Origin: Microglena sp. YARC | Lineage: Eukaryota > Chlorophyta > Chlorophyceae > Chlamydomonadales > Chlamydomonadaceae | Length of the DNA stretch: 64,000 bases | Direction: 5' to 3' | Assembly (NCBI GenBank): GCA_022414725.1 | Contig: CM039462.1 | Coordinates: 44,950,945 to 45,014,944, forward strand | In this document: positions 1 through 64,000 of the stretch, in pieces | Position numbering within the stretch: the stretch's first letter is position 1 | Layout: each line of letters begins with the position of its first letter | Position numbers and translations under genes: made by a program | The notes under the pieces: model-generated | What the model saw: only the letters and a program-made list of their open reading frames with translations | What the model was told of the DNA's origin: nothing | Databases searched by the model: none

Positions 1-77
1 ACTAACATCACACTTTGTATGATGGGACCTTCTCCCTGGGACGAAGCCCTACCTTGTTGTGTTTCCTCGCGTTGCAT
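1..77 (-). CDS. 5' end of GT25-like glycosyltransferase (second copy, cut by window)
   Basis: The first 77 bases are the reverse complement of the start of the glycosyltransferase at 17897-19004. The start codon is the CAT at 75-77. Only about 25 codons are inside the window; the rest lies to the left. It shows that the inverted duplication extends beyond the window. Confidence 0.6.
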   Translation of the reverse strand, partial: MQREETQQGRASSQGEGPIIQSVML

Positions 78-248
78 GATGTTTTCTTTTCTGGATAAGA
101 ACAAAAAATGTGAATGGAGACCACCGCGCGTGTGCAATTATATTGTGACTGGTCACTATTGAAAAAATAACTAAGCGGAATGCTCCAAAATCAGTCAAAA
201 TACGCACGGATTCGTAAATAAAATGTGCCTCAATATCAAATATACCGT

Positions 249-1277
249 ATGATATTCATATTCGTTTTTTTTGTGTTGATGTACATGGTGGCAATCGCTG
301 CTATAATTTACTTAGTTTTTACACGCCACTCCTTAAAAAAGGATCTCGATTCAATAACAACGAATTTTGACGACTGTAAGGAGTCCGCTGCCAAAGCTAT
401 TGAGCTTTCTCGTCTAAAAGACATTCAAAATGACATTATTAATAAAGAGTCCGCTACCAAAGCTCTTGATAGTAAAAAATCCCAGGACACTGTTTTGGAT
501 ATGAAAACAAATTCATACATGCATGGTCGTGTGGGTATTTCATACAAGATGAATAGTAATGTAACACATAAAATAATGATCAATGCTCAGGACATAATCG
601 ATTTGGTGCAGAAGGATGGGTGCCAATCCTCCATGAAAGAGATAATGGGGGCGATTACAAATATAGGGGAAATTCTCGGTGAAAAACCACTTCCTTGTGG
701 TCTGGTGACCTCTGTGTCCGTAGAGGAAATTAATAGTTTGCAAGGACAGTTTCCAGCTTCAATATTGAACAAGGTTCATGATCTGGTCAAAATTATCATT
801 GACGGATCGTGCGGAAAAGATGGCATGGTCGACGCTGACATGATGATGACCATTGTGAAGAACGTAGTTGCATCGATATGTGAAGTCTCTGATGCAAATG
901 TAAAATATCAAAATGACATCGTCGGTATTTCTTACACAACGAATAACGAACTCACCCGAAGAATATTGATCAGTGCAAATGGAATTGCTGATGCGATGAC
1001 GAAGGAGGGGTGCCGAACCTCCATGAATGAGATTATGTCATTGATTAAACATTCAGGGGAGATACTTGGCGAAGTACCACTCACTTGTGTTCTGTCGAAG
1101 TCCATTTTCGGACAAGAAATTGTTAAGGCTTTGGGTGGACAGGTTGAGGTTGCAGTAATCGAGAAGATTCAAAATATGGTCAACACCATCATTGACGGAT
1201 CATGCGGGAAAGATGGAATGGTCAACGTTGACACTGTCATGAACATTATGAAGAACGTAGTTTCATCTCTGTGTTAA
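249..1277 (+). CDS. Membrane-anchored protein with two homologous domains
   Basis: A 342-residue protein from the first in-frame ATG; an upstream GTG at 225 is less likely in a eukaryotic virus. Residues 1-22 form one hydrophobic segment (FIFVFFVLMYMVAIAAIIY), followed by a charged stretch with a short duplicated motif (ESA-KAIELS / ESATKALD). Two copies of a roughly 115-residue domain follow, each with V/IGISY near the start, DGC/EGC-SM-EIM, GEILGE-PL-C, and a closing IIDGSCGKDGMV motif before a conserved cysteine. The spaced cysteines suggest an extracytoplasmic or virion-surface domain, which is inference. An identical copy lies at 16647-17675. I do not recognise the family. Confidence 0.8.
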   Translation: MIFIFVFFVLMYMVAIAAIIYLVFTRHSLKKDLDSITTNFDDCKESAAKAIELSRLKDIQNDIINKESATKALDSKKSQDTVLDMKTNSYMHGRVGISYKMNSNVTHKIMINAQDIIDLVQKDGCQSSMKEIMGAITNIGEILGEKPLPCGLVTSVSVEEINSLQGQFPASILNKVHDLVKIIIDGSCGKDGMVDADMMMTIVKNVVASICEVSDANVKYQNDIVGISYTTNNELTRRILISANGIADAMTKEGCRTSMNEIMSLIKHSGEILGEVPLTCVLSKSIFGQEIVKALGGQVEVAVIEKIQNMVNTIIDGSCGKDGMVNVDTVMNIMKNVVSSLC

Positions 1278-1280
1278 AAG

Positions 1281-1440
1281 TCAACAGACCAATAAATTCT
1301 CTGCAATATTCGTGGAACGTAAAAGCATGGACAATTCTTTCCTTTTTCGTTTTAAAAGCTTACTTTTACCAGCCTGATCAGCATTGACCCATCTGTGTAG
1401 TGAGCCTGTTGGACACTTGTACCGAGTCACTGAAATATAC
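1281..1440 (-). pseudogene. Fragment of Tc1-like transposase (family 2), N-terminal part
   Basis: Reading the minus strand gives SLHRWVNADQ-GKSK-LKRKRKELSML-RST-NIAEN, nearly the same as the helix-turn-helix region of the transposase remnant at 39328-39939. Only this piece remains and it ends in a stop after NIAENLLVC. It abuts the 3' end of the anchored protein gene. The same scar is in the other arm at 16480-16640. Confidence 0.7.
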
Positions 1441-1486
1441 GTTACAGTCGGAGTCACATGTGGGATTAAAAAAAATAAACTGGAAA

Positions 1487-1669
1487 CTTGGAACAATCCA
1501 GAGTACATGACAGTCTTGTGAACAGGCCATCCGTCAATGAAATCTTCAAGATCGGAATCGTCTACGATGCTTTACATCTTGGAACAATCCAGAGTAATCC
1601 AGGACAGTCTTGTGAACAGGCCATCCGTCAAGGAAATCTTCAAGATCGGAATCGTCCACGATGCTTTCA
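1487..1669 (+). repeat. Tandem duplication, about 91 bp, two copies
   Basis: The segment beginning cttggaacaatccagagta at 1487 repeats from 1578 with a few changes (an extra aatcc, tcaatg/tcaagg, tctacg/tccacg). It duplicates the 3' end of the small pseudogene at 1546-1955. The same duplication is present in inverse orientation at about 16130-16265. Confidence 0.8.
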
Positions 1670-1955
1670 GACTGCCAATATGCTCCGTTGGTACGGCATC
1701 GTCCTGTAATCAGAATCCAAGCCTTCACATACAGGACAGGAGGAGCGTTGGCCATCGCACAGAGGGAATCGATAGCTTCGAAAGCATAGTAGCCTTCGTG
1801 CAATCAATGTCGACACGATGCGTCACACTATCGTAATCCATACACAATGTGGAGTTACACACGGTTTTGATGCTCTTGCACAAAATTAGGTGCGCAAGTT
1901 GTGGATTGAATATGTCAACCAGCGTCTCCAGCATGTGAGAGTAATATTGATCCAT
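1546..1955 (-). pseudogene. Small unknown protein, frameshifted copy
   Basis: The minus strand starts MDQYYSHMLETLVDIF and continues in frame to DSVTHRVDIDC. A 4-base deletion relative to the other arm then shifts the frame, and the remainder (YYAFEAIDSLCAMANAPPVLY to the end) is read in a second frame. The other arm (15795-16208) lacks this deletion but has an in-frame TAA at almost the same place. Intact length would be about 137 residues. No family is recognised; it is cysteine-containing and acidic toward the C-terminus. Confidence 0.6.
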
Positions 1956-2048
1956 TGTGAATGTATGTATGTTAGTCAGTTCTGTCGTCATATTCCAATC
2001 AATTTTTTTACAACCACCGAATACAATACAGTACAGTACAGTACAGTA

Positions 2049-2133
2049 CTTCCCCGTGGGTTGCTAAACCATTAGGTTACACCGTAAGGTGTGCCGTACA
2101 CGAGGAGGTTTCATTTTAGTATTCCGTCGACTG
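2049..2133 (+). mobile_element. Solo right end of the Fanzor transposon family (family A)
   Basis: The sequence runs from a GC-rich stem remnant, through ggttacaccgtaaggtgt and ccgtacac, to the terminal repeat ending attccgtcgactg followed by TA (2134-2135). It matches the right end of the full copies at 15779 and 28989. The nuclease and transposase are absent. The same solo end is in the other arm at 12156-12245. Confidence 0.8.
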
Positions 2134-2359
2134 TAATCTCTTCCGTTAATTCAATGAAGTTAACGGAGATCTCTAACTTTTTCTTGTACATATTCAATGC
2201 GACGATCGCAATTGCGTACGCTGGCATTACAGCTACTTCGCACTCGATCAATGTCTGCATCATCGATGACGCAGCACACTTATTGATTCGTCTTGGCGTA
2301 TTTGGTGAAATTGCAAAGCGTGAAGCATGGCGCCTAAGATATATAGGGTTCGCGTTCAT
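2111..2359 (-). CDS. Small hypothetical protein whose end is made of transposon sequence
   Basis: An 82-residue frame beginning MNANPIYLRRHASR, divergent from MutS, with a mildly hydrophobic stretch (MPAYAIAIVALNMYKKKL). Its last codons (ITVDGILK, stop) come from the inverted repeat of the solo family-A end, so the original C-terminus was probably lost on insertion. The opposite strand is also open over much of this interval. It could be a remnant rather than a gene. Confidence 0.3.
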   Translation of the reverse strand: MNANPIYLRRHASRFAISPNTPRRINKCAASSMMQTLIECEVAVMPAYAIAIVALNMYKKKLEISVNFIELTEEITVDGILK

Positions 2360-2416
2360 TGCGTCTCACCACCTTTCTTTACAAGTTACAAATTGTATTT
2401 TTATTTACACTATTAA

Positions 2417-4417
2417 ATGGCAGGAGTAGATCACGCAAACGACCATCATCCAGGCGATGATACCTACGGGGATGCAAAGTCCATGCTCCCTAGTCTGCTT
2501 CTAGACGGTACCACCACTTCGTCAGAAAAGACTGTGCGATCATGCGGGGACGCAACTTCGTCACTATCGGACGTCTCCGAGTTGTTGCGCGACCTGGAGC
2601 TTTTCTCTAATTCCAGGGACCAAGACAACGAAGATGGCCTCTTTAGTGGAATGGCGACCCCCCACATTTCCATGCGCTCATGCGGAGCTCCTATGGCTCT
2701 CCTTAAGGAAATGATAGCTACCCCTTCGGGAGACGCAACCCTCCTAGAGCGACGCCAACGATGGCTTCTAAGTAAAGCGAAGCGTCTAGTGACTATTCAC
2801 GACGCCTCTGTAATCAATGCCGAGGCAGATATGCTGTGGGCGTGGAGGTTTATCACCTCCCCCGACGAGGACGTTGTGGCTCTACACCGCTCTGCATACT
2901 TCTCCAGTTGGCTGATCGGAAATTGGCTGAACAAGTCATCTGCATGCATCGCTGCCAACAACATGTACCGCATATACGCGGCTCCAGTGATCGGCGCACT
3001 AACTCCTTTGCTGTATGTGATCGTTCCTTACATCATGTTGCGTTTCAAGTTCAAGATCCGCATCGGCCTGACCGCATTTTTGAAGATGATGTACTCGATC
3101 GTCTCTGCCCAGCTGCGAAACCTTAGTGGTGCTCGGCAACACATAACGCAGTACGTGTCCATCGGCGTCTCGCTGGTCTTTTACTTCCAGGGCGTGTTCT
3201 CAAGCATGCAGGTGTCGCGAATGCTTCACGGCGTGTGTTCAGGTGTGACGCAGCGTGTTTCAGCCATTCGTCTGTTCGCCCGAAATACCCTAGAGGCCTG
3301 GGAGGGCATAGGCGACGCGTCCTCGTGGGCGGAGGCCGCTGCTTGCTGGACGGGACCCCAATTCGCTTGGTGCGATCCTGATGTGCTTCCGTGCGAACGT
3401 GCGTTGGCGACAAGTGTCTCCCAGGGACAACTGATCAACCGGTACGGAGGCGACCTCGAGTTCTTCCAGCGGTCCGTCATCGGTAGCCGCGAGGCCATCT
3501 CGTGCGTGTTGAGGCGCGCGTACGTGATGGACGCATTGGGGGCCGTCATGCGCATGGTCGGGTCCCTCTCTCTCGCCCCCGTAGAATTCTTGCATTCCCC
3601 TTCTCCTGAGCTGAAGATGACCGGTCTATGGCACCCCGGTGTGAAGGGCGCGGTTCCTAACGATTGGTCGTTCTCACCGTCTGAGCGAAACGCTATCTTG
3701 ACGGGTCCCAACGCGGGAGGCAAGAGCACTCTAATGAAGAGCACATTGTTATCTGTGCTAATGGCACAGACATTATCGTTTGTACCTTGCAAGAGCATGC
3801 AGATTCGGCCTTTCGGAGCGCTGTGCAGCCACATCAACGTCCCTGACAGCCACGTCCGCGGGGAGTCCCTCTTCCAGGCAGAGATGAACCGCGCCAAGCG
3901 GTGCGTGCTCTCTATTGAACAGGCCAGGAAAAGAGGTCTCACGTGTCTCGTTGTGATTGACGAGATATTCAGCAGCACAAATCCTGTCGAGGGCATAGCG
4001 GGGGCTGTAGCTACGGCCTCCAAGATCGGCTCTTTCGAGAACGCTATCAACATCGTCAGCACGCACTTTACTCACTTGGCTAAATTGGCACGCGGTCCCG
4101 AACCTTGCTACAGGGCCTTCAAGATGCCCGTGAAGGTAGACAAACAAACAGGAGCGATTACGTCCGAATACAAGCTGCACCGCGGCGTTTCCACACAGTA
4201 CGTGGCTCTGGAGATCATGAGGGCGTCAGACATGGACAGCGACATTGTTCGCGAAGCTATTCGAGTGAAGGAGGAATTGTTGCAAGCGGCGTCGAGGAAA
4301 CAGAAGCCCGAGCCTGAGCTTTCCACGACATCTGAAAAAAAAACTCCTCATGATCCTCAAACTCCTCCATCGTCTCCTCGTCATTCTCTTTCGGACCTGA
4401 CCGTTTCATCTCCATGA
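2417..4417 (+). CDS. MutS-family ATPase with membrane segments
   Basis: A 666-residue protein with the C-terminal MutS domain V ATPase. Walker A is TGPNAGGKST at about residues 428-437. The Walker B region is CLVVIDEIFSSTNP at about 509-522, with the conserved STHF--LA motif near 547. The N-terminal half has no mismatch-binding domain; it has hydrophobic segments at about 190-212 (APVIGALTPLLYVIVPYIML) and 255-275. This resembles the membrane-type MutS-related ATPases known in bacteria and some giant viruses rather than true mismatch-repair MutS. The acidic and serine-rich N-terminus and the P/S/T-rich C-tail look disordered. A noisy inverted copy lies at 9310-11877. A role in DNA metabolism at a membrane is inference. 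Confidence 0.85.
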   Translation: MAGVDHANDHHPGDDTYGDAKSMLPSLLLDGTTTSSEKTVRSCGDATSSLSDVSELLRDLELFSNSRDQDNEDGLFSGMATPHISMRSCGAPMALLKEMIATPSGDATLLERRQRWLLSKAKRLVTIHDASVINAEADMLWAWRFITSPDEDVVALHRSAYFSSWLIGNWLNKSSACIAANNMYRIYAAPVIGALTPLLYVIVPYIMLRFKFKIRIGLTAFLKMMYSIVSAQLRNLSGARQHITQYVSIGVSLVFYFQGVFSSMQVSRMLHGVCSGVTQRVSAIRLFARNTLEAWEGIGDASSWAEAAACWTGPQFAWCDPDVLPCERALATSVSQGQLINRYGGDLEFFQRSVIGSREAISCVLRRAYVMDALGAVMRMVGSLSLAPVEFLHSPSPELKMTGLWHPGVKGAVPNDWSFSPSERNAILTGPNAGGKSTLMKSTLLSVLMAQTLSFVPCKSMQIRPFGALCSHINVPDSHVRGESLFQAEMNRAKRCVLSIEQARKRGLTCLVVIDEIFSSTNPVEGIAGAVATASKIGSFENAINIVSTHFTHLAKLARGPEPCYRAFKMPVKVDKQTGAITSEYKLHRGVSTQYVALEIMRASDMDSDIVREAIRVKEELLQAASRKQKPEPELSTTSEKKTPHDPQTPPSSPRHSLSDLTVSSP

Positions 4418-4554
4418 TGAATTAAGTTTCCGGAAGGGTTCGAATAATGAAACCTCGTCAACTGCTGTTCCAGAGTACCCAGTGTCCTCATCCTCCTCCA
4501 CATTGACACCCGACGCCCGACGTAGATTTTCGTTTACTTGGATGCACGTAATGC

Positions 4555-5717
4555 TCACCAATTCCCGAGCCTTTTGCTGGTCACAAATATTTCCTCGAAC
4601 ATGCGTTGGCTTTTGGAGTCGCTGACTAGCATGGACATCACACGCGATACGGGATTCCCCCCGCCTTCCTTGGCAGAGAAGGTTTCGCCTTTGAAACTCA
4701 GAGCTTCCGTTCGCCGTTCCGGATCCCATGAGACGAGGTCCTCTATCAGGGAGCAGATGGCCTCGCGTTCCACCACATCATCCCACTTGCACTTCTGCTC
4801 GATCAGTAGTCGAATCGACAGTTTTGATGTGTGCGCGCTGCTCTGCCCATCAATCTGTTTTTCATCGCGCCTGCGAGACAGAATGCTCCGTTTCACTTCT
4901 TCTACCTCTTTGCACGCGTCCTCGTAATAAACAGTGCGGTACGTGAACCTTCTCAGGAAACTCTCGGGGGGCTCCCCGATCAATTCAATTATCTCCACTA
5001 GCACTTGCGCTTCGGAGGTCCAATGAAGAGCACATCGCCGCCTGTGGCTATTTCGAAGAGGACGCATCCGAGACTCCACGCATCGCAGGACTTGCTATAG
5101 AGCCCAAGCTCGAACATGTCCATAATCTCCGGAGCCCGGTACCAAAGCGAGGTAACGTAATCGGTCCACATGATGGCGTCGCCTGGGTCCTCCGTCATCT
5201 GCCGTGCCATACCCAAGTCGCACAGAACGACATCGAAGTCCGACGATATGTTGAGCAAGATGTTATGGGGCTTGATATCTCGGTGCAACACCTTGACGGC
5301 GTGCAGGTTCAGGACGCAACGCACGACCTTCTTGGCCACACGATGACTCAAGTTGTGGCATGACGGGTTTTGATGTCGCATAATGGCACCGTATTTGCTA
5401 AGATCCATCTCGTAGCGATCCATGACGATGAAGATGTCTTGCCGGAGTTTCTGTTCGTCCGAAGGGCGGTTGACGACGTTGCGCAGTGTGGCAAGCGTCC
5501 CGGGGTACACAGATTGCACGAGCGCGTGAAGCGTAATCTCTCGGATGATTCTCTTGCAAGAGGCAGAGTAATGCTTACAATTCAGGGAGGTGTTTCTAGT
5601 GTCGTACACAATGTGCTTGATGGCAAGCTCTTTATTCCATGGTCCACCCTCGGCTGCATAGACATTGCCGTATGCGCCTGATCCTAGTAGGGGACCGACA
5701 TTGTATTGTGTAAGCAT
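4555..5717 (-). pseudogene. Ser/Thr protein kinase, CDK/MAPK-like, one frameshift
   Basis: The first frame (5717-4998) holds the glycine loop GSGAYGNVYA (about residues 11-20), the ATP lysine in LAIKHI, the catalytic loop VLHRDIKPHNILL (about 142-154), DLGMA (the DFG position, as DLG), a WYRAPE activation-segment end and the SLGCVLFEI helix. It ends at FIGPPKRKC. The C-lobe resumes in another frame as AQVLVEIIELIGEPPESF and runs to 4555, with the late LIEDLVSWDPERR motif. One missing base near 5005-5015 would join them. Either the gene is broken or the base was lost in sequencing; the noisy second copy (7675-9109) cannot settle it. The catalytic residues are present, so it was an active-type kinase. 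Confidence 0.8.
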
Positions 5718-5732
5718 TACAATTTAGTAAAG

Positions 5733-5960
5733 TTCTCATTTGTTCTCAATAAAGTGGGACACACCTTTTTATACTCGAAAAATCTGCAGATCGTTGCGTT
5801 TGGGCAACGTTGGGGGGTGAAGCAGGTTGAAGAGGTTCTCGAATATATTCCGAGTCTCCTCTGTGGTAAAAGAAAATTGGTGTAAACAGGAAAACAAAAA
5901 TACCGTACATTACAAAAACCACTAAAAATCAAACATGTTTTCACCCCCCCCCTCAATCCC
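5733..5960 (-). mobile_element. Right-end remnant of Tc1-like family 2
   Basis: The minus strand has ttcgagaacctcttcaacc followed by a conserved cccccaacgttgcccaaa block and cactttattgagaacaa, closely matching the right end of the element at 39255-39948. It lies directly upstream of the kinase start and supplies a gtataaaaag box about 45 bases before it, so it may now serve as promoter. The coding part is only a tail fragment (SRTSSTCFTPQRCPNATIC). Confidence 0.65.
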
Positions 5961-6674
5961 CCAAGAAGCCCGTATGCCCGCCTGCACCTCGGAAGAAATG
6001 CCCAAATAAACTGTGGACAATATCGAACGAACCGATAAAAGAACTATTCGGCGTCTGGGAAAAGGAGGGGGCGTGATCTACACCATCAACCAATTCTCTG
6101 GTTCATACAAACAATTCCTACAGTCGGCGGAAACATTTCAAGGCATAAATTTAGTAGTGGCGTTTAAGCCAGGGACCAATTCCCAAAGCCCCTGCAGCTA
6201 TTTTAATTGTGTTCCGCGCATTGATGTCCGTGTTTTCTGATTATATGATTGTAATACGTTGTTCTCATTGGCCCCAATCTCTGCATCGCTTTTTCCCACG
6301 TGCACGACGCTTTGTTCGAGGTCCCCGACTCCAACGGAACCAGTGTAAATGTCCTGGAAGCGTTCATGTCGCGGTCCAAGTCTTTCCCAAGCCTTGTGTC
6401 ATCTCCTGTGCCCCAAAAATATTGTAAGTTCAGTTGATGTGGACCTCAGTAAAGAAATACTCGTTTTTTATTTGTTTTTTTTAAATTATGCCAAATGTAA
6501 TTTGTGGGTATCATCAAACCAATCAGTATGGTAGACGAATAAAAGTTGCCTGCAGGTGATGAGTGGGGGTCTTGCAAGTAACCTTACGACGTTTTTGAAA
6601 CCTCCCCACACACCATCCGCTCTGTTACTGAACAAGTCAAGGCTAACTACAAGATGCTTGCGCGCCAACTTTCA
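5961..6674 (+). pseudogene. Contig end with decayed coding fragments
   Basis: No complete gene is visible. A frame open from 6255 to 6437 (VVLIGPNLCIAFSHVHDALFE, ending CKFS) looks protein-like but has no start codon. Around 6005-6060 a second fragment reads DNIERTDKRTIRRLGKGGG. The sequence tacagtcggcggaaacattt at 6119-6138 resembles a family-A transposon end. The segment runs into the first assembly gap and may contain read errors. Confidence 0.4.
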
Positions 6675-7674
6675 NNNNNNNNNNNNNNNNNNNNNNNNNN
6701 NNNNNNNNNNNNNNNNNNNNNNNNNNNNNNNNNNNNNNNNNNNNNNNNNNNNNNNNNNNNNNNNNNNNNNNNNNNNNNNNNNNNNNNNNNNNNNNNNNNN
6801 NNNNNNNNNNNNNNNNNNNNNNNNNNNNNNNNNNNNNNNNNNNNNNNNNNNNNNNNNNNNNNNNNNNNNNNNNNNNNNNNNNNNNNNNNNNNNNNNNNNN
6901 NNNNNNNNNNNNNNNNNNNNNNNNNNNNNNNNNNNNNNNNNNNNNNNNNNNNNNNNNNNNNNNNNNNNNNNNNNNNNNNNNNNNNNNNNNNNNNNNNNNN
7001 NNNNNNNNNNNNNNNNNNNNNNNNNNNNNNNNNNNNNNNNNNNNNNNNNNNNNNNNNNNNNNNNNNNNNNNNNNNNNNNNNNNNNNNNNNNNNNNNNNNN
7101 NNNNNNNNNNNNNNNNNNNNNNNNNNNNNNNNNNNNNNNNNNNNNNNNNNNNNNNNNNNNNNNNNNNNNNNNNNNNNNNNNNNNNNNNNNNNNNNNNNNN
7201 NNNNNNNNNNNNNNNNNNNNNNNNNNNNNNNNNNNNNNNNNNNNNNNNNNNNNNNNNNNNNNNNNNNNNNNNNNNNNNNNNNNNNNNNNNNNNNNNNNNN
7301 NNNNNNNNNNNNNNNNNNNNNNNNNNNNNNNNNNNNNNNNNNNNNNNNNNNNNNNNNNNNNNNNNNNNNNNNNNNNNNNNNNNNNNNNNNNNNNNNNNNN
7401 NNNNNNNNNNNNNNNNNNNNNNNNNNNNNNNNNNNNNNNNNNNNNNNNNNNNNNNNNNNNNNNNNNNNNNNNNNNNNNNNNNNNNNNNNNNNNNNNNNNN
7501 NNNNNNNNNNNNNNNNNNNNNNNNNNNNNNNNNNNNNNNNNNNNNNNNNNNNNNNNNNNNNNNNNNNNNNNNNNNNNNNNNNNNNNNNNNNNNNNNNNNN
7601 NNNNNNNNNNNNNNNNNNNNNNNNNNNNNNNNNNNNNNNNNNNNNNNNNNNNNNNNNNNNNNNNNNNNNNNNNN
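6675..7674. other. Assembly gap, 1000 N
   Basis: Exactly 1000 N, so a placeholder of unknown true length. It separates contig 1 from the start of contig 2, which is a noisy inverted copy of contig 1. Orientation and adjacency across the gap should not be trusted. Confidence 0.99.
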
Positions 7675-9109
7675 CTCTGCCTCCTGCAGAGATCATCCCG
7701 AGAGCTTTACGCTTCAACGCGCTTTCGTGCAATATCTGTGTACCTATTCCGGGAAGCTTTGGCCAACTGCGCCAACGTGTCAACGCGCCCTTCGGACCGA
7801 ACAGAACTGCCGCAATGACAATCTTCAATCGCGTCGCATGCGGAACTGCTTACGAGAGATGAATCTTAAGAACTTAATCGAGTGATGGCGCAATATTGAG
7901 AATAAGTCAACAACCCGCAGCCACAACTTGAGTCCAATAGTGTGGCCAAGAAGGTCGTGGTAGCGTGTGGTCCTGAAGCTGCACGCCGTCAAGGTTGTTG
8001 CGAGCTGAGATACTGCTAGGGGCCAATATAACATCTTTGCACTCACAACAATATCGTCAGGACTATTACGACTGTCGTCTCTGTCAGTGCGACTTTGGGT
8101 TCACGGCAAAAAAACGAGTGCGCAGCTGAGCCTGGGAGGAGTTATCTCGCCTTGTGGACGACGCCGCCCATCATGTGATACGATTCACGTTACCGAACAG
8201 CAAACATCATCATATTGTGGGATGTCGGTACATTATTTTTGTATGTGTCTAAAGCCAATTATTCCCGAGGGCACTCCAGCTTTGGGGACTCTCAACCCGG
8301 TGGGGGGACTCGTCGGTATATATCTTTATAAGCATGAAGGATTAGGCTGTTGAAGGGGGCTCCGGAGATTTATCAGGGTGTTAAGCACCTGTTCGAAGCT
8401 TGGGATTATTAGGGCTCTATAGCAAGTCCTTGTTATGTCTGTAGTGTGCCTAAGGGAGTTCTTACTGGCTATAGACTGTTCCTCTGGTCGAAATATCCAA
8501 CCAGGCGGCGATGTGCTCTTCTTTGGAACAGGGACATGGAGGTCGAAGCGCAAGTGCTAGTTCGCGATGATTAAAGTGTGTGATATGATCGGGGTGACAG
8601 CCCTCGACTGAAGTGTTCTGTGTAGGTTGCAATCGCCGCAGGCTGTTCTCTAATTACGAAAGGCGTGCGTGCAAAGAAGAGGTAGATGAAGAAAAGTGAA
8701 CGGAGCATTCGGGTTCGGCAGGTTGCCGCGATGGAAACAACGATTGATGGGCCAATTGGGAAAGCAGCACGACACACATCAAGATGTCGATTCGACTACT
8801 GATCGAGCAGAAAAGCTAGACAAAGTGGGATGATTGTGGAACGCGATGGCCATTCTGCTCCCTGATGTTGAGGAACTCAGTCCGATGGAGATTCCGGAAG
8901 CGGCGAAGCATGAGAGCATCTGAGCTTTCAATAGCAGGCGAAACTATTACTATCGCGCATAGTCAGAGCGGATGGGGGAGGATATTCCTGTTACTGCGTT
9001 GTGATGTCCAGTAAGCTAGGGCAAGCGATTCTAAGCCTAAAAGGGCCAACGCATGTTTTCGAGGAAAGTTATTTGTGACGCCAGCAAAAGCTTCGGGAAT
9101 TGGTGAGCG
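7675..9109 (+). pseudogene. Noisy copy of the Ser/Thr kinase gene
   Basis: Base-by-base reading recovers the reverse complement of 4550-5560: for example gagatcatcccgagagctt here against gagagattacgcttcac, and the ending cgggaattggtgagc against the same sequence at the kinase stop. Differences are dominated by one- to few-base insertions and deletions in every phase. This is the pattern of uncorrected long-read sequence, not of gene decay. No frame is usable. Confidence 0.75.
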
Positions 9110-9309
9110 ATTACGTGCATCGCAAAGTAAACGAAAATCCTTACGATTCGGTCAGCGTTTCCAGAGAGTCTGTTGATGGCAAATTGTGGAAGGAGGATTG
9201 ATGTTAGATATCTAGTGAGTACTCTGGACAGCAGTTTTGACGAGGTTTCAAATATTATTCGAGTGCAAGGACACGAGACCCCTTCTGAAACTTAATTAAT
9301 ACATTGCGG

Positions 9310-11877
9310 AGATGAAAACGGATGCAGGTCAGAAGAACGAAGCAGACTATGGAGTGCTGAGGAGTAGAAGATGAAGGAGTTTGAGGATTCATGGAGGAAG
9401 TTTTTTTTTCAGATGTCGTTGGTATGGCTCAGGGCTCGTAGGGTTCTTGTATCTCGAGCGGCTCTTAATGCGATTGGCTTGCATACTATTCCTGCTTGCG
9501 ACTGAATCCGAATTACAGATTCGCGAACCAAATGTCGCTGTCCTGTCTTACGCCTCGCTACATGGGATGATCTCCAGAACGCCTACAGTACTTGCTGTGT
9601 GGTAAACAACGCCCGAGAAATAAGCTGGGCGGTGGAGAAGCAGGCTTAGTATTACCGGCCATTGGGCTGACTGTATCCTCTCTGTTTGTTTGTCGTGACC
9701 TTCAGCTAAGGTGGCATCTTGAAGGCCCTGTAGCAAGGATTGGGACCTCTTGTAGAGGGGTGCCAACTCTCTAGCACAGTGTGTAAAGTGCGTGTGTGTT
9801 ACTGATGTATTGGATATAAGCAGTTTTTTCTCGAAAGAGCCGAATCCCTATGGAGGCCGTAGCTACAGCCCCGCGCTAATGCCCTTCAAACGAACAAGAA
9901 GTAATTTTTGTGCTGCTTGAATTTATCCTATCGTCAATCACAAGCACGTGAGACAATCGTGAAGTACCGTATTTTTTACGGTGGCGCTGTTTCAAGTAAG
10001 TAGCACTCATCCGCTATGAGCGCGGGTTCGTATTCTCTCTCGTCTCGAAGTGAGGTGACCCCGCGGACGATGGCTGTCAGGCCGAACGTTGATGTGGCTT
10101 GACACAGTGTGTTTTGCGCTGCCGAAAGGCTAATTCGCACAATTGCGCTCGAGACAAGGTTAACCACCAACGATAATGTCTGTGCCGTTAGCACAGATAA
10201 ACAATGGTGCTCGCTTCATATGAGAAGTCGCTCACTTGCACCTTCGCGCGTATGGGACGAACGCCAGTCCAGAATAGCGTTTCAGCGTCAGACGGTGAGG
10301 AACGCACCCAATAATCGTTCAGGCTGTGGAGACCGGGCGGGCCCGTCCTCTTCATCACCGGGGGTGCCATAGACCGGTCATCTTCAGCTCAGGAGAAGGG
10401 GATATGCAAGAATTCTACTCGGGGTCGAGAGAGAGGGACCGACATCGCGCTATCTGACGGCCGGGAACCAATGCGAATTCTATGAAGCCGATACGCTTAC
10501 GCGAAAACGACACTCAACACGACACGAGATGTGCCTTCGCGGCTACCGATGACGGACCCGCTGGATAACGATGGGGAGAACTCGGAGGTCGCCATCACCG
10601 TTATATCCAGGTTGATCAGTATGTCCCTGGGAGACACTTGTCCGCCAACAGACAGATGCACGTTCCGCTACGGAAGCACATCAGGATCGCACCAAGCGGA
10701 ATTGAGGGTTCCCGTTCCCAGCAAAGCAGCGTCAGGCGGCCTCCACGCGCACGAGAGACAGGTCGCATTAGCCTCCCAGGCTCTAGGTATTTCGGGCGAA
10801 CAGTGAGACGAGGTGTAGAAAATCAGCACGCTTGTCTGTTCACAATCGCACCTGATTTAACACATCGTCCTGTAAAGCATTCGACTGACCACGGTCAGGG
10901 TGCATAGGCTTAGAAGAACACCGCGCTGCAGTAAAAGACCAGGAGACGCCGAATGGACCACGTACTGCGTATGTGTTGCCGCATAGAGCACCACAACTAA
11001 GGTTTTCACGCAGCTGGGCAGGTCGGATGCGGAACGTACATCATCTTCAAAAAAATGGCGGTAGGCGAGATTGCGGATACTTGAACTTGAAACGCACACA
11101 TAGATGTAAGGACGAATCACGGACAGGCAAAGGAGTTAGTATGGCTGTCCGATCACTGGGGCCACGAGCGTATATGCGGTCCATTGTGTTGTTGGGCAAG
11201 ACGATGATGTCGATGATTGGTTCAGATGGATGGCAATGAGCAAGTAGATTGTACTCGTTCAAGAGAAGTGGATGATCATCAATGGGCACGCAAGGTAATG
11301 CAGAGCAGGTTGGTGAGGAAGCCACCACACTGTCTGCAGCCTGGGATGGGGAGGATGTCGTGGGAGAGAGGATAGATATAGACGCTCACTACGACTCGAC
11401 GAGCATTAGTGCTTGCCATTCGGGCATGAATGGTTAACAGAGGCGTCGTGAATGGAGATCATAAACTTGGATCGTCTTCGCTTTTTAGAAGCCATCGTTG
11501 CGTCGCTCGTAGGGAGGGTTGCGTCTCCCGAAGGGAGTGCTATATCATTATCTTAAGGAGAGCCGATAGGAGCTTCCGCATGAGCGCATGGAAGCATGTG
11601 GGGGGTCCCATTCCAGGCTGAAAGAGGCCATGGCTTCCGGTTCGTTGTCTTGGTCCTTGGAATGGAGAAAAGCTAGCTCCAGGCTCGCGTGCAACTTTCT
11701 CCGGAGACGTCTTAGTGTGCATCGAATTGTCGTCCCCCGCATGATCGCCAGTCTTTCTCTGACGAGTGGTGTACGTCTAGAAAGCAGGAGACTAAGGGAG
11801 TCATTGCGACTTTGCAATCCCCGTAGGTATCATCGCCTGGATGGATGGTCGTATCTTGCGTGATCTACTCCTGCCAT
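9310..11877 (-). pseudogene. Noisy copy of the MutS-like ATPase gene
   Basis: The reverse complement from 11877 begins atggcaggagtagatcacgc and follows 2417-4417 throughout, including the Walker A region near 10170-10200, but with frequent insertions and deletions. No long frame survives. The indel-only pattern argues for raw-read error. It should not be counted as a second gene until the contig end is polished. Confidence 0.75.
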
Positions 11878-12155
11878 TTAATAGTGTAAATAAAAAATAC
11901 AATTTGTAACTTGTAAAGAAAGGTGGTGAGACGCAATGAAGCGCGACCGGCTATATATTCTTGGGCGCCATGCTTCACGCTTTGTTGCAATTTCACCAAA
12001 TACCCCAAGACGAATCAATAAGTGTGCTGCCGTCATCGATGATGCAGACATTGATCGAGTGCGAAGTAGCTGTAATGCCAGCGTACGCAATTGCGATCGA
12101 CGCATTGAATATGTACAAGAAAAAGTTAGAGATCTATGTTAACTTCATTGAATTA
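11878..12155 (+). other. Noisy copy of the spacer upstream of MutS
   Basis: Matches 2135-2416 in reverse with indels (for example gcttcacgctttgttgcaatttcacc against the same words at 2310-2335). It contains the counterpart of the small frame at 2111-2359, here broken. No separate gene is seen. Confidence 0.6.
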
Positions 12156-12245
12156 CAGTCGACGGAATACTAAAATGAAACCTCCTCGTGTACGGCACAC
12201 CTTACGGTGTAACCTAATGGTTTTTAGCAACCACGGGGAAGTACT
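12156..12245 (-). mobile_element. Solo right end of family A (second arm)
   Basis: After TA (12154-12155) the sequence cagtcgacggaatactaaaa begins the family-A right-end repeat and runs through acaccttacggtgtaacc. It is the counterpart of 2049-2133. The full transposon at 12312 inserted only about 65 bases away, so the two are neighbours but separate insertions. Confidence 0.75.
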
Positions 12246-12361
12246 GTACTGTTACTGTATTGTATTCGGTGGTTGTAAAAAAATTGATTGGATATGAGAC
12301 AGAACTGACTACAGTCGGCGGAACAGTTGAAAATGAAACATATATCAGATGGAAATATAAT

Positions 12362-13308
12362 GTATCGACATCGCCGTTAGAAAATTGGCGTTAAGAATGG
12401 TCGCTGACTTGGGTGTGTTAAAACTTTGTGTGTTTACGAACATCAGTCGTTCTAGGCTCTGTGGAGGTGGGAAACGCTTTGGTGTAAATGCGAAAACGAC
12501 GTGAATTTGTAAGCAACTTTTTGAGACGAATAAGGATTGTTGTTAAAATCGTTTTTATTGTCAACTCAATGCACAACCGCAAGAGGCGTTGTTGCTTTTT
12601 TCAAAATACTCACAATGTATGATTATCAACTAAAACAGTGTATCGTTTCATAAAAGCTCATTGGTTTTACAAGAAAAAAGGAGCAAACTCCTGGACAGTG
12701 CAAAGGGGACTTAGTTCCACTTGTCAATGAATTTTGTAGTAGGTACAGGAGACAATCAATGCTGGGAAAATTTTAGTATCAGTTGACGAATGTGGGTTTA
12801 GTGAGCGTCTCAAGCCACATTATGGTATTCCCCTGTAGGAAAACCGGTTATCGTTAAAACTACTGGTGGGTGGGTACACCATAGTTTGTTGATGGCAGTT
12901 TTTTCAGATGGTAGGAAGGAGTTCGTTGTGAAGAAAGGATCTGTGAAGAAGACGGACTTCGCTGCATTTATTGACTCATTGAGTTTGTGCAATAATTCAG
13001 TAGTAATAATGGACAACGCCAGTATCCATAAGAACTTGGTCCTCAGAAAGCCCCGTAAATATTTGTTACACTCCTCCTTACAGTCCAGAATTCAATGCTA
13101 TTGAGCTGTGCTTCGCTAAGGTGAAGAAGGACTTTCGTCGATTGAACTATATACCAAACGATACAAAGACGCACGTGTGTCTGATATGATTTCCTTAGCA
13201 TTCAGCAACCTCACTGATAAAATCATTAGGGTTGTTTTGACCACGTATGGAACACGTTATGTGATGTTTGTATAAAGAGTTCTGTGATGTATAAATTATG
13301 TAAGATGG
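12362..13308 (+). pseudogene. IS630/Tc1-type DDE transposase, error-laden copy
   Basis: Corresponds to the intact gene at 31436-32422. Recognisable pieces include the VDECGF first-Asp motif near 12783-12800, the MDNASIH second-Asp motif near 13010, and the PEFNAIELCF motif near 13087-13120. At least ten small insertions or deletions interrupt the frame. Since almost all differences from copy 2 are indels rather than substitutions, the true gene is probably intact or nearly so. Confidence 0.75.
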
Positions 13309-15659
13309 CAACGAAACCTCCGACAGTCGCGAAATTGAAGGAGCTACTAAAATTGGCCGAAGTAGCATACTCATCAAAGGACAAGAAAGGACGATATTGT
13401 CCGTTTATGCGAAGACAATGGTCTCATCGCCAGACCCCCTCCAGAATACAAGACGGTGGAAAAGATATGTGTCGTGAAATGCGCCTGAAGAGGCAATGAG
13501 TCTTGACGATGAAGAATTCGGTAAGTTTAGGGAGCATGTGGATCAGCTCGTCAATGTGGTGAGCCGCATGTTGCGGCGTTCCAGTCTGGTGCTGACTTTC
13601 CATGTCACGAGGCTCATGGAGGGCGACCTGCCGATTCCTAATATGTACGATATGAAGGATACCTACTGGAAGGATTGGCTAAGGATCGGAGTTGACGGTG
13701 TCTTCCCAGATGAAGAGAGTAGAATATCATACGAATCCGTGAAAGACGTAATCGGAAAGGTGCTTGGTAGCGATGACCCTGACTACATCAACTCCTACCC
13801 TATCTATTTCGACCAGGTTTTGAACTATGCCGGTCACACATTGAGCACTGTCGTGTCGAACAACGCATGGGTTCCTTTGGTACCTCGTCTGACACGCCTC
13901 ACTAAGGCTACTTTGAATGCACTGAAAGCTCCGAAGACCATCCGTGTGTACGACGTGATGAGGGTTATCCAACAAGAAATACAGGAGATGGAATCTTGGC
14001 CAGAGTCTGTTCAGGAGTATGTCCGTGAAGTTCGAGTCAGGCTGAAAGTTCCAGATGGAAGTCGACTTTATGATGACTATGGCAAAGACATGGACTTCCC
14101 GACCATGGTCCGGTTTCAATTATTGGATGCAGACACGGTTGGAGGCTATTGGTGCACGTCGTATCCGGTTGATGCCCATCTTTAATGTCCAACGGGCGCG
14201 CATGTCCGCCTTGACATGAAGACCCTCGTGAACCTATTCAGGCACGTGTTCCCCAAAGACCCAAACATCGTCGAGCTTTTCAAAGTGGAAAGATGTAAAG
14301 GATCCCGACCGCTTCATGTTGCCTCTGAAGCCTGCAGTTAAGAAGAAAAAATCATGTGGTCCTGGTGAATGGGAGGCATACAAGTTGGCCCAACAGAAGT
14401 ACGATGCTGACGTTAATGATATCAAGGATACTGACGAGTACAGACATGCAAAGGGTAGGTATGACACGCTCGTGAACGCCCGAAAAACAGTCGCAGGTTC
14501 CTTCTTCAAGAAACCACCTGTCAAGACGGGGTGGGTGTTCGATTGTAGCATCTGTACTGACGGAGTCTCATTGAGCATGCAGTACAGCAAGACAGTACAG
14601 GTTCGTGTATCCGATCTGAAGAAGACAAGTAAGAGGTCTCGTGACGATGAAGGTATGAGCGTCTCAGAACAGTATGACCATAAACTCAAAACGACATTGC
14701 CCGATATGGGTATCGTCGTTCTGGGTGTGGATCCTGGTAGGAGCAACATCGCTACAGTCACGTATCTGGCAGACGACAAAAGCAAGACATGGAAGCTTAC
14801 ACGCGGAGCTTTTTACCACAAGTCTGGTATCAAGAAACAGAAAAAACAGCAAGAAAAACGTTTCTCAGACATGATTCCTAGATGGGAGTCTCTTCGTGAA
14901 AATGGAGCAGCGTTGAGTACATCCAGGACAGATGATATCTCGGCTTACTTGAAAAATTACGCTACGTTTTCCGACGAGTGGTGGAGGATGGCACTCCTTC
15001 GCAGAGAATCCCGAGACAAACTTTCAGAGGTACATTGGCAAGCGCAAGGCTATGGACTCATTTTGGGCAGGGATCAAGCGCAACATGAAGTTGGATCATC
15101 CTGACCTGAGGGTTCGCGTAGCATATGGTTCTGCAATCACGACTATGAAGGCTACCGGACCAGGAGAGGTAGCTGTGCCTACGGGATCTATGTTCGCTTC
15201 CTGCAAGCGCCTCTTCAAAGAGGAGGTTCATGTGACAGATGAGTTCAAGACGACTCTCATGTCTTGGGAAACCGGTGCAAGAAGGAATGTGTTTACAAAA
15301 TTCCAAGTGTCCAAATAACCACGGAAGGGCAGATTCGTCTAGGTTACGAGTTGTTGGGTCACACCCATTGAAGGAGACTCCAAATGTCTCTTATCGCGAC
15401 CAGTTGGCGGTGAGGGTGTACTGCGCACGTAAACAAATCCAAGAAAAACACAGGAGGGGTGGCTTAGCCCCCTCTCTTGTCGACAACAACAACTCGATCA
15501 AGCGGTACCCCTGAGGTACGAGGACTGCGATTCTCTCCAGAAACCAGCACTTACTCGGACCGGGACCGCTCCTCTGCTCTCACAATCGCAAGGCTGCACT
15601 GCATGGAACTGTTGGGTCAAGGGAGACCGCTTCCATTTTGCAGGGATGCGTGTTGTTGA
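13305..15659 (+). pseudogene. Fanzor RNA-guided nuclease (TnpB-like), error-laden copy
   Basis: Starts MATKPPTVAKLKELLKLAEV (SAP domain) and follows the gene at 29110-31491 to its end. Long open pieces are 13496-14185 and 14316-15104. The second contains the RuvC-I motif GVDPGRSN near 14728-14751, in frame with both its upstream and downstream neighbours, unlike copy 2. The RuvC-III motif SDRDRSSAL is near 15552-15580. Frameshifts occur near 13400, 13490, 14190, 14285, 15030 and 15290. Fanzors are eukaryotic and viral relatives of TnpB that cut DNA guided by an RNA from the transposon end; activity of this one is untested. Confidence 0.85.
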
Positions 15660-15669
15660 TGGGCTACAA

Positions 15670-15779
15670 AAAAACATGATGGTGTTCCACTGCCCCGTGG
15701 GTTGCTACACCATAAGGTTACACCATAAGGTGTACCGTACACTCCAGGAGGCGGTTTCATTTTAGTATTCCGTCGAGTG
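15670..15779 (+). ncRNA. Candidate Fanzor guide-RNA scaffold (right end, copy 1)
   Basis: After the Fanzor stop come a short stem CCAC-tgcccc-GTGG, then acaccataaggt, then the near-palindrome GTGTAC-C-GTACAC, then the terminal repeat up to TA. In TnpB/Fanzor systems the guide RNA covers the 3' end of the gene and the transposon right end, with the guide taken from flanking DNA; here that flank begins taacatacattcacaatgg. The hairpins are visible in the sequence; the RNA itself is inferred. Confidence 0.55.
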
Positions 15780-15794
15780 TAACATACATTCACA

Positions 15795-16208
15795 ATGGAT
15801 CAATATTACTCTCACATGCTGGAGACGCTGGTTGACATATTCAATCCACAACTTGCGCACCTAATTTTGTGCAAGAGCATCAAAACCGGGGGTAACGCCA
15901 CATTGTGTATGGATTACGATAGTGTGACGCATCGTGTCGACATTGATTGCAGTGACGAAGGCTAATATGCTTTCGAAGCTATCGATTCCCTCTGTGCGAT
16001 GGCCAACGCTCCTCCTGTCCTGTATGTGAAGGCTTGGATTCTGATTACAGGACGATGCCGTACCAACGGAGAATATTGGCAGTCTGAAAGCATCGTGGAC
16101 GATTCCAATCTTGAAGATTTCCTTGACGGATGGCCTGTTCACAAGACTGTCCTGGATTACTCTGGATTGTTCCAAGATGTAAAGCATCGTAGACGATTCC
16201 GATCTTGA
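15795..16208 (+). pseudogene. Small unknown protein with an in-frame stop
   Basis: ATG GAT CAA TAT TAC opens a 137-codon frame that is continuous except for one TAA after DIDCSDEG, where arm 1 has TAC. It ends DVKHRRRFRS. The Fanzor transposon inserted about 15 bases upstream of the ATG, so the promoter is likely separated from the gene. Arm 1 carries a different lesion (4-base deletion). The product is not recognised. Confidence 0.65.
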
Positions 16209-16296
16209 AGATTTCATTGACGGATGGCCTGTTCACAAGACTGTCATGTACTCTGGATTGTTCCAAGTTTCCAGTTTATTTTTTTTAATCCCACAT

Positions 16297-16462
16297 AATG
16301 GGCGTTCCTGTCTCCCGGCCGATTTTTTTAAATTTCTAATCAGGATTTAGAGCCTCCGGAAAGACTATCTAGCTTGAGACATCAGCACCGATGAATCACA
16401 ATTCCGCTCCATACCATGTTTCGCAACCAGTCAAAATCGGCCGGGAGGCAGGAACGCTCATT
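16297..16462. mobile_element. 166-bp MITE, copy 1, with 4-bp target duplication
   Basis: Begins AATGGGCGTTCCTGTCTCCC and ends GGGAGGCAGGAACGCTCATT, inverted repeats of about 22-25 bp. It is flanked by ACAT on both sides (16293-16296 and 16463-16466). Arm 1 has the empty site aatcccacatgtgactcc near 1454-1470, so insertion and the 4-bp duplication are seen directly. No open reading frame. The mobilising transposase is unknown; a 4-bp duplication does not fit Tc1/mariner (TA). Confidence 0.9.
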
Positions 16463-16479
16463 ACATGTGACTCCGACTG

Positions 16480-16640
16480 TAACGTATATTTCAGTGACTC
16501 GGTACAAGTGTCCTACAGGCTCACTACACAGATGGGTCAATGCTGATCAGGCTGGTAAAAGTAAGCTTTTAAAACGAAAAAGGAAAGAATTGTCCATGCT
16601 TTTACGTTCCACGAATATTGCAGAGAATTTATTGGTCTGT
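16480..16640 (+). pseudogene. Fragment of Tc1-like transposase (family 2), second arm
   Basis: Reads SLHRWVNADQAGKSKLLKRK and ends at a stop after ENLLVC, identical to the fragment at 1281-1440. It is convergent with, and three bases beyond, the anchored protein gene. Confidence 0.7.
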
Positions 16641-16646
16641 TGACTT

Positions 16647-17675
16647 TTAACACAGAGATGAAACTACGTTCTTCATAATGTTCATGACAGTGTCAACGTT
16701 GACCATTCCATCTTTCCCGCATGATCCGTCAATGATGGTGTTGACCATATTTTGAATCTTCTCGATTACTGCAACCTCAACCTGTCCACCCAAAGCCTTA
16801 ACAATTTCTTGTCCGAAAATGGACTTCGAAAGAACACAAGTGAGTGGTACTTCGCCAAGTATCTCCCCTGAATGTTTAATCAATGACATAATCTCATTCA
16901 TGGAGGTTCGGCACCCCTCCTTCGTCATCGCATCAGCAATTCCATTTGCACTGATCAATATTCTTCGGGTGAGTTCGTTATTCGTTGTGTAAGAAATACC
17001 GACGATGTCATTTTGATATTTTACATTTGCATCAGAGACTTCACATATCGATGCAACTACGTTCTTCACAATGGTCATCATCATGTCAGCGTCGACCATG
17101 CCATCTTTTCCGCACGATCCGTCAATGATAATTTTGACCAGATCATGAACCTTATTCAATATTGAAGCTGGAAACTGTCCTTGCAAACTATTAATTTCCT
17201 CTACGGACACAGAGGTCACCAGACCACAAGGAAGTGGTTTTTCACCGAGAATTTCCCCTATATTTGTAATCGCCCCCATTATCTCTTTCATGGAGGATTG
17301 GCACCCATCCTTCTGCACCAAATCGATTATGTCCTGAGCATTGATCATTATTTTATGTGTTACATTACTATTCATCTTGTATGAAATACCCACACGACCA
17401 TGCATGTATGAATTTGTTTTCATATCCAAAACAGTGTCCTGGGATTTTTTACTATCAAGAGCTTTGGTAGCGGACTCTTTATTAATAATGTCATTTTGAA
17501 TGTCTTTTAGACGAGAAAGCTCAATAGCTTTGGCAGCGGACTCCTTACAGTCGTCAAAATTCGTTGTTATTGAATCGAGATCCTTTTTTAAGGAGTGGCG
17601 TGTAAAAACTAAGTAAATTATAGCAGCGATTGCCACCATGTACATCAACACAAAAAAAACGAATATGAATATCAT
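16647..17675 (-). CDS. Membrane-anchored two-domain protein (identical copy)
   Basis: Translates identically to 249-1277: an N-terminal transmembrane anchor and two repeats each closing in IIDGSCGKDGMV. The first in-frame ATG is at 17675; upstream AT-rich sequence matches the other arm except for a roughly 40-base stretch near 17765-17815 that arm 1 lacks. Full identity over 342 residues implies a very recent duplication or two assemblies of one locus. Confidence 0.8.
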   Translation of the reverse strand: MIFIFVFFVLMYMVAIAAIIYLVFTRHSLKKDLDSITTNFDDCKESAAKAIELSRLKDIQNDIINKESATKALDSKKSQDTVLDMKTNSYMHGRVGISYKMNSNVTHKIMINAQDIIDLVQKDGCQSSMKEIMGAITNIGEILGEKPLPCGLVTSVSVEEINSLQGQFPASILNKVHDLVKIIIDGSCGKDGMVDADMMMTIVKNVVASICEVSDANVKYQNDIVGISYTTNNELTRRILISANGIADAMTKEGCRTSMNEIMSLIKHSGEILGEVPLTCVLSKSIFGQEIVKALGGQVEVAVIEKIQNMVNTIIDGSCGKDGMVNVDTVMNIMKNVVSSLC

Positions 17676-17896
17676 ACGGTATATTTGATATTGAGGCACA
17701 TTTTATTTACGAATCCGTGCGTATTTTGACTGATTTTGGAGCATTCCGCTTAGTTATTTTCAAAAAACGAATTCAATAGTGAAAGCCCTGCATGGCCTGA
17801 CTATTGATTGACCAAGTTGGACAGTCACAATATAATTGCACACGCGCGGTGGTCTCCATTCACATTTTTTTGTTCTTATCCAGAAAAGAAAACATC

Positions 17897-19004
17897 ATGC
17901 AACGCGAGGAAACACAACAAGGTAGGGCTTCGTCCCAGGGAGAAGGTCCCATCATACAAAGTGTGATGTTAGTGCACGCCCCCAGTCTGTTGCGCAAAAC
18001 ACGCGCAGCGTCCGTGCAACTCCTGTCCACCGCGCTAGGCCCCCTAAGCACAAACAACACCATCGAGATGATAGACGACCATGACCCGACAGAGCAACTC
18101 AAACGCATTCTACTGACATGCAAGGACCAATACGTGGACATCAACTCGAACAATATCCCCGAAAAGTTCAGGTCATTCACGCCCACTGCAATCAACCTGC
18201 GACAAGTCTCTAATACTCTGAAACACAGAGCCGCACTCACACGCATAGGCGCACAACGACATCACAACACCACAGAACCGGAGGTTCTCGCTCGTCGTGG
18301 AAGATGACACGCTATTCACCCAGAACCTTCGCCCGCTTCTCACGCGCATTACACAGGAGGCGCCTGAGGACGCCGATGTCGTGTTCATCAGCCTACCATC
18401 CCCCCCAACGGAGGACCTCAGCTTCCCAGCACTGGACACGCTCTTCCGCACCCCTCCCGCATGCGACGCTTACCTAGTGACACCAAAGGCCGCGGAGGCG
18501 ATGGCAAGGGCTATGCTTCCGGTCCGCCTCCCCACGCCCATACACTTGCACTACGTCGCCAACACCCTGGGGCTACGCATGTACGTCTCCTCGCACAACG
18601 TATTCGTGGACGGGTCAAAGATTGGGGCCGCGGTGTCCACCATTCAGTCCAACAACCTGCTGATATGGAACCAGCCATTCTGCAAGCTATTCGACGCACG
18701 CAAAAACTCAGAAGGCAAACCGGAAGCTCTAAATACCGCAATCAACGAGTTTGTCTTGTCTTTATCTAGTAGCCCGAACGGTGCCCAGTTCGCGGCGCAC
18801 CCCGACGTCTGGGCGATGCACGCGCGGTGTCTCGGAAGTCTTGGCAAACACGAGGAGGCGCGTGTGCTTTATGAAAAGGCTTACGCCGCATACGTGGAAG
18901 GGGAGGCCATACTAGACATATCGTCAGGCTTCCTCAGAGAGTACATGGCGTTGTACGAGCACCTTCAAAACAGCCACAACGATACTACAGTTGTTCTCAA
19001 ATAA
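17897..19004 (+). pseudogene. GT25-like glycosyltransferase with one frameshift
   Basis: The first frame (17897-18307) contains SNTLKHRAALTRI, the helix preceding the metal site in family GT25. The second frame, effectively from about 18275, reads FSLVVEDDTLF, with the EDD acidic motif of GT25, then DVVFISLP and a CDAYLVTPKAAEAM motif. A single base change in phase near 18260-18280 separates them. GT25 enzymes transfer hexoses in LPS or collagen-type glycosylation, and giant viruses use related genes for capsid or fibre glycans. The C-terminus (VVLK, stop) is read out of a transposon terminal repeat at 18988. The frameshift could be decay or a sequencing error. Confidence 0.65.
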
Positions 19005-19125
19005 AGTGGGACATCGCTCACCCCCAAAGACTTGGTTGAGTGGAAGTTTTCAATACACCAAAGTCGGCAACCATTTTTCTAACGGCGATGCACATTTATT
19101 TCCATGTATGATAATATGTTTCACA
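18988..19125. mobile_element. Mosaic of transposon-end remnants
   Basis: CAGTTGTTCTCAAATAAAGT at 18988 matches the end of Tc1-like family 2. From about 19060, gtcggcaaccatttttctaacggcgatg and atttatttcc match the left-end region of family A (compare 32380-32440). Neither element is complete. Together they fill the spacer between the glycosyltransferase and the polyQ membrane protein. Confidence 0.7.
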
Positions 19126-19146
19126 ATAATATAAACCCACAAAAAA

Positions 19147-19869
19147 ATGATGGAACTTACCAGCGGTTCCAGTCCAGACACAGGTAACCTGTACGAAATA
19201 TATAACGATCCGAAATCCGTCGAGGAACAACAATATTCACAAAATTTGGGAACTGTAGAGCAACCACAAATGCAGCAGAAAGAGCAACAGAAACAAGAGT
19301 ACCAAACAGTTATTGAGAAACACGACGCCAAGAAACTGACCAAACAACTAGAGAACGAAGTGCATCTTAACATGCAACAACAACAACAACATTTGGAGCA
19401 ACAACAACAACAACAACAAACACAGTTGCAACAGCAGCAGCAGCAGCAGCATGAACAACAACGAATTATGCAAAATCAGATCCAAGTTCAAGGAATCCAC
19501 CAACAACATAATCATCAGGCTCCTCATCATAGGTCGGATGCAGTATCAAAGTTGGGCAAGTTGGAGGAGCAATTCGCTGAAATGGAGCAGCGAACGTACC
19601 AACCTGAACATGGTGTTGCGGGTAATTCTTCGGGATACCTTGCGATGTTTTGGGATCGGCGTAGCAGTGTTGGAAAGCTCATCATTTTGTCTCTGGCCAT
19701 ACTGTTCGCGGTTTCATTGCACCACACTGCTTGTTTTTACTTGAAGGTCGCATCAGATCGGGTAAAGATGTCGCGGAAGTGGTGGCAAGATGTTCTGATC
19801 CGCATTGCATACCCATTGATCATCCTGATTATCCTTTGGCATGCAAAGATGGTTGTGAAAACCGGGTAA
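19147..19869 (+). CDS. Glutamine-rich membrane protein
   Basis: A 240-residue protein. Residues about 30-125 are very rich in Gln with runs of six to seven, predicted coiled coil or disordered. The C-terminal third begins GYLAMFWDRRSSVGKLIILS and has two hydrophobic segments, about 174-194 (IILSLAILFAVSLHHTACFY) and 216-234. The architecture (low-complexity head, small two-helix membrane tail with a conserved basic start) recalls small virion membrane proteins of mimiviruses and phycodnaviruses. It converges with the next gene with 16 bases between the stops. Confidence 0.75.
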   Translation: MMELTSGSSPDTGNLYEIYNDPKSVEEQQYSQNLGTVEQPQMQQKEQQKQEYQTVIEKHDAKKLTKQLENEVHLNMQQQQQHLEQQQQQQQTQLQQQQQQQHEQQRIMQNQIQVQGIHQQHNHQAPHHRSDAVSKLGKLEEQFAEMEQRTYQPEHGVAGNSSGYLAMFWDRRSSVGKLIILSLAILFAVSLHHTACFYLKVASDRVKMSRKWWQDVLIRIAYPLIILIILWHAKMVVKTG

Positions 19870-19885
19870 TTCACGATTGTTTAAT

Positions 19886-22468
19886 TCACCCCTCTCTTTG
19901 CCTGGGCCCGATGAATTGCGATATTGTGAAAAGCGACATCATAACGATGACAACTGAAATCGTGAACATCATGACGCTGCACGTTTGCTTGAATATCTCG
20001 GCTGTTCCGGGCGAGGAATTACCGATATATTCGTCATCCTTCATCGATGGGTACTCGATATCGGAGCAAAATGATTTGTTAGATGTTGAGTTGACAAGAT
20101 CACTAGTAGAGCAGAAGGCGTCCTTGCAAAGCGATCGCAACGTGTCTTCTTCGTCAGGTGTGGTCGCCGTCTGCGACGGATCCAAGCACACGTGTTTCAC
20201 AATGTAGTTGTAGTCCGAGAAAACGTCCGTACATTTTTTGTTCCACATGACTTTGGTCTTCCAGCTGTCGCGAACGAATTTCCGCTTCGTCTCGGGGTGG
20301 TGCATCTTGTATTGATCCGATGACCGGAACCTGTCGAACACGGTAGGTCCCAAGGTAAACCCAGACATAAGTTTGTTGCCCGAAAACATCTTGTATATTA
20401 GTTGGTGTGGGCAGTAGTCGGGCATGTCAGGTCTCATCCGTTCGCAAAATACGCCAACGGGCCGGAATCGGCGAGTACACGGTTTCATGACCAATCCAAT
20501 GTAAGCGATCGATCGCTCGTAGTAGTTGTCGTAAATGTAGTTCGCGTTGTCAACCCACTCGGATGGAAGTGTTTCGCACGCGAATAACCTTATCAAAGCG
20601 CCTCCGAGCATCAGGTCAATTATGAACAATAAAAAGAATGGGACAATAAATATGATGCTCAACAACAGGTAAAATAGTACCATTGCAACAGGTACTACAA
20701 GGGCCCAAGCCCAGGCGACCATGAATGCAATTACATATGCCAGTCCCAATATCGTGAATATAGCGTACACAATGATGAGGATGAGTCCTACGACGACACC
20801 GATTATAATGCACAATAAACCTATGATAGTTCCTACAGGGTCTTTTGGGAAGTTGGAAAACAACGATGCGATCGCCATGGCTACGTCCACCAAAGAAGTG
20901 AAAAAGTCTGCGATCGATTTTAGGAAACCGATGAACCCTTCCCTGATCTCCTCGTCATCATCATCATCACCAGCATCCTTCGCTTTGGAACCCTGAAATC
21001 CTTCGCAGTGTTTCTTTCGTTCTGCATCATCTAGGTAGGAAACATTGCAAGGGATTTTAGCAAGACTCTGGCCAAGTGATTGCCACTTCTCTAGCATTAG
21101 TTTGAGCGTATCCATGAAACGCGTGGGGAACTCTTTGAATGAGTTAGGGACGTTTACCGACCACCAATCCTCGATCAAATTGCCGTAACGTACTAACCAC
21201 TGTACTGCCAAACCAGACCCCTTGGAGCGCATGCTCGAGATGCTCTTCAATTGAGGCAAGTATGACCCTTGTAGTTTTAGGTTGTGGACGTGCGATCGGA
21301 ACACGTACGTCTTTTTGATGGTGGAAGGGTCTTCGTGTGTGCGCATATTTTCCTCGAAGTGTTCAGAGAAACTCTTGGACGCATCGAATATAGCATCAAC
21401 AGGGTCCCCTACATTCTTTAAAAACTCATCCACAAGACTCTTGTCCACAAGCCCGTCGGTGGTGAATCTATCGGTGTTGTACAATATATCAGCTTTTCCG
21501 GCCAAAGTTAGCATACGGAGGGAATTCTCAAATCTAAAGTAAGTGTTCAGATCACTCCGAACCTCATCGACACTCCTTGACCCCATTAAACTGGAAATAG
21601 AACTAGACAGTTTCGATGCGTTCACGCTGAGAGCACCCGCAACATCGGGATCCGATAGCTGCGTTTGGATCTGCTCTATAGATGTCAAAACATCGGTGCT
21701 ATACTTGAAACTAAAATCTTCAAAGTTGACGGATCGGTATAACTGAAACATACGTAAATGACGCTTATTCACCATGTAATAAATCAAGTATACCACCAAC
21801 ACTGCGACAACAATGAACAAGAGAGATTTCAGAACTTCACATAAAGAGTGCAACAAATCGCCTTTTTTTTCCCACACTTTAAAAAAAAAGTTTTTAATTG
21901 CAACAAGACAATATGTTACGCGACTAGAAGCGTTGTCGTAAACTTCATTAATTATACCACCATTATCGCCACCGCCATTATCTCCACCGCCACCAAACAT
22001 TCCTCCTAATCCTCCCAAACTCATCCCATTCTTCATTTTTTCATCACCTTTCTCCCCTTTTTCATTCATTTTTTCATCACCTTTCTCCCCTTTTTCATTC
22101 ATTTTTCCATCACCTTTCTCCCCTTTTTCATTCATTTTTCCATCACCTTTCTCCCCTTTTTCATTCATTTTTCCATCACCTTTCTCCCCTTTTTCATTCA
22201 CTTTTTCATCACCTTTCTTCCCTTTTTTATTACGGAACATATTTTTAAACTTTTCGAGTCTTTTAGGTTTGACACCGTTTTGTACACCCATTAGTTGCAG
22301 GTGTCCTTTCTTCCCTTTTTCATTCACTTTTTCATCACCTTTCTTCCCTTTTTTATTACGGAACATATTTTTAAACTTTTCGAGTCTTTTAGGTTTGACA
22401 CCGTTTTGTACACCCATTAGTTGCAGGTGTCCTTTCTTCCCTTTTTTGACACCGTTTTGTACACCCAT
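19886..22468 (-). CDS. Large multi-pass membrane protein with KGEKGD-type repeats
   Basis: About 860 residues from the first in-frame ATG; a TTG nine codons upstream is the only earlier start. The N-terminal 150 residues are repeats: a longer unit with LMGVQNGVKPKRLEKFKNMF and a short unit KGEKGDGKMNE in six or more copies. A hydrophobic segment follows near 215-240 (SLLFIVVAVLVVYLIYYMV), a soluble alpha-helical region to about 560, then four or five clustered membrane helices (about 575-680), a cysteine-containing loop, and a last helix near the C-terminus. The layout suggests a virion membrane protein; the family is not identified. The repeat region is likely length-variable. Confidence 0.75.
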   Translation of the reverse strand: MGVQNGVKKGKKGHLQLMGVQNGVKPKRLEKFKNMFRNKKGKKGDEKVNEKGKKGHLQLMGVQNGVKPKRLEKFKNMFRNKKGKKGDEKVNEKGEKGDGKMNEKGEKGDGKMNEKGEKGDGKMNEKGEKGDEKMNEKGEKGDEKMKNGMSLGGLGGMFGGGGDNGGGDNGGIINEVYDNASSRVTYCLVAIKNFFFKVWEKKGDLLHSLCEVLKSLLFIVVAVLVVYLIYYMVNKRHLRMFQLYRSVNFEDFSFKYSTDVLTSIEQIQTQLSDPDVAGALSVNASKLSSSISSLMGSRSVDEVRSDLNTYFRFENSLRMLTLAGKADILYNTDRFTTDGLVDKSLVDEFLKNVGDPVDAIFDASKSFSEHFEENMRTHEDPSTIKKTYVFRSHVHNLKLQGSYLPQLKSISSMRSKGSGLAVQWLVRYGNLIEDWWSVNVPNSFKEFPTRFMDTLKLMLEKWQSLGQSLAKIPCNVSYLDDAERKKHCEGFQGSKAKDAGDDDDDEEIREGFIGFLKSIADFFTSLVDVAMAIASLFSNFPKDPVGTIIGLLCIIIGVVVGLILIIVYAIFTILGLAYVIAFMVAWAWALVVPVAMVLFYLLLSIIFIVPFFLLFIIDLMLGGALIRLFACETLPSEWVDNANYIYDNYYERSIAYIGLVMKPCTRRFRPVGVFCERMRPDMPDYCPHQLIYKMFSGNKLMSGFTLGPTVFDRFRSSDQYKMHHPETKRKFVRDSWKTKVMWNKKCTDVFSDYNYIVKHVCLDPSQTATTPDEEDTLRSLCKDAFCSTSDLVNSTSNKSFCSDIEYPSMKDDEYIGNSSPGTAEIFKQTCSVMMFTISVVIVMMSLFTISQFIGPRQREG
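22040..22460 (-). repeat. In-gene tandem repeats (30-33 bp units plus two longer units)
   Basis: The plus strand shows repeated ttcattcatttttccatcac and ctttctccccttttt blocks, and two copies of a longer block containing acggaacatatttttaaac and gacaccgttttgtacaccc. They encode the KGEKGD/KMNE and MGVQNGVKPKRLEK repeats. All units keep frame, which supports coding use. Confidence 0.85.
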
Positions 22469-22567
22469 TAGTTGCGGGTGTCGCGATTTGGACAATATTG
22501 AACTGCTTGAAACAACATTTTAATTTCGCATGTCGAGCGCGTTCAAGATGTTATTTATCTCCTTTTA

Positions 22568-22872
22568 CAATCAACGGAATACTTAAATGAAACCGCTTCG
22601 TGTACGGCATGTTAAAATATGTTAATGTTGTCGCGACCACCGGAGGGGGACCGAGTGGCGCCTTACCTGTGACTCTTGAACCCAAGCGACGTCCGTCTTG
22701 TAAAATTAATGTACCACAATCGACCGTCTGTCCAAGTTGTACATAGAGAATTGTAATTGATTCAATATACTGTAACATTATTGACCGGTCTTCTATCCCA
22801 CGCTAAACCCACCAATATTTGAACATGTGGATTTACAAGTCAGCGATGTCGTACATTTCGTTCCGCCGACTG
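22568..22872. mobile_element. Non-autonomous family-A element (305 bp)
   Basis: Left end CAATCAACGGAATACTTAAA preceded by TA (22566-22567). Right end cgttccgccgactg followed by TA (22873-22874). The Fanzor-side end keeps aaccgcttcgtgtacggc and a CCAC/CGG...CCG/GTGG stem (gttgtcgcgaccaccgg block). The interior has no transposase or Fanzor. An interior segment, gattcaatatactgtaacat (22759-22778) and following, recurs at 50868-50905. Confidence 0.85.
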
Positions 22873-22874
22873 TA

Positions 22875-23040
22875 AATGGGCGTTCCTGCCTCCCGGCCGT
22901 TTTTTTTAAATTTCTAATCAGGATTTAGAGCCTCCTGAACGACTCGCTATCTTGAGACATCAGCACCAAGGAATCACAAATCCGCTTCATACCATGTTTC
23001 GCAACCAGTCGAAATCGGCCGGGAGGCAGGAACGCCCATT
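22875..23040. mobile_element. 166-bp MITE, copy 2, nested against family-A end
   Basis: Same 166-bp length and ends as 16297-16462 (AATGGGCGTTCCTGCCTCCC / GGGAGGCAGGAACGCCCATT). It is flanked by TGTA at 22871-22874 and 23041-23044. The left copy of the duplication includes the TA of the family-A element, so this MITE inserted after that element. Confidence 0.92.
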
Positions 23041-23108
23041 TGTAGTTGTTGTTCTCAAACGTGCGAATGTACAGTTTTTAAAATTGTAACGAGAAATAAA
23101 AGGTAGAA

Positions 23109-24896
23109 ATGGGTTTGTTTGCGCGTCCTATGGCTATTCTACGCGAGATTCATAGGCAGCTAAACGAGGATCTTCGAGATTTGGACCTTTATTCTCTAAG
23201 GTACGAAACACTTAACAACCCTGACGACGAGCTCACAAAGTCGCGTTGGGTACGGCTTTTGAACAATATCGCCCCCCAGTTGGTGGTTTTGGGAAAGGAG
23301 GTGAAAAAAGCAGAGTCTTACGTCAATGCGCAAAAATCGGATATTCAATCCACTATGGGTATGATCTCAATCGTTCTTCTTTCAGTGACGATCATTCTAT
23401 CATTTCTCTTGTGCAAAGGTATCGACAACTCTATAAACATCATAGGAATACTGGAAAAGATTTTCCACATCATTATCCTGGTAGCCGTGACATCTTTGCT
23501 CACAAAGGTAGTCATGATCACCATGGGAGAACGAGTACGACAATACGAATTCGAGGTGAACGAACCGACGCACACCCTTCTTAGTTTCTATCGCACAGAA
23601 CTAAGCGACAATCCATTGATAAAGCTCGCCGCACTCAAAATCACAGGACAAGATATTGACAATGTTCTGGATGAAGTATTCCCACGCTCTGAAATCTCAA
23701 CAACGAAGACGCTTGCTCTTTCATGCAACCAAGACAAACAGGGAACAGCTCCGCCCATTGTAACTCTAGTGGAAAAATCGTGTTCTGGAGACAAAGAGGG
23801 GGTGCTCGTGGCGTTGCAACAAATCAAAAAAAATTACGATCGTTTCGATCGGCTCACCGTATGGACAGAGATACACTCCAAATTCTCCGCATTGCGGAGC
23901 TTCTTCGAGAAACAAACTGCCGACAACCAAGTCACAAAATCTACGGTCCCAGGTATCGTTCGAGAAGAAATAGGGAAATTGTTCATCCCCAAAGTGTTGG
24001 AATTCATCCATATGCGATTACGCGACGAATTTATACCAAAGGATCTACAACAAGGCGCTTTTCTAGAGCAACCTTTAAAACAGTGGCTAATTAGCCCTCC
24101 GGTGAGATGCGAAACCAAAGCTGCGGCGTGGAGAATGTTCGCAGCGGCTGCAGAAGATAATTGTATTGTCGCCGTTTTCGCTTGCTCACGCCCTCAATCG
24201 CCTGAGGGGTACTTGTTTAAAATTAAGTCGTATGCGGCTATAGAAGAGTGCTTCATCACGGAACAAAACAAAAATGAAATCGGCTCCATATTTGTGGCGA
24301 TGAGGAAACCTCCTAAGAACACGATAGAACGGCTGTTCATTGGAGGATATGTACCCACTACTGCTAACTTGACAAATATGGGGTTCGAGATAAAGAGCAA
24401 TGTCGTCATTTCCAATATCAAGAGGGATGTGTTTCAACAATACAGAAACGCCTTAGAATGCGACGCGGTCTTCGAAAACAAAGCGTTAAAGTCTTCCAAC
24501 GAAATATCCGTGCTTTCGTTTTTCATGCAGTTCCCTCTGACTGGCGGGGAACGAGTTGGAGATGACGTGAAAGAATTCTACCTTCGCGTGGACGTCAGCA
24601 CGTTGTTTGAACAGATGGCTAAGAACGCGCGCTCGTGCGCGTTTTTATTGCTCGACCAGCGAGACTACATCGCCAGTGATATCTCCGACGTCATGCACAA
24701 GTACGGGTTTGCGTTTGACTTGCTAGAGTTCCGGAAGGTCATTGAGGGGCAGTTAATTAAGGCGTACTCGTTGGAGGACTTCGATAGGCACATAAGACGG
24801 ATTATGCTCGACACACTAAGGGTCGCAGATACCAAAATATTGGCAATGAAAAAAATCGCCGTTGGTGTCGCTCATCTCCGACTACGGGTTGCGTAG
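23109..24896 (+). CDS. Membrane protein of unknown function (595 aa)
   Basis: Starts MGLFARPMAILREIHRQLNE. After a helical N-terminus there are two transmembrane segments at about residues 84-104 (MISIVLLSVTIILSFLLC) and 115-137, then a long cytoplasmic-type region to the end. The opening (LRDLDLYSLRYETLNN...WVRLLNNIAPQLVVLGK) is echoed in the next gene (MTDTKWIAFLRNVVPIIEKM), again followed by two hydrophobic segments, so the two are probably paralogues or one split gene. Upstream is ttaaaattgtaacg at 23080-23093, AT-rich and promoter-like. No catalytic motif is seen. Confidence 0.75.
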   Translation: MGLFARPMAILREIHRQLNEDLRDLDLYSLRYETLNNPDDELTKSRWVRLLNNIAPQLVVLGKEVKKAESYVNAQKSDIQSTMGMISIVLLSVTIILSFLLCKGIDNSINIIGILEKIFHIIILVAVTSLLTKVVMITMGERVRQYEFEVNEPTHTLLSFYRTELSDNPLIKLAALKITGQDIDNVLDEVFPRSEISTTKTLALSCNQDKQGTAPPIVTLVEKSCSGDKEGVLVALQQIKKNYDRFDRLTVWTEIHSKFSALRSFFEKQTADNQVTKSTVPGIVREEIGKLFIPKVLEFIHMRLRDEFIPKDLQQGAFLEQPLKQWLISPPVRCETKAAAWRMFAAAAEDNCIVAVFACSRPQSPEGYLFKIKSYAAIEECFITEQNKNEIGSIFVAMRKPPKNTIERLFIGGYVPTTANLTNMGFEIKSNVVISNIKRDVFQQYRNALECDAVFENKALKSSNEISVLSFFMQFPLTGGERVGDDVKEFYLRVDVSTLFEQMAKNARSCAFLLLDQRDYIASDISDVMHKYGFAFDLLEFRKVIEGQLIKAYSLEDFDRHIRRIMLDTLRVADTKILAMKKIAVGVAHLRLRVA

Positions 24897-24909
24897 GAAG
24901 GTTCAAGAC

Positions 24910-25638
24910 ATGACAGATACAAAGTGGATCGCGTTTCTTAGGAACGTCGTTCCGATTATCGAAAAAATGCGCGACCAAAAAAATATCTTTCCGCGTTACA
25001 TGCCTGCTAAAGATAAGCTCACACGCTTAGCGATCCTAGGGCACATCGTCCCAATCGTCTTGTTCATCCTGCTTTCGAGCTTCTTGGTCATCATAGACTC
25101 GTTCATAAGGAACCTAGAGCAGCCTTACTGGGATACGGTGTTGTTCACGGTATTTCTGACATCTTTAGCGATCACGGTTGTGGGAATCACAGAAGTTATG
25201 TTCAAGAAAAGCATAGCGATATTGGACCGTCAGTCTCACGTCGTTGACGTTAACAGCTTCGATCTCATAAACGCAACAACCCGAACCATAGAGTATTTGG
25301 TTAACATTAGACGAATTGACGTTGAAGGTACTAGCACAGGCAGACCGGAGGAAACAACTACGGGTGACACGTCTATGCAAGATGCGAAACTCGCAATCAA
25401 ATATTTTTTACGAGGCACAGACGAACCACAAACGTTGCAACTATCTCAATACAGACTCGCGGTTCTCTTCCATGCCGGAGATTGTCATGTACCTAATGAT
25501 AATGCTTGTGTTCGTGATTGTGGCAATATACGTGACGGTGAAGCTGGATCCCATGGCATCTATAGAAAACGTCAAACGCCTGGGTTCAGTCATTACGCTC
25601 ATCAAAAGCGGGGAGCTGGACAAGAGCATGTTCTCTGA
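24910..25638 (+). CDS. Membrane protein, paralogue of the preceding gene (possibly frameshifted)
   Basis: Starting at ATG 24910 it reads MTDTKWIAFLRNVVPII, with two membrane segments (HIVPIVLFILLSSFLVIID and TVLFTVFLTSLAITVVGI) about 40-65 and 75-100 residues in. The frame is open leftward to a TGA at 24847 that sits inside the seven-A run atgaaaaaaatc of the previous gene, so an indel there could join the two into one protein. Its last 60 residues, from about 25460, look non-coding and overlap the next frame, so the real C-terminus may be in that frame. Confidence 0.5.
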   Translation: MTDTKWIAFLRNVVPIIEKMRDQKNIFPRYMPAKDKLTRLAILGHIVPIVLFILLSSFLVIIDSFIRNLEQPYWDTVLFTVFLTSLAITVVGITEVMFKKSIAILDRQSHVVDVNSFDLINATTRTIEYLVNIRRIDVEGTSTGRPEETTTGDTSMQDAKLAIKYFLRGTDEPQTLQLSQYRLAVLFHAGDCHVPNDNACVRDCGNIRDGEAGSHGIYRKRQTPGFSHYAHQKRGAGQEHVL

Positions 25639-25822
25639 GGCATTCGATACATCGTCTTGCTTGGTCCCTGTAGCACCATTGCCTTTGATACTCAAGTTAT
25701 TCGCAACAATCTTGTTCCTCATATTGACACTATGGCTTCTGACAATCAACCAAAACATCGAGAACCAATATGTGCGTCACCTAGAAGAGCTTAGAGATTG
25801 CAGCGAAATCAAACATTCCTAA
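25472..25822 (+). CDS. Small two-helix membrane protein, overlapping or C-terminal part of the previous gene
   Basis: ATG at 25472 gives about 116 residues: a first membrane segment MYLMIMLVFVIVAIYVTV, a loop, and a second LILKLFATILFLILTLWLL, ending VRHLEELRDCSEIKHS. It is far more protein-like than the frame it overlaps. It is either a separate gene or the tail of 24910-25638 after a frameshift near 25440-25470. Its 3' end overlaps the convergent Nudix gene by 14 bases. Confidence 0.55.
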   Translation: MPEIVMYLMIMLVFVIVAIYVTVKLDPMASIENVKRLGSVITLIKSGELDKSMFSEAFDTSSCLVPVAPLPLILKLFATILFLILTLWLLTINQNIENQYVRHLEELRDCSEIKHS

Positions 25823-26834
25823 CGAAACCAATGTTCGACATGACCATGCGGGCGATGCGTTGATGCAACATGTCGAACATGCGAAGGCGGGTGGTGTTCT
25901 CTTGTCGTATGCGTCGACGCACGTCATTTTCGTTAAACCATTCCACGCGCCGAATCTCGTGTTCACACCCATACCACCATTTTCTGGTGGCGAAGGAATC
26001 CTCTTTACAAGAAGATTTGATCGAATCGGGTGCACATATTTTTGAAGAAGATGATTCGGACAGGGTTGTTGCATCGGAGTATACGCATCCTCCTCCATGT
26101 ACAGGTATGGACGCAACGTAGTAAATGTGGCGGTAATTGACACGGTTCATACCGAAGAATGTTTCCTCAACCGGCTTGATATTTTGGAGAAAGATAATGT
26201 CAGAGGTGTCCATCGCTGTCTCCTCCATGAACTCACGTTTAGCGCACTCGATGTCACTCTCGTTGATGTTCCGACGTCCCTTCGGAAACCCCCATTCAGG
26301 TTCGATATAAGCGGCGTGTGTGTCAAGAATCGCTGACTCTAGGTTAAAAAACCTTAGTTTAGTTTCTGGAGGTTCGCCTGTGCGCAACCAGTATCCTTTG
26401 CTAAGCTGTCCGTAAAGGTACGATGACTTGTTGAATTCCCTTACAAAGCACGACGCGATCACGTCCTCGGATTCTGTGTGCCAGAAAGTGTTCCAGATAT
26501 GCGTGAACGGACCATCCAACAACATGTCCCGCTCCTCGTCCGTCATGTTAGACACTAATTTGAGGATGTATGTGCGGTTTTGGAGCATGTAGTTGCCTCG
26601 AACGAACTCAACAAAGCAGAGGGAGTACTTTCGTTGCACCATCAGGTATTCGAGTCGTCTGTTGTGAACCCTGAAGCAAATGATTCCAAATGAACTCACG
26701 GGATGCTTACAAAACTTATAGACATGCCCAGTGCGGCCACAGTTAGCGCATTGCACCGAACATCGACCGCCACCAACTCTATTTTTTGTCGCTACACGAC
26801 GGGTTGATTCGATATCGGCGAGTGGGTATTCCAT
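25809..26834 (-). CDS. Nudix hydrolase with zinc knuckle, NCLDV mRNA-decapping type
   Basis: A 341-residue protein. An N-terminal CX2CX4HX4C zinc knuckle (CANCGRTGHVYKFC, about residues 29-42) is followed by a conserved region and a Nudix box GRRNINESDIECAKREFMEE near 184-203, matching GX5EX7REUXEE. This arrangement is that of mimivirus L375-like and poxvirus D9/D10-like decapping enzymes, which remove the m7G cap from mRNA in the cytoplasm or virus factory and promote shut-off and turnover of transcripts. All glutamates of the box are present, so it should be active. It lies in a cluster of RNA-processing and transcription genes. Confidence 0.9.
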   Translation of the reverse strand: MEYPLADIESTRRVATKNRVGGGRCSVQCANCGRTGHVYKFCKHPVSSFGIICFRVHNRRLEYLMVQRKYSLCFVEFVRGNYMLQNRTYILKLVSNMTDEERDMLLDGPFTHIWNTFWHTESEDVIASCFVREFNKSSYLYGQLSKGYWLRTGEPPETKLRFFNLESAILDTHAAYIEPEWGFPKGRRNINESDIECAKREFMEETAMDTSDIIFLQNIKPVEETFFGMNRVNYRHIYYVASIPVHGGGCVYSDATTLSESSSSKICAPDSIKSSCKEDSFATRKWWYGCEHEIRRVEWFNENDVRRRIRQENTTRLRMFDMLHQRIARMVMSNIGFVRNV

Positions 26835-26902
26835 CCAAGTTAACTAATGAAAAAAAAGTACCTGTTGGTAAACAACATTCATTTTTCTTTATGTTGAACT
26901 TA

Positions 26903-27055
26903 CTGGGCGTTCCTTCATCCCGGTGGATTTTTTAAAATTTCTACTCAGAATTTAGAGCATCCGGAACGACTCGCTATCCTGAGATATAATCACCGAGGAA
27001 TCACAATTCCGCTCCAAATCATGTTTCGCAACCATTACAAATCTGCCGGACAAAA
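26903..27055. mobile_element. Degenerate 166-bp-family MITE
   Basis: Begins ctgggcgttccttcatcccgg and contains atttagagcatccggaacga and gaggaatcacaattccgctcc, the internal landmarks of the MITE family. The right terminal repeat is lost; it runs out at aaatctgccgg. An old copy. Confidence 0.75.
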
Positions 27056-27187
27056 TAACGCTACAAAAGTGATAATTCGCCTCGATACGGAAGGTACCAA
27101 GACGGACAAAATAAAGCTACAAAATAATCTGACAACCAATGGAACTTTGAATGTAACAGGAGGCGATGCCAAGGTCTGCACTAACTA
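27050..27187 (+). pseudogene. Fibre-protein fragment
   Basis: One frame reads NATKVIIRLDTEGTKTDKIK, then LTTNGTLNVTGGDAKV, to a stop. The Asn/Thr/Gly pattern LTTNGTLNVTGG is typical of repeats before an S74-type fibre C-terminus like the one at 63486-64000. It is short, without start, and wedged between a MITE and a tandem repeat, so a fragment moved or left by rearrangement. Confidence 0.45.
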
Positions 27188-27350
27188 AGAGCGGTTTCTT
27201 AAAAAAGTGTTGTAGTAGTCTCAGGAGGATTAGTCTGCACTAACTAAGAGCGGTTTCTTAAAAAAGTGTTGTAGTAGTCTCAGGAGGAGTAGTCTGCACT
27301 AACTAAGAGCGGTTTCTTAAAAAAGTGTTGTAGTAGTCTCAGGAGGAGTA
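27174..27350. repeat. 59-bp tandem repeat, three copies
   Basis: Units begin gtctgcactaactaagagcg at 27174, 27233 and 27292. Each includes cggtttcttaaaaaagtgtt and gtagtagtctcaggagga. The gtagtagtctc word also recurs after the next element (27740-27825). No coding frame is kept. Function unknown. Confidence 0.9.
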
Positions 27351-27386
27351 GTCTCCATCATCCGCGTAGTAGTAGTCTCAGGAGTA

Positions 27387-27739
27387 CAGTCAACGGAATA
27401 CTAAAATGAAACCGCTTCGTGTACGGCACACCTTAAGGTGTAGCAACTCACGGGGCAGTGGAACACCAATACGATTTTGAATCAACAAATTGCAGGATGT
27501 TAACGAGAGTATCGTTCTTTTGTCGGTACTTTCGAGAGTGTCCATCGAAGGACCAGCCGCACTTAAGCGATCGACTCTTTCCCGGTACCGTGGCCCAAAA
27601 GAACACGGGGTCTTTGTTGATGTGCAATGCGTCATGAAAGGAGGTTTCTTTGCTTGACGGGCCATTTTGTAGGACCATCCACTCTGTCGACGCCTTATAC
27701 CGTTTATTGGGATGTTTCATTTTACTGTTCCGCCGACTG
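27387..27739. mobile_element. Non-autonomous family-A element (353 bp) carrying a small frame
   Basis: Left end CAGTCAACGGAATACTAAAA, right end tttactgttccgccgactg, flanked by TA at 27385-27386 and 27740-27741. The Fanzor-side end keeps gtgtacggcacacc and ccttaaggtgt and a CCAC...GTGA-type stem. The interior is unlike transposase or Fanzor; on the minus strand a 90-residue frame starts at the ATG inside the terminal repeat (27720, MKHPNKRYKASTEW) and contains WSFDGHSRKYRQKN. A related WSF-GHSRKYR fragment is at about 52520-52570. Confidence 0.88.
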
Positions 27740-27840
27740 TAGTAGTCTCCATCATCCATCATCCGCGTAGTAGTAGTCTCCATCATGCATTCTGCCAGCG
27801 GAGTAGTAGTCTCCCTCAAGTGACTCAACATCTTCCATCA

Positions 27841-28899
27841 TCAATACCAATCTCCTGCCCTCGTCGGTGTTGGGAGAGAAAACAACTGAGACGTATCTTC
27901 GTTGTTGTGTTCGGGAGTTGACATACCCTCTTCCCAAACTTGTTCCTGCTGATACTCTGGGTCAGTCAATCCGGCGTCTGCGCCACCGGCGTCTGGCCTT
28001 GCCGAGTCAAACCCGCAGGGTGCTTCGTTCTCCGGCAAATCTTCTGTTTCTGGATCAAACACACGGAGTGCAGTGTCGACTTCGCGCGTGATACTTTCAA
28101 GTCCAGAACGCCGCATGTGCTCAAGGCACTGGTTGACGAGGAGATGGGACATGTGCGCAGATTCCAACTTTGCGAAGTAATTGACTTTGTAGCACACTGC
28201 GTCCTTCTTGTATGCAATTTTCACAGAGTTAGACATCTTGGTCATGAAGTCATCGCATACGCCAGACTCGAACAGGTGTTCGTGCATGACGTGAGCCACT
28301 GCGGTATGAACAAATATCGTAGACGTCCGTCCGCAGAAGTGATAGTCGAGTTCATCCAGAACGCACAAGACTACACCACAAATCGTCTTGGCAATCATGT
28401 GTGCACGTCTAGTGTCGATGCCGTCGATGAGCGGTTGTGCCACTTCGTGAAGCATAGTCTTGACTTCTTCAATCACAATCCTCTTGAGATGCGAGCTCCC
28501 CTCCTCCTCGAACAACGCAGGTGATAGATGCTTCCTCATCTTGGTCACAGCTTTGTTGAGATTCAACTCCGATATGTTGAAGGTGACGCAAAACCACTTC
28601 ATAGGTGGGACTCCAGTCTTGTCGTATAAGCTGCCGAGATAAATGAGTGATGCCACGATATCCGATGGGCTTTGTCGTCGTGTCGATGATCCCGCATTAC
28701 AGATGCTCGCGTACGCCTTCTTGCCTGCCAAGATAACTTCCCTCAGGATGACCTTCGAAGGTTCGAACAGATATTGGAAACAATTTTCGAGACTTGTTTC
28801 GATTTCATTCACAAGTCGGTTGTACACTTTGTTTACTTTGTCCTCAGTATTGCGAAAAACATACTTCTTCAAATTGAGTCGAGGAGTAGATGATGTCAT
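27841..28899 (-). CDS. TFIIB-like transcription factor (cyclin fold)
   Basis: A 352-residue protein. Residues about 80-130 (PSDIVASLIYLGSLYDKTGV ... ISELNLNKAVTKMRKHL) match the pattern of a TFIIB cyclin repeat: helix, PP-turn, helix, with the final recognition-type helix. A less clear second helical repeat occupies about 150-215. There is no N-terminal zinc ribbon. The C-terminal 80 residues are acidic and low-complexity. Such proteins direct viral RNA polymerase in NCLDVs; the assignment rests on fold-like pattern only. A gtataaatgg box lies about 60 bases upstream of the ATG. A truncated paralogue lies at 34117-34521. Confidence 0.6.
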   Translation of the reverse strand: MTSSTPRLNLKKYVFRNTEDKVNKVYNRLVNEIETSLENCFQYLFEPSKVILREVILAGKKAYASICNAGSSTRRQSPSDIVASLIYLGSLYDKTGVPPMKWFCVTFNISELNLNKAVTKMRKHLSPALFEEEGSSHLKRIVIEEVKTMLHEVAQPLIDGIDTRRAHMIAKTICGVVLCVLDELDYHFCGRTSTIFVHTAVAHVMHEHLFESGVCDDFMTKMSNSVKIAYKKDAVCYKVNYFAKLESAHMSHLLVNQCLEHMRRSGLESITREVDTALRVFDPETEDLPENEAPCGFDSARPDAGGADAGLTDPEYQQEQVWEEGMSTPEHNNEDTSQLFSLPTPTRAGDWY

Positions 28900-28988
28900 C
28901 TATCTAATCTAATCTATCTATCTAATACTATAGTCTTCGGTGTAAGACAAACCATTTATACTATTTTTCATGTTGTGTGGGGGGGTTA
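28880..28988 (-). promoter_or_regulatory. Upstream region of the TFIIB-like gene with TATA-like box and short repeats
   Basis: Between the gene and the Fanzor transposon are several tatctaatc repeats (28901-28928) and, on the minus strand, agtataaatggtttgtctta. The truncated paralogue has agtataaaaaggttgtctta at the same distance, so this box is conserved between the two copies. Confidence 0.5.
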
Positions 28989-29109
28989 CACTCGACGGAA
29001 TACTAAAATGAAACCGCTTTCTTGAGTGTACGGTACACCTTGCGGTGTAACCTAATGTTGTCGCGACCACCGGAGGGGGACCGAGTGGTGTCTACAACAA
29101 TACGAGTTT
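28989..29109 (-). ncRNA. Candidate Fanzor guide-RNA scaffold (right end, copy 2)
   Basis: Read on the minus strand: a stem CCACTCGG-tcccc-tCCGGTGG, then tcgcgacaac, then ggttacaccgcaaggtgt, then GTGTAC-C-GTACAC, then the terminal repeat ending at TA. Copy 1 has a different primary sequence at the first stem (CCAC-tgcccc-GTGG) but a stem in the same place, and the same second part. The guide, if any, would be the flank taacccccccacacaac. RNA not shown, only inferred. Confidence 0.55.
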
Positions 29110-31491
29110 TTATTCATCAACAACAACAGAGCTGCTGTGGGCAAATGGAAGAGGTCGTCCTAGACCCATCAATTCCATGCAGTGCAGCCTTGCGATTGTG
29201 AGAGCAGAAGAGCGATCACGGTCCGAGTAAATGCATGTTTCTGGAGAGAATCGCAGTCCTCGTACCTCTGGGTACCGCTCGATCGATTTTTGAGAATCGA
29301 CAAGGGAAGTGGCGAAGCCACCCCTCCTGTGCTTCTCTTGTGCGCCTTTACGTTTATTGTACAACCTTACCCCTAAGTGGTCGCAATCAGCGACCTTTGG
29401 CATCGTTTTCGATTTCGTGTGACCAAAACGTTCACCACCCAACCTAAGCTTCACGTCTGCTGAACAAACACTTGGGATCTTGTAAACACGTTCTTTTTCT
29501 TTACCCGTCTCCCACGACATAAGAGTCGTTTTGAACTCATCTGTCACAGAAACGTCCTCTTTGAAAATTCTTTTACACGATGCGAACATGGCCCCAGTGG
29601 GAACTGCAACTTCTCCCGGTCCAGTAGGCTTCAGTTTCGTGATGGCAGATCCGTAGGCCACGCAAACCTTCATATCAGGAAGTTCTTTCATCATGCACCG
29701 CTTGATACCCGCCCAGAAAGAGTCTTTGACCTTTCGTTTTCCGATGTAACGCTGCAAGTTGTCACGGGATTCTCGGCGTCGCAAAGCCAATCTCCACCAC
29801 TCGTCAGAAAACTTAGCGTAATTTGACAAGTACGCGGAGATCTTATCCGTCCTCGATGTACTCAAAGCTGCTCCATTTTCACGCAGAGACTCCCACATAG
29901 GAATCATGTCAGCAAAACGCAGTTCCTTCTGCCTTGTCTGCTTCTTGATACCCGACTTGTGGTAAAATGCACCACGTGTCAGCTTCCATGTCTTATTTTT
30001 TATTGTCTGCCAAATACGTTACCGTAGCGATGTTGCTCCGTCCTGGGTCCACACCCAGGACGACGATACCCATATCGGGCAATATCGTTTTTAAGTGAGC
30101 CGTCGTATTTTTTCTGCGATCTTGATACCTTCTTCTTTACGAGGCTTCTTACAGGTCTTCTTCAAATCTGAGACAAGGACCTGTACTGTCTTGCTGTACT
30201 GCATGCTCAAAGAGACTCCGTCAGTACAGATGCTGCAGTCGAAAACCCACCCATTCTTGACAGGTGGTTTTCTGAAGAAGGAACCTGCGACTGTTTTTCG
30301 GGCGTTCACAAGCGTGTCATACAAACCCTTTGCATGTCTGTACTCGTCAGTAGCCTTGATATCCTTAACATCATCATCGTACTGCTTCAGGACCGACTTG
30401 TATGCCTCCCATTCACCAGGACCACATGATTTTTTCTTCTTCTGTGCAGGCCTCTGGGGCAACATAAAGCTGTCGGGATTCTTTACATGTTCCCACTTGG
30501 AAAGCTCAACGATGTTCTGGTCATTGGGGAACATGTGCCTGAACAGGTTCACGAGGGTCTTCAGGTCAAGGCGAACATGCACCCGTTGGACATTGAAGAT
30601 GGGCATCAATCGGATACGACGTGCATCCATATCCTCCAACCGTGTCTGTATCCAATAATTAAACCGGACCATGGTCGGAAAGTCCATGTCTTTGCCATAG
30701 TTATCATAAACTCGACTTCCATCTGGAACACTCAGCATCTCCCTAACTTCATTGACGTACTCTTGAACAGACTCTGGCCATCCCTCCATGTTTTGGACTT
30801 CTTGCTGAATAGCCTGCATCACGTCATATCCCCGAATGATCTTCGATGTGTCCAGCGTCTTCGGGGCATTTAATTTATTTAAAGTGGTGGAAGTGAGTCT
30901 GGCCAGACGTGGTATCAAAGGAACCCATGCGTTGTTTGACACGACAGTGCTCAATGTGTGACCTGCATAGTTCAATACCTGATCGAAATAGATCGGATAA
31001 GACTTGATGTAGTCAGCGTCGTCATTACCAATTACATCGCCGATGGAGTCCTTCACAGCTTCGTACGATATCTTGCTTTCCTCATCAGGGAAGATTCCGT
31101 CTACCCCGATACGTAGCCAATCCTTCCAGTAGGTATCTTTCATGTTGTACAGGTCTGGAATATCCAGACCTTTCTCTAATAGACTCGTGATGTGGAAAGT
31201 CAGCACCAGACTGGACCGCCGTAACATGCGGCTCACCACATTGACGAGCTGGTCCACATGCTCCCTAAACTTACCGAATTCTTCATCGTCAAGACTCATT
31301 GCCTTCTTCAGGGCGCATTTCACTACACACATCTTTTCCACCGTCTTGTATTCTGGAGGGGGTCTGGCGATGAGACCATTGTCTTCGCATAAACGGACAA
31401 GATCGTCCTTGTTGGACTTCGACGAGTATGGTACTTCAGCCAATTTCAGTAGCTCCTTCAATTTCGCGACTGTCGGAGGTTTCGTCGCCAT
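29110..31491 (-). pseudogene. Fanzor RNA-guided nuclease, broken only at the RuvC-I motif
   Basis: Fanzors are transposon-encoded TnpB relatives in eukaryotes and giant viruses. Residues about 5-40 (TVAKLKELLKLAEVPYSSKS...LVRLCEDNG) form a SAP DNA-binding domain. The first frame runs 466 residues (31491-30091). The RuvC-III motif YSDRDRSSALTIAR lies near 29195-29235 in the second long frame (29907-29110). Between them the RuvC-I motif LGVDPGRSN (about 30032-30062) is out of frame: two A runs upstream (near 30112 and 30088) and one downstream (near 30001) are each one base longer than in copy 1. The three add to one codon, so both ends share a frame; full length would be about 792 residues. 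The usual CXXC zinc-finger cysteines after the DEF-T motif are not evident. Confidence 0.88.
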
Positions 31492-32422
31492 CTTTCATAA
31501 TCAATACGTCACAGACCGCTTTATACACATAAGTGTTCCAAACGTGTTCAAAACAACCCATAATAATTTTATCAGTGAGGTTGCCGAATGCTAAGGAAAT
31601 CATATCAGACACGTGCGTCTTTGTTTCATTCGGTATGTAGTTCAAACGACGAAAGTCTCTCTTCACCTTAGCGAAGCATAGCTCAATAGCATTGAATTCT
31701 GGACTGTAAGGAGGTGTGTAACAAATATTGACGGGGTGACTGAGGACCAATTTCTTATGGATACTGGCATTGTCCATTATTGCTACTGAATTATTGCACA
31801 AACTCAATGATTCAATAAATGCAACGAAGTCCATCTTCTTCACAGATCCTTTCTTCACAACGAATTCTTTCCTACCATCTGAAAAAACTGCCATCAACAA
31901 ACTGTGGTGTACCCACCCACCAGTAGTTTTAACGATAACAGGTTTTCCTACAGGGGAATACCCATAATGTGGCTTGAGACGCTCACTAAACCCACATTCG
32001 TCAACTGATACTAAAATTTTCCCAGCATTGATTGTCTCCTTGTACCTACTACAAAATTCATTGACAAGTGGAACTAAGTCCCCTTTGCACTGTCCACGGA
32101 GTTTGCTCCTTTTTCTTGTAAAACCAATGAGTTTTATGAAACGATACACTGTTTTAGTTGATAATCGTACATTGTGAGTACTTTTGAAAAAAGCAACAAC
32201 GCCTCTTGCGGTTGTGCATTGAGTTGACAATAAAAACGATTTTAACAAATCCTTATTCGTCTCAAAAAGGTTGCTTACAAATTCACGTCGTTTTCGATTT
32301 ACACCAAAGCGTTTCCACCTCCACAGAGTAGAACGACTGATGTTCGTAAACACAGAAGTTTTTAACACACCCAAGTCAGCGACCATTCTTAACGCCAATT
32401 TTCTAACGGCGATGTCGTACAT
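31436..32422 (-). CDS. IS630/Tc1-type DDE transposase
   Basis: An intact 328-residue transposase. The N-terminal half has paired helix-turn-helix regions (TSVFTNISRSTLWRWKRFGV about 23-42; RLSTKTVYRFIKLIGFTRKR about 86-105). The DDE core follows: VSVDECGF near 139, AIMDNASIH near 219 and PEFNAIELCFAKVK near 250. By my count 29 residues separate the second Asp from the Glu, fewer than the 34 usual in Tc1 and IS630. It starts inside the terminal-repeat region and ends in the Fanzor N-terminal coding sequence. It should mobilise the family-A elements, including the short ones. Confidence 0.9.
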   Translation of the reverse strand: MYDIAVRKLALRMVADLGVLKTSVFTNISRSTLWRWKRFGVNRKRREFVSNLFETNKDLLKSFLLSTQCTTARGVVAFFKSTHNVRLSTKTVYRFIKLIGFTRKRSKLRGQCKGDLVPLVNEFCSRYKETINAGKILVSVDECGFSERLKPHYGYSPVGKPVIVKTTGGWVHHSLLMAVFSDGRKEFVVKKGSVKKMDFVAFIESLSLCNNSVAIMDNASIHKKLVLSHPVNICYTPPYSPEFNAIELCFAKVKRDFRRLNYIPNETKTHVSDMISLAFGNLTDKIIMGCFEHVWNTYVYKAVCDVLIMKDGDETSDSREIEGATEIG

Positions 32423-32467
32423 TTATTTCCATCTGATATATGTTTCATTTTACTGTTCCGCCGACTG

Positions 32468-32588
32468 TAGGGTTGGTGGGGCAAAGCGGATTGTCGTAAT
32501 GCGGTTAAGGGGGGCCCCTCCCAATGAATGAACATCCCATCGACCATGCGTGAGACGGCCGCTGATTCGGGGACGCGACAAAACATTA
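32468..32588. other. Short spacer beside the transposon
   Basis: Contains a GC-rich stretch (aaggggggcccctcccaatgaatg) whose last part, cccaatgaatg-acatcccatcgac, recurs at 34632-34658. No gene seen. Confidence 0.5.
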
Positions 32589-33302
32589 TTATTTTTTTCT
32601 TCCGCTTACTTTTTCGCTCCTGCATTTAGGTTCGTCTTCTTCGGGTAATGGGAACATCTCGGCATGGCAAACACGTTTTGGCAGTGCCTCGGCCGTCGTG
32701 CGTTTCTGGACGAACGTGTGGAACGTGTTCCTCAGCACGCGGATGTAACGCACATATGTCGATAAGAATGCGTCGATACCGATGCGTGAACAGTTCGTGT
32801 CGTGCTCCTGGTTGTGCACATAGTTTTGGAACACGAGATTTCCGCTCGGATGAAGGAGTCGCATTGCGTGTACGCCGCTCTCGAGAGCATGCACCGAATC
32901 TTTTGCGTCTACGTAAACGATATCGTACGTTCCTCCTGAGGACGAAGAATTAGAAAGGGATGCCAGTGACGTTTCTGGGGGCAGCACTGTTGAATTGCCT
33001 GCTTTATCCACAACTTTTTGGAGCGTGTTTCTCACGTTTTCAGGTGGGTTCCACACTGCCTGTCCGCGCTCGTACACACACGGTTTGTAATCGAACGGGT
33101 CGAGGACGGTGGCAGTGTCCTTAGGTCCTGTGAGTACGTTTTCTATTAGCCACTGCAGGACCCTGCCTTCATATGCACCTACGAGTAGCGCATGCACGCC
33201 ATTGTTGCGGTAGGATGCCTTGCCCCTCCATTTCGGGTCAAGCAGAATACTCTCCCATGCGGGTATGTGATCCGTGAACCAGTCGATTCTGAATTGGGCC
33301 AT
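32589..33302 (-). CDS. Class I methyltransferase-like protein
   Basis: About 237 residues from MAQFRIDWF (33302); a frame extends 32 codons further upstream but overlaps the divergent gene. HALLVGAYEGRVLQWLIENV (about 50-69) resembles the SAM-binding glycine loop (G-x-E/Y-G motif I). VLDPFDY follows, and TYDIVYVDAKDSVHALESGV near 130-150 is the motif IV type YD-V-D region. The pattern is that of the Methyltransf_24/O-methyltransferase-like group. Substrate unknown. Confidence 0.65.
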   Translation of the reverse strand: MAQFRIDWFTDHIPAWESILLDPKWRGKASYRNNGVHALLVGAYEGRVLQWLIENVLTGPKDTATVLDPFDYKPCVYERGQAVWNPPENVRNTLQKVVDKAGNSTVLPPETSLASLSNSSSSGGTYDIVYVDAKDSVHALESGVHAMRLLHPSGNLVFQNYVHNQEHDTNCSRIGIDAFLSTYVRYIRVLRNTFHTFVQKRTTAEALPKRVCHAEMFPLPEEDEPKCRSEKVSGRKK

Positions 33303-33398
33303 TTGTAAATGGGGCGGAAAAAAATGTTGAGAACAACTTTGTAATGGCGGCGGCGTCTTTCTGTCGAAAAAAAAGGCTTCCAATGTAAATCGTTGCAC

Positions 33399-33947
33399 AT
33401 GTTCCTGGCATCGGCTGCTATCTTCTTCGTCCTATGTCTGTTATCGTACGACAAGATGCTCCCCAAATTTTCGAGCAATCTGTATCGCCGTCTGAAGATC
33501 CATGTGTCCGACCCAGACAAAAACACAACAACGTTGACACCTTTGTATTTTTTGGCTCTAAGCATTCACGGTAATATGACGGCGGCTTTTGCTTTGTCAT
33601 TGGGAGTTCTATTTTGCTCCACCTTCTGCATTATTACATTAGTTGTGTCTAAGTACATGATTCCAAATGTACGCAACCGGTTATTGAATATCTTAGATCT
33701 TAGACGGATATTCTCCATATTGTCATCTAGCCATCGTGATCTCCACATTGCGATGGTAGTTGTGTTGGTCAGTGTTATTCTTGTCGGGACGATGGTATTT
33801 ATAAAAGACACCGATTGCAATAGCAAGGACGAGGAAACATTGGCGAAGATACAATACCAGGTACTGTTTACAAATATCAATGCCGCATTCATGGCGCTTA
33901 TTGTTTTACTGATGTACACAATCATGAACATCAACAATCAATCATGA
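33399..33947 (+). CDS. Membrane protein with four hydrophobic segments
   Basis: About 182 residues from ATG 33399, with hydrophobic segments near 3-18, 60-85, 110-130 and 155-175. It is divergent from the methyltransferase. Its final codons run into repeats (IMNINNQS) made by a duplicated atcatgaacatcaacaatca and then a family-A end, so the native C-terminus may be altered. Part of it (33807-33898) is duplicated at 34731-34823. Confidence 0.7.
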   Translation: MFLASAAIFFVLCLLSYDKMLPKFSSNLYRRLKIHVSDPDKNTTTLTPLYFLALSIHGNMTAAFALSLGVLFCSTFCIITLVVSKYMIPNVRNRLLNILDLRRIFSILSSSHRDLHIAMVVVLVSVILVGTMVFIKDTDCNSKDEETLAKIQYQVLFTNINAAFMALIVLLMYTIMNINNQS

Positions 33948-33956
33948 ACATCAACA

Positions 33957-34023
33957 GTCGGCGGAACAGTAAAACGAAACATCCCAATAAACGGTATAAG
34001 GCGTCGACAGACATTAAAATTAA
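33957..34023 (+). mobile_element. Left-end fragment of family A
   Basis: cagtcggcggaacagtaaaa followed by cgaaacatcccaataaacgg matches the transposase-side end of the 353-bp element at 27387-27739, including the MKHPNKRYKAST codons. It breaks off after the gtcgacagac region into a MITE fragment. Confidence 0.8.
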
Positions 34024-34100
34024 GCTAGCGAGTCGTTCAGGATGCTCTGAATCCTGATTAGAAATTTAAAAAAAACGGCCGGGAGGCAGGAACGCCCATT
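34024..34100. mobile_element. Half of a 166-bp-family MITE
   Basis: Reads gctagcgagtcgttcaggat then aatcctgattagaaatttaa and ends cggccgggaggcaggaacgc plus ccatt. It is one half of the element (reverse of its left half). It abuts the truncated TFIIB-like gene. Confidence 0.8.
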
Positions 34101-34116
34101 TGATGCGAATCTGTAA

Positions 34117-34521
34117 TCAGGGTTCCTCCTCGAACAACGCAAGTGAGAGATGCTGCTTCATCTTGGTCACAGCTTTGTTGAGATTCAACTCCGATATGTT
34201 GAAGGTGACGCAAAACCACCTCACAGGTGGGACTCCAGTCTTGTCGTATAAGCTGCCGAGATAAATGAGTGATGCCACGATAGCCGATGGGCTTTGTCGT
34301 CGTGTCGATGATCCCGCATTACAGATGCTCGTCATCGCCTTCTTGCCTGCCAAGATAACTTCCCTCAGGATGACCTTCGATGGTTCGAACAGATATTGGA
34401 AAATATTTTCGAGACTTGTTTCTATTTCATTCACAAGTCGGTTGTACACTTTGTTTACGTTGTCCTCAGTTTTGCGAACAACATGCTTCTTCAAGTTGAG
34501 TCGAGGAGTAGATGACATCAT
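34117..34521 (-). pseudogene. Truncated TFIIB-like paralogue
   Basis: A 134-residue frame nearly identical to the first 134 residues of 27841-28899 (MMSSTPRLNLKKHVVRKTED against MTSSTPRLNLKKYVFRNTED), stopping at FEEEP next to the MITE fragment. The core cyclin-like repeat is kept; the second half and acidic tail are gone. The upstream box gtataaaaagg is also duplicated. Deletion at the MITE is the simplest cause. It might still yield a short protein. Confidence 0.8.
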
Positions 34522-34912
34522 CTAATCATATCTAATGACTCTTCTACAATGTAAGACAACCTTTTTATACTATTGTTCTTGTCGTCTGGGGTTTAGGGTT
34601 TATTTTTAGATGCGGGTTGGGGGGGGGGCGCCCAATGAATGCACATCCCATCGACTACATTTAAAACATAATTTATGTGACACCCTTACCGGCGACCTTT
34701 GAACCCAATGGGCAGGTTGATGCATAGGTTAGACACCGATTGCAATAGCAAGGACGAGGAAACATTGGCGAAGATACAATACCAGGTACTGTTTACAAAT
34801 ATCAATGCCGCATTCATGGCGCGTATTGTTTACTTCACACATACCATGTTTCGCATCCAGTCAAAATTGGCCGGGAGGCATGATACGATGTGATGCGATG
34901 GATGATCTGGAA
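34522..34912. other. Patchwork of duplicated fragments
   Basis: No gene. It holds a copy of part of the upstream region of 32530 (34632-34658), a fragment like the family-A interior (cttaccggcgacctttgaacccaa), a 93-base copy of 33807-33898 at 34731-34823, and a MITE piece (accatgtttcgcatccagtc to gggaggca, 34843-34879). It looks like a scar of repeated end-joining. Confidence 0.7.
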
Positions 34913-35680
34913 TCAGGGTTTCATCATCACAGTGGACGCGAAATAACAAACACACTGCATGAATGCATCTGCCAAGTCGTCCTTCTTTTTCTCCTCCAAG
35001 AACTCGGACATAATCGAGTGATCCTTGATCACATCGTGAAGAAGAACGCACGTTCGAACGACGGCGTCCCCCTTGTTCAGTGCATACTTCCTCCGTTGCT
35101 CCGGCAATGAACTTCCACGTCCACGTAGCCCCCTGCTGATTTCAACAGTTCCACTAGGTCCTCCTCTATTGCCACGGTTGTCGTCCTCTAGAGGGGCATC
35201 GGAGTCGATTGACATATCAATCACCACTGGTACTGTTGCAAAGCGTTCTAGCAGCTCTCTCAGAGGTGGTAATGAATCCATTGAAACGGGTAAGCAATCC
35301 GTCTTCAGCTTTATTACAGGACTTACAAACACGACGCGTCCGACTTGCTTCCTCAATACAAACTCGCTGAAGTACTGGCACAAAAACATTTGAACGGCCA
35401 TCATGATCATGCTGCGACGCTTGGGTTGTCTCTCGATAAGGACGTAGTCGATGTTCTCTCCTTGGCCACCTTCTCTCAATTTGGTTCCAAACCGCTTCTC
35501 CATTTCGGCGGTCAACACGAGGGCACATCTTTCAGGGAAATTGGATACAGACGACCCTCCGAGATCAATCACCTCCCATTCAGTGACCTTTCCGGACGCT
35601 ATCGAATTTTCCGAAAACGACATTCGACAGAAAGCGAGGTTCCTCGTTCCCACGTCAAACGATAGAAATGAATGAGGCAT
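34913..35680 (-). CDS. Holliday junction resolvase, poxvirus A22-like (RuvC fold)
   Basis: A 255-residue RuvC-superfamily nuclease. FLSFDVGTRNLAFCRM (residues 5-20) carries the first catalytic Asp. DYVLIERQPKRR (about 78-89) carries the Glu, and KKKDDLADAFMQCVCY near the C-terminus carries the last Asp pair. A lower-complexity insert (about 160-200, rich in Asp, Gly, Arg) sits before the last motif. In poxviruses A22 resolves branched replication intermediates into unit genomes; the family is a core NCLDV gene. All acidic residues are in place. Confidence 0.92.
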   Translation of the reverse strand: MPHSFLSFDVGTRNLAFCRMSFSENSIASGKVTEWEVIDLGGSSVSNFPERCALVLTAEMEKRFGTKLREGGQGENIDYVLIERQPKRRSMIMMAVQMFLCQYFSEFVLRKQVGRVVFVSPVIKLKTDCLPVSMDSLPPLRELLERFATVPVVIDMSIDSDAPLEDDNRGNRGGPSGTVEISRGLRGRGSSLPEQRRKYALNKGDAVVRTCVLLHDVIKDHSIMSEFLEEKKKDDLADAFMQCVCYFASTVMMKP

Positions 35681-35770
35681 GGTGAACCCTGATGGTTTGA
35701 TTTAACAGGACTCCGTATGTAGGCGAACAACTCCTTAAGTACCCTCCCTCCTAAATAACACAATCAGTGT

Positions 35771-37365
35771 TTAAGCGGTACTACTTTGGGGATGCGGCGC
35801 AAGCTGGAATACTTCCCCGACATCTAGAGATCCATCCACACGTGCAAAAGTACGTTTACCGACTCTCAAGTTCGAGTTGCACTTGCTGTTGCTGTTTGCG
35901 TTGACATGTTTTCCATGGGGGCGCTGATGCGTATGGTGCGGGTCGAACGAGAACCACGCGGAATCCGATGGGGCGTTGGCGATCCGCTCGTTCGTTCGAC
36001 CCATGTGCACCCGCATTGGATGTTGCGGTTGACCCACATAATCGAGGTAGAAATCGCGAAAGACGTTATCCGGACATAGAAGCGACCAAGGTGACGCTGA
36101 AGCGGTGGTCTCTTGCATAGCCTCGTTCCTAGCATTATCACGCGCCACTAGGAGACGTGTGCACAATTCCTGTTGAGCATCGCTCCTCATCGAATATCCC
36201 TCCCACGCACACGCAATCTGCAGTGCTCTAGCGTTCAGGAGCGTCTGCGTGAAGCTTGCTACACGTAGGCAGACCTCATCTGGACGACCATCATTGAGAG
36301 TCATGAACCCGCACGACGGCACTACACGTGTGTGGCTGTCAAATGCTATTGCAATGATATGACCGTGCAAGCTGACTTCGCTACGTCTGTCAAGCAGCCC
36401 TAACAGTGGGCGGAACGCGCGCCACTCCGTGTCTGGTGTAAGATCAGTAAGGGCGGCGCGCAAGGCGGTGATATCCTCGATGAACGCGGACGTGCACATG
36501 ACAGAGACATCGCACTCTTCTGCAACATGATGATTGTCGGATGGCGGTGATAAGGCATTCATGAAGTGATCCAGAGCGCACCCTCCACCATTACGCACCT
36601 CGAAGATCGGGATGCAAAGAAGGCGCGAGCAAGGGCGCGCGCACGAAATACTAGAAGATGATCGTCATTGCATGAGGCGGCGGGTCCATTCATGGGTGGG
36701 TTTGGGTGTTCTTGTTCGACAATTCGTAGCCCTGATTCTACCCAATTCGTTTCCGACGTGAAGTTCTGCTCGATGAGTAGCATGCGTCTCACCGCATACT
36801 CTAGGCGCCAATGAGAATTGAACGGGTCGCAGAGCATGTTCATGATGTCCAGCTTAGCAAACTGCGGATGTACAACCTTTGATTTGGGAACTGCTTCCAC
36901 ACATGGAATCTTGTGGTAGATGGACTCTGGAACGAACGTCACATCGCACATGCGTACGAATTCGATGCTGATCGTGAAGGTGCTGTCATGCTGCGCCTCC
37001 TTGCCGCGAACAAACTCGTGATTCCTAGACAACGTCATACACAACTCAGCAACGTCCTCAAGAGGCGTGGGGCTGTAGAACTCAACGTCTATGTATTCGT
37101 CATCATCGTTGTAGAGCCCTTCTTTGTCTGACGCCACGAGAAGAGTGTGTATAGCATAGCCCCCGTATATTATGCGACCGCGTTCTCGAGCAAACTCAAC
37201 GATGACTTTCAATGCAGCTTTTCGCTCTGAAGATGTTGGACGCATATGCATCGAACTAGCAACTTGAGCTGATCGGGACAAGGCAACAGCATTGCTACAA
37301 ATTTCTTCAACATCTGATGAATAAATCAATGGGGGGATGAGTGTGACACCGGACATATCTTTCAC
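35771..37365 (-). pseudogene. Poly(A) polymerase catalytic subunit, one frameshift
   Basis: The first frame (37365-36559) has the nucleotidyltransferase motif GRIIYGGYAIHTLL near residues 60-73 and the acidic EYIDVEFYSP near 90-99, as in mimivirus-type viral poly(A) polymerases. The second frame (to 35771) continues with LLCIPIFEVRNGGG, read from about 36620, and keeps the C-terminal half. The phase changes between about 36600 and 36650 in a GC-rich gcgagcaagggcgcgcgc tract. The break may be a true lesion or an indel error. The enzyme adds poly(A) to viral mRNA and sits beside the decapping enzyme and TFIIB-like gene. Confidence 0.8.
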
Positions 37366-37404
37366 ATGTTCCGTTGGGTTGGATGTGAACGATTAAAGAC
37401 CCTC

Positions 37405-37430
37405 TTCTTTACACTTGTTCTCAAATAAAG
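37405..37430 (-). promoter_or_regulatory. TTATTTGAGAACAA element upstream of poly(A) polymerase
   Basis: On the minus strand actttatttgagaacaagtg lies about 45 bases before the poly(A) polymerase ATG. The same 14-mer is at the kinase upstream region and just before the gene at 41267, but it is also the terminal repeat of Tc1-like family 2. It may be a transposon remnant taken over as promoter, or only a remnant. Confidence 0.35.
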
Positions 37431-37445
37431 TTGTAATGTAAGTTT

Positions 37446-37490
37446 ATTTCGCAACCAGTAAAAATCGCCCGGGAGGCTGGAACGCCCATT
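37446..37490. mobile_element. MITE right-end fragment
   Basis: ttatttcgcaaccagtaaaa through cccgggaggctggaacgccc and att: right 45 bases of the 166-bp family. Confidence 0.75.
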
Positions 37491-37592
37491 AACAACTGTA
37501 TTCAGTGTAAAGATAACTCGATTAATTAAGTGAGTTGAATGTGAGTTGAATGTGAGGTGAATGTGAGGTGATTGTGAAGAACAACAAACAGG

Positions 37593-38312
37593 ATGAAAAC
37601 AGGATTCGTGTACGCTCTCTTGGAGCGCGAGTTTACAAAGACCAAAGAGCCCGTCATAAAAATAGGTATGAGTAGAAAGGCAAACCCAGCAGACAGACTT
37701 CGAGGGTACCCCAAGGGTAGCTTTTACATTTGGGTACGACACACGCCGTCCGCGTCAAAGGACGAGCGCCTGATCCTCGCGACAATGAAGATATGGTTCA
37801 AGCAGCGAACGGACTTAGGGGCAGAGTACTTTGAGGGAGACCAAAACGTGGTTACTGGCCTGCTCTCCGCGCTAATGCAGGCCCGGGAGAGCATGATGAG
37901 CGAAGAGTCGGACGATGATTGTGTGTCCTCAGATTCTCCTGAGGACCAGGGGATCGAGAAGCCAGAGCCCCAGCAAAAGCCTGCACCTGTCGACAACATC
38001 GCTTTGTTCGATGCGTTTGCCAGAGAGAAATTTCCTACACTCAACAAGGCCAGCATCCCGTGCGCAAAGATGCATGCGATGTTTTCAGACTTCTGGAATA
38101 TTAACACAGAGGCTGTGATGCGTGTGGGAAACACATGGATTGAACGCCAGTGCAAGTCGCGTCTGGGCGCAACGCTGAGGCCGCGTACAGACCCAGATAC
38201 AAACCTACCAAATCCCATGATTGTTTTCCCACCCTTGTTGTTCGACAAGGATCGCCACAATGTACCAATACCCCATCCATTGTTCACGAAATATTCTTAC
38301 AGAAGAACGTAA
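37593..38312 (+). CDS. T5orf172/MUG113-type GIY-YIG domain protein
   Basis: A 239-residue protein. The first 85 residues, FVYALLEREF...EPVIKIGMSRKANPADRLRG and the later YF-G motif, match the T5orf172/MUG113 group of GIY-YIG-like nuclease domains common in NCLDVs and phages. The middle (about 105-140) is acidic and Pro/Gln-rich. The C-terminal 100 residues (FDAFAREKFP...FPPLLFDKDRHNVPIPHP) look like a conserved virus-specific domain. A nuclease role is likely but substrate unknown. Upstream is a short gtgagttgaatgtgaggtga repeat (37530-37575). Confidence 0.75.
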   Translation: MKTGFVYALLEREFTKTKEPVIKIGMSRKANPADRLRGYPKGSFYIWVRHTPSASKDERLILATMKIWFKQRTDLGAEYFEGDQNVVTGLLSALMQARESMMSEESDDDCVSSDSPEDQGIEKPEPQQKPAPVDNIALFDAFAREKFPTLNKASIPCAKMHAMFSDFWNINTEAVMRVGNTWIERQCKSRLGATLRPRTDPDTNLPNPMIVFPPLLFDKDRHNVPIPHPLFTKYSYRRT

Positions 38313-38363
38313 ACAAATGGCCGTGGTTCACTAATATTTTGAGGAAATTGATTCTGCGGTGCT

Positions 38364-38400
38364 GATATATCAGGCTAGAGAGTCATTCCGGATGATCGTC
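38364..38400. mobile_element. MITE internal fragment
   Basis: tgatatatcaggctagagag then tcattccggatgatc resembles the inverted interior (gagatatcagc, gactcg, cggatgctc) of the 166-bp family. Old and partial. Confidence 0.4.
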
Positions 38401-38417
38401 CCGTTGAATTTTTTTTA

Positions 38418-38463
38418 AAAAAAAATTGAATTTGTTTTTTTTGTGTTCGTGTTCCACTATAAA
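38418..38463 (+). promoter_or_regulatory. AAAATTGA early-promoter-like element and TATA-like box
   Basis: aaaaaaaaattgaatttg ends about 33 bases before the ATG at 38464, and ctataaa directly precedes it. AAAATTGA is the known early promoter motif of mimiviruses, at a similar distance. It is the clearest such match I found in the window. Confidence 0.6.
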
Positions 38464-39234
38464 ATGTCCCAAGCTGTATGGACATCATTCATGCCTGCAA
38501 ACTCGCAAACAGGTGGTCGGAATCGCAATCGAAATCGAAAAGAAAAAAAGAGTGTACAGGTGGAGGAGCAGCATCATGATGGCGATGTTCATCGCATTTT
38601 GGATAGAAATGATAACAACAAGAATTCTTTAGATAGCCATGACAAAAAGAAGCAGCATCGTCAGGATCGATCGCATAGTAGTAGTAAGAGTAATTACGTG
38701 AACTTTGCAAGTGTACAATGGGTTAGGTTCGAGAACGTCAAGGAGGACGCGACTGTCTTCAACTTTATCGAAAAGGGTGGTGGCAAGTTCGTGACATGGG
38801 ACCTAGACGAGCACGTCAACGACATGGTAGGTAGGATCACATCGAGCCCTCGGGAAGAATTCTTCCCGAGCGGTCCTTTCAAGGTATTCTTCCCAATCCG
38901 AATCAAGAACGGTGAACTTAGAGGCGATTTTTTCATCCAACATGCATTTGAATACCCCCCAACGTACCTCGCCATCTTCAATGCGGTTCGAACCACCATT
39001 ATAACAGCCATCTCGTTCGTCATAGTGAGCGAAGGAGAAGACGATGGGGTAGTAGGGAACAGAAAAAATGCAGAGCAATACCTTTCACAAGTTATCGTGC
39101 AAAACCTTTTGGTGCGAATCACAGGTGGCGCAAGACATGTCTATGTGCACTGGGAGAAGAAACGACTTAACGACGATGCACTAACCCGTCGTTCAATGAA
39201 ACGCCTCTCCATGTCTCCGATTCCCATCAAGTAA
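38464..39234 (+). CDS. Hypothetical protein with basic, low-complexity N-terminus
   Basis: About 256 residues from MSQAVWTSF. The first 75 residues are rich in Asn, Arg, Lys, His and Ser (RNRNRNRKEKKS, DKKKQHRQDRSHSSSKS). The remainder (FASVQWVRFENVKEDATVFNFI onward) is folded-looking, with a beta-rich pattern and ending SMKRLSMSPIPIK. No family recognised. The AAAATTGA element upstream suggests early expression (inference). Confidence 0.7.
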   Translation: MSQAVWTSFMPANSQTGGRNRNRNRKEKKSVQVEEQHHDGDVHRILDRNDNNKNSLDSHDKKKQHRQDRSHSSSKSNYVNFASVQWVRFENVKEDATVFNFIEKGGGKFVTWDLDEHVNDMVGRITSSPREEFFPSGPFKVFFPIRIKNGELRGDFFIQHAFEYPPTYLAIFNAVRTTIITAISFVIVSEGEDDGVVGNRKNAEQYLSQVIVQNLLVRITGGARHVYVHWEKKRLNDDALTRRSMKRLSMSPIPIK

Positions 39235-39254
39235 AAAAAGATTCGTGTTTTATA

Positions 39255-39948
39255 CAGTTGTTCTCAAATAATTTTGGGACACTCGGTATAATTTGAATGA
39301 TATCCCCTGAAACCAGGTACAGGGTCCGTGGTTCACTACAAATATTTTTTGAGGAGTCTCAGGAAGGTTTGTAATATATACAACGTGTCCAAGAGCTCAC
39401 TACATAGATGGGTCAATGCTGATCAGGTGGGTAAAAGTAAGCGTTTAAAACGAAAAAGGAAAGAATTGTCCATGCTTCCACGTTCCACGATATCCAATAA
39501 TATTGCAGAGAACCCCTTCATAACATGCAAGGATTTTGTCGGTATAATTTGCAAGAGTTGTAATGTGAGATTATCGATCAGTACTGCATCGAGACACATA
39601 AAACAATGTGGATTTTCTAGGAAGAAGGCGTTTCCCACAGTTCTCTACGGACATTCAAAAGAAAATGTAGAAATGTTTTGTGACAAGTACAGAGAAAGCT
39701 CTAACGTTGTTTGTATCGACGAAGCAGGATTTTACGCTGGAGAACACAGCAAATATGGATACAGCAAGATCGGTTCTCGATTAACTACGAAGATATGGGG
39801 ACACAGACGGTTGAACGGTTTACCAAAGAGGTTACTCGGAATATCTTCGAGAACCTCTTCAACCTTCTGCACCCCCCAACGTTGCCCAAAAGCAACGATC
39901 TGCAGTCTGGATGATTATAAAGTTTCCCACTTTATTTAAGAACAACTG
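39255..39948 (+). mobile_element. Tc1-like transposon, family 2, internally deleted (694 bp)
   Basis: Left end CAGTTGTTCTCAAATAATTT, right end cactttatttaagaacaactg, flanked by TA at 39253-39254 and 39949-39950. It holds a shortened transposase frame (39328-39939). Solo ends of this family lie at 18988, 60648 and near 5733. Confidence 0.85.
39328..39939 (+). pseudogene. Truncated Tc1/IS630-like transposase (family 2)
   Basis: The frame has the helix-turn-helix region VSKSSLHRWVNADQVGKSKR, a second region (LSISTASRHIKQCGFSRKKA) and the first catalytic Asp in NVVCIDEAGFYAGEHSKYGY. The rest of the catalytic core is deleted; after RLTTKIWGH the frame jumps to a short tail at the right end. It is not functional on its own. 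Confidence 0.85.
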
Positions 39949-39975
39949 TATTTAAGAACACAACACCTGTAAACC

Positions 39976-40746
39976 ATGATCGACGCCACAAGTAACCGAT
40001 TGAGAGGGGCGAACATTATAGAATTCGCGAGCCCGAATCTTAATTCAGAGCATGTCGTGCAATTGTTCGATACATTCATAGGGGGGCCTTTCACAATCAC
40101 AACAGAGGACGGAGATGAGGAGATTCAGCAAAGCAGCACACGTGTATACGTTGCTAGAACCCATAAATATGATAACAATGGTAATTGTAACAAGAAATCG
40201 ATATTGCCCATCCCAGTTATTTTGGACAATCGAGCGTTTGCGTCCGCTTCTCCCAGCTCTCGAGCGTTGTACAGTTTGTTCCTTGTATTCGCCTCTCTTA
40301 AACACGGCAACGATACAGCTTCCCTCCGCGAGGAAATAAGAAAACAATTCAAAAAGGCGTTCTTTGTTCATGGGGCATCATCATCCATTAAAACTAAGTC
40401 GAGAGCGAACGTGCGCACCGTTATCCGGTGCATGAATGGCTACCTCCGAACTGCGCCCCTCGACCAGGCAACTCCCTCAGATATCGTGGTCACATTAAAG
40501 CAGTGCCCCTCTCTCAACGCTATCCGGTACCTTCCGTCCACACATGAGTGCATGGCCGCGAAAGCGTTGGCTGTAGTCATCGCCCATGCATCTGTAAACG
40601 GAGAAATAGATCATGTGCTCCCCTCACTTGACGCAGTGGCAGCCATGGTGCTTCCTAACGGCTCCCGTGTCCTACTGCCCACTGCCAACAAGAGCATCGT
40701 CATCAAACAACCGGGTCTGAGTACGAAAAAAAATGTTATCTCTTAG
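39976..40746 (+). CDS. Hypothetical protein (256 aa)
   Basis: Starts MIDATSNRLRGANIIEFASP, 27 bases after the transposon. A predicted alpha/beta protein without membrane segments. Polar loop about 45-75, a conserved-looking core VILDNRAFASASPSSRALYS, and a hydrophobic helix MAAKALAVVIAHAS near 200. Ends KKNVIS. The promoter must lie in or be replaced by the transposon end. No family recognised. Confidence 0.7.
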   Translation: MIDATSNRLRGANIIEFASPNLNSEHVVQLFDTFIGGPFTITTEDGDEEIQQSSTRVYVARTHKYDNNGNCNKKSILPIPVILDNRAFASASPSSRALYSLFLVFASLKHGNDTASLREEIRKQFKKAFFVHGASSSIKTKSRANVRTVIRCMNGYLRTAPLDQATPSDIVVTLKQCPSLNAIRYLPSTHECMAAKALAVVIAHASVNGEIDHVLPSLDAVAAMVLPNGSRVLLPTANKSIVIKQPGLSTKKNVIS

Positions 40747-40781
40747 TATTCTGTCCATCCCAACTAAGTGAATCCATACAC

Positions 40782-41198
40782 ATGAATCGGCTTATATACG
40801 ACGCATGCGCTTACTCGACGAGTCTCGGTGAGAGCACGGCCCCTGTAGAGTACATGCTTGACCTCTCGGCGCACGAGCACTGCGATAAGTGCCGTGTCGA
40901 TATCGGTATCGTGGGCGGAACGAACGTTTCGCATGTGAACGGGACGTTGGTTGACATCGAGAACGATCTAAAAGGGATCAACCGCCCCAGCACCAAGTGC
41001 CCAGGCTTCAACTTCCTCCCGACTGCCGACGGAAGCATCCAGGGAAAGGAATACATCAAGCCTGTGTGCCACCCTCGCATCGACATGTCGTCCCAGAACC
41101 ACCTTAGGGTCTGTCAGTTTTCAAGGTACCCAGAACGCGTAGAGTCTGCTCCACCGGCGCCTGTTCAATTCACTTGTCCCCCCCGAACAAGGCATTGA
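40782..41198 (+). CDS. Small conserved NCLDV-type protein
   Basis: A 138-residue soluble protein opening MNRLIYDACAYSTSLGESTA. It has cysteine pairs (HCDKCRVDIG; KCPGF; KPVCHP), an ESTAPVEYMLD motif, and VNGTLVDIENDLKGINRPST near the middle. I recall this pattern from small proteins shared by mimiviruses and phycodnaviruses, but cannot name the family with certainty. It lies 35 bases downstream of the previous gene in the same direction. Confidence 0.7.
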   Translation: MNRLIYDACAYSTSLGESTAPVEYMLDLSAHEHCDKCRVDIGIVGGTNVSHVNGTLVDIENDLKGINRPSTKCPGFNFLPTADGSIQGKEYIKPVCHPRIDMSSQNHLRVCQFSRYPERVESAPPAPVQFTCPPRTRH

Positions 41199-41266
41199 CA
41201 TGCAACAACTTTAAGAGGAAATTTATATTTTAATGAAGTAATCGAAAATTATTTGAGAACAAATGT

Positions 41267-41893
41267 ATGATCATGACAATTGTACTAATGAAAAATCCAC
41301 CCTCCGCCACAAGTGCCAATACCAAGACCAAGACCAAGACTTCATTAGGAAAGGACGAAGTTGTGTATAATTCATGGGTAGTTCATGATCACGTCCCGAA
41401 CACACAACCTCCAGAAGCGTGTCCGTTTTCGTCGTACGACGAACTTAATAGCTTGTTGCTTCGATACAATAACATAGTTTGCGGTTCTTGCTTGAATCCT
41501 GTAGATGCCCCCCTGCTCGAGATAATCGATAGGAAGGATTACGACAACCTTTCTGCGAAGCATAGGATGTTGTTGCCTTATGTCGTGATTCAAATGTCAT
41601 GCGGTGATTCCTTGGTGCGTGGTATCATCAATAATAGGAAGAAGATCACCGGGAACGAAATGATTGAATCATCTCTGAAGAAGTTCATCGAGTCCAATAT
41701 GAAATGGGTATCTAATAAGGCAAACATCCACGTGTCCAAGGACGGTCGCAAAAGGATCGATGACTACAAGGGAAAGGAGTACCAGAACGTAATTGTTGCA
41801 AACGCATTGCTTATGTTGTTGCTTAATGCGTTGGTTACAGGGAACGAAGAGATTGTCGCGTTTGAAAGGTTTGAGGCAATCATGCATGCTTGA
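41267..41893 (+). CDS. Hypothetical protein (about 208 aa)
   Basis: Two early ATGs (41267, 41273). The first 35 residues are polar (SATSANTKTKTKTSLGKD). A cysteine pair CGSCLNP is near 72-78, followed by helices (YDNLSAKHRMLLPYVVIQMS) and a hydrophobic C-terminal helix VIVANALLMLLLNALVTG. An ATG four bases upstream opens a different short frame. Directly before the start is ttatttgagaacaa. Confidence 0.65.
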   Translation: MIMTIVLMKNPPSATSANTKTKTKTSLGKDEVVYNSWVVHDHVPNTQPPEACPFSSYDELNSLLLRYNNIVCGSCLNPVDAPLLEIIDRKDYDNLSAKHRMLLPYVVIQMSCGDSLVRGIINNRKKITGNEMIESSLKKFIESNMKWVSNKANIHVSKDGRKRIDDYKGKEYQNVIVANALLMLLLNALVTGNEEIVAFERFEAIMHA

Positions 41894-41894
41894 A

Positions 41895-42060
41895 AAATTC
41901 ACACCAAAACGTTTCCACCTCCACAGACTGATGTTCGTAACACACAGAAGTTTTTAACCCAATTCAGCGACCATTCTTAACGCCAATTTTATAACGGCGA
42001 TGTCGTACATTTATTTATTTCCATCTGATATATGTTTCATTTTACGGTTCCGCCAACTGT
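41895..42060 (-). mobile_element. Left-end fragment of family A with transposase 5' end
   Basis: Matches 32300-32467 with small deletions: caccaaaacgtttccacctc, acagaagtttttaac, cgccaattttataacggcga, and the end ggttccgccaactg before TA. Only the first third of the transposase remains. It lies exactly between two virus genes and ends three bases before the next ATG. Confidence 0.85.
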
Positions 42061-42063
42061 AGC

Positions 42064-42678
42064 ATGCAAGAGCGACAAAATACAACTTCTATCGCAGTTC
42101 CACCCTTGACTAAGGCGGTATTGCACCCCGTCCTAAGGGCGTTGACTGACTCGAATCGTCTCGACTTTACGCAGCTTACGGATCGCATGTACTTGCAACC
42201 GATCGTCACGGGTGGGGTAAAGGAGCTCGATCGAGCGATTTCCAACAAGAGGTTTTTTTCATTATCTTCGAACACCGCCAATAACGTTTACTTATTAATT
42301 ATCGGAGGCGCATTCTCATTATTGCAAAACTCCTCCCCTGGCGAAATCGTTACCAAGATTCTTTTCGCAGGCGCTATGATGGCAACCATGCAAATGAGCG
42401 CTATTATTGGAACTGAGCCTAACACAGGCCGCGACGAAGACGGATTCATCTCATTCGGGACAACTAAGTTTTCCGAAGCGCAATATAGTGAGTACTTAAC
42501 TTTAATTATTAACACCGCTGTATTGATCATGAATGAGTTCCCTGTTTCGGCAAGGACACTCGAGGAGTGTGATGAAAAATGCGAGAAGATCGCCATCGAC
42601 TTCCACTCGAGTTCATCATCGCCTCTAAAAGGGTCGCAGATTAAGGCGATGTACTTCATAGGGCTTGAGCCTTTGTGA
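42064..42678 (+). CDS. Hypothetical protein with central hydrophobic region (204 aa)
   Basis: Starts MQERQNTTSIAVPPLTKAVL right after a family-A remnant. A hydrophobic stretch NVYLLIIGGAFSLL near 75-89 and ILFAGAMMATMQMSAIIG near 98-115 could be one or two membrane helices. A polar C-terminus has ECDEKCEKIAIDF. It overlaps or abuts the next gene, which has a related helical pattern; the two may be paralogues or one gene with a shift. Confidence 0.65.
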   Translation: MQERQNTTSIAVPPLTKAVLHPVLRALTDSNRLDFTQLTDRMYLQPIVTGGVKELDRAISNKRFFSLSSNTANNVYLLIIGGAFSLLQNSSPGEIVTKILFAGAMMATMQMSAIIGTEPNTGRDEDGFISFGTTKFSEAQYSEYLTLIINTAVLIMNEFPVSARTLEECDEKCEKIAIDFHSSSSSPLKGSQIKAMYFIGLEPL

Positions 42679-42695
42679 GAGCAGTATACGTTGGT

Positions 42696-43262
42696 ATGTT
42701 CTGCAAAGATGACAGGCTTATAAACATGTCTACAGGGCAACCTTTAGTCCGTCTTGACTCGACTGTGTATGACTCTCGCACAGCAGAAATGCTCTTGATG
42801 ACAGCTGCCACTCAAATAATATTTATTTTATTGAACGAACTCGAGAACATAGCGAGTGATGCGAACATAGCGGTCCAACTGTCACCCATGCTTATGAAGA
42901 CGTTTATGAACACGATCGTTCATTTTTACGCGCGCCAGGACGTCACGACAGGTGACCATGCCATCATGGCGATGTACAAAAAAGTTGTCCATATCTCCAA
43001 AACCAATGAGAAACTTAGAAGTTATGTACTGCGCGGCAACAATGAACTAATGGTCCGCAAGGAGGACGCGATGACAATGTACCGCAACATGGAATTGAGC
43101 AAGAAGAGAACAAGTGCAAGTAAATCGTATTACATGTTTTGGCTCCTCACTTTATTGGTGTACATAATCTCAGCGTTCATTGTTAATTTAAAAGGCTCGT
43201 CTATAGAGGTGTACTGGATGAATGGTGTCGTATTTGCATTACTCGCCATTGGACTATTCTGA
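42696..43262 (+). CDS. Tail-anchored membrane protein (about 188 aa)
   Basis: The first ATG is at 42696; a GTG at 42675 overlaps the previous stop. A long helical region (EMLLMTAATQIIFILLNELE) precedes two C-terminal hydrophobic segments, YYMFWLLTLLVYIISAFIV and WMNGVVFALLAIGLF. The frame is the same length class as the upstream gene. Function unknown. Confidence 0.65.
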   Translation: MFCKDDRLINMSTGQPLVRLDSTVYDSRTAEMLLMTAATQIIFILLNELENIASDANIAVQLSPMLMKTFMNTIVHFYARQDVTTGDHAIMAMYKKVVHISKTNEKLRSYVLRGNNELMVRKEDAMTMYRNMELSKKRTSASKSYYMFWLLTLLVYIISAFIVNLKGSSIEVYWMNGVVFALLAIGLF

Positions 43263-43275
43263 ACACAGATCGAAA

Positions 43276-43414
43276 CGATCAGGATTTATACTCAGAATTA
43301 AGAGCCTCCGGAACGACTCGATAGCCTGAGATATCAGCACAGAGGAATCACAATTCCGCTCCAGACCATTTGCGCAACCAGTAAAAAATCGACCGGGAGG
43401 CTGGAACGCCCATT
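43276..43414. mobile_element. Partial 166-bp-family MITE
   Basis: Lacks the left terminal repeat; reads atcaggatttatactcagaa, cctccggaacgactcgatag, and ends gaccgggaggctggaacgcc cattt-like. It forms the boundary with the next, convergent gene. Confidence 0.8.
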
Positions 43415-43781
43415 ACGATTGTGTTTCATACAGCTCCTTCATAACGTTTCGAACCATGTCTGGCAACACGGGACAAGATGCAGTGTCCCTCCCATTTAAT
43501 AGTTCTTTGGAGAGCTCGTCCATCCACAAGTGCTCCTCATAGTCCATGTCATCTCCGCGCATGGTCTCACTCTTGTCAGGGTGGATGTGAACGATCACGC
43601 GCATGATGTCTCGGCGAGTCCATGATCGCTCCCTCCAATTACGGCGGGCCTCAGGAGACAACCAGTACTTCCACCACATAATCTGCAACGGCGTGACCAA
43701 GCCCTGGGAATCGCCATATGATAGGTAAGCCGCACATATCTCGCTTCGGTTCAACGTTGATAAGGACATCGATGGAGACAT
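43413..43781 (-). CDS. Small protein with J-domain-like HPDK motif
   Basis: A 122-residue protein. The middle reads RRDIMRVIVHIHPDKSETMR and continues DDMDYEEHLWMDELSKELLN, which resembles helix II, the HPD loop and helix III of a DnaJ domain with an acidic insertion. The usual first helix is unclear. If real it would recruit an Hsp70; it may be an unrelated protein with a chance HPDK. The stop lies in the terminal repeat of the MITE. Confidence 0.5.
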   Translation of the reverse strand: MSPSMSLSTLNRSEICAAYLSYGDSQGLVTPLQIMWWKYWLSPEARRNWRERSWTRRDIMRVIVHIHPDKSETMRGDDMDYEEHLWMDELSKELLNGRDTASCPVLPDMVRNVMKELYETQS

Positions 43782-44194
43782 TCCTAGATCAGTGTCATGG
43801 CACCGATCCTCCCGGTCATGGCACCGCTCCTCCCTGTCATGGTACCGATCCTCCCGGTCATGGCACCGCTCCTCCCATTCATGGCACCGCTCCTCCCTGT
43901 CATGGTACCGATCCTCCCGGTAATGGCACCGCTCCTCCTGGTCATGGTACCGCTCCTCCCAGTCATGGCACCGATCCTGGTCATGGCACCGATCCTGGTC
44001 ATGGTACCGCTCCTCCCGGTCATGGCACCGATCCTGGTCATGGAACCGCTCCTCCCGGTCATGGCACCGCTCCTCCCGGTCATGGTACCGCTCCTCCAGG
44101 TCATGGCACCGCTCCTGGTCATGGAACCGATCTTTTAGGTGCTCGTTCCCGCGAACTGATGATGAGTAATGCGAACGTTCACTCCTCCTACTAG
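43718..44194 (+). CDS. HGTAPPG repeat protein, uncertain
   Basis: A frame of 158 residues made mainly of HGTAPPG / HGTDPPG / HGTDPG repeats, ending LGARSRELMMSNANVHSSY. The other phase on this strand and one minus phase are also open across the array, so openness alone proves nothing. The start region overlaps the convergent gene at 43413-43781. It may be a surface repeat protein or simply a minisatellite. Confidence 0.3.
   Translation: MIGKPHISRFGSTLIRTSMETFLDQCHGTDPPGHGTAPPCHGTDPPGHGTAPPIHGTAPPCHGTDPPGNGTAPPGHGTAPPSHGTDPGHGTDPGHGTAPPGHGTDPGHGTAPPGHGTAPPGHGTAPPGHGTAPGHGTDLLGARSRELMMSNANVHSSY
43795..44140. repeat. 18-21 bp tandem array
   Basis: About eighteen units of catggcaccgctcctcccgg type, with 18-bp variants lacking ctc. 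Unit lengths are multiples of three, so all frames stay open. No spacers. Confidence 0.9.
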
Positions 44195-44199
44195 TACCA

Positions 44200-45130
44200 G
44201 TTGATTCTTGTCGCCTGGTGCTAGTAGTGCTGCTTCGGTGACCACCGAATCCCTGCGCAATACAAACAAATGTTGTGTGGAGAGATATTACAGGGATTCA
44301 TCCAGCTCTTCGGAACAATTCAGCTCTTAGGTACCCCACCGGTGGGTTGGATAGAGTTTCATAGGATGCTGCCCACTCTATTTACGTCGCGCGCTCTGTA
44401 CATGGGACCGAATGGAGCCGAGACCCCGGCTTCGAAGGACTACTGGTTGTGCAGTTGATCCGCATGTTGTAAACTCTTGATTGAGGATTCGTTGTCTATC
44501 TTTTTGCAGGTTCATGCATTTATATAATTTTGCATGTACTTCACATTGTAGTGCTGGGAATGCGGTGTGTGTACATTGTGGTCGGCGTTCATGCTCATGG
44601 AAATGCCGTTGAATTTTAGTGTACCCGTTTTATTGTATTGTAAGAATCTGCCTTGTTGTGCTCTGACAGGTTGAGTTGTTCCCCAATTCCATCTTTCATG
44701 TTGGCATACTTAGTCGGTTTCCCTTTGGAGTATAACTGATGAGACATCCTCTTGATTGAGAGCGCGGTTGTAGTAAATCATGTTTCCGATGCGGTGTTCG
44801 AGATAGGATTCTTCCCTGGGAAGAGGTGTAGTCGGTTCTTGTTAGGTTATCGCATGGCACTGGCGATCTTCTTTTCGCATACAACGTGTCGTTGATGTAT
44901 GCACGATGATGATGCCCTCCTCGTGATGCTGATAGCGACGTGGTCTTCGAATGTAAACGTCACAAGCATCCCACTTGTCCTGTCCCTAATTTTCATGACG
45001 TTTCTGCGAGGCTGCTGTTAGACGTGTTTGATACGGACCGGATGACGAAGCGCTCGTCTGGGTCATGAATGTGTTTCAAGCTCGACGTGGAAAGAATCGT
45101 AGGTTGGTCCCCGAAAGAATACGTGGACAC
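44200..45130 (-). pseudogene. Interrupted LamG/concanavalin-like protein
   Basis: Minus-strand pieces in different frames are clearly protein-like: YLEHRIGNMIYYNRALNQED (about 44740-44800), the typical end of a LamG domain, and TGTLKFNGISMSMNADHN (about 44585-44640). Frame changes and stops occur every 50-150 bases. The region approaches a contig end and may be low quality rather than dead. The likely original was a laminin-G-like surface or fibre protein. Confidence 0.5.
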
Positions 45131-45900
45131 TTCGTAGCTACCGTCCTTTATTCTCTACACGCTCATTCACACGGTGGCTACACTGAAGAATCTTTGTCGG
45201 TAAAGCGAACCATTCTGTAATCGAAGACGGTAGGTCCCCCTTCAAAATAATGTTCCCTGAACTTGACGTTATGGAAATCGGTGTTGCGCATGTTGATCCA
45301 AAATTTGATACGTGAACTGGATCCGCCCTTGCGGTTGTAGGAAGGTACGAATAGGCATGTAATTGAGCGTATTTCGTACTTGTCGTGAAGAAACGGTTGT
45401 GAAGCTCTGCCATCGAGATCCAGCCGTTAATCATCAACACTTTCTACTTTGTGGTCAACCTGGGCTTTGTTTATGGCATCAACCCGTCCTGTTCGTTGCA
45501 AACAACGAAATCAGGTTATATTAAGTACACTACAATATCTCTGCAACAATCTGTAACGCATCTTTCAACTTTCTTGTTCATCTTACAAGGACGAAGTTCC
45601 CATACAGTTGTTTCATATTTTTTTTGGAGATCACCGTGAGGGAAAAATGTTGTGAGGGACGAACGAGTCGATGCACCTGAAACGGTTGTTGCGACTCGAT
45701 TTGGACGGCGTTGATAGACAATATCAAATCGTTATCTCCATGCATAAACAGATGGAATGGGACGGACATCCCTCGATGAAGTGTCTCTGAATTGTTTCTG
45801 AGTAGTAGACGATGGAAGATTAACTGTGGTTGGTCGATCTCGTGCCGGAAGAGGCCTTCGACTTGTCATTGTGGTAACCAACTTATGTCATTTTTCGTGG
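45130..45900 (-). pseudogene. Interrupted unknown coding region
   Basis: Around 45175-45320 the minus strand reads GGSSSRIKFWINMRNTDFHN, then FREHYFEGGPTVFDYRMVRF, then a stop: good coding sequence. Upstream, pieces such as MSVPFHLFMHGDNDLILSIN are in other frames. A continuous gene cannot be drawn. It may belong with the LamG fragments downstream. Confidence 0.4.
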
Positions 45901-46179
45901 CGTTGACGCGTGGACACCTCGAAACCGTTCATCACGAGGTGGGCCTCATAGAAAATCGGATGCATCTCTCGATGTCAAACATCGGGTAACCAAAAACAAC
46001 CCTCTGGAATTTCGAAGGTGACACGTATACATCCTTACAGATGCGACCGCTTGATCCGGGAAATAAACACGTTCTAGAACTACCACGAAGACTTCACGTT
46101 GTTTCCGTTCACGCTCCTTGCTAATGGTGGTCAAATCCCTTGCAGACACCTGGTTCATTACAATGATATCCTGCAGCAT
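45900..46179 (-). pseudogene. Small conserved NCLDV-type protein, frameshifted
   Basis: Starts MLQDIIVMNQVSARDLTTIS, followed by KERERKQREVFVVVLERV, then after one or more indels FEIPEG, FGYPMFDIERCIRF and NGFEV in other frames. The pattern of a basic helical start followed by a GYP-DI-C-I box and a GF-V ending is one I associate with a short protein common to mimiviruses and phycodnaviruses. Errors here again look like single-base indels. Confidence 0.55.
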
Positions 46180-46336
46180 TCCGCTTTATTTTATGGAACA
46201 ATACATTGAAACACTTTTTTTTTATGATTAACGAATTAACGATGCACAGAACGCGTGGCTTCCATTGCTTGTAAAAAAATCGTGATTCATTTTAAACTAC
46301 TTGGAGCCGCAGTTTAGGCACAAGTTCCTCTATATC

Positions 46337-46660
46337 ATGTCTATAACATCAACTGTTGGCACCGCGCTCAAAAATTCAATCCTCGCTGGACTATCTGTCG
46401 TCATCATTCACTTTGTTTTTAAGAACATCGCGACTTCCCGTTCGTCAGAACAACAACGCATTCCGCAACACTACTACCCCGAACGCGACGACACCAATTA
46501 CAATAGAAGCTACATCACCAATTACAACAGCGACATTGGAGAAAGGTCAGATGAGGAGGAGGACGTGGACATGATAAATTACATATACGGTGACAACAAC
46601 AAAGAACAATTCATGGAATCGACCCCACCATCATCACATGAAACAACACCACAAAAATAA
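46337..46660 (+). CDS. Small single-pass membrane protein (107 aa)
   Basis: Starts MSITSTVGTALKNSILAGLS. One hydrophobic segment at about 14-30 (SILAGLSVVIIHFVFKN), then a polar tail rich in Asn, Tyr, Asp and Glu (DEEEDVDMINYIYG). Divergent from 45900-46179. The layout is that of small virion membrane proteins. Confidence 0.65.
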   Translation: MSITSTVGTALKNSILAGLSVVIIHFVFKNIATSRSSEQQRIPQHYYPERDDTNYNRSYITNYNSDIGERSDEEEDVDMINYIYGDNNKEQFMESTPPSSHETTPQK

Positions 46661-46720
46661 CCTTCCAAAACCCACGGTCTGCCACAACAAAAGCGGACTC
46701 AAAAAGCATCTTCTTCTCCA

Positions 46721-46969
46721 CTAGGGCATGTTAATGCGTTTGAAGGTTTTCTTCGACGATGGAATCTTGGCATCAGTGTCTTCCACCCCATGTAAAGAAC
46801 GCGACCGCATCACTAGACGCATTGTTCGCTCCTCTGAATTAAAATCAAATGAAGTCCTAAACAGTTGTTCAAGTACTTCATGGTTGTATCCACACGACAT
46901 GTAACCTCGACTTCCTCGCCATTCTCTTAGTTTGGGATGAGTGCCGCGATGTGACTTCTTCTGGCGCAT
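46721..46969 (-). CDS. Small basic hypothetical protein (82 aa)
   Basis: MRQKKSHRGTHPKLREWRGS start, a single short hydrophobic patch, and SSKKTFKRINMP end. Clean frame with ATG, convergent with the previous gene. No family. Confidence 0.45.
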   Translation of the reverse strand: MRQKKSHRGTHPKLREWRGSRGYMSCGYNHEVLEQLFRTSFDFNSEERTMRLVMRSRSLHGVEDTDAKIPSSKKTFKRINMP

Positions 46970-46979
46970 AAGTTAAACG

Positions 46980-47904
46980 TTTTTTGTCCATTACTAATAC
47001 TACTACACGTTACTACTATTTAGTAGCGGACCGTTTGTATATTAGTAGAGGTACCGGTTGTGAGAAGAATGCGGCTTTCAAGGGTGGCTATAGAAAACGA
47101 ACGCTTGGTCTTCTTGAACGGACCGGATTGCCAAGAATCACTCGCAAATGATAATATCCCGTTGGGTACCGATGATGTCCCCGCGGATGATCTTATCAAA
47201 GATGTAATGGCGATATCTCCCCATGTCGAAGTCTCTGACGATGCGTTCGCGGGCATTTCTCGCCCCGTGCACTGCACCATGAGGTCTCTGTCCCCCGTAG
47301 TACCTCATGATGGCATCGGCGAAGTCGACAGGCGCGCGAGGATTTCGGCCCCGCGCCCACGCCATCGCGAGCGGTGTCCCACGTAAATGGAGATCTTGGG
47401 CCTTGACCATGAAGCGCATGTCTCACTACCGAAGAAATGCAGGAAAACCACCACATGCATGGCACAACTTGAGGGATTTCCTATGGCCGCCTGCTCAAAG
47501 TTGCAGAGGTTACCGAATCCCTCCCCGTCGCACGTGTTGATTCCCTATGTCTGCGACGGTTGTACAGGGAAGTAGTCTTCCATGTCCGTTAACATTCTTG
47601 GCGCGGTGCCTGGCGAACGACCAATCGATCGCGGAAAAACCAAAACCTGGGGCGTCTTTTACTTTCCCCGCCTTGAGTAAAAAAGCTCTCGCTCAAAGAG
47701 TTTGGGTTATGTTCCCAAAGCACCCGGGTTCAGCGCAGAGTTTACGACTTACGAGTCGGGATTGGGTTGCAAATTTTGGGGGGAGGGCGGGCGGAACGGG
47801 ACCTCGGGCGAAAACGCCCTGGAGCATTATTTTTTTTGTTCCCAACCCTCCGCGGCTGGTTGCGGAAAATCTTTTCTTTCCCCTTTTTTTTTTTTCTTTT
47901 TTTA
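46980..47904 (-). pseudogene. Decayed or low-quality coding sequence at contig end
   Basis: The minus strand from about 47540 to 47040 holds coding-like pieces in changing frames (NFEQAAIGN..., VDFADAIMRYYGGQ, RERIVRDFDMGRYRHYIFDK). Their spacing loosely resembles ankyrin-like repeats but I cannot establish it. From about 47600 to 47904 the sequence turns into homopolymer-rich, non-coding text ending in long T runs before the gap. Confidence 0.35.
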
Positions 47905-48904
47905 NNNNNNNNNNNNNNNNNNNNNNNNNNNNNNNNNNNNNNNNNNNNNNNNNNNNNNNNNNNNNNNNNNNNNNNNNNNNNNNNNNNNNNNNNNNNNNNN
48001 NNNNNNNNNNNNNNNNNNNNNNNNNNNNNNNNNNNNNNNNNNNNNNNNNNNNNNNNNNNNNNNNNNNNNNNNNNNNNNNNNNNNNNNNNNNNNNNNNNNN
48101 NNNNNNNNNNNNNNNNNNNNNNNNNNNNNNNNNNNNNNNNNNNNNNNNNNNNNNNNNNNNNNNNNNNNNNNNNNNNNNNNNNNNNNNNNNNNNNNNNNNN
48201 NNNNNNNNNNNNNNNNNNNNNNNNNNNNNNNNNNNNNNNNNNNNNNNNNNNNNNNNNNNNNNNNNNNNNNNNNNNNNNNNNNNNNNNNNNNNNNNNNNNN
48301 NNNNNNNNNNNNNNNNNNNNNNNNNNNNNNNNNNNNNNNNNNNNNNNNNNNNNNNNNNNNNNNNNNNNNNNNNNNNNNNNNNNNNNNNNNNNNNNNNNNN
48401 NNNNNNNNNNNNNNNNNNNNNNNNNNNNNNNNNNNNNNNNNNNNNNNNNNNNNNNNNNNNNNNNNNNNNNNNNNNNNNNNNNNNNNNNNNNNNNNNNNNN
48501 NNNNNNNNNNNNNNNNNNNNNNNNNNNNNNNNNNNNNNNNNNNNNNNNNNNNNNNNNNNNNNNNNNNNNNNNNNNNNNNNNNNNNNNNNNNNNNNNNNNN
48601 NNNNNNNNNNNNNNNNNNNNNNNNNNNNNNNNNNNNNNNNNNNNNNNNNNNNNNNNNNNNNNNNNNNNNNNNNNNNNNNNNNNNNNNNNNNNNNNNNNNN
48701 NNNNNNNNNNNNNNNNNNNNNNNNNNNNNNNNNNNNNNNNNNNNNNNNNNNNNNNNNNNNNNNNNNNNNNNNNNNNNNNNNNNNNNNNNNNNNNNNNNNN
48801 NNNNNNNNNNNNNNNNNNNNNNNNNNNNNNNNNNNNNNNNNNNNNNNNNNNNNNNNNNNNNNNNNNNNNNNNNNNNNNNNNNNNNNNNNNNNNNNNNNNN
48901 NNNN
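47905..48904. other. Assembly gap, 1000 N
   Basis: Exactly 1000 N. Joins contig 2 to contig 3; true distance unknown. Frames that seem to cross it are artefacts. Confidence 0.99.
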
Positions 48905-49139
48905 CATGTTCTGAGATCATTGCAGTAAGCTAGCACAATACATCCAGTTCACGTAAAAACAGTCAAGTTTGTTTACATTTAATCAGTTAACAAAGGCACT
49001 CCACAGAAACAGCCCGAAATGGAGCTTAGCTGTAGCTGATCATATGTAAGCAACTTGGAACAGATCGATAGTCAGCATCACATCTACATCACACCACGAT
49101 GAAAAGCTGACAATAACCCTCTGCAACTCCTGTTACAAT
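48905..49139. other. Start of contig 3, no gene seen
   Basis: Non-repetitive AT-rich sequence with stops in all frames; no motif recognised. Confidence 0.5.
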
Positions 49140-50190
49140 TAGGAGTCTTAGAGCATGTCATTGTCCATGGTGAGCAACATTATTGTCCCTGGTAGAGCAC
49201 GTAAGTCAATGTGAGGCACGTCATTGTCCATGGGAAGCATTTCATTGTCCAGGGTGGAAGCACGTCATTGCCATGGTGAGTGAAGCGCACGTTATTGTCC
49301 ATGTGTATATGCATATCTCATTGTCCATGGTGTCAGCACTCATTTCCAGTGAGTGGATGCACTTCATTGTCAGGGTGGAGCACTCATTCCAGAGTGGAGT
49401 GAAGGCACTCATTGTCCCAGGTAGAAGCACGTCATTAGGCCACGTCATTTGTTCCAGGGGGTGGTTGGCACGTATTGTCCATGGTAGAGGCAATGTCATT
49501 GTCCATGGTGTGGGAGGTGAAAGGCACGTTATTGTAGAAGAACGAACAAACGACACGCAATCAACCCCGGGGTTAATGCATGCCATCAATTGTCCAGGGT
49601 GGATGCACGTCATGTCCATGGGTAGAGGCATGTCATTGTCCAGGGGTGAGGCACGTTATTGTCCCTGGGTAGAGGCACGGTCATGTCCAGGGGCTGTAGG
49701 CCCACGTCATTGTCCAGGGTCATTGTTAGGCACGTTATATTCCCTGGGTAGAGGCACGTCATTGTCCAGGGGTGAAGGCACGTTATTGTCAATGGGTAGA
49801 TGCATGCCATCATTGTCCAGGGGTGGATGCACGTCATTGTCCATGGGTAGAGGCATGTCATTGTCCAGGGGTGGAGGCACGTTATTGTCCCTGGGTAGAG
49901 GCACGTCATTGTCCAGGGTGGCCAGGCACGTCCATTGTCCAGGGTGGAGGGCACGTCATTGTCCCTGGGTAGAGCACGTCATTGTCCCTGGGTAGAGGCA
50001 CGTCATTGTCCAGGGGTGGAGGCACGTCATTGTCCATGGGTGGAGGTGAAGGCACGTCATTGTCCATGGGTGGAGGAATGCACGTTATTGTCCATGGTAG
50101 ATGCATATCGTCATTGTCCATGGGTGGAGGCACGTCATTGTCCATGGGTAGATGCATGCCATCATTGTTCCATGGGTGGAGGCATGCCAT
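49140..50190. repeat. 24-bp tandem array (about 40 units)
   Basis: Units of the form ggcacgtcattgtccatggg plus tgga, with cagg/catg/cctg variants. Many units have lost or gained one base, again the mark of raw reads, mostly in the left half. Both strands are open in places (CHCPGVEARHCPWVEA; NDVPPPMDNDVP) because of the repeat. No unique spacers, so not a CRISPR array. Confidence 0.9.
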
Positions 50191-50470
50191 TGGTGGTGTC
50201 CGGTGATGGTTGATCGTTGTTCATGCATGGGACCAATGTTCCAACAAGAGATTGGACAAGAGGTTGGACGTCGCAAGTTGGGCAACATTGTGCGTGTACA
50301 CATCATAGAATGCCGACTTGCATGTAGGGTCGTTATCATTTGTAGGATCGGTACAAGAAGCTATCAATTTTATTGCAAGGAGGGAGAGCAGTGACGCAAA
50401 AGATCGATCCGAACATGGTCCAAAAGTTTGATCTCATGTGGTAATCCTGAATTCCCCTCTTGTATCATTA
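50191..50470. other. Spacer, no gene supported
   Basis: Short frames only. No repeats or hairpins noticed. Confidence 0.4.
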
Positions 50471-50812
50471 TCAAAACAAATCAAAAATAGATGCCTCCTC
50501 CACGACGCTCGTTGTTCCAAGTAACCTCGGTGACCGTGTGAATGCACTCGATAGGGACGTCATCACGATCTTGTTAGCCATGTTCTTCAGCGATGTGCAG
50601 CACCAATCTGGAGACGTTTCCTCACAAGAGAGTGCCTTAGAAACCTCGAAGCACATAGTACCGCTTCCATCCGAGTTCGACGACTCGTTGATCCAACGAA
50701 ATGCGTAGGCGAGGAAGCGCACGAACGCACGAACAACTTCCACTAGGGAATGATCCCTTCGCAACATGCAATAGGACACCGAAAGAGTGCTGATCAGGAG
50801 AATGATATTCAT
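50471..50812 (-). CDS. Small secreted or membrane protein (about 113 aa)
   Basis: From ATG 50812: MNIILLISTLSVSYCMLRRD, a signal-peptide-like start, then a helix VEVVRAFVRFLAYAFRWI, and a cysteine-containing second half (GTMCFEV, LSCEETSPDWCCTSL). The opposite strand is also partly open but lacks an ATG. Function unknown. Confidence 0.45.
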   Translation of the reverse strand: MNIILLISTLSVSYCMLRRDHSLVEVVRAFVRFLAYAFRWINESSNSDGSGTMCFEVSKALSCEETSPDWCCTSLKNMANKIVMTSLSSAFTRSPRLLGTTSVVEEASIFDLF

Positions 50813-51074
50813 TCTCAAATATAATACATTTTGTTAATGTTCGAAGACCTTTACACTCGCATTTGATTCAATATACTGTAACATTAACATTATTGACCGG
50901 TCTGAGTGTAACATTGTCCTCGCCACCATCCTCATTAGCAGGACGCGACCGCATGACCCTCACGTCCCCTTCAATGAGACAGGCGGCACTCGACATTACC
51001 AACGAGTATCGAAAGCGCCACGTGGATACACCTCCTTACATGACGCAACCTTGGAAAAAAATGGTGCATCGCTG

Positions 51075-52442
51075 TTAATGCAACTATATACATTGTTCTT
51101 CTTCTCAAACAATTTCTGGACCGCATCAAGGGTCTTGGGTTGAGCAACGCCTTTGGTAGACGCTTCTGAAGGTACATACACCATAAATGTTTTTGTCTTA
51201 CGGGAGAGCAAGTTTTCGGAATCTTGTTCCGAAATCGATTTTATCATATCATGATATTTCGCCTTGATGATGACCTCCAAGAAAGTTTCCGCAATTATAG
51301 AGTTGAACCGGTAGGTTCCCTTCAAGACAGTTGTCTTATCAGGGCTCATGGCAGATTCTATACCAAGGTTGGTTCTGCAGTCCCTTGCGAAACCATTATT
51401 TTTGTTATCGTGGCCTCCAAGACTCTTGTAGAGACCGGTTTCTTAGAGGTGTTGGGTTGTAAGGTGAACCAGATGCCCTCCATACCTTTGCTTTTCAGAG
51501 TTATGTACACGCTGAGGTAAGCCAAAACCGACTTGAGCCAAAGAGCAAACTTAGATGCATCAGGAGCAGCACGGTAGAGGGGGGCTCAGTAGCAGCAAAG
51601 CTGCAGGAACATGAGGAGCATCAGCATCAGGAGCAGCGCGGGTAGAGGGCTCAGTAGCAGCAAAAGCTGCATGAACATGAGGAGCATCAGCATCAGGAGC
51701 AGCCGGGTAGATGGGGGCTCAGTAGCAGCAAAAGCTGCAGAACATGAGGAGCATCATAATCAGGAGCAGCACGGGTAGAGGGGGGCTCAGGAGCAGCAAA
51801 AGCTGCAGAACATGAGGAGCATCAGCATTCAACAACCAATCAATTTCATCAGCATTCAACAACCAATCCATTTCATCATCAAAAGATGCAGGAACATGAG
51901 CAGTAGAAGCAGCAGCAGGAACATGAGCAGGAGCATCAGCATCAGAGCAGCGCGGTAGAGGGGGGCTCAGTAGCAGCAAAAGCTGCAGGAACATGAGGAG
52001 CATCAGCATCAGGAGCAGCGCGGGTAGATGGGGCTCAGTAGCAGCAAAAGCTGCAGGAACATGAGGAGCATCATAATCAGGAGCAGCACGGGTAGAGGGG
52101 GCTCAGTTAGCAGCAAAAGCTGCAGGAACATGAGGAGCATCAGCATTCAACAACCAATCAATTTCATCAGCATTCAACAACCAATCCATTTCATCATCAA
52201 AAGATGCAGGAACATTGAGCAGTAGAAGCAGCAGCAGGAACATGAGCAGGAGCATCAGAGTTACCAGGGAGGACCTGGTTATCAGACACTTGCACCTCAT
52301 CATGGTCAAAAAGAAAGCTTTCCGCTTCTGAGGGTCCAAACCGGTCTGGGTTTCCATTACTGAAAAGCTTCCCAAACTTCCCAAACTGAGATGTAGGCTT
52401 CGAGGGGGGTCCCAAACTGGAATTGGTGTTAAAATAAGACAT
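51075..52442 (-). pseudogene. Repeat-rich protein with conserved C-terminal domain, interrupted
   Basis: Starts MSYFNTNSSLGPPSKPTSQF; then acidic text, then repeats around DDEMDWLLNADEIDWLLNAD and alanine-rich units. At about 51550 the frame resumes as ASKFALWLKSVLAYLSVYIT, SKKPVSTRVLEATITKIMVS, and after a shift MSPDKTTVLKGTYRFNSIIA to NVYSCIN. The C-terminal part reads like a domain shared among mimivirus-type viruses (WLK..AYL..YI..KS..., TGTYR). Several indels lie in the repeat zone and one near 51350. Confidence 0.5.
51545..52235. repeat. About 65-70 bp repeats inside the preceding gene
   Basis: Units of agcagcaaaagctgcaggaa followed by catgaggagcatcagcatca and ggagcagcgcgggtag. Two copies also include a longer block with cattcaacaaccaatcaatt. 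Small indels differ between units. Confidence 0.85.
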
Positions 52443-52489
52443 CGTTGTGGTGAACTTTAGTATCTTGTTGTGATTAACTCGATTTTTCA

Positions 52490-52600
52490 TTCAATTTTTT
52501 ACAAAACCCCAATGTGGTGTTTCTTGTTGCCCGGTACTTTCGAGAGTGTCCATTGAAGGACCAGCTAGGAAAGAGAGAGAGAGAGACGAGTGCCGCAGAC
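52490..52600 (-). pseudogene. WSF-GHSRKYR fragment
   Basis: The minus strand gives LVLQWTLSKVPG in one frame and WSFNGHSRKYRATRN in another, matching the interior of the 353-bp family-A element (WSFDGHSRKYRQKN). No transposon ends adjoin it here. Confidence 0.5.
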
Positions 52601-52739
52601 CCAGAGGATCAGAGGACCGCGTACGATACAGGTCACAAAATGATGATGTTCCGCTTTTGAAATAAGTGATAGAAATGTGGTATAAACCAATGGGTTTTGT
52701 TACATACCACCACATATAACCGAATTATACACGAGAGCA

Positions 52740-53877
52740 TGGCATTCAGAGGATAATCGTTCGCGATTTAATGAACATGCACGTCGGCGTCGGAATCAGA
52801 GTCGGGCTCGCGATGAGGCGATTCGGGTACAGGCAGTGGCGTTGGAGATTATAAGGGAGTTGCAGCGAAACGCGAAGATGGAGCAGGAGAGTGCACAGTG
52901 TAAGCAAGAGCCCGAGGAGAGGCTGACAGCGAGCAGAAGGAATTGAGTTCAGGGGCCAGGGCAGGAGCGTGCACAGTTGCAGCAGGAGCGTGCACTGTTG
53001 CAGCAGGAGGAACATGAACTGACGGCGGCAGCAGGAGGAACATGAACGGATGCCGGAAGCAAGAGGAACATGAACGGAGGCGTGCACTGTTGCAGCAGGA
53101 GGAACATGAACGGAGGCGTGCACTGTTACAGCAGGAGGAACATGAACGGAGGCGTGCACTGTTGCAGCAGGAGGAACATGAACTGAGGCGGCAGCAGGAG
53201 GAACATGAACGGAGGCGGCAGCAGGAGGAACATGAACGGATGCGGCAGCAGGAGGAACATGAACGGAGGCGTGCACTGTTGCAGCAGAGGAACATGAACT
53301 GAGCGGGCAGCAGGAGGAACATGAACGGATGCGGCAGCAGGAGGAACATGAACTGAGGCGGCAGCAGGAGGAACATGAACGGAGGCGGCAGCAGGAGGAA
53401 CATGAACGGATGCGGCAGCAAGAGGAACATGAACGGAAGCGTGCACTGTTGCAGCAGGAGGAACATGAACGGATGCGGCAGCAAGAGGAACATGAACGGA
53501 GGCGTGCACTGTTGCAGCAGGAGGAACATGAACGGAGGCGGCAGCAGGAGGAACATGAACGGATGCGGCAGCAGGAGGAACATGAACGGAGGCGGCATCA
53601 GGAGGAACATGAACGGAGGCGGCATCAGGAGGAACATGAACGGAGGCGTGCACATTTGCACCAGGAGCGTGCACTGTGTAAGAAGGAGCCCGAGGCGATG
53701 CTGACAGTGGAGCAGCGCAACGCGCAGTTGCAGCAGCGACAGGAGCAGCACAACGCACAGTTGCAGCAGGGACTGGAGCAGCACAATACTCAGGTGCGGG
53801 AGCAATGGCAGACGGCTTTCCAATCACCAAAACCGACGAGTACCTTTGTGCTCTTCTCCATCGGATCTACGAAGTAA
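52740..53877 (+). CDS. EEHERRRQQ coiled-coil repeat protein, start unclear
   Basis: A reading frame from about 52740 (HSEDNRSRFNEHARRRRNQS ... EIIRELQRNAKMEQ) with one stop and a few phase changes near 52945-53050 and 53290. It then runs cleanly 53329-53877: RQQEEHERRRQQEEHERMRQ repeats, then EPEAMLTVEQRNAQLQQRQE and a unique end STFVLFSIGSTK. The composition predicts a long alpha-helical coiled coil. No ATG begins the upstream frame. The antisense strand is also open as a consequence of the repeats. Confidence 0.55.
52980..53670. repeat. 27-39 bp repeats coding EEHERRRQQ units
   Basis: About twenty units of gcaggaggaacatgaacgga plus ggcggca, some extended by gcgtgcactgttgcagcagg. Units are multiples of three except at 53290, where one or two bases are missing. 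Confidence 0.9.
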
Positions 53878-53905
53878 AAAAAAATGTACACAACAACTAA
53901 TTAAC

Positions 53906-54304
53906 CTAGGCACGTTCTCCTCGGATTCGTCTAGCAAGCTTAATATCTTTGGGCATTATTCTCACTCTCTTAGCGAGGATAGCCGCAAAGTTGCATTCCT
54001 CAAAGAGGTCAACAAGGTAGGCCTCTGAGGCCTCCTGGAGGGCAAGGACCGCCGAAGACTGGAACCTAAGGTCGGTCTTGAAGTCCTGTGCGATCTCTCG
54101 CACAAGCCTCTGGAAAGGCAACTTTCTAATCAGAAGGTCCGTAGACTTCTGGTACTTGCGGATCTCGCGCAGGGCGACGGTGCCGGGGCGGTACCGGTGC
54201 GGTTTATTCGCGTTTGAATCATAATTCGACGCCTTTATGGGTAGCTGCTTTCTGGGAGCCTTGCTACACGTGGACTTACGAGCGATTTGCTTAATACGTG
54301 CCAT
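53906..54304 (-). CDS. Histone H3
   Basis: A 132-residue, intronless histone H3. The start [10 protein letters not shown] (canonical ARTKQTARKS) keeps K4 and K9. The core, [20 protein letters not shown] and [20 protein letters not shown], is nearly identical to eukaryotic H3, and the end RRIRGERA is canonical. Differences: the tail around K27 is rewritten and shortened ([14 protein letters not shown]), GG12-13 is CS, and the segment NLCAIHAKR is NFAAILAKR, so C110 and H113 are both lost. Giant viruses are known to carry histones; host capture is the other option. Lack of introns and the virus neighbours favour a viral gene. Confidence 0.93.
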
Positions 54305-54461
54305 TTGTGAGAGATAGAGCTGTTGTGTGCACTTTAATGAGTTTGCCAAAAGCATTCAATTTTTTTTATAACAAGTTATTGCGCCAGGGTTCAGGGATCT
54401 TTCTTGCGTTTATCGTACACTGCTACAACAACAGCAAACACAATACAAACTTCGATATTTT

Positions 54462-57013
54462 TTATTGTTGGTGGTCTTGTTGTGCACGTCTGCCCTCTAT
54501 GTCACCCATCAAACGGTCCACCGTGTACCGCGGCTCAGGATCAGGCTCGACAGTGTTGTAAGGCAACAATATGTCACCTCCCCCAGCGACACTAGAATTC
54601 AAGTACCTACTCTGCCAACCACCGTCACGCAAAGCAGGGTCCCCGCCACGTTCGTCTCCAACAACACCCATCTCAGCTACGCCGGCACCGAAACGCGCCC
54701 CAGCTGGAGCGTCACACCCCCCCCTCCTGTCAACCAGAAATTCGCGCCCAGTCATCACAAGCGCCTCACGAGACAGCGCGGGCTCCACCGAACAGACGTC
54801 GGCACGCGAAACCGGTCCGGTCACAGCAGACTCAGAAGTACCATAGTACTCAGACCCGTCAGTCGTCGTGCTGCGCATCGTCGCCTCTAAACTGTCGGGC
54901 TTGGCCACAACGTACGCACCAGAACTCTCTGCAAGCCGAGACACACCGAACCGTGTTCCCGAATCAGCGACCGTCTCACGCATAGTCGATCGAGGAGGGT
55001 CCAACACTGAAACACTGTAAGCTCCGCGTCCAGATGTCATCGTTGGCAAGCCACCACCACGATCCTGACCCAACGCAACGTCCTTACGAGTCGCATCGGG
55101 CGCCGCGTCATCAGCTGAGTAAAACAACGCCACCAACGTTCTTCGCATACAAATTACGTTGGTGACCGTCAGGGTTGACAGCGGTCGCCTCGCGAAGCGT
55201 GTGGCGCGCTCCAGAATCAGGATCCACCACAGGACCGCGGCGTGAAACAGAGCCTCCCGCAAAGTTGCCAGTCTGATGTCCGTCGTGGATACCCACCTCC
55301 TTGCGCGTCGTTCGTGTGACATCCTGCGAGTCGTACACCGTGAGCTTGGGAACGCCGTGAGATCCTACAAGGTTCACCACAGGCGCCGAATCGAGGAGAA
55401 CATCCTTGAGCGTCGTTCGCGTGACATCCTGCGAGTCGTACACCGTGAGCTTGGAAACGCCGTGAGATCCTACAAGGTTCACCACAGGCGCCGAATCGAG
55501 GTACTCCTCCTTACGCGTCGTGCGCGTGACATCCTGCGAGTCGTACACCGTGAGCTTGGGAACGCCGTGAGATCCTACAAGGTTCACCACAGGCGCCGAA
55601 TCGAGGAGAACATCCTTGAGCGTCGTTCGCGCGACATCATGCGAGTCGTTACACCGTTAGCTTGGGAACGCCGTGAGATCCTACAAGGTTCACCACAGGC
55701 GCCGAATCGAGGAGAACATCCTTGAGCGTCGTTCGCGCGACATCCTGCGAGTCGTACACCGTGAGCTTGGAAACGCCGTGAGATCCTACAAGGTTCACCA
55801 CAGGCGCCGAATCGAGGTACTCCTCCTTACGCGTCGTGCGCAGCACATCCTGCAAAGGCGCGACCAACGCCTTGACGGCCGTAGTGAGAGTTCCAGGGCG
55901 GGTGCGAGACCCGGTCTCCATTCGCGCGTTGCCAGGGACCGACATACCGCTTCGACCGTAGTCAGTGACGCTCTTGACCGTCGTCGTGGCAGGCCCTCGC
56001 GACATCTCACCCAGGGGGGTTCGAAAGATGAGGTTCCGTTGGGACCCTCCTCGGTCCTCCATCCGGTGCACGCCCACAGGTGCAGCTGCACCCTTGTACA
56101 GGTCGGCGGAACGCATCGTTTCACGCTCGGTGTGCCGGTCGACAATGCGGATCTTGTCGTACCCGGGCTGAGACCCGGCCGCGCCACCGGTGCGCATAAA
56201 GTCGTCGGTGGTCTTCTGCTCGCGGATGAGAGGAGGGGGTCGCGTCTGAGTGTTGATGGGTTGGTGCTTAGGTCGGTCCGTATTAGTAGATGTGGACGAC
56301 CCGGGGATAATCTGTCCAGGCAAGCTCTGTTTGGGACGCGTGAGAGAACGCATGTCGTCCACTGTTAGCGCACGCAGACCCCCCATTTCGCGCATCTTTT
56401 CCTCCGGGATCGGTTGAACACGAACCTGTTCGAAAGGGAGTTCGTTAGCGCGATTGCGTGGCAATTGCACGACGTCGCGGTACTCGGATCCCCCAATGCC
56501 TACAGGCGGACGCAGGACGTCCACTCTCGCCTCTGTAGGCCTGAAGAGTTTCTGAATTTCTCGCTTTCCACCGCTTAGTGATGTGAAGTCTTGGGAGCCT
56601 TTTTCGCCCACGAAGTTCTCCATCTCGTGTCCTCGGTTTGTGGCCGATCCTGGAGGCTCGCTCCCTCTGAAGAAAGGGACCATGTTGCCGTGCGTCGCTG
56701 GCATGCGGTCGCCAGTCATCGAGGACCTGAATGTGTTCTGCATGAGGAGCTCCTTTTCGTGTGCGTAGACATCTTGCACGCGTGTGCAGTGGTACGGGTC
56801 GTGAACGGATGGTCGGTCGCGCGCCTCCGCGTCAGACGCGTCAACCGAGATAGGCATTGATGATGATGATGATTTGCGGAATGTGCCGGGTCTCTTCTTT
56901 ATCGTGTATGATGTCATCGGGGAGACAGCTAGCGGCACCCTTCCCGGTTCGTTGCGTCTCTTTGAAAGCATGTACCCTGCGCCTGCGACGATAAGGAGAA
57001 GCGCAGCCTCCAT
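54462..57013 (-). pseudogene. Large virion-type protein with N-terminal anchor and 35-residue repeats, two frameshifts
   Basis: Starts MEAALLLIVAGAGYMLSKRR, a short hydrophobic anchor. Motifs of an NCLDV structural family (I recall it as DUF5899, not checked) follow: MENFVG, FEQVRVQPIPEEKM, LTVDDMRSLTRPKQSLPGQI. Then come TRTTLKDVLLDSAPVVNLVG-type repeats, and a Gly/Asp-rich tail to 54462 (ADDAAPDATRKDVALGQ ... GDIEGRRAQQDHQQ). One shift is at 55649, where a repeat has gttacaccgttagc instead of gtacaccgtgagc. Another is near 55120. About 850 residues if whole. Both shifts are single-base and could be sequence errors. Confidence 0.7.
55285..55855 (-). repeat. 105-bp tandem repeats (35 codons), about five copies
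   Basis: Each has gtgacatcctgcgagtcgta, caccgtgagcttgg, and aggttcaccacaggcgccga. Two unit types alternate: gaacatccttgagcgtcg and gtactcctccttacgcgtcg. They are long and nearly identical, so a likely place for assembly mistakes. Confidence 0.9.
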
Positions 57014-57139
57014 GCGGATGTGTTCTTTCCTTCAAACCACAATATTTTTGTCAAAAAGTGCGCATGGAGATCTGTTTGTCGCGTGCCAAAAAAAGTGTTA
57101 TGTTTGAACATGTAATAGCCAGCCATTCAACAAGCATAT

Positions 57140-57823
57140 ATGTCCGCGTACATATTGAATGGAGCCCCACTGAACGAGGTTTGGAACAACAACCACGACC
57201 GTGTCTTCACGGACAAGCGAGCTCCGGGAACCAAAAACTACAAAACAAAGAAGACGACGAGCAGCTTTCCTAAGAAGAAGAAAAAGGATGCGGAATCAAT
57301 TGCGAAATCAAAGACGCCGTCGTACGCGTGCGTCTTTGACAAGAACCCTAGTCCGTTGTGCGACATGTACACACAGGGGTTCAATTCCTCATTCGACGAC
57401 ATCATGGACATTTACCAACGAGACACAGAGTATCGAAAATCTCATGCCGAAGAAGAAGAAGAAAAGAGTGAAGAGCATCCTAAATACAATAATACCGAAT
57501 ACGGCAATGATGATCCTGACTCCGAATCGGACAATGATCATCCTAATGACGATGCCAACGATTCAGATTCAGACAATGAGCCGCCCACCACCACCCCAAT
57601 AACATCCGCTCGCCTGCCTAAAAGCAGTAAAAATCCAGTCGAAGGATTCTTTCATCCACAAATGGACACGTCCCCGAAGCCTAGACAAGCGTTGATGGAG
57701 CTCGCAATGTTTGTGTTAGCAGGCGTCATGCTCATATTCATTCTAGAGACATTCGTAAAGTTGGGAATGGGGATGCGGTACCGTCGTCATGGAGGAAGCG
57801 CCGCCGCGTACACTCACTACTGA
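57140..57823 (+). CDS. Small virion-type protein, acidic, tail-anchored (227 aa)
   Basis: Starts MSAYILNGAPLNEVWNNNHD. A basic patch KKKKKD is near 50; then CDMYTQGFNSSFDDIMDIYQ near 74-93, a strongly acidic linker (about 100-150), a C-terminal hydrophobic segment LMELAMFVLAGVMLIFILET, and a basic end. NG-P---W near the start, C-Y---F--DIMD-Y and a C-terminal anchor form a pattern I associate with a conserved mimivirus/phycodnavirus protein. Divergent from the preceding large protein. Confidence 0.7.
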   Translation: MSAYILNGAPLNEVWNNNHDRVFTDKRAPGTKNYKTKKTTSSFPKKKKKDAESIAKSKTPSYACVFDKNPSPLCDMYTQGFNSSFDDIMDIYQRDTEYRKSHAEEEEEKSEEHPKYNNTEYGNDDPDSESDNDHPNDDANDSDSDNEPPTTTPITSARLPKSSKNPVEGFFHPQMDTSPKPRQALMELAMFVLAGVMLIFILETFVKLGMGMRYRRHGGSAAAYTHY

Positions 57824-57870
57824 TTAAAAACAATCCCATTTTATTTTGAAAACAATTGTATGAACTGAAA

Positions 57871-58107
57871 ATGACCTCCTCTATCACTATCTCAATTACA
57901 TTGTGTCACGCAATGACGGATGAGAAGATGGACATGGTAAGGGCAATTCCAGGCGTCTCGAACGTCGAGTTAAGCCAAACCGAAACCGATACACTAAATG
58001 TCGTACTTGTCGAGGCTCTCCATACACCCCAGAGCACCGCCAGTGTCGCCATGGCCATCGCCAAGCAGTTCCCGAGCTGCCCCGTCAAGTATGGGGTCCC
58101 CAAGTAA
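57871..58107 (+). CDS. Small hypothetical protein (78 aa)
   Basis: From ATG 57871: MTSSITISITLCHAMTDEKM. An alternating beta-alpha-beta pattern (MVRAIPGVSNVELSQTETDT, LNVVLVEA, VAMAIAKQFPSC) resembles a small ferredoxin-like alpha/beta fold. Clean frame, 47 bases after the previous stop. Upstream has attttgaaaacaattgta. Confidence 0.6.
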   Translation: MTSSITISITLCHAMTDEKMDMVRAIPGVSNVELSQTETDTLNVVLVEALHTPQSTASVAMAIAKQFPSCPVKYGVPK

Positions 58108-58149
58108 TTTTGTCAAGTACATGTAAAGCAGTTTACTTGCTATATCAAC

Positions 58150-58758
58150 ATGAACGACAATGCGGCGGCAACCACAACCATATGGCACGATGACCTTCGC
58201 AGTTTCATGGGCACGACGGAAGCACTCTACAGTTTCGTACCCCTTCCAGGGATGCTCCTCACAGAGCAGCTGAACGCACTGTTCAGATTCTCCATATACT
58301 ACAGCATCGCCGTGTGCATTTTCTGTGCCTCCCCCAAGGCGCTGCTAATTCCTGTTTTGACAGGTGCGCTGACCGCCGCGGTCCACCGTTTTGACGTTGG
58401 CCAGCGAACGAACACGATCGAGATGATGCGCAACGAGGGTCTCGAACGTGACCCCGAGACGGCGAGGATCTGTCGCGCGCCCACGAAAGAGAACCCATTC
58501 ATGAATCCTGCAATCGGTGACATGGGCGCAGTGCTGGTGGGAGGGACGCGTCCCCCTTGCGACATCACGCGTCCGTCGGTCCGAAAGCGAGTTGACAAAC
58601 TCTTCCACGGCGATAAATGGCAGGAGCCACACGATGTGTTCAAACGTAATTCCGGCTTCCGTCAGTTTTACACTGTCGCCGCCCCCAACGACCAGGGCGC
58701 CTTTGCGAACTGGCTCTTCAACGACCGGTCCATCAGCTACTCGCGAAAGACGCAATGA
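58150..58758 (+). CDS. Conserved NCLDV membrane-associated protein (202 aa)
   Basis: Two hydrophobic segments at about 45-75 (FSIYYSIAVCIFCASPKALLI; VLTGALTAAVH). A conserved block follows: RAPTKENPFMNPAIGDMGAV (about 117-136), KRNSGFRQFYTVAAPNDQGA and FANWLF near the end. NPF-N, R-FYT-P and DQ-AFA-WL are marks of a family widespread in mimiviruses and phycodnaviruses (I recall it as DUF5762, not checked). Likely an internal virion membrane protein. It overlaps the convergent gene by 26 bases. Confidence 0.75.
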   Translation: MNDNAAATTTIWHDDLRSFMGTTEALYSFVPLPGMLLTEQLNALFRFSIYYSIAVCIFCASPKALLIPVLTGALTAAVHRFDVGQRTNTIEMMRNEGLERDPETARICRAPTKENPFMNPAIGDMGAVLVGGTRPPCDITRPSVRKRVDKLFHGDKWQEPHDVFKRNSGFRQFYTVAAPNDQGAFANWLFNDRSISYSRKTQ

Positions 58759-59206
58759 CGATAAAGAGGCTGCTCCAGAGCATGCAGATGACAAACTTAT
58801 CCATTGGGACTGTGTACATTAGTATGGGCATGCACCACATCCCCAAGAGTATCAAAGCATCATAGATCTTGCGGATGAAGTGCGAGATGCACAACTTGAA
58901 ATGCGGGTACATGAGATTCAAACCGCAGAAAAATATGGCCTCGTTATCGTTTCCTACGAGCGTTGGGAAGACAACCGAGTGCATTATTGCCATAACGATC
59001 GCCCCGATCGCTAACATTATGAGAGGCTGTATCATCGAGAACCCAATGTCAATCCTTAAACCGGCGTACTTGGTCCCTACGTTCTCCAAGGTCACCTCTT
59101 CTTTGATGCTTGTGTTCGCCCTCAATATGTAAGTGGAAATCCACGCGATCAGGAAGGCGACACACAGGACCGTGTACAATGCATGCGCGTACCCCGGATG
59201 ACTCAT
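58733..59206 (-). CDS. Four-helix membrane protein (157 aa)
   Basis: From MSHPGYAHALYTVL; a start ten codons upstream is also possible. Hydrophobic segments near 8-28, 56-78, 86-105 and 125-150. Polar loop NTSIKEEVTLENVGTKYAG. No family recognised. The gene lies tail-to-tail with the previous one, sharing 26 bases. Confidence 0.7.
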   Translation of the reverse strand: MSHPGYAHALYTVLCVAFLIAWISTYILRANTSIKEEVTLENVGTKYAGLRIDIGFSMIQPLIMLAIGAIVMAIMHSVVFPTLVGNDNEAIFFCGLNLMYPHFKLCISHFIRKIYDALILLGMWCMPILMYTVPMDKFVICMLWSSLFIVIASFASS

Positions 59207-59251
59207 TATTTTTCGATGTATATTTTTTGTAGACAAGAACGCTGTAAACCA

Positions 59252-59821
59252 TCAAACGATGGATGAGGTGATGTTGATCCCGCAATACTTTTTTGGCTCG
59301 TTGTCAAAGTCGACCTTGGTGTAGAGCCCGATAGACATCGCCTCGCCCAGGATCCACTTGAAGTTCGACCAGAACTTGGGCGTGTGTCCCACCTCGTCCG
59401 TCGCGAGGTGACCCAGCTCGTGGATCGCGACATACATGAGGATGTTCTCATCCACTAGCTCGTGGTCACGCTGACGCAGACACAATACGATCTTCTCACC
59501 CTTGTTTACAGAGTACGATGTGTACCCAAGTTCCGCCCCGCCCTCCGAGAGAGCGTCTGGGTTGTAGTTATCGTACAGCAGGCGCACGACCTTGTTTTTC
59601 GGGTACTTGGCCACGAGATGCTGAACCAGCTTGTTAAGATTCGAGTTGATGCGCGCCATGAGGTTCGCCGCGTTCTGGCGGTCGGGCAGCCGACGCATCA
59701 GGTATTCGCGACCGTCGACGTCCGAGCTCACGAACAAGACCTCGCTGTAGAATCCTCGGAGGTACCCTACAATGATGATCACGATGATGAACACGGCGAA
59801 AATTTCAGCGAAGCGTCCCAT
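59252..59821 (-). CDS. WLM-like zinc metallopeptidase, membrane-anchored
   Basis: A 189-residue protein. Residues 6-22 are a hydrophobic anchor (EIFAVFIIVIIIVGYL). VAIHELGHLATDEVGHTPKF (about 130-149) is the zinc motif HEXXH with a third His seven residues on. The C-terminus YCGINIT is also typical. This is a known NCLDV protein type; the role may be in virion assembly or proteolysis. All metal ligands and the catalytic Glu are present. Confidence 0.88.
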   Translation of the reverse strand: MGRFAEIFAVFIIVIIIVGYLRGFYSEVLFVSSDVDGREYLMRRLPDRQNAANLMARINSNLNKLVQHLVAKYPKNKVVRLLYDNYNPDALSEGGAELGYTSYSVNKGEKIVLCLRQRDHELVDENILMYVAIHELGHLATDEVGHTPKFWSNFKWILGEAMSIGLYTKVDFDNEPKKYCGINITSSIV

Positions 59822-59984
59822 TCATTATTTGTCATGCTCTCCGAAATGTTTTTTTCTCCGAAAGGATTTTTCTCAGAAAAGTCGGACCGGACATTTTGTT
59901 GCAACCTTCGAGTGCATGCATGTAAGAGAACAAGTCAGTGAATTTTTAACATTTTGGTATTTTAGATTCTGATCGTGTGCGCCA

Positions 59985-60638
59985 ATGATTACGCTGACTT
60001 TCCCCGTCGTGTTGGACGACGTGCAATGTCACCGTCCCGACGTCAACCTGGGATTGTCCACACCCACCCCCGTCCCGAGAGAAGCGATCGCGTCCATAAA
60101 AAAACGATGGAAATCGTTCGGTTTCGAGCATCTGATCGAAGAGGTCCCTCTGCTTAACTCGATGGGTATGTGGCCGGTCGATTTCAAGCACGCCCGTTTA
60201 AAACCTGTCGTGAACGGGTTCATGTTCGTCGAGATCGTCTTGAGCTTTTCGAAGACTCGGAAGAAACACCAACGAGGAGGAGGAGGAGGTCTGTTTTCTT
60301 TTGGGAAAAACAAAGTGCCGGACGAATGGAGGCCCTCGAGGATGGATGTGGACGATGTCAAGTTGTTGAATTACGTTAAGGGGCAGCTGACTGATGGATG
60401 GGGAGAGGGTGTGTCACAATTACGGTTCGGACCTCGTGTATCATGTCCCAACGGGGATCTCGAGTTCCCCAAATTGTGCAGAGTCATTCTCCCCGGATCC
60501 GAATACGAGGAGGGTGAGGTACATGATTCAAATATCGTGGGACGGTACAGTTTCAATTTGACGACGATCGGATGTACGTTGTGGCCACGCGACATTCACA
60601 AAGCCCAAAAGGAAGCAACAGCAACTTTCCGAAAATAA
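59985..60638 (+). CDS. Hypothetical protein (217 aa)
   Basis: Starts MITLTFPVVLDDVQCHRPDV. Soluble, beta-rich, with a glycine run RGGGGGLFSFG at about 92-102, and conserved-looking RFGPRVSCPNGDLEFPKLCR and SFNLTTIGCTLWPRDIHKA. Divergent from the metallopeptidase. Unknown family. Confidence 0.65.
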   Translation: MITLTFPVVLDDVQCHRPDVNLGLSTPTPVPREAIASIKKRWKSFGFEHLIEEVPLLNSMGMWPVDFKHARLKPVVNGFMFVEIVLSFSKTRKKHQRGGGGGLFSFGKNKVPDEWRPSRMDVDDVKLLNYVKGQLTDGWGEGVSQLRFGPRVSCPNGDLEFPKLCRVILPGSEYEEGEVHDSNIVGRYSFNLTTIGCTLWPRDIHKAQKEATATFRK

Positions 60639-60647
60639 GTAAACATA

Positions 60648-60668
60648 CAGTTGTTCTCAAATAATTTT
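60648..60668 (+). mobile_element. Tc1-like family 2 left-end remnant
   Basis: CAGTTGTTCTCAAATAATTT preceded by TA, as at 39255. The rest of the element is missing; it lies 10 bases after the gene at 59985-60638. Confidence 0.75.
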
Positions 60669-60669
60669 C

Positions 60670-60908
60670 AACGGTACTTTGTGAAATTACAAGTGATAAA
60701 ACTGTAGGAAGCGCAACCGAATTTAATGAATACGTCGGTTATATAGAGAACGGCGGTAAAGGTTGGGGTGATTTTATGATTGTTGAACTTGAACCAGAAA
60801 TTAGACCAAAAATGATAAAATATTTCGGTAGTCGATTTACACCTTTTGTTCATTACGTTTATAACGTTCATGCAACATACCCGGTCCGTGTAATGAGTGG
60901 GTTTTAGT
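60670..60908 (+). pseudogene. AT-rich orphan coding fragment
   Basis: An open frame without a start reads EITSDKTVGSATEFNEYVGY, GGKGWGDFMIVELEPEIRPK, MIKYFGSRFTPFVHYVYNV and ends at TAG. The base composition (many A/T third positions) differs from neighbours, suggesting another source. It is enclosed by transposon remnants on both sides. Confidence 0.5.
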
Positions 60909-61145
60909 CATCGCGACCAGTCGGCTGTGATGGGGTACTGCACCCGTAAAAAAAATCCAAGAAAAACACCGGAGGGGTGGCTTAGCCACCTCTCTTGTCG
61001 ATATCAACAAATCGATCAAGCGATACGAGGACTGCGATAGTTGATATCATCTGCGTGACCTGACTTTGCAGTAGCCCACAAGGCACTGCTGGCGGTAGAG
61101 TTCGCCCGGGCCCAAGTCAGCAAGTCAGCGATTTGCACATGCATC
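60905..61145 (+). pseudogene. Fanzor C-terminal fragment and family-A remnant
   Basis: tcatcgcgaccagtcggctg, aaatccaagaaaaacaccgg and aggggtggcttagcc match the Fanzor gene around 15395-15520. After the cgatacgaggactgcgat piece it diverges, and from about 61105 agtcagcgatttgcacatgc resembles the family-A left region. A third, ancient copy collapsed to about 240 bp. Confidence 0.75.
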
Positions 61146-61160
61146 ATTCATTTCCACAAT

Positions 61161-63425
61161 TCATGCACGGAAGCCGCTGAAATTCATGACATTCATTTCT
61201 CCTCTGTTCCAACCACCTCTCGCCATCCTCGTGAACTTCACTACAAATATGTTATAAGCATTTTCGCTTGGACTTACAGTGGGTGTGATGAGACGCTGTG
61301 TACTTACAGACACAGACGCGATACCTATCTGCGTGTCGAGCACATCGAACGACTTACCATCCACGCTCCCGTACACAACCCAGTCTGTGCAGCTGCCAGT
61401 CATCTCGTATGAGGTTAAGTAGATGGGCCAAGGGATGCGCAAGGAGATGAATTCGCCCAGAATCCCGTCAGTGAATCCATTCATGGTACGTAATGCCCGA
61501 GCAGAACCGTCTTTGGGTTCGATACCGATGTTGTATGAGCCATCATGTGAATGCCACACATTACCATTGTTAAGGTCGAACACATTCCAAGCTGATAACC
61601 AATTTGCTCTGTTTGTGCTGGCGGCACAAACGTAGTTCTCAATCTTCGACGCACTAAAACTTTCAAGATAATAGCCGTCGCTTATACCCATTTGGAATCT
61701 AGCAATGAGTTTAACTCCCTTGGGGTTGTAAATATCGACCACACTGGAATCTAGATCTCTCAGATCGTATTTGTAAGTCGTACTCGTTGTCTCTAATGTT
61801 ACTATTTCGAATGTAATGACATTTCCGTTTGACACATCTTGTACCCTAAACGTTACTCTCTCGTCTCCTTCCAAAGACGAACCGAATAATGTCATCGATA
61901 CTGATCCAACACCCGATAGCGTATCGATCACTGGAGGCGAGGAAATTGTTCCAGACCTATTAGACCTAGCCAACGTACTTTCAAATGTCAACACATTATC
62001 AGTATTGAATATCCATCCGTCAGTTTCCATCTGCGCTTGTGTGGTATTCGCAAATGATGCAGCGAAAATCTCTGTCTCAACGTCCTCAGCGAACCCATTC
62101 ATCTGCGGAGGCACGGTCACTATCTCGCGCGCCAATGCAGGAGGCTTTCTCCTTCCTCCCCTGAATGCAAGGAGGGACAATGAACCATCCGATGGAACGT
62201 TCGGTGTCCCCAATCGACCTACAAACGCCTTACGTGCAAGAGCGGATCTACGTGTGTCCCATATTCCAGTGGTGATTGCAGGTCGATTTTGGTAGAAGCT
62301 GTCTAGCGCGACTGGTTGCGTGGTCGAAAGCCCGTACTCGTGAGCGATGTCTGCAAAACTCAGAGCTCCAAACAAGGGTAGACAGCCGGTCTCGTTTAGG
62401 TAAATGCGAATTGTTCGCAAACTAGAAGGCCATGGTGTCGTGTCCTGCATATTCTTCACGGTGTTGTTAAACAAACCGAATCCTCCTCCATCTGCCCCTG
62501 ATAGAAAGGTCCCAAGTTCCCCTGTACTAGTAACCTTAAGTACACCATCTATCCACACACGTGACGTGTCAATATCGTTATCCTTCTTCTGTAAACTAAA
62601 TGCTATATTGTGCCAACGACCGTCCCTCGGAAAATCCGAAATGTCCACTGTAGAAATGTTGTTTGCAACCACACGCATTACTGTGCTTCCATCCACCGGA
62701 GATCTGACTACGCCTATATAGAGACCGTGTCCAGCTCCTCCGTAGTCGAACAAAATGCAGCTTGTAGCAAAGTTTGTGGGAATGACAACATCCATCGAGA
62801 ACATGGTGTCCGTGGAAAGAGTCAATGACTCGAACGTTGACGGACCGCTGTACACGTAGTCGGGAGTTCCGAGATTGGCCTCCGTGGCAGAGAGCCATCC
62901 GAGCTGGTTATCGTACCTCCTGAGCGGCTTTGTGATGGTAACTGGCCAAGGGTTCGACGACTCGCCCACTGCAAAAGTCTCTTCAACCCGTCCGAACGAA
63001 CCAGGCCCAACACCCGACCAATCGCTATTTCCACCAAACGAACCTGTGGCTTCGCCGTACAAAGTCCCGTCTATCCAGACACGTACTCCTTCCGTGGGAT
63101 CTGTTCTGAATTCGAATGCTATCTCGTGCGTCAAATCGTCCGCAGGGATCGGGTATACATCGACGTACACGATATCTGCATGTGGTGGTGCTTGGCCTCC
63201 TAATCCACCTCTAACACGAAGTTTGGGAATTCCGGACGCCACATCCCGCACACCTACGTAAGCTCCTATGTGTACTCCTCCGTTCTCGAAGAGTACGCAA
63301 TCTTCAGCATATGTTGATGGTAAGACCACATCGCATACAAATAATGTGTTTGTATTTATATCAACAGGGTTTGTTATGCTTTCTCCAGGCTCGTATGAGT
63401 TTGAAAGAGTCAGTCCCACGTCCAT
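61161..63425 (-). CDS. LamG-like and discoidin-like surface protein (754 aa)
   Basis: Two concanavalin/LamG-type domains: about 25-175 (TLFVCDVVLPSTYAEDCVLF, HEIAFEFRTDPTEGVRVWID) and about 205-345 (TMFSMDVVIPTNFATSCILF, HNIAFSLQK, SRVWIDG). A linker with a second signature LPLFGALSFADIAHEYGL follows, then a beta region, then a C-terminal domain (about 600-754) of F5/8 type C look (WNVFDLNNGNVWHSHDGSYN, YEMTGSCTDWVVYGSVDGKS). These are carbohydrate-binding folds, so a fibre or capsid-surface adhesin is likely. No signal peptide. It lies next to another fibre-type gene. Confidence 0.82.
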   Translation of the reverse strand: MDVGLTLSNSYEPGESITNPVDINTNTLFVCDVVLPSTYAEDCVLFENGGVHIGAYVGVRDVASGIPKLRVRGGLGGQAPPHADIVYVDVYPIPADDLTHEIAFEFRTDPTEGVRVWIDGTLYGEATGSFGGNSDWSGVGPGSFGRVEETFAVGESSNPWPVTITKPLRRYDNQLGWLSATEANLGTPDYVYSGPSTFESLTLSTDTMFSMDVVIPTNFATSCILFDYGGAGHGLYIGVVRSPVDGSTVMRVVANNISTVDISDFPRDGRWHNIAFSLQKKDNDIDTSRVWIDGVLKVTSTGELGTFLSGADGGGFGLFNNTVKNMQDTTPWPSSLRTIRIYLNETGCLPLFGALSFADIAHEYGLSTTQPVALDSFYQNRPAITTGIWDTRRSALARKAFVGRLGTPNVPSDGSLSLLAFRGGRRKPPALAREIVTVPPQMNGFAEDVETEIFAASFANTTQAQMETDGWIFNTDNVLTFESTLARSNRSGTISSPPVIDTLSGVGSVSMTLFGSSLEGDERVTFRVQDVSNGNVITFEIVTLETTSTTYKYDLRDLDSSVVDIYNPKGVKLIARFQMGISDGYYLESFSASKIENYVCAASTNRANWLSAWNVFDLNNGNVWHSHDGSYNIGIEPKDGSARALRTMNGFTDGILGEFISLRIPWPIYLTSYEMTGSCTDWVVYGSVDGKSFDVLDTQIGIASVSVSTQRLITPTVSPSENAYNIFVVKFTRMARGGWNRGEMNVMNFSGFRA

Positions 63426-63485
63426 CTTCTTTAATACTAATTTAATACTAATTTAATACAATTTAAAGATCATCATTAATTTCCA

Positions 63486-64000
63486 TTATTGTGGGGCGAG
63501 CGATTCACGGATTTCCTTGAGTTCCTCTTTTAGGTTGTTCACTTCGTCGCGCAGTTCCTGGATTCCCGCCAGAAGCAACGATGACAAGTTGCCGTAAGCG
63601 ACCGTGAGAGTGTCCTTAAGAGGGTGCACGTCTACGACTTCCGGAAGGACTCGTTGCACCTGCTGCGCGATGACTCCGGCGTGCCTCTTGCGGCTATCGT
63701 CGCCACGGTACTCGAAGGTGTACGCGCCGATCGCGTCGATCTTGTCCAGTGCGTCCGTGATGGGCTCGAAGTGGTGCTTGACGTTAGAATCGGACTCCAT
63801 TGTGCTGAAACCGATGATGTTGCTGGTGGCGATCAAGTTGCCATTGAAATATCCATCGCCCACAACATGCAATCTGGATTCGGGTGCGTTTGTACCAAAA
63901 CCAACGTTTCCGTTATCCAAAATAGTTACACGCGACACACCCCCGGTGCTGATCCCAATTTTATCCGCACCAAGTCTGTACAAACCTGTGTTTGAATCAG
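63486..64000 (-). CDS. S74-type (intramolecular chaperone) fibre protein, 5' end outside window
   Basis: The visible 171 residues, open to the window edge, read DSNTGLYRLGADKIGISTGG then GNVGFGTNAPESRLHVVGDG, the usual fibre repeat text. The S74 domain follows: TMESDSNVKHHFEPITDALD with the Ser-Asp site, RHAGVIAQQVQRVLPEVV, and a C-terminal coiled coil (LLLAGIQELRDEVNNLKEEL). S74 domains help trimers fold and then cleave themselves off. The Ser and the Lys-like context are kept. Probably a virion fibre. Confidence 0.88.
   Translation of the reverse strand, partial: DSNTGLYRLGADKIGISTGGVSRVTILDNGNVGFGTNAPESRLHVVGDGYFNGNLIATSNIIGFSTMESDSNVKHHFEPITDALDKIDAIGAYTFEYRGDDSRKRHAGVIAQQVQRVLPEVVDVHPLKDTLTVAYGNLSSLLLAGIQELRDEVNNLKEELKEIRESLAPQ

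Follow-up and report, generated by a model that had tools for sequence, protein, structure and literature searches.

The locus studied here raises the question of what an RNA-guided nuclease of the Fanzor type, a protein related to CRISPR nucleases, does inside a transposon that also encodes its own transposase. The window, a stretch of 64,000 nucleotides (C1:44950945-45014944) from the 568 Mb, 2,390-contig assembly of Microglena sp. YARC, holds such an element. An initial annotation had described it as a Tc1/IS630-type unit with a Fanzor gene overlapping an intact transposase gene, and had proposed that the overlap makes cutting and transposition act together. We examined the element, its relatives across the genome and its insertion sites; the coordinates are collected in Table 1.

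Table 1. Position of the element, its relatives and its parts within the window
Feature	Position	Strand	Remarks
Transposon copy 1 (subfamily A)	28989..32467	-	3,479 bp without TA duplications; TIRs at both ends
Transposon copy 2 (subfamily B), broken	12312..15779	+	26 small indels relative to L043
Short non-autonomous relative, no genes	27387..27739	-	transposase-type left end, omegaRNA-type right end
Tc1/IS630-type DDE transposase, 328 aa, intact	31436..32422	-	PF13358, NF033545
Fanzor1 N-terminal frame, 466 aa	30091..31491	-	TDG motif; frame broken before RuvC-I in copy 1
Fanzor1 C-terminal frame, 265 aa	29110..29907	-	alternative RuvC-II Glu, RuvC-III Asp, no zinc finger
Predicted omegaRNA scaffold, three stems	28987..29099	-	last stem formed by TIR and TA duplication
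Predicted guide of copy 1	28967..28986	-	flank after TA; position by analogy with PMC10432273 and PMC10711439, ~20 nt taken as its length
Target flank CTA, transposase side, predicted TAM	32468..32470	-	TA duplication at 32468-32469

Copies of the element and their history

The ends proposed for copy 1 are exact: positions 28989 and 32467 close a pair of inverted repeats flanked by TA at 28987-28988 and 32468-32469, and the copy aligns from end to end with other copies at 98.0-99.5% identity. Its left end, on the transposase side, reads CAGTCGGCGGAACAGTAAAATG, and its right end, on the Fanzor side and read inward, CACTCGACGGAATACTAAAATG. Searches of the genome returned at least 127 matches to the transposase, at least 91 to the N-terminal part of the Fanzor and at least 144 to its C-terminal part, totals that are lower bounds with only some of the candidates scored (91 of 975 for the Fanzor N-part). 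Recurrence of the two genes on this scale is far from chance. Among the 24 loci examined around the matches (L021-L044), four (L030, L041, L042 and L043) hold both genes intact together with both ends, and the transposon with its same-direction Fanzor does recur elsewhere as one unit, as had been proposed. A further locus, L039, has both genes intact in an alignment that ends 33 bases short of the right end, and several copies keep an intact Fanzor despite missing transposase sequence (e.g. L022, L035, L037). By hand count, 34 of the 91 listed Fanzor N-part matches (22 of subfamily A, 12 of B) sit in a stop-free reading frame no shorter than 786 aa. Locus L036 carries extra left ends, in tandem and inverted, beside one insertion, in a foldback-like cluster.

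The transposase matched the DDE_3 profile PF13358 (E=1.4e-23, 83.8 bits, cut-off 28.6) and the IS630 profile NF033545 (5.5e-30, 104.8 bits against a cut-off of 100), confirming the intact DDE enzyme of the annotation. Residues D141, D217 and E247 are invariant in 17 of 17 aligned sequences, with 29 residues between D217 and E247; the spacing between the second Asp and the Glu of Tc1 is 34. Searched against the PDB, the transposase profile gave no match at 0.001.

The second copy of the same plan that had been noted in the window is present and 84.6% identical to copy 1, but both of its genes are broken. Compared with L043, it shows 96-100% identity in all but three 100-column windows (minimum 88%), and its 26 small indels come with only 48 substitutions; this decay is indel-rich, and an assembly error is possible. 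Copy 2 lies in one arm of a large inverted-repeat element at window 1-17973, whose arms include 164-1461 and 16463-17760 (100% identical) and whose other arm has the empty site (1849-2099). Inside the same inverted-repeat element lies a gene with MutS domain V (2417-4417); an ORF at 25809-26834 has a NUDIX domain (E=4e-8), and the two taken together may be virus-like. Long tandem arrays whose repeat steps are mainly 21, 24 and 27 bases occupy 43789-44153, 49613-50186 and 51557-53748, and Rfam gave no match within the window.

The two genes have diverged to different degrees between subfamilies A and B. Synonymous divergence is 0.089-0.161 for the transposase and 0.551-0.576 for the Fanzor (12 pairs each, with three of the eight intact subfamily A Fanzors used), and dN/dS is 0.175-0.382 and 0.209-0.227, respectively. 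The latter range points to purifying selection on the Fanzor after A and B separated; within subfamilies the changes are few and dN/dS runs from 0.13 to 1.09, values that do not demonstrate present-day constraint. Along the element, L039 shares with L043 and L041 an identity of 91-100% as far as position ~690, 88-93% up to ~1,077, 94-100% up to ~1,277 and 62-92% beyond, leaving aside the last window, where L039 lacks its end; L041 has a patch at 1778-1973 with 98-99% identity to L039. The Fanzor and its guide scaffold thus appear to have a deeper history than the transposase that they now have in common, giving a mosaic, and the most likely origin of this pattern would be an exchange of modules.

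The nuclease and its predicted guide RNA

The nuclease gene of copy 1 had been read as a single frame, which it is not: its 466-aa and 265-aa parts stand in different frames and RuvC-I falls within the broken stretch. An intact homologue of 792 aa is found in L039 and in other copies. Across the RuvC-I stretch, the A-run lengths of copy 1 differ from those of 20 other subfamily A copies, one pattern being common to 16 of the 21, so that slippage and a consensus error could both account for the broken frame.

The Fanzor frame found no Fanzor match in Pfam, in NCBIfam or in a single-sequence search of the PDB. A profile of 46 rows (L039, L041 and 44 of 52 homologues, the eight excluded being mostly partial matches or longer proteins) and the fold both gave Fanzor1, with the fold of solved proteins matched over 502-536 residues. 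Together with the motifs, they identify the nuclease as Fanzor1, in keeping with the annotation. The passages of PMC10711439 on Fanzor1 name as its markers TDG in the WED domain, DPG at RuvC-I and an alternative Glu; in our alignment TDG is found in 46 of 46 rows, DPG in 44, and the alternative Glu, six residues ahead of the zinc-finger position, in 45. The catalytic residues D481, E651 and D758 are kept in 45, 45 and 44 rows, respectively. The SAP-like N-terminus of the annotation survives in weaker form, as a match to HeH/LEM (PF12949) with an E of 0.0059, below the cut-off; seven of the 46 rows match, the best at 1.8e-6.

The motif given for Fanzor/TnpB in 2013 includes a C4 zinc finger between RuvC-II and RuvC-III (passages of PMC3627910), which PMC10711439 ascribes to 'many' Fanzors. 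In the present family its CxxC occurs in one of the 46 rows (P0052); another row has no residues there, and a Trp takes the place in 43. Because the C4 zinc finger is missing, we class the nuclease as a variant of Fanzor1, and its relatives appear to form a clade devoid of this domain. Despite this absence the D-E-D catalytic residues are kept, so the protein is predicted to be a nuclease, with RNA-guided cleavage as its predicted activity.

Giant viruses had been suggested as a place to look for the same two-gene unit. In the viral contigs scanned, 58 pattern stretches yielded no confirmed Fanzor relative and the transposase had one weak relative only (30% over 68 residues); a phage collection contained no relative. 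With these results a giant-virus origin of the unit was set aside.

On the Fanzor strand, the last ~113 nt of the element including TA are predicted to adopt a three-stem, omegaRNA-like fold in both subfamilies. Fold z-scores of 117-nt stretches were -3.41 for the window copy (A), -2.49 for L043 (B), -2.33 for the short element L048 and -1.68 for L030, a subfamily A copy whose right end is variant. In stem 3, UACACUC pairs with GAGUGUA, taking in the TIR and the target-site duplication; L030 forms four pairs only. The alignment comprised 22 of 54 right-end-like rows, with stem 1 misaligned between subfamilies. Pairing was counted on 16 of these rows (14 distinct), omitting L023 (identical to the window row), L050, two rows lacking the middle stretch and two that, by eye, lack the 5' strand of stem 1. 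Pairs form in 98.2% of 341 cells, against 23.9-54.3% with slid partners. Of the stem 1 pairs, one varies between U-A (6 rows) and G-C (8 rows); of the stem 3 pairs, one fails to form in 4 of 14 rows and a second in 2. RNAalifold alone, run on 13 trimmed rows, recovered two stems with 12 pairs, none of which had changed on both strands. As far as these models go, the structural evidence for a guide RNA is good but not overwhelming.

Gene-less relatives (L047-L056; window 27387-27739) measure ~125-470 bp and have a transposase-type left end. Five of the ten loci (L047, L048, L050, L053, L056) retain the right-end hairpin ACACC-GGTGT, four have it in part or have lost it, and L055 showed no right end; the elements that still have the hairpin could be extra sources of guides. 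Three elements of ~2 kb (L065, L066, L067) have left-end-type sequence near both ends and captured sequence inside, which in L065 includes an ORF that is leucine-rich-repeat-like in sequence appearance.

Oriented insertion and a self-targeting model

Genome-wide, CTA precedes 1,385 of the 1,415 exact left ends (97.9%) and A/G/T-TA the other 30. At the 810 exact right ends the outside base is C in 173 (21.4%) and A, G or T in 637, the first 100 listed of which comprise 64 T, 19 A and 17 G by hand count. When both ends were fully read, C stood before the left TA in 19 of 20 elements, one element (L027) having TG for TA; 19 further rows of the end-pair list are the reverse strand of the 20 elements or chance pairings. 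For four of the 20 (L031, L035, L036 and copy 2) an empty site was found in which C stands before a single TA, and a fifth, short element in a minisatellite has TC at its empty counterpart; for the other 15, joined flanks found no counterpart in the available sequence. The single-TA empty sites of the four elements show that the TIRs are accompanied by a TA target-site duplication and, since both the C and the TA occur in them, that both are part of the target and that the element inserts in an oriented way. Each copy would consequently have a ready TAM (CTA) on one side and its guide on the other.

Elements with two left ends and no right end bear on the origin of this C. Four of them (L045, L046, L057, L065) carry it on 8 of 8 flanks, three having been drawn from the list of CTA ends on both sides and L057 on a single side. 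This control omits L066 and L067 (right-end-type sequence ~56 bases past one left end; shared structure), L047 (a short element beside another end) and two convergent pairs of ~2.2 kb. Considering all exact left ends in C1:1-33.15 Mb, 100 are CTA and 2 are DTA; three two-left-end elements were confirmed there, each flanked by C at either end, and neither DTA end is of that kind, L061 having a right-end-type partner and the other starting a transposase copy. Since C flanks both sides of elements that lack the Fanzor-side end, the simplest reading is that the left-end transposase sets it and that the Fanzor must accept CTA as its TAM. For the same reason, the CTA bias was given up as proof of selection by the Fanzor.

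We lean, by a little, towards an element that turns its Fanzor on its own target site when this is empty, with repair after the cut from the filled copy restoring or spreading the element. Such a mechanism starts from the insertion that is observed, with a clean TA duplication at CTA and the transposase end adjoining the C, which the left-end-bound transposase would choose. The right-end transcript is predicted to fold into three stems, the last containing the TIR and TA, and to run into the flank, which would act as the guide. With CTA as the TAM, an empty allele or sister chromatid, in which CTA is followed by the guide sequence, would then be cut. A filled site (CTA-element-TA-flank) would be spared, CTA and flank being kept apart by the element; in an empty one (CTA-flank) the guide would match beside CTA, as it can only when the element is absent. 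Short elements bearing the right end may supply further guides to Fanzor made elsewhere. Self-targeting of this kind would follow the logic of TnpB, and the orientation bias would meet both requirements at nearly every insertion.

A broader version is more tentative. Transposase and Fanzor may together constitute one targeting machine, in which each jump would program the nuclease against the empty site, gene-less relatives would add guides, the zinc-finger-free Fanzor1 lineage would be specialised, and the same transposase backbone would have received its nuclease-guide module by a swap. Perfect CTA+20-nt matches in the genome number 74 for the predicted guide of L036 and 43 for that of L035, the two guides checked, both chosen for their known empty sites; since a constantly active nuclease should have attacked such targets, their persistence argues against one.

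That persistence would also suit a Fanzor that is a passenger, with the transposase alone picking CTA and spreading the family and the nuclease perhaps acting elsewhere, e.g. against rival elements. The C on both sides of the four elements lacking a Fanzor side and the spread of gene-less derivatives fit this reading as well, yet we consider it rather unlikely given the purifying selection that the Fanzor has been under since A and B diverged, the open frames in 34 of the 91 listed matches, and the structured right end retained beside the Fanzor in both subfamilies. If, on the other hand, insertion occurred at any TA and only TAM-adjacent copies (CTA) were kept, the C would be the work of the Fanzor; the asymmetry between left (97.9% C) and right (21.4% C) ends, which would not be expected of a symmetric transposase dimer, speaks for such selection. 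It is nonetheless improbable in view of the C on both sides of the four two-left-end elements (eight flanks, a small number) and of the C1 segment, where three such elements are all C and neither DTA end comes from one. The absence of CxxC in all but one of the 46 rows might mean that this lineage lost DNA cutting and became an RNA-guided binder, for instance a repressor of the transposase or of host genes; we find this very doubtful with D481, E651 and D758 so widely kept and the Fanzor1 fold matched over 502-536 residues.

Coupling of the two products through their overlap, by reinitiation or frameshifting, would instead make cutting and transposition a single event. The overlap is as annotated, with the Fanzor frame of copy 1 starting at 31491 and the transposase, in the same direction, ending at 31436, and in other subfamily A copies (L030 and L039 among them) the Fanzor ATG likewise precedes the end of the transposase stop by 56 bases. 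In subfamily B, however, a 7-base length difference leaves a transposase of 302 aa and places the homologous Fanzor ATG beyond the stop, as read in three copies with an intact transposase, 93-95% identical to that of the window; an upstream in-frame ATG would give a different overlap, of 28 bases. Many related transposases also end at about 300 aa. Because the 56-base overlap is confined to subfamily A and not conserved in its sister, the coupling fails and we give it almost no credence; judged by the junctions compared, the overlap is probably recent, gives no basis for a coupling mechanism and appears to have no conserved role.

Relation to known systems

For the self-targeting model, one genome brings together the transposase, the Fanzor, the predicted guide RNA, the predicted TAM, empty sites and 810 exact right ends, so that the model and the role of the Fanzor in transposition become directly testable. 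The bias of 1,385 to 30 amounts to a TAM prediction ahead of any assay, and a Fanzor1 clade without a zinc finger allows a test of whether that domain is needed. A limited survey of titles and abstract openings in the Fanzor literature, mostly open papers, contained neither an oriented TA target nor a zinc-finger-free Fanzor1 clade. The three-stem omegaRNA-like right end predicted in both subfamilies is likewise new here.

With the IS630 family the element shares the transposase profile NF033545 and the TA duplication, differing in its eukaryote-sized genome, its Fanzor cargo and a C preference on one side only; the target of IS630 is CTAG. The presence of Fanzor1 in Mariner-type elements was already published in 2013 (Bao and Jurka, PMC3627910). 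According to the passages of that paper on PUl-1 (Pythium ultimum) and PGv-1 (Phaeocystis virus), these also combine a Mariner-type transposase with Fanzor1, TIRs and a TA duplication, and have relatives with the same ends missing one gene, as here. Unlike them, the present family has many copies in a 568-Mb genome, two subfamilies, an oriented CTA target and no C4 zinc finger; target orientation and guide RNA fall outside those passages.

Among the characterised nucleases, GtFz1 of Guillardia theta (PDB 9cer-9cet) is the best sequence-profile match to our Fanzor, over TDG and DPG. It has a catalytic Asn for the third Asp (passages of PMC11423790) and the TAM TTAA, whereas the Fanzor here has Asp and a predicted CTA. 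SpuFz1, from the SPu-1 element of Spizellomyces punctatus (PMC10432273; PDB 8gkh, 9ceu-9cez), has the same Fanzor1 fold and D-E-D site; its TAM, CATA, also ends in TA, and SPu-1 has a putative TA duplication as here. In the passages on SPu-1 no transposase was found within its inverted repeats, whereas the window element has one. SpuFz1 is a protein of 633 aa whose PDB molecule name includes OrfB zinc ribbon, compared with 792-801 aa and no zinc finger in our family.

The closest parallel to the predicted guide is the reRNA of the SfAV Fanzor1, which, in the passages of PMC10711439 that describe it, has the same three-stem scaffold with the TIR and target-site duplication built in. For SfAV a small RNA was sequenced, in an element without a transposase; in the window element the scaffold is a structure prediction, and the transposase is present.
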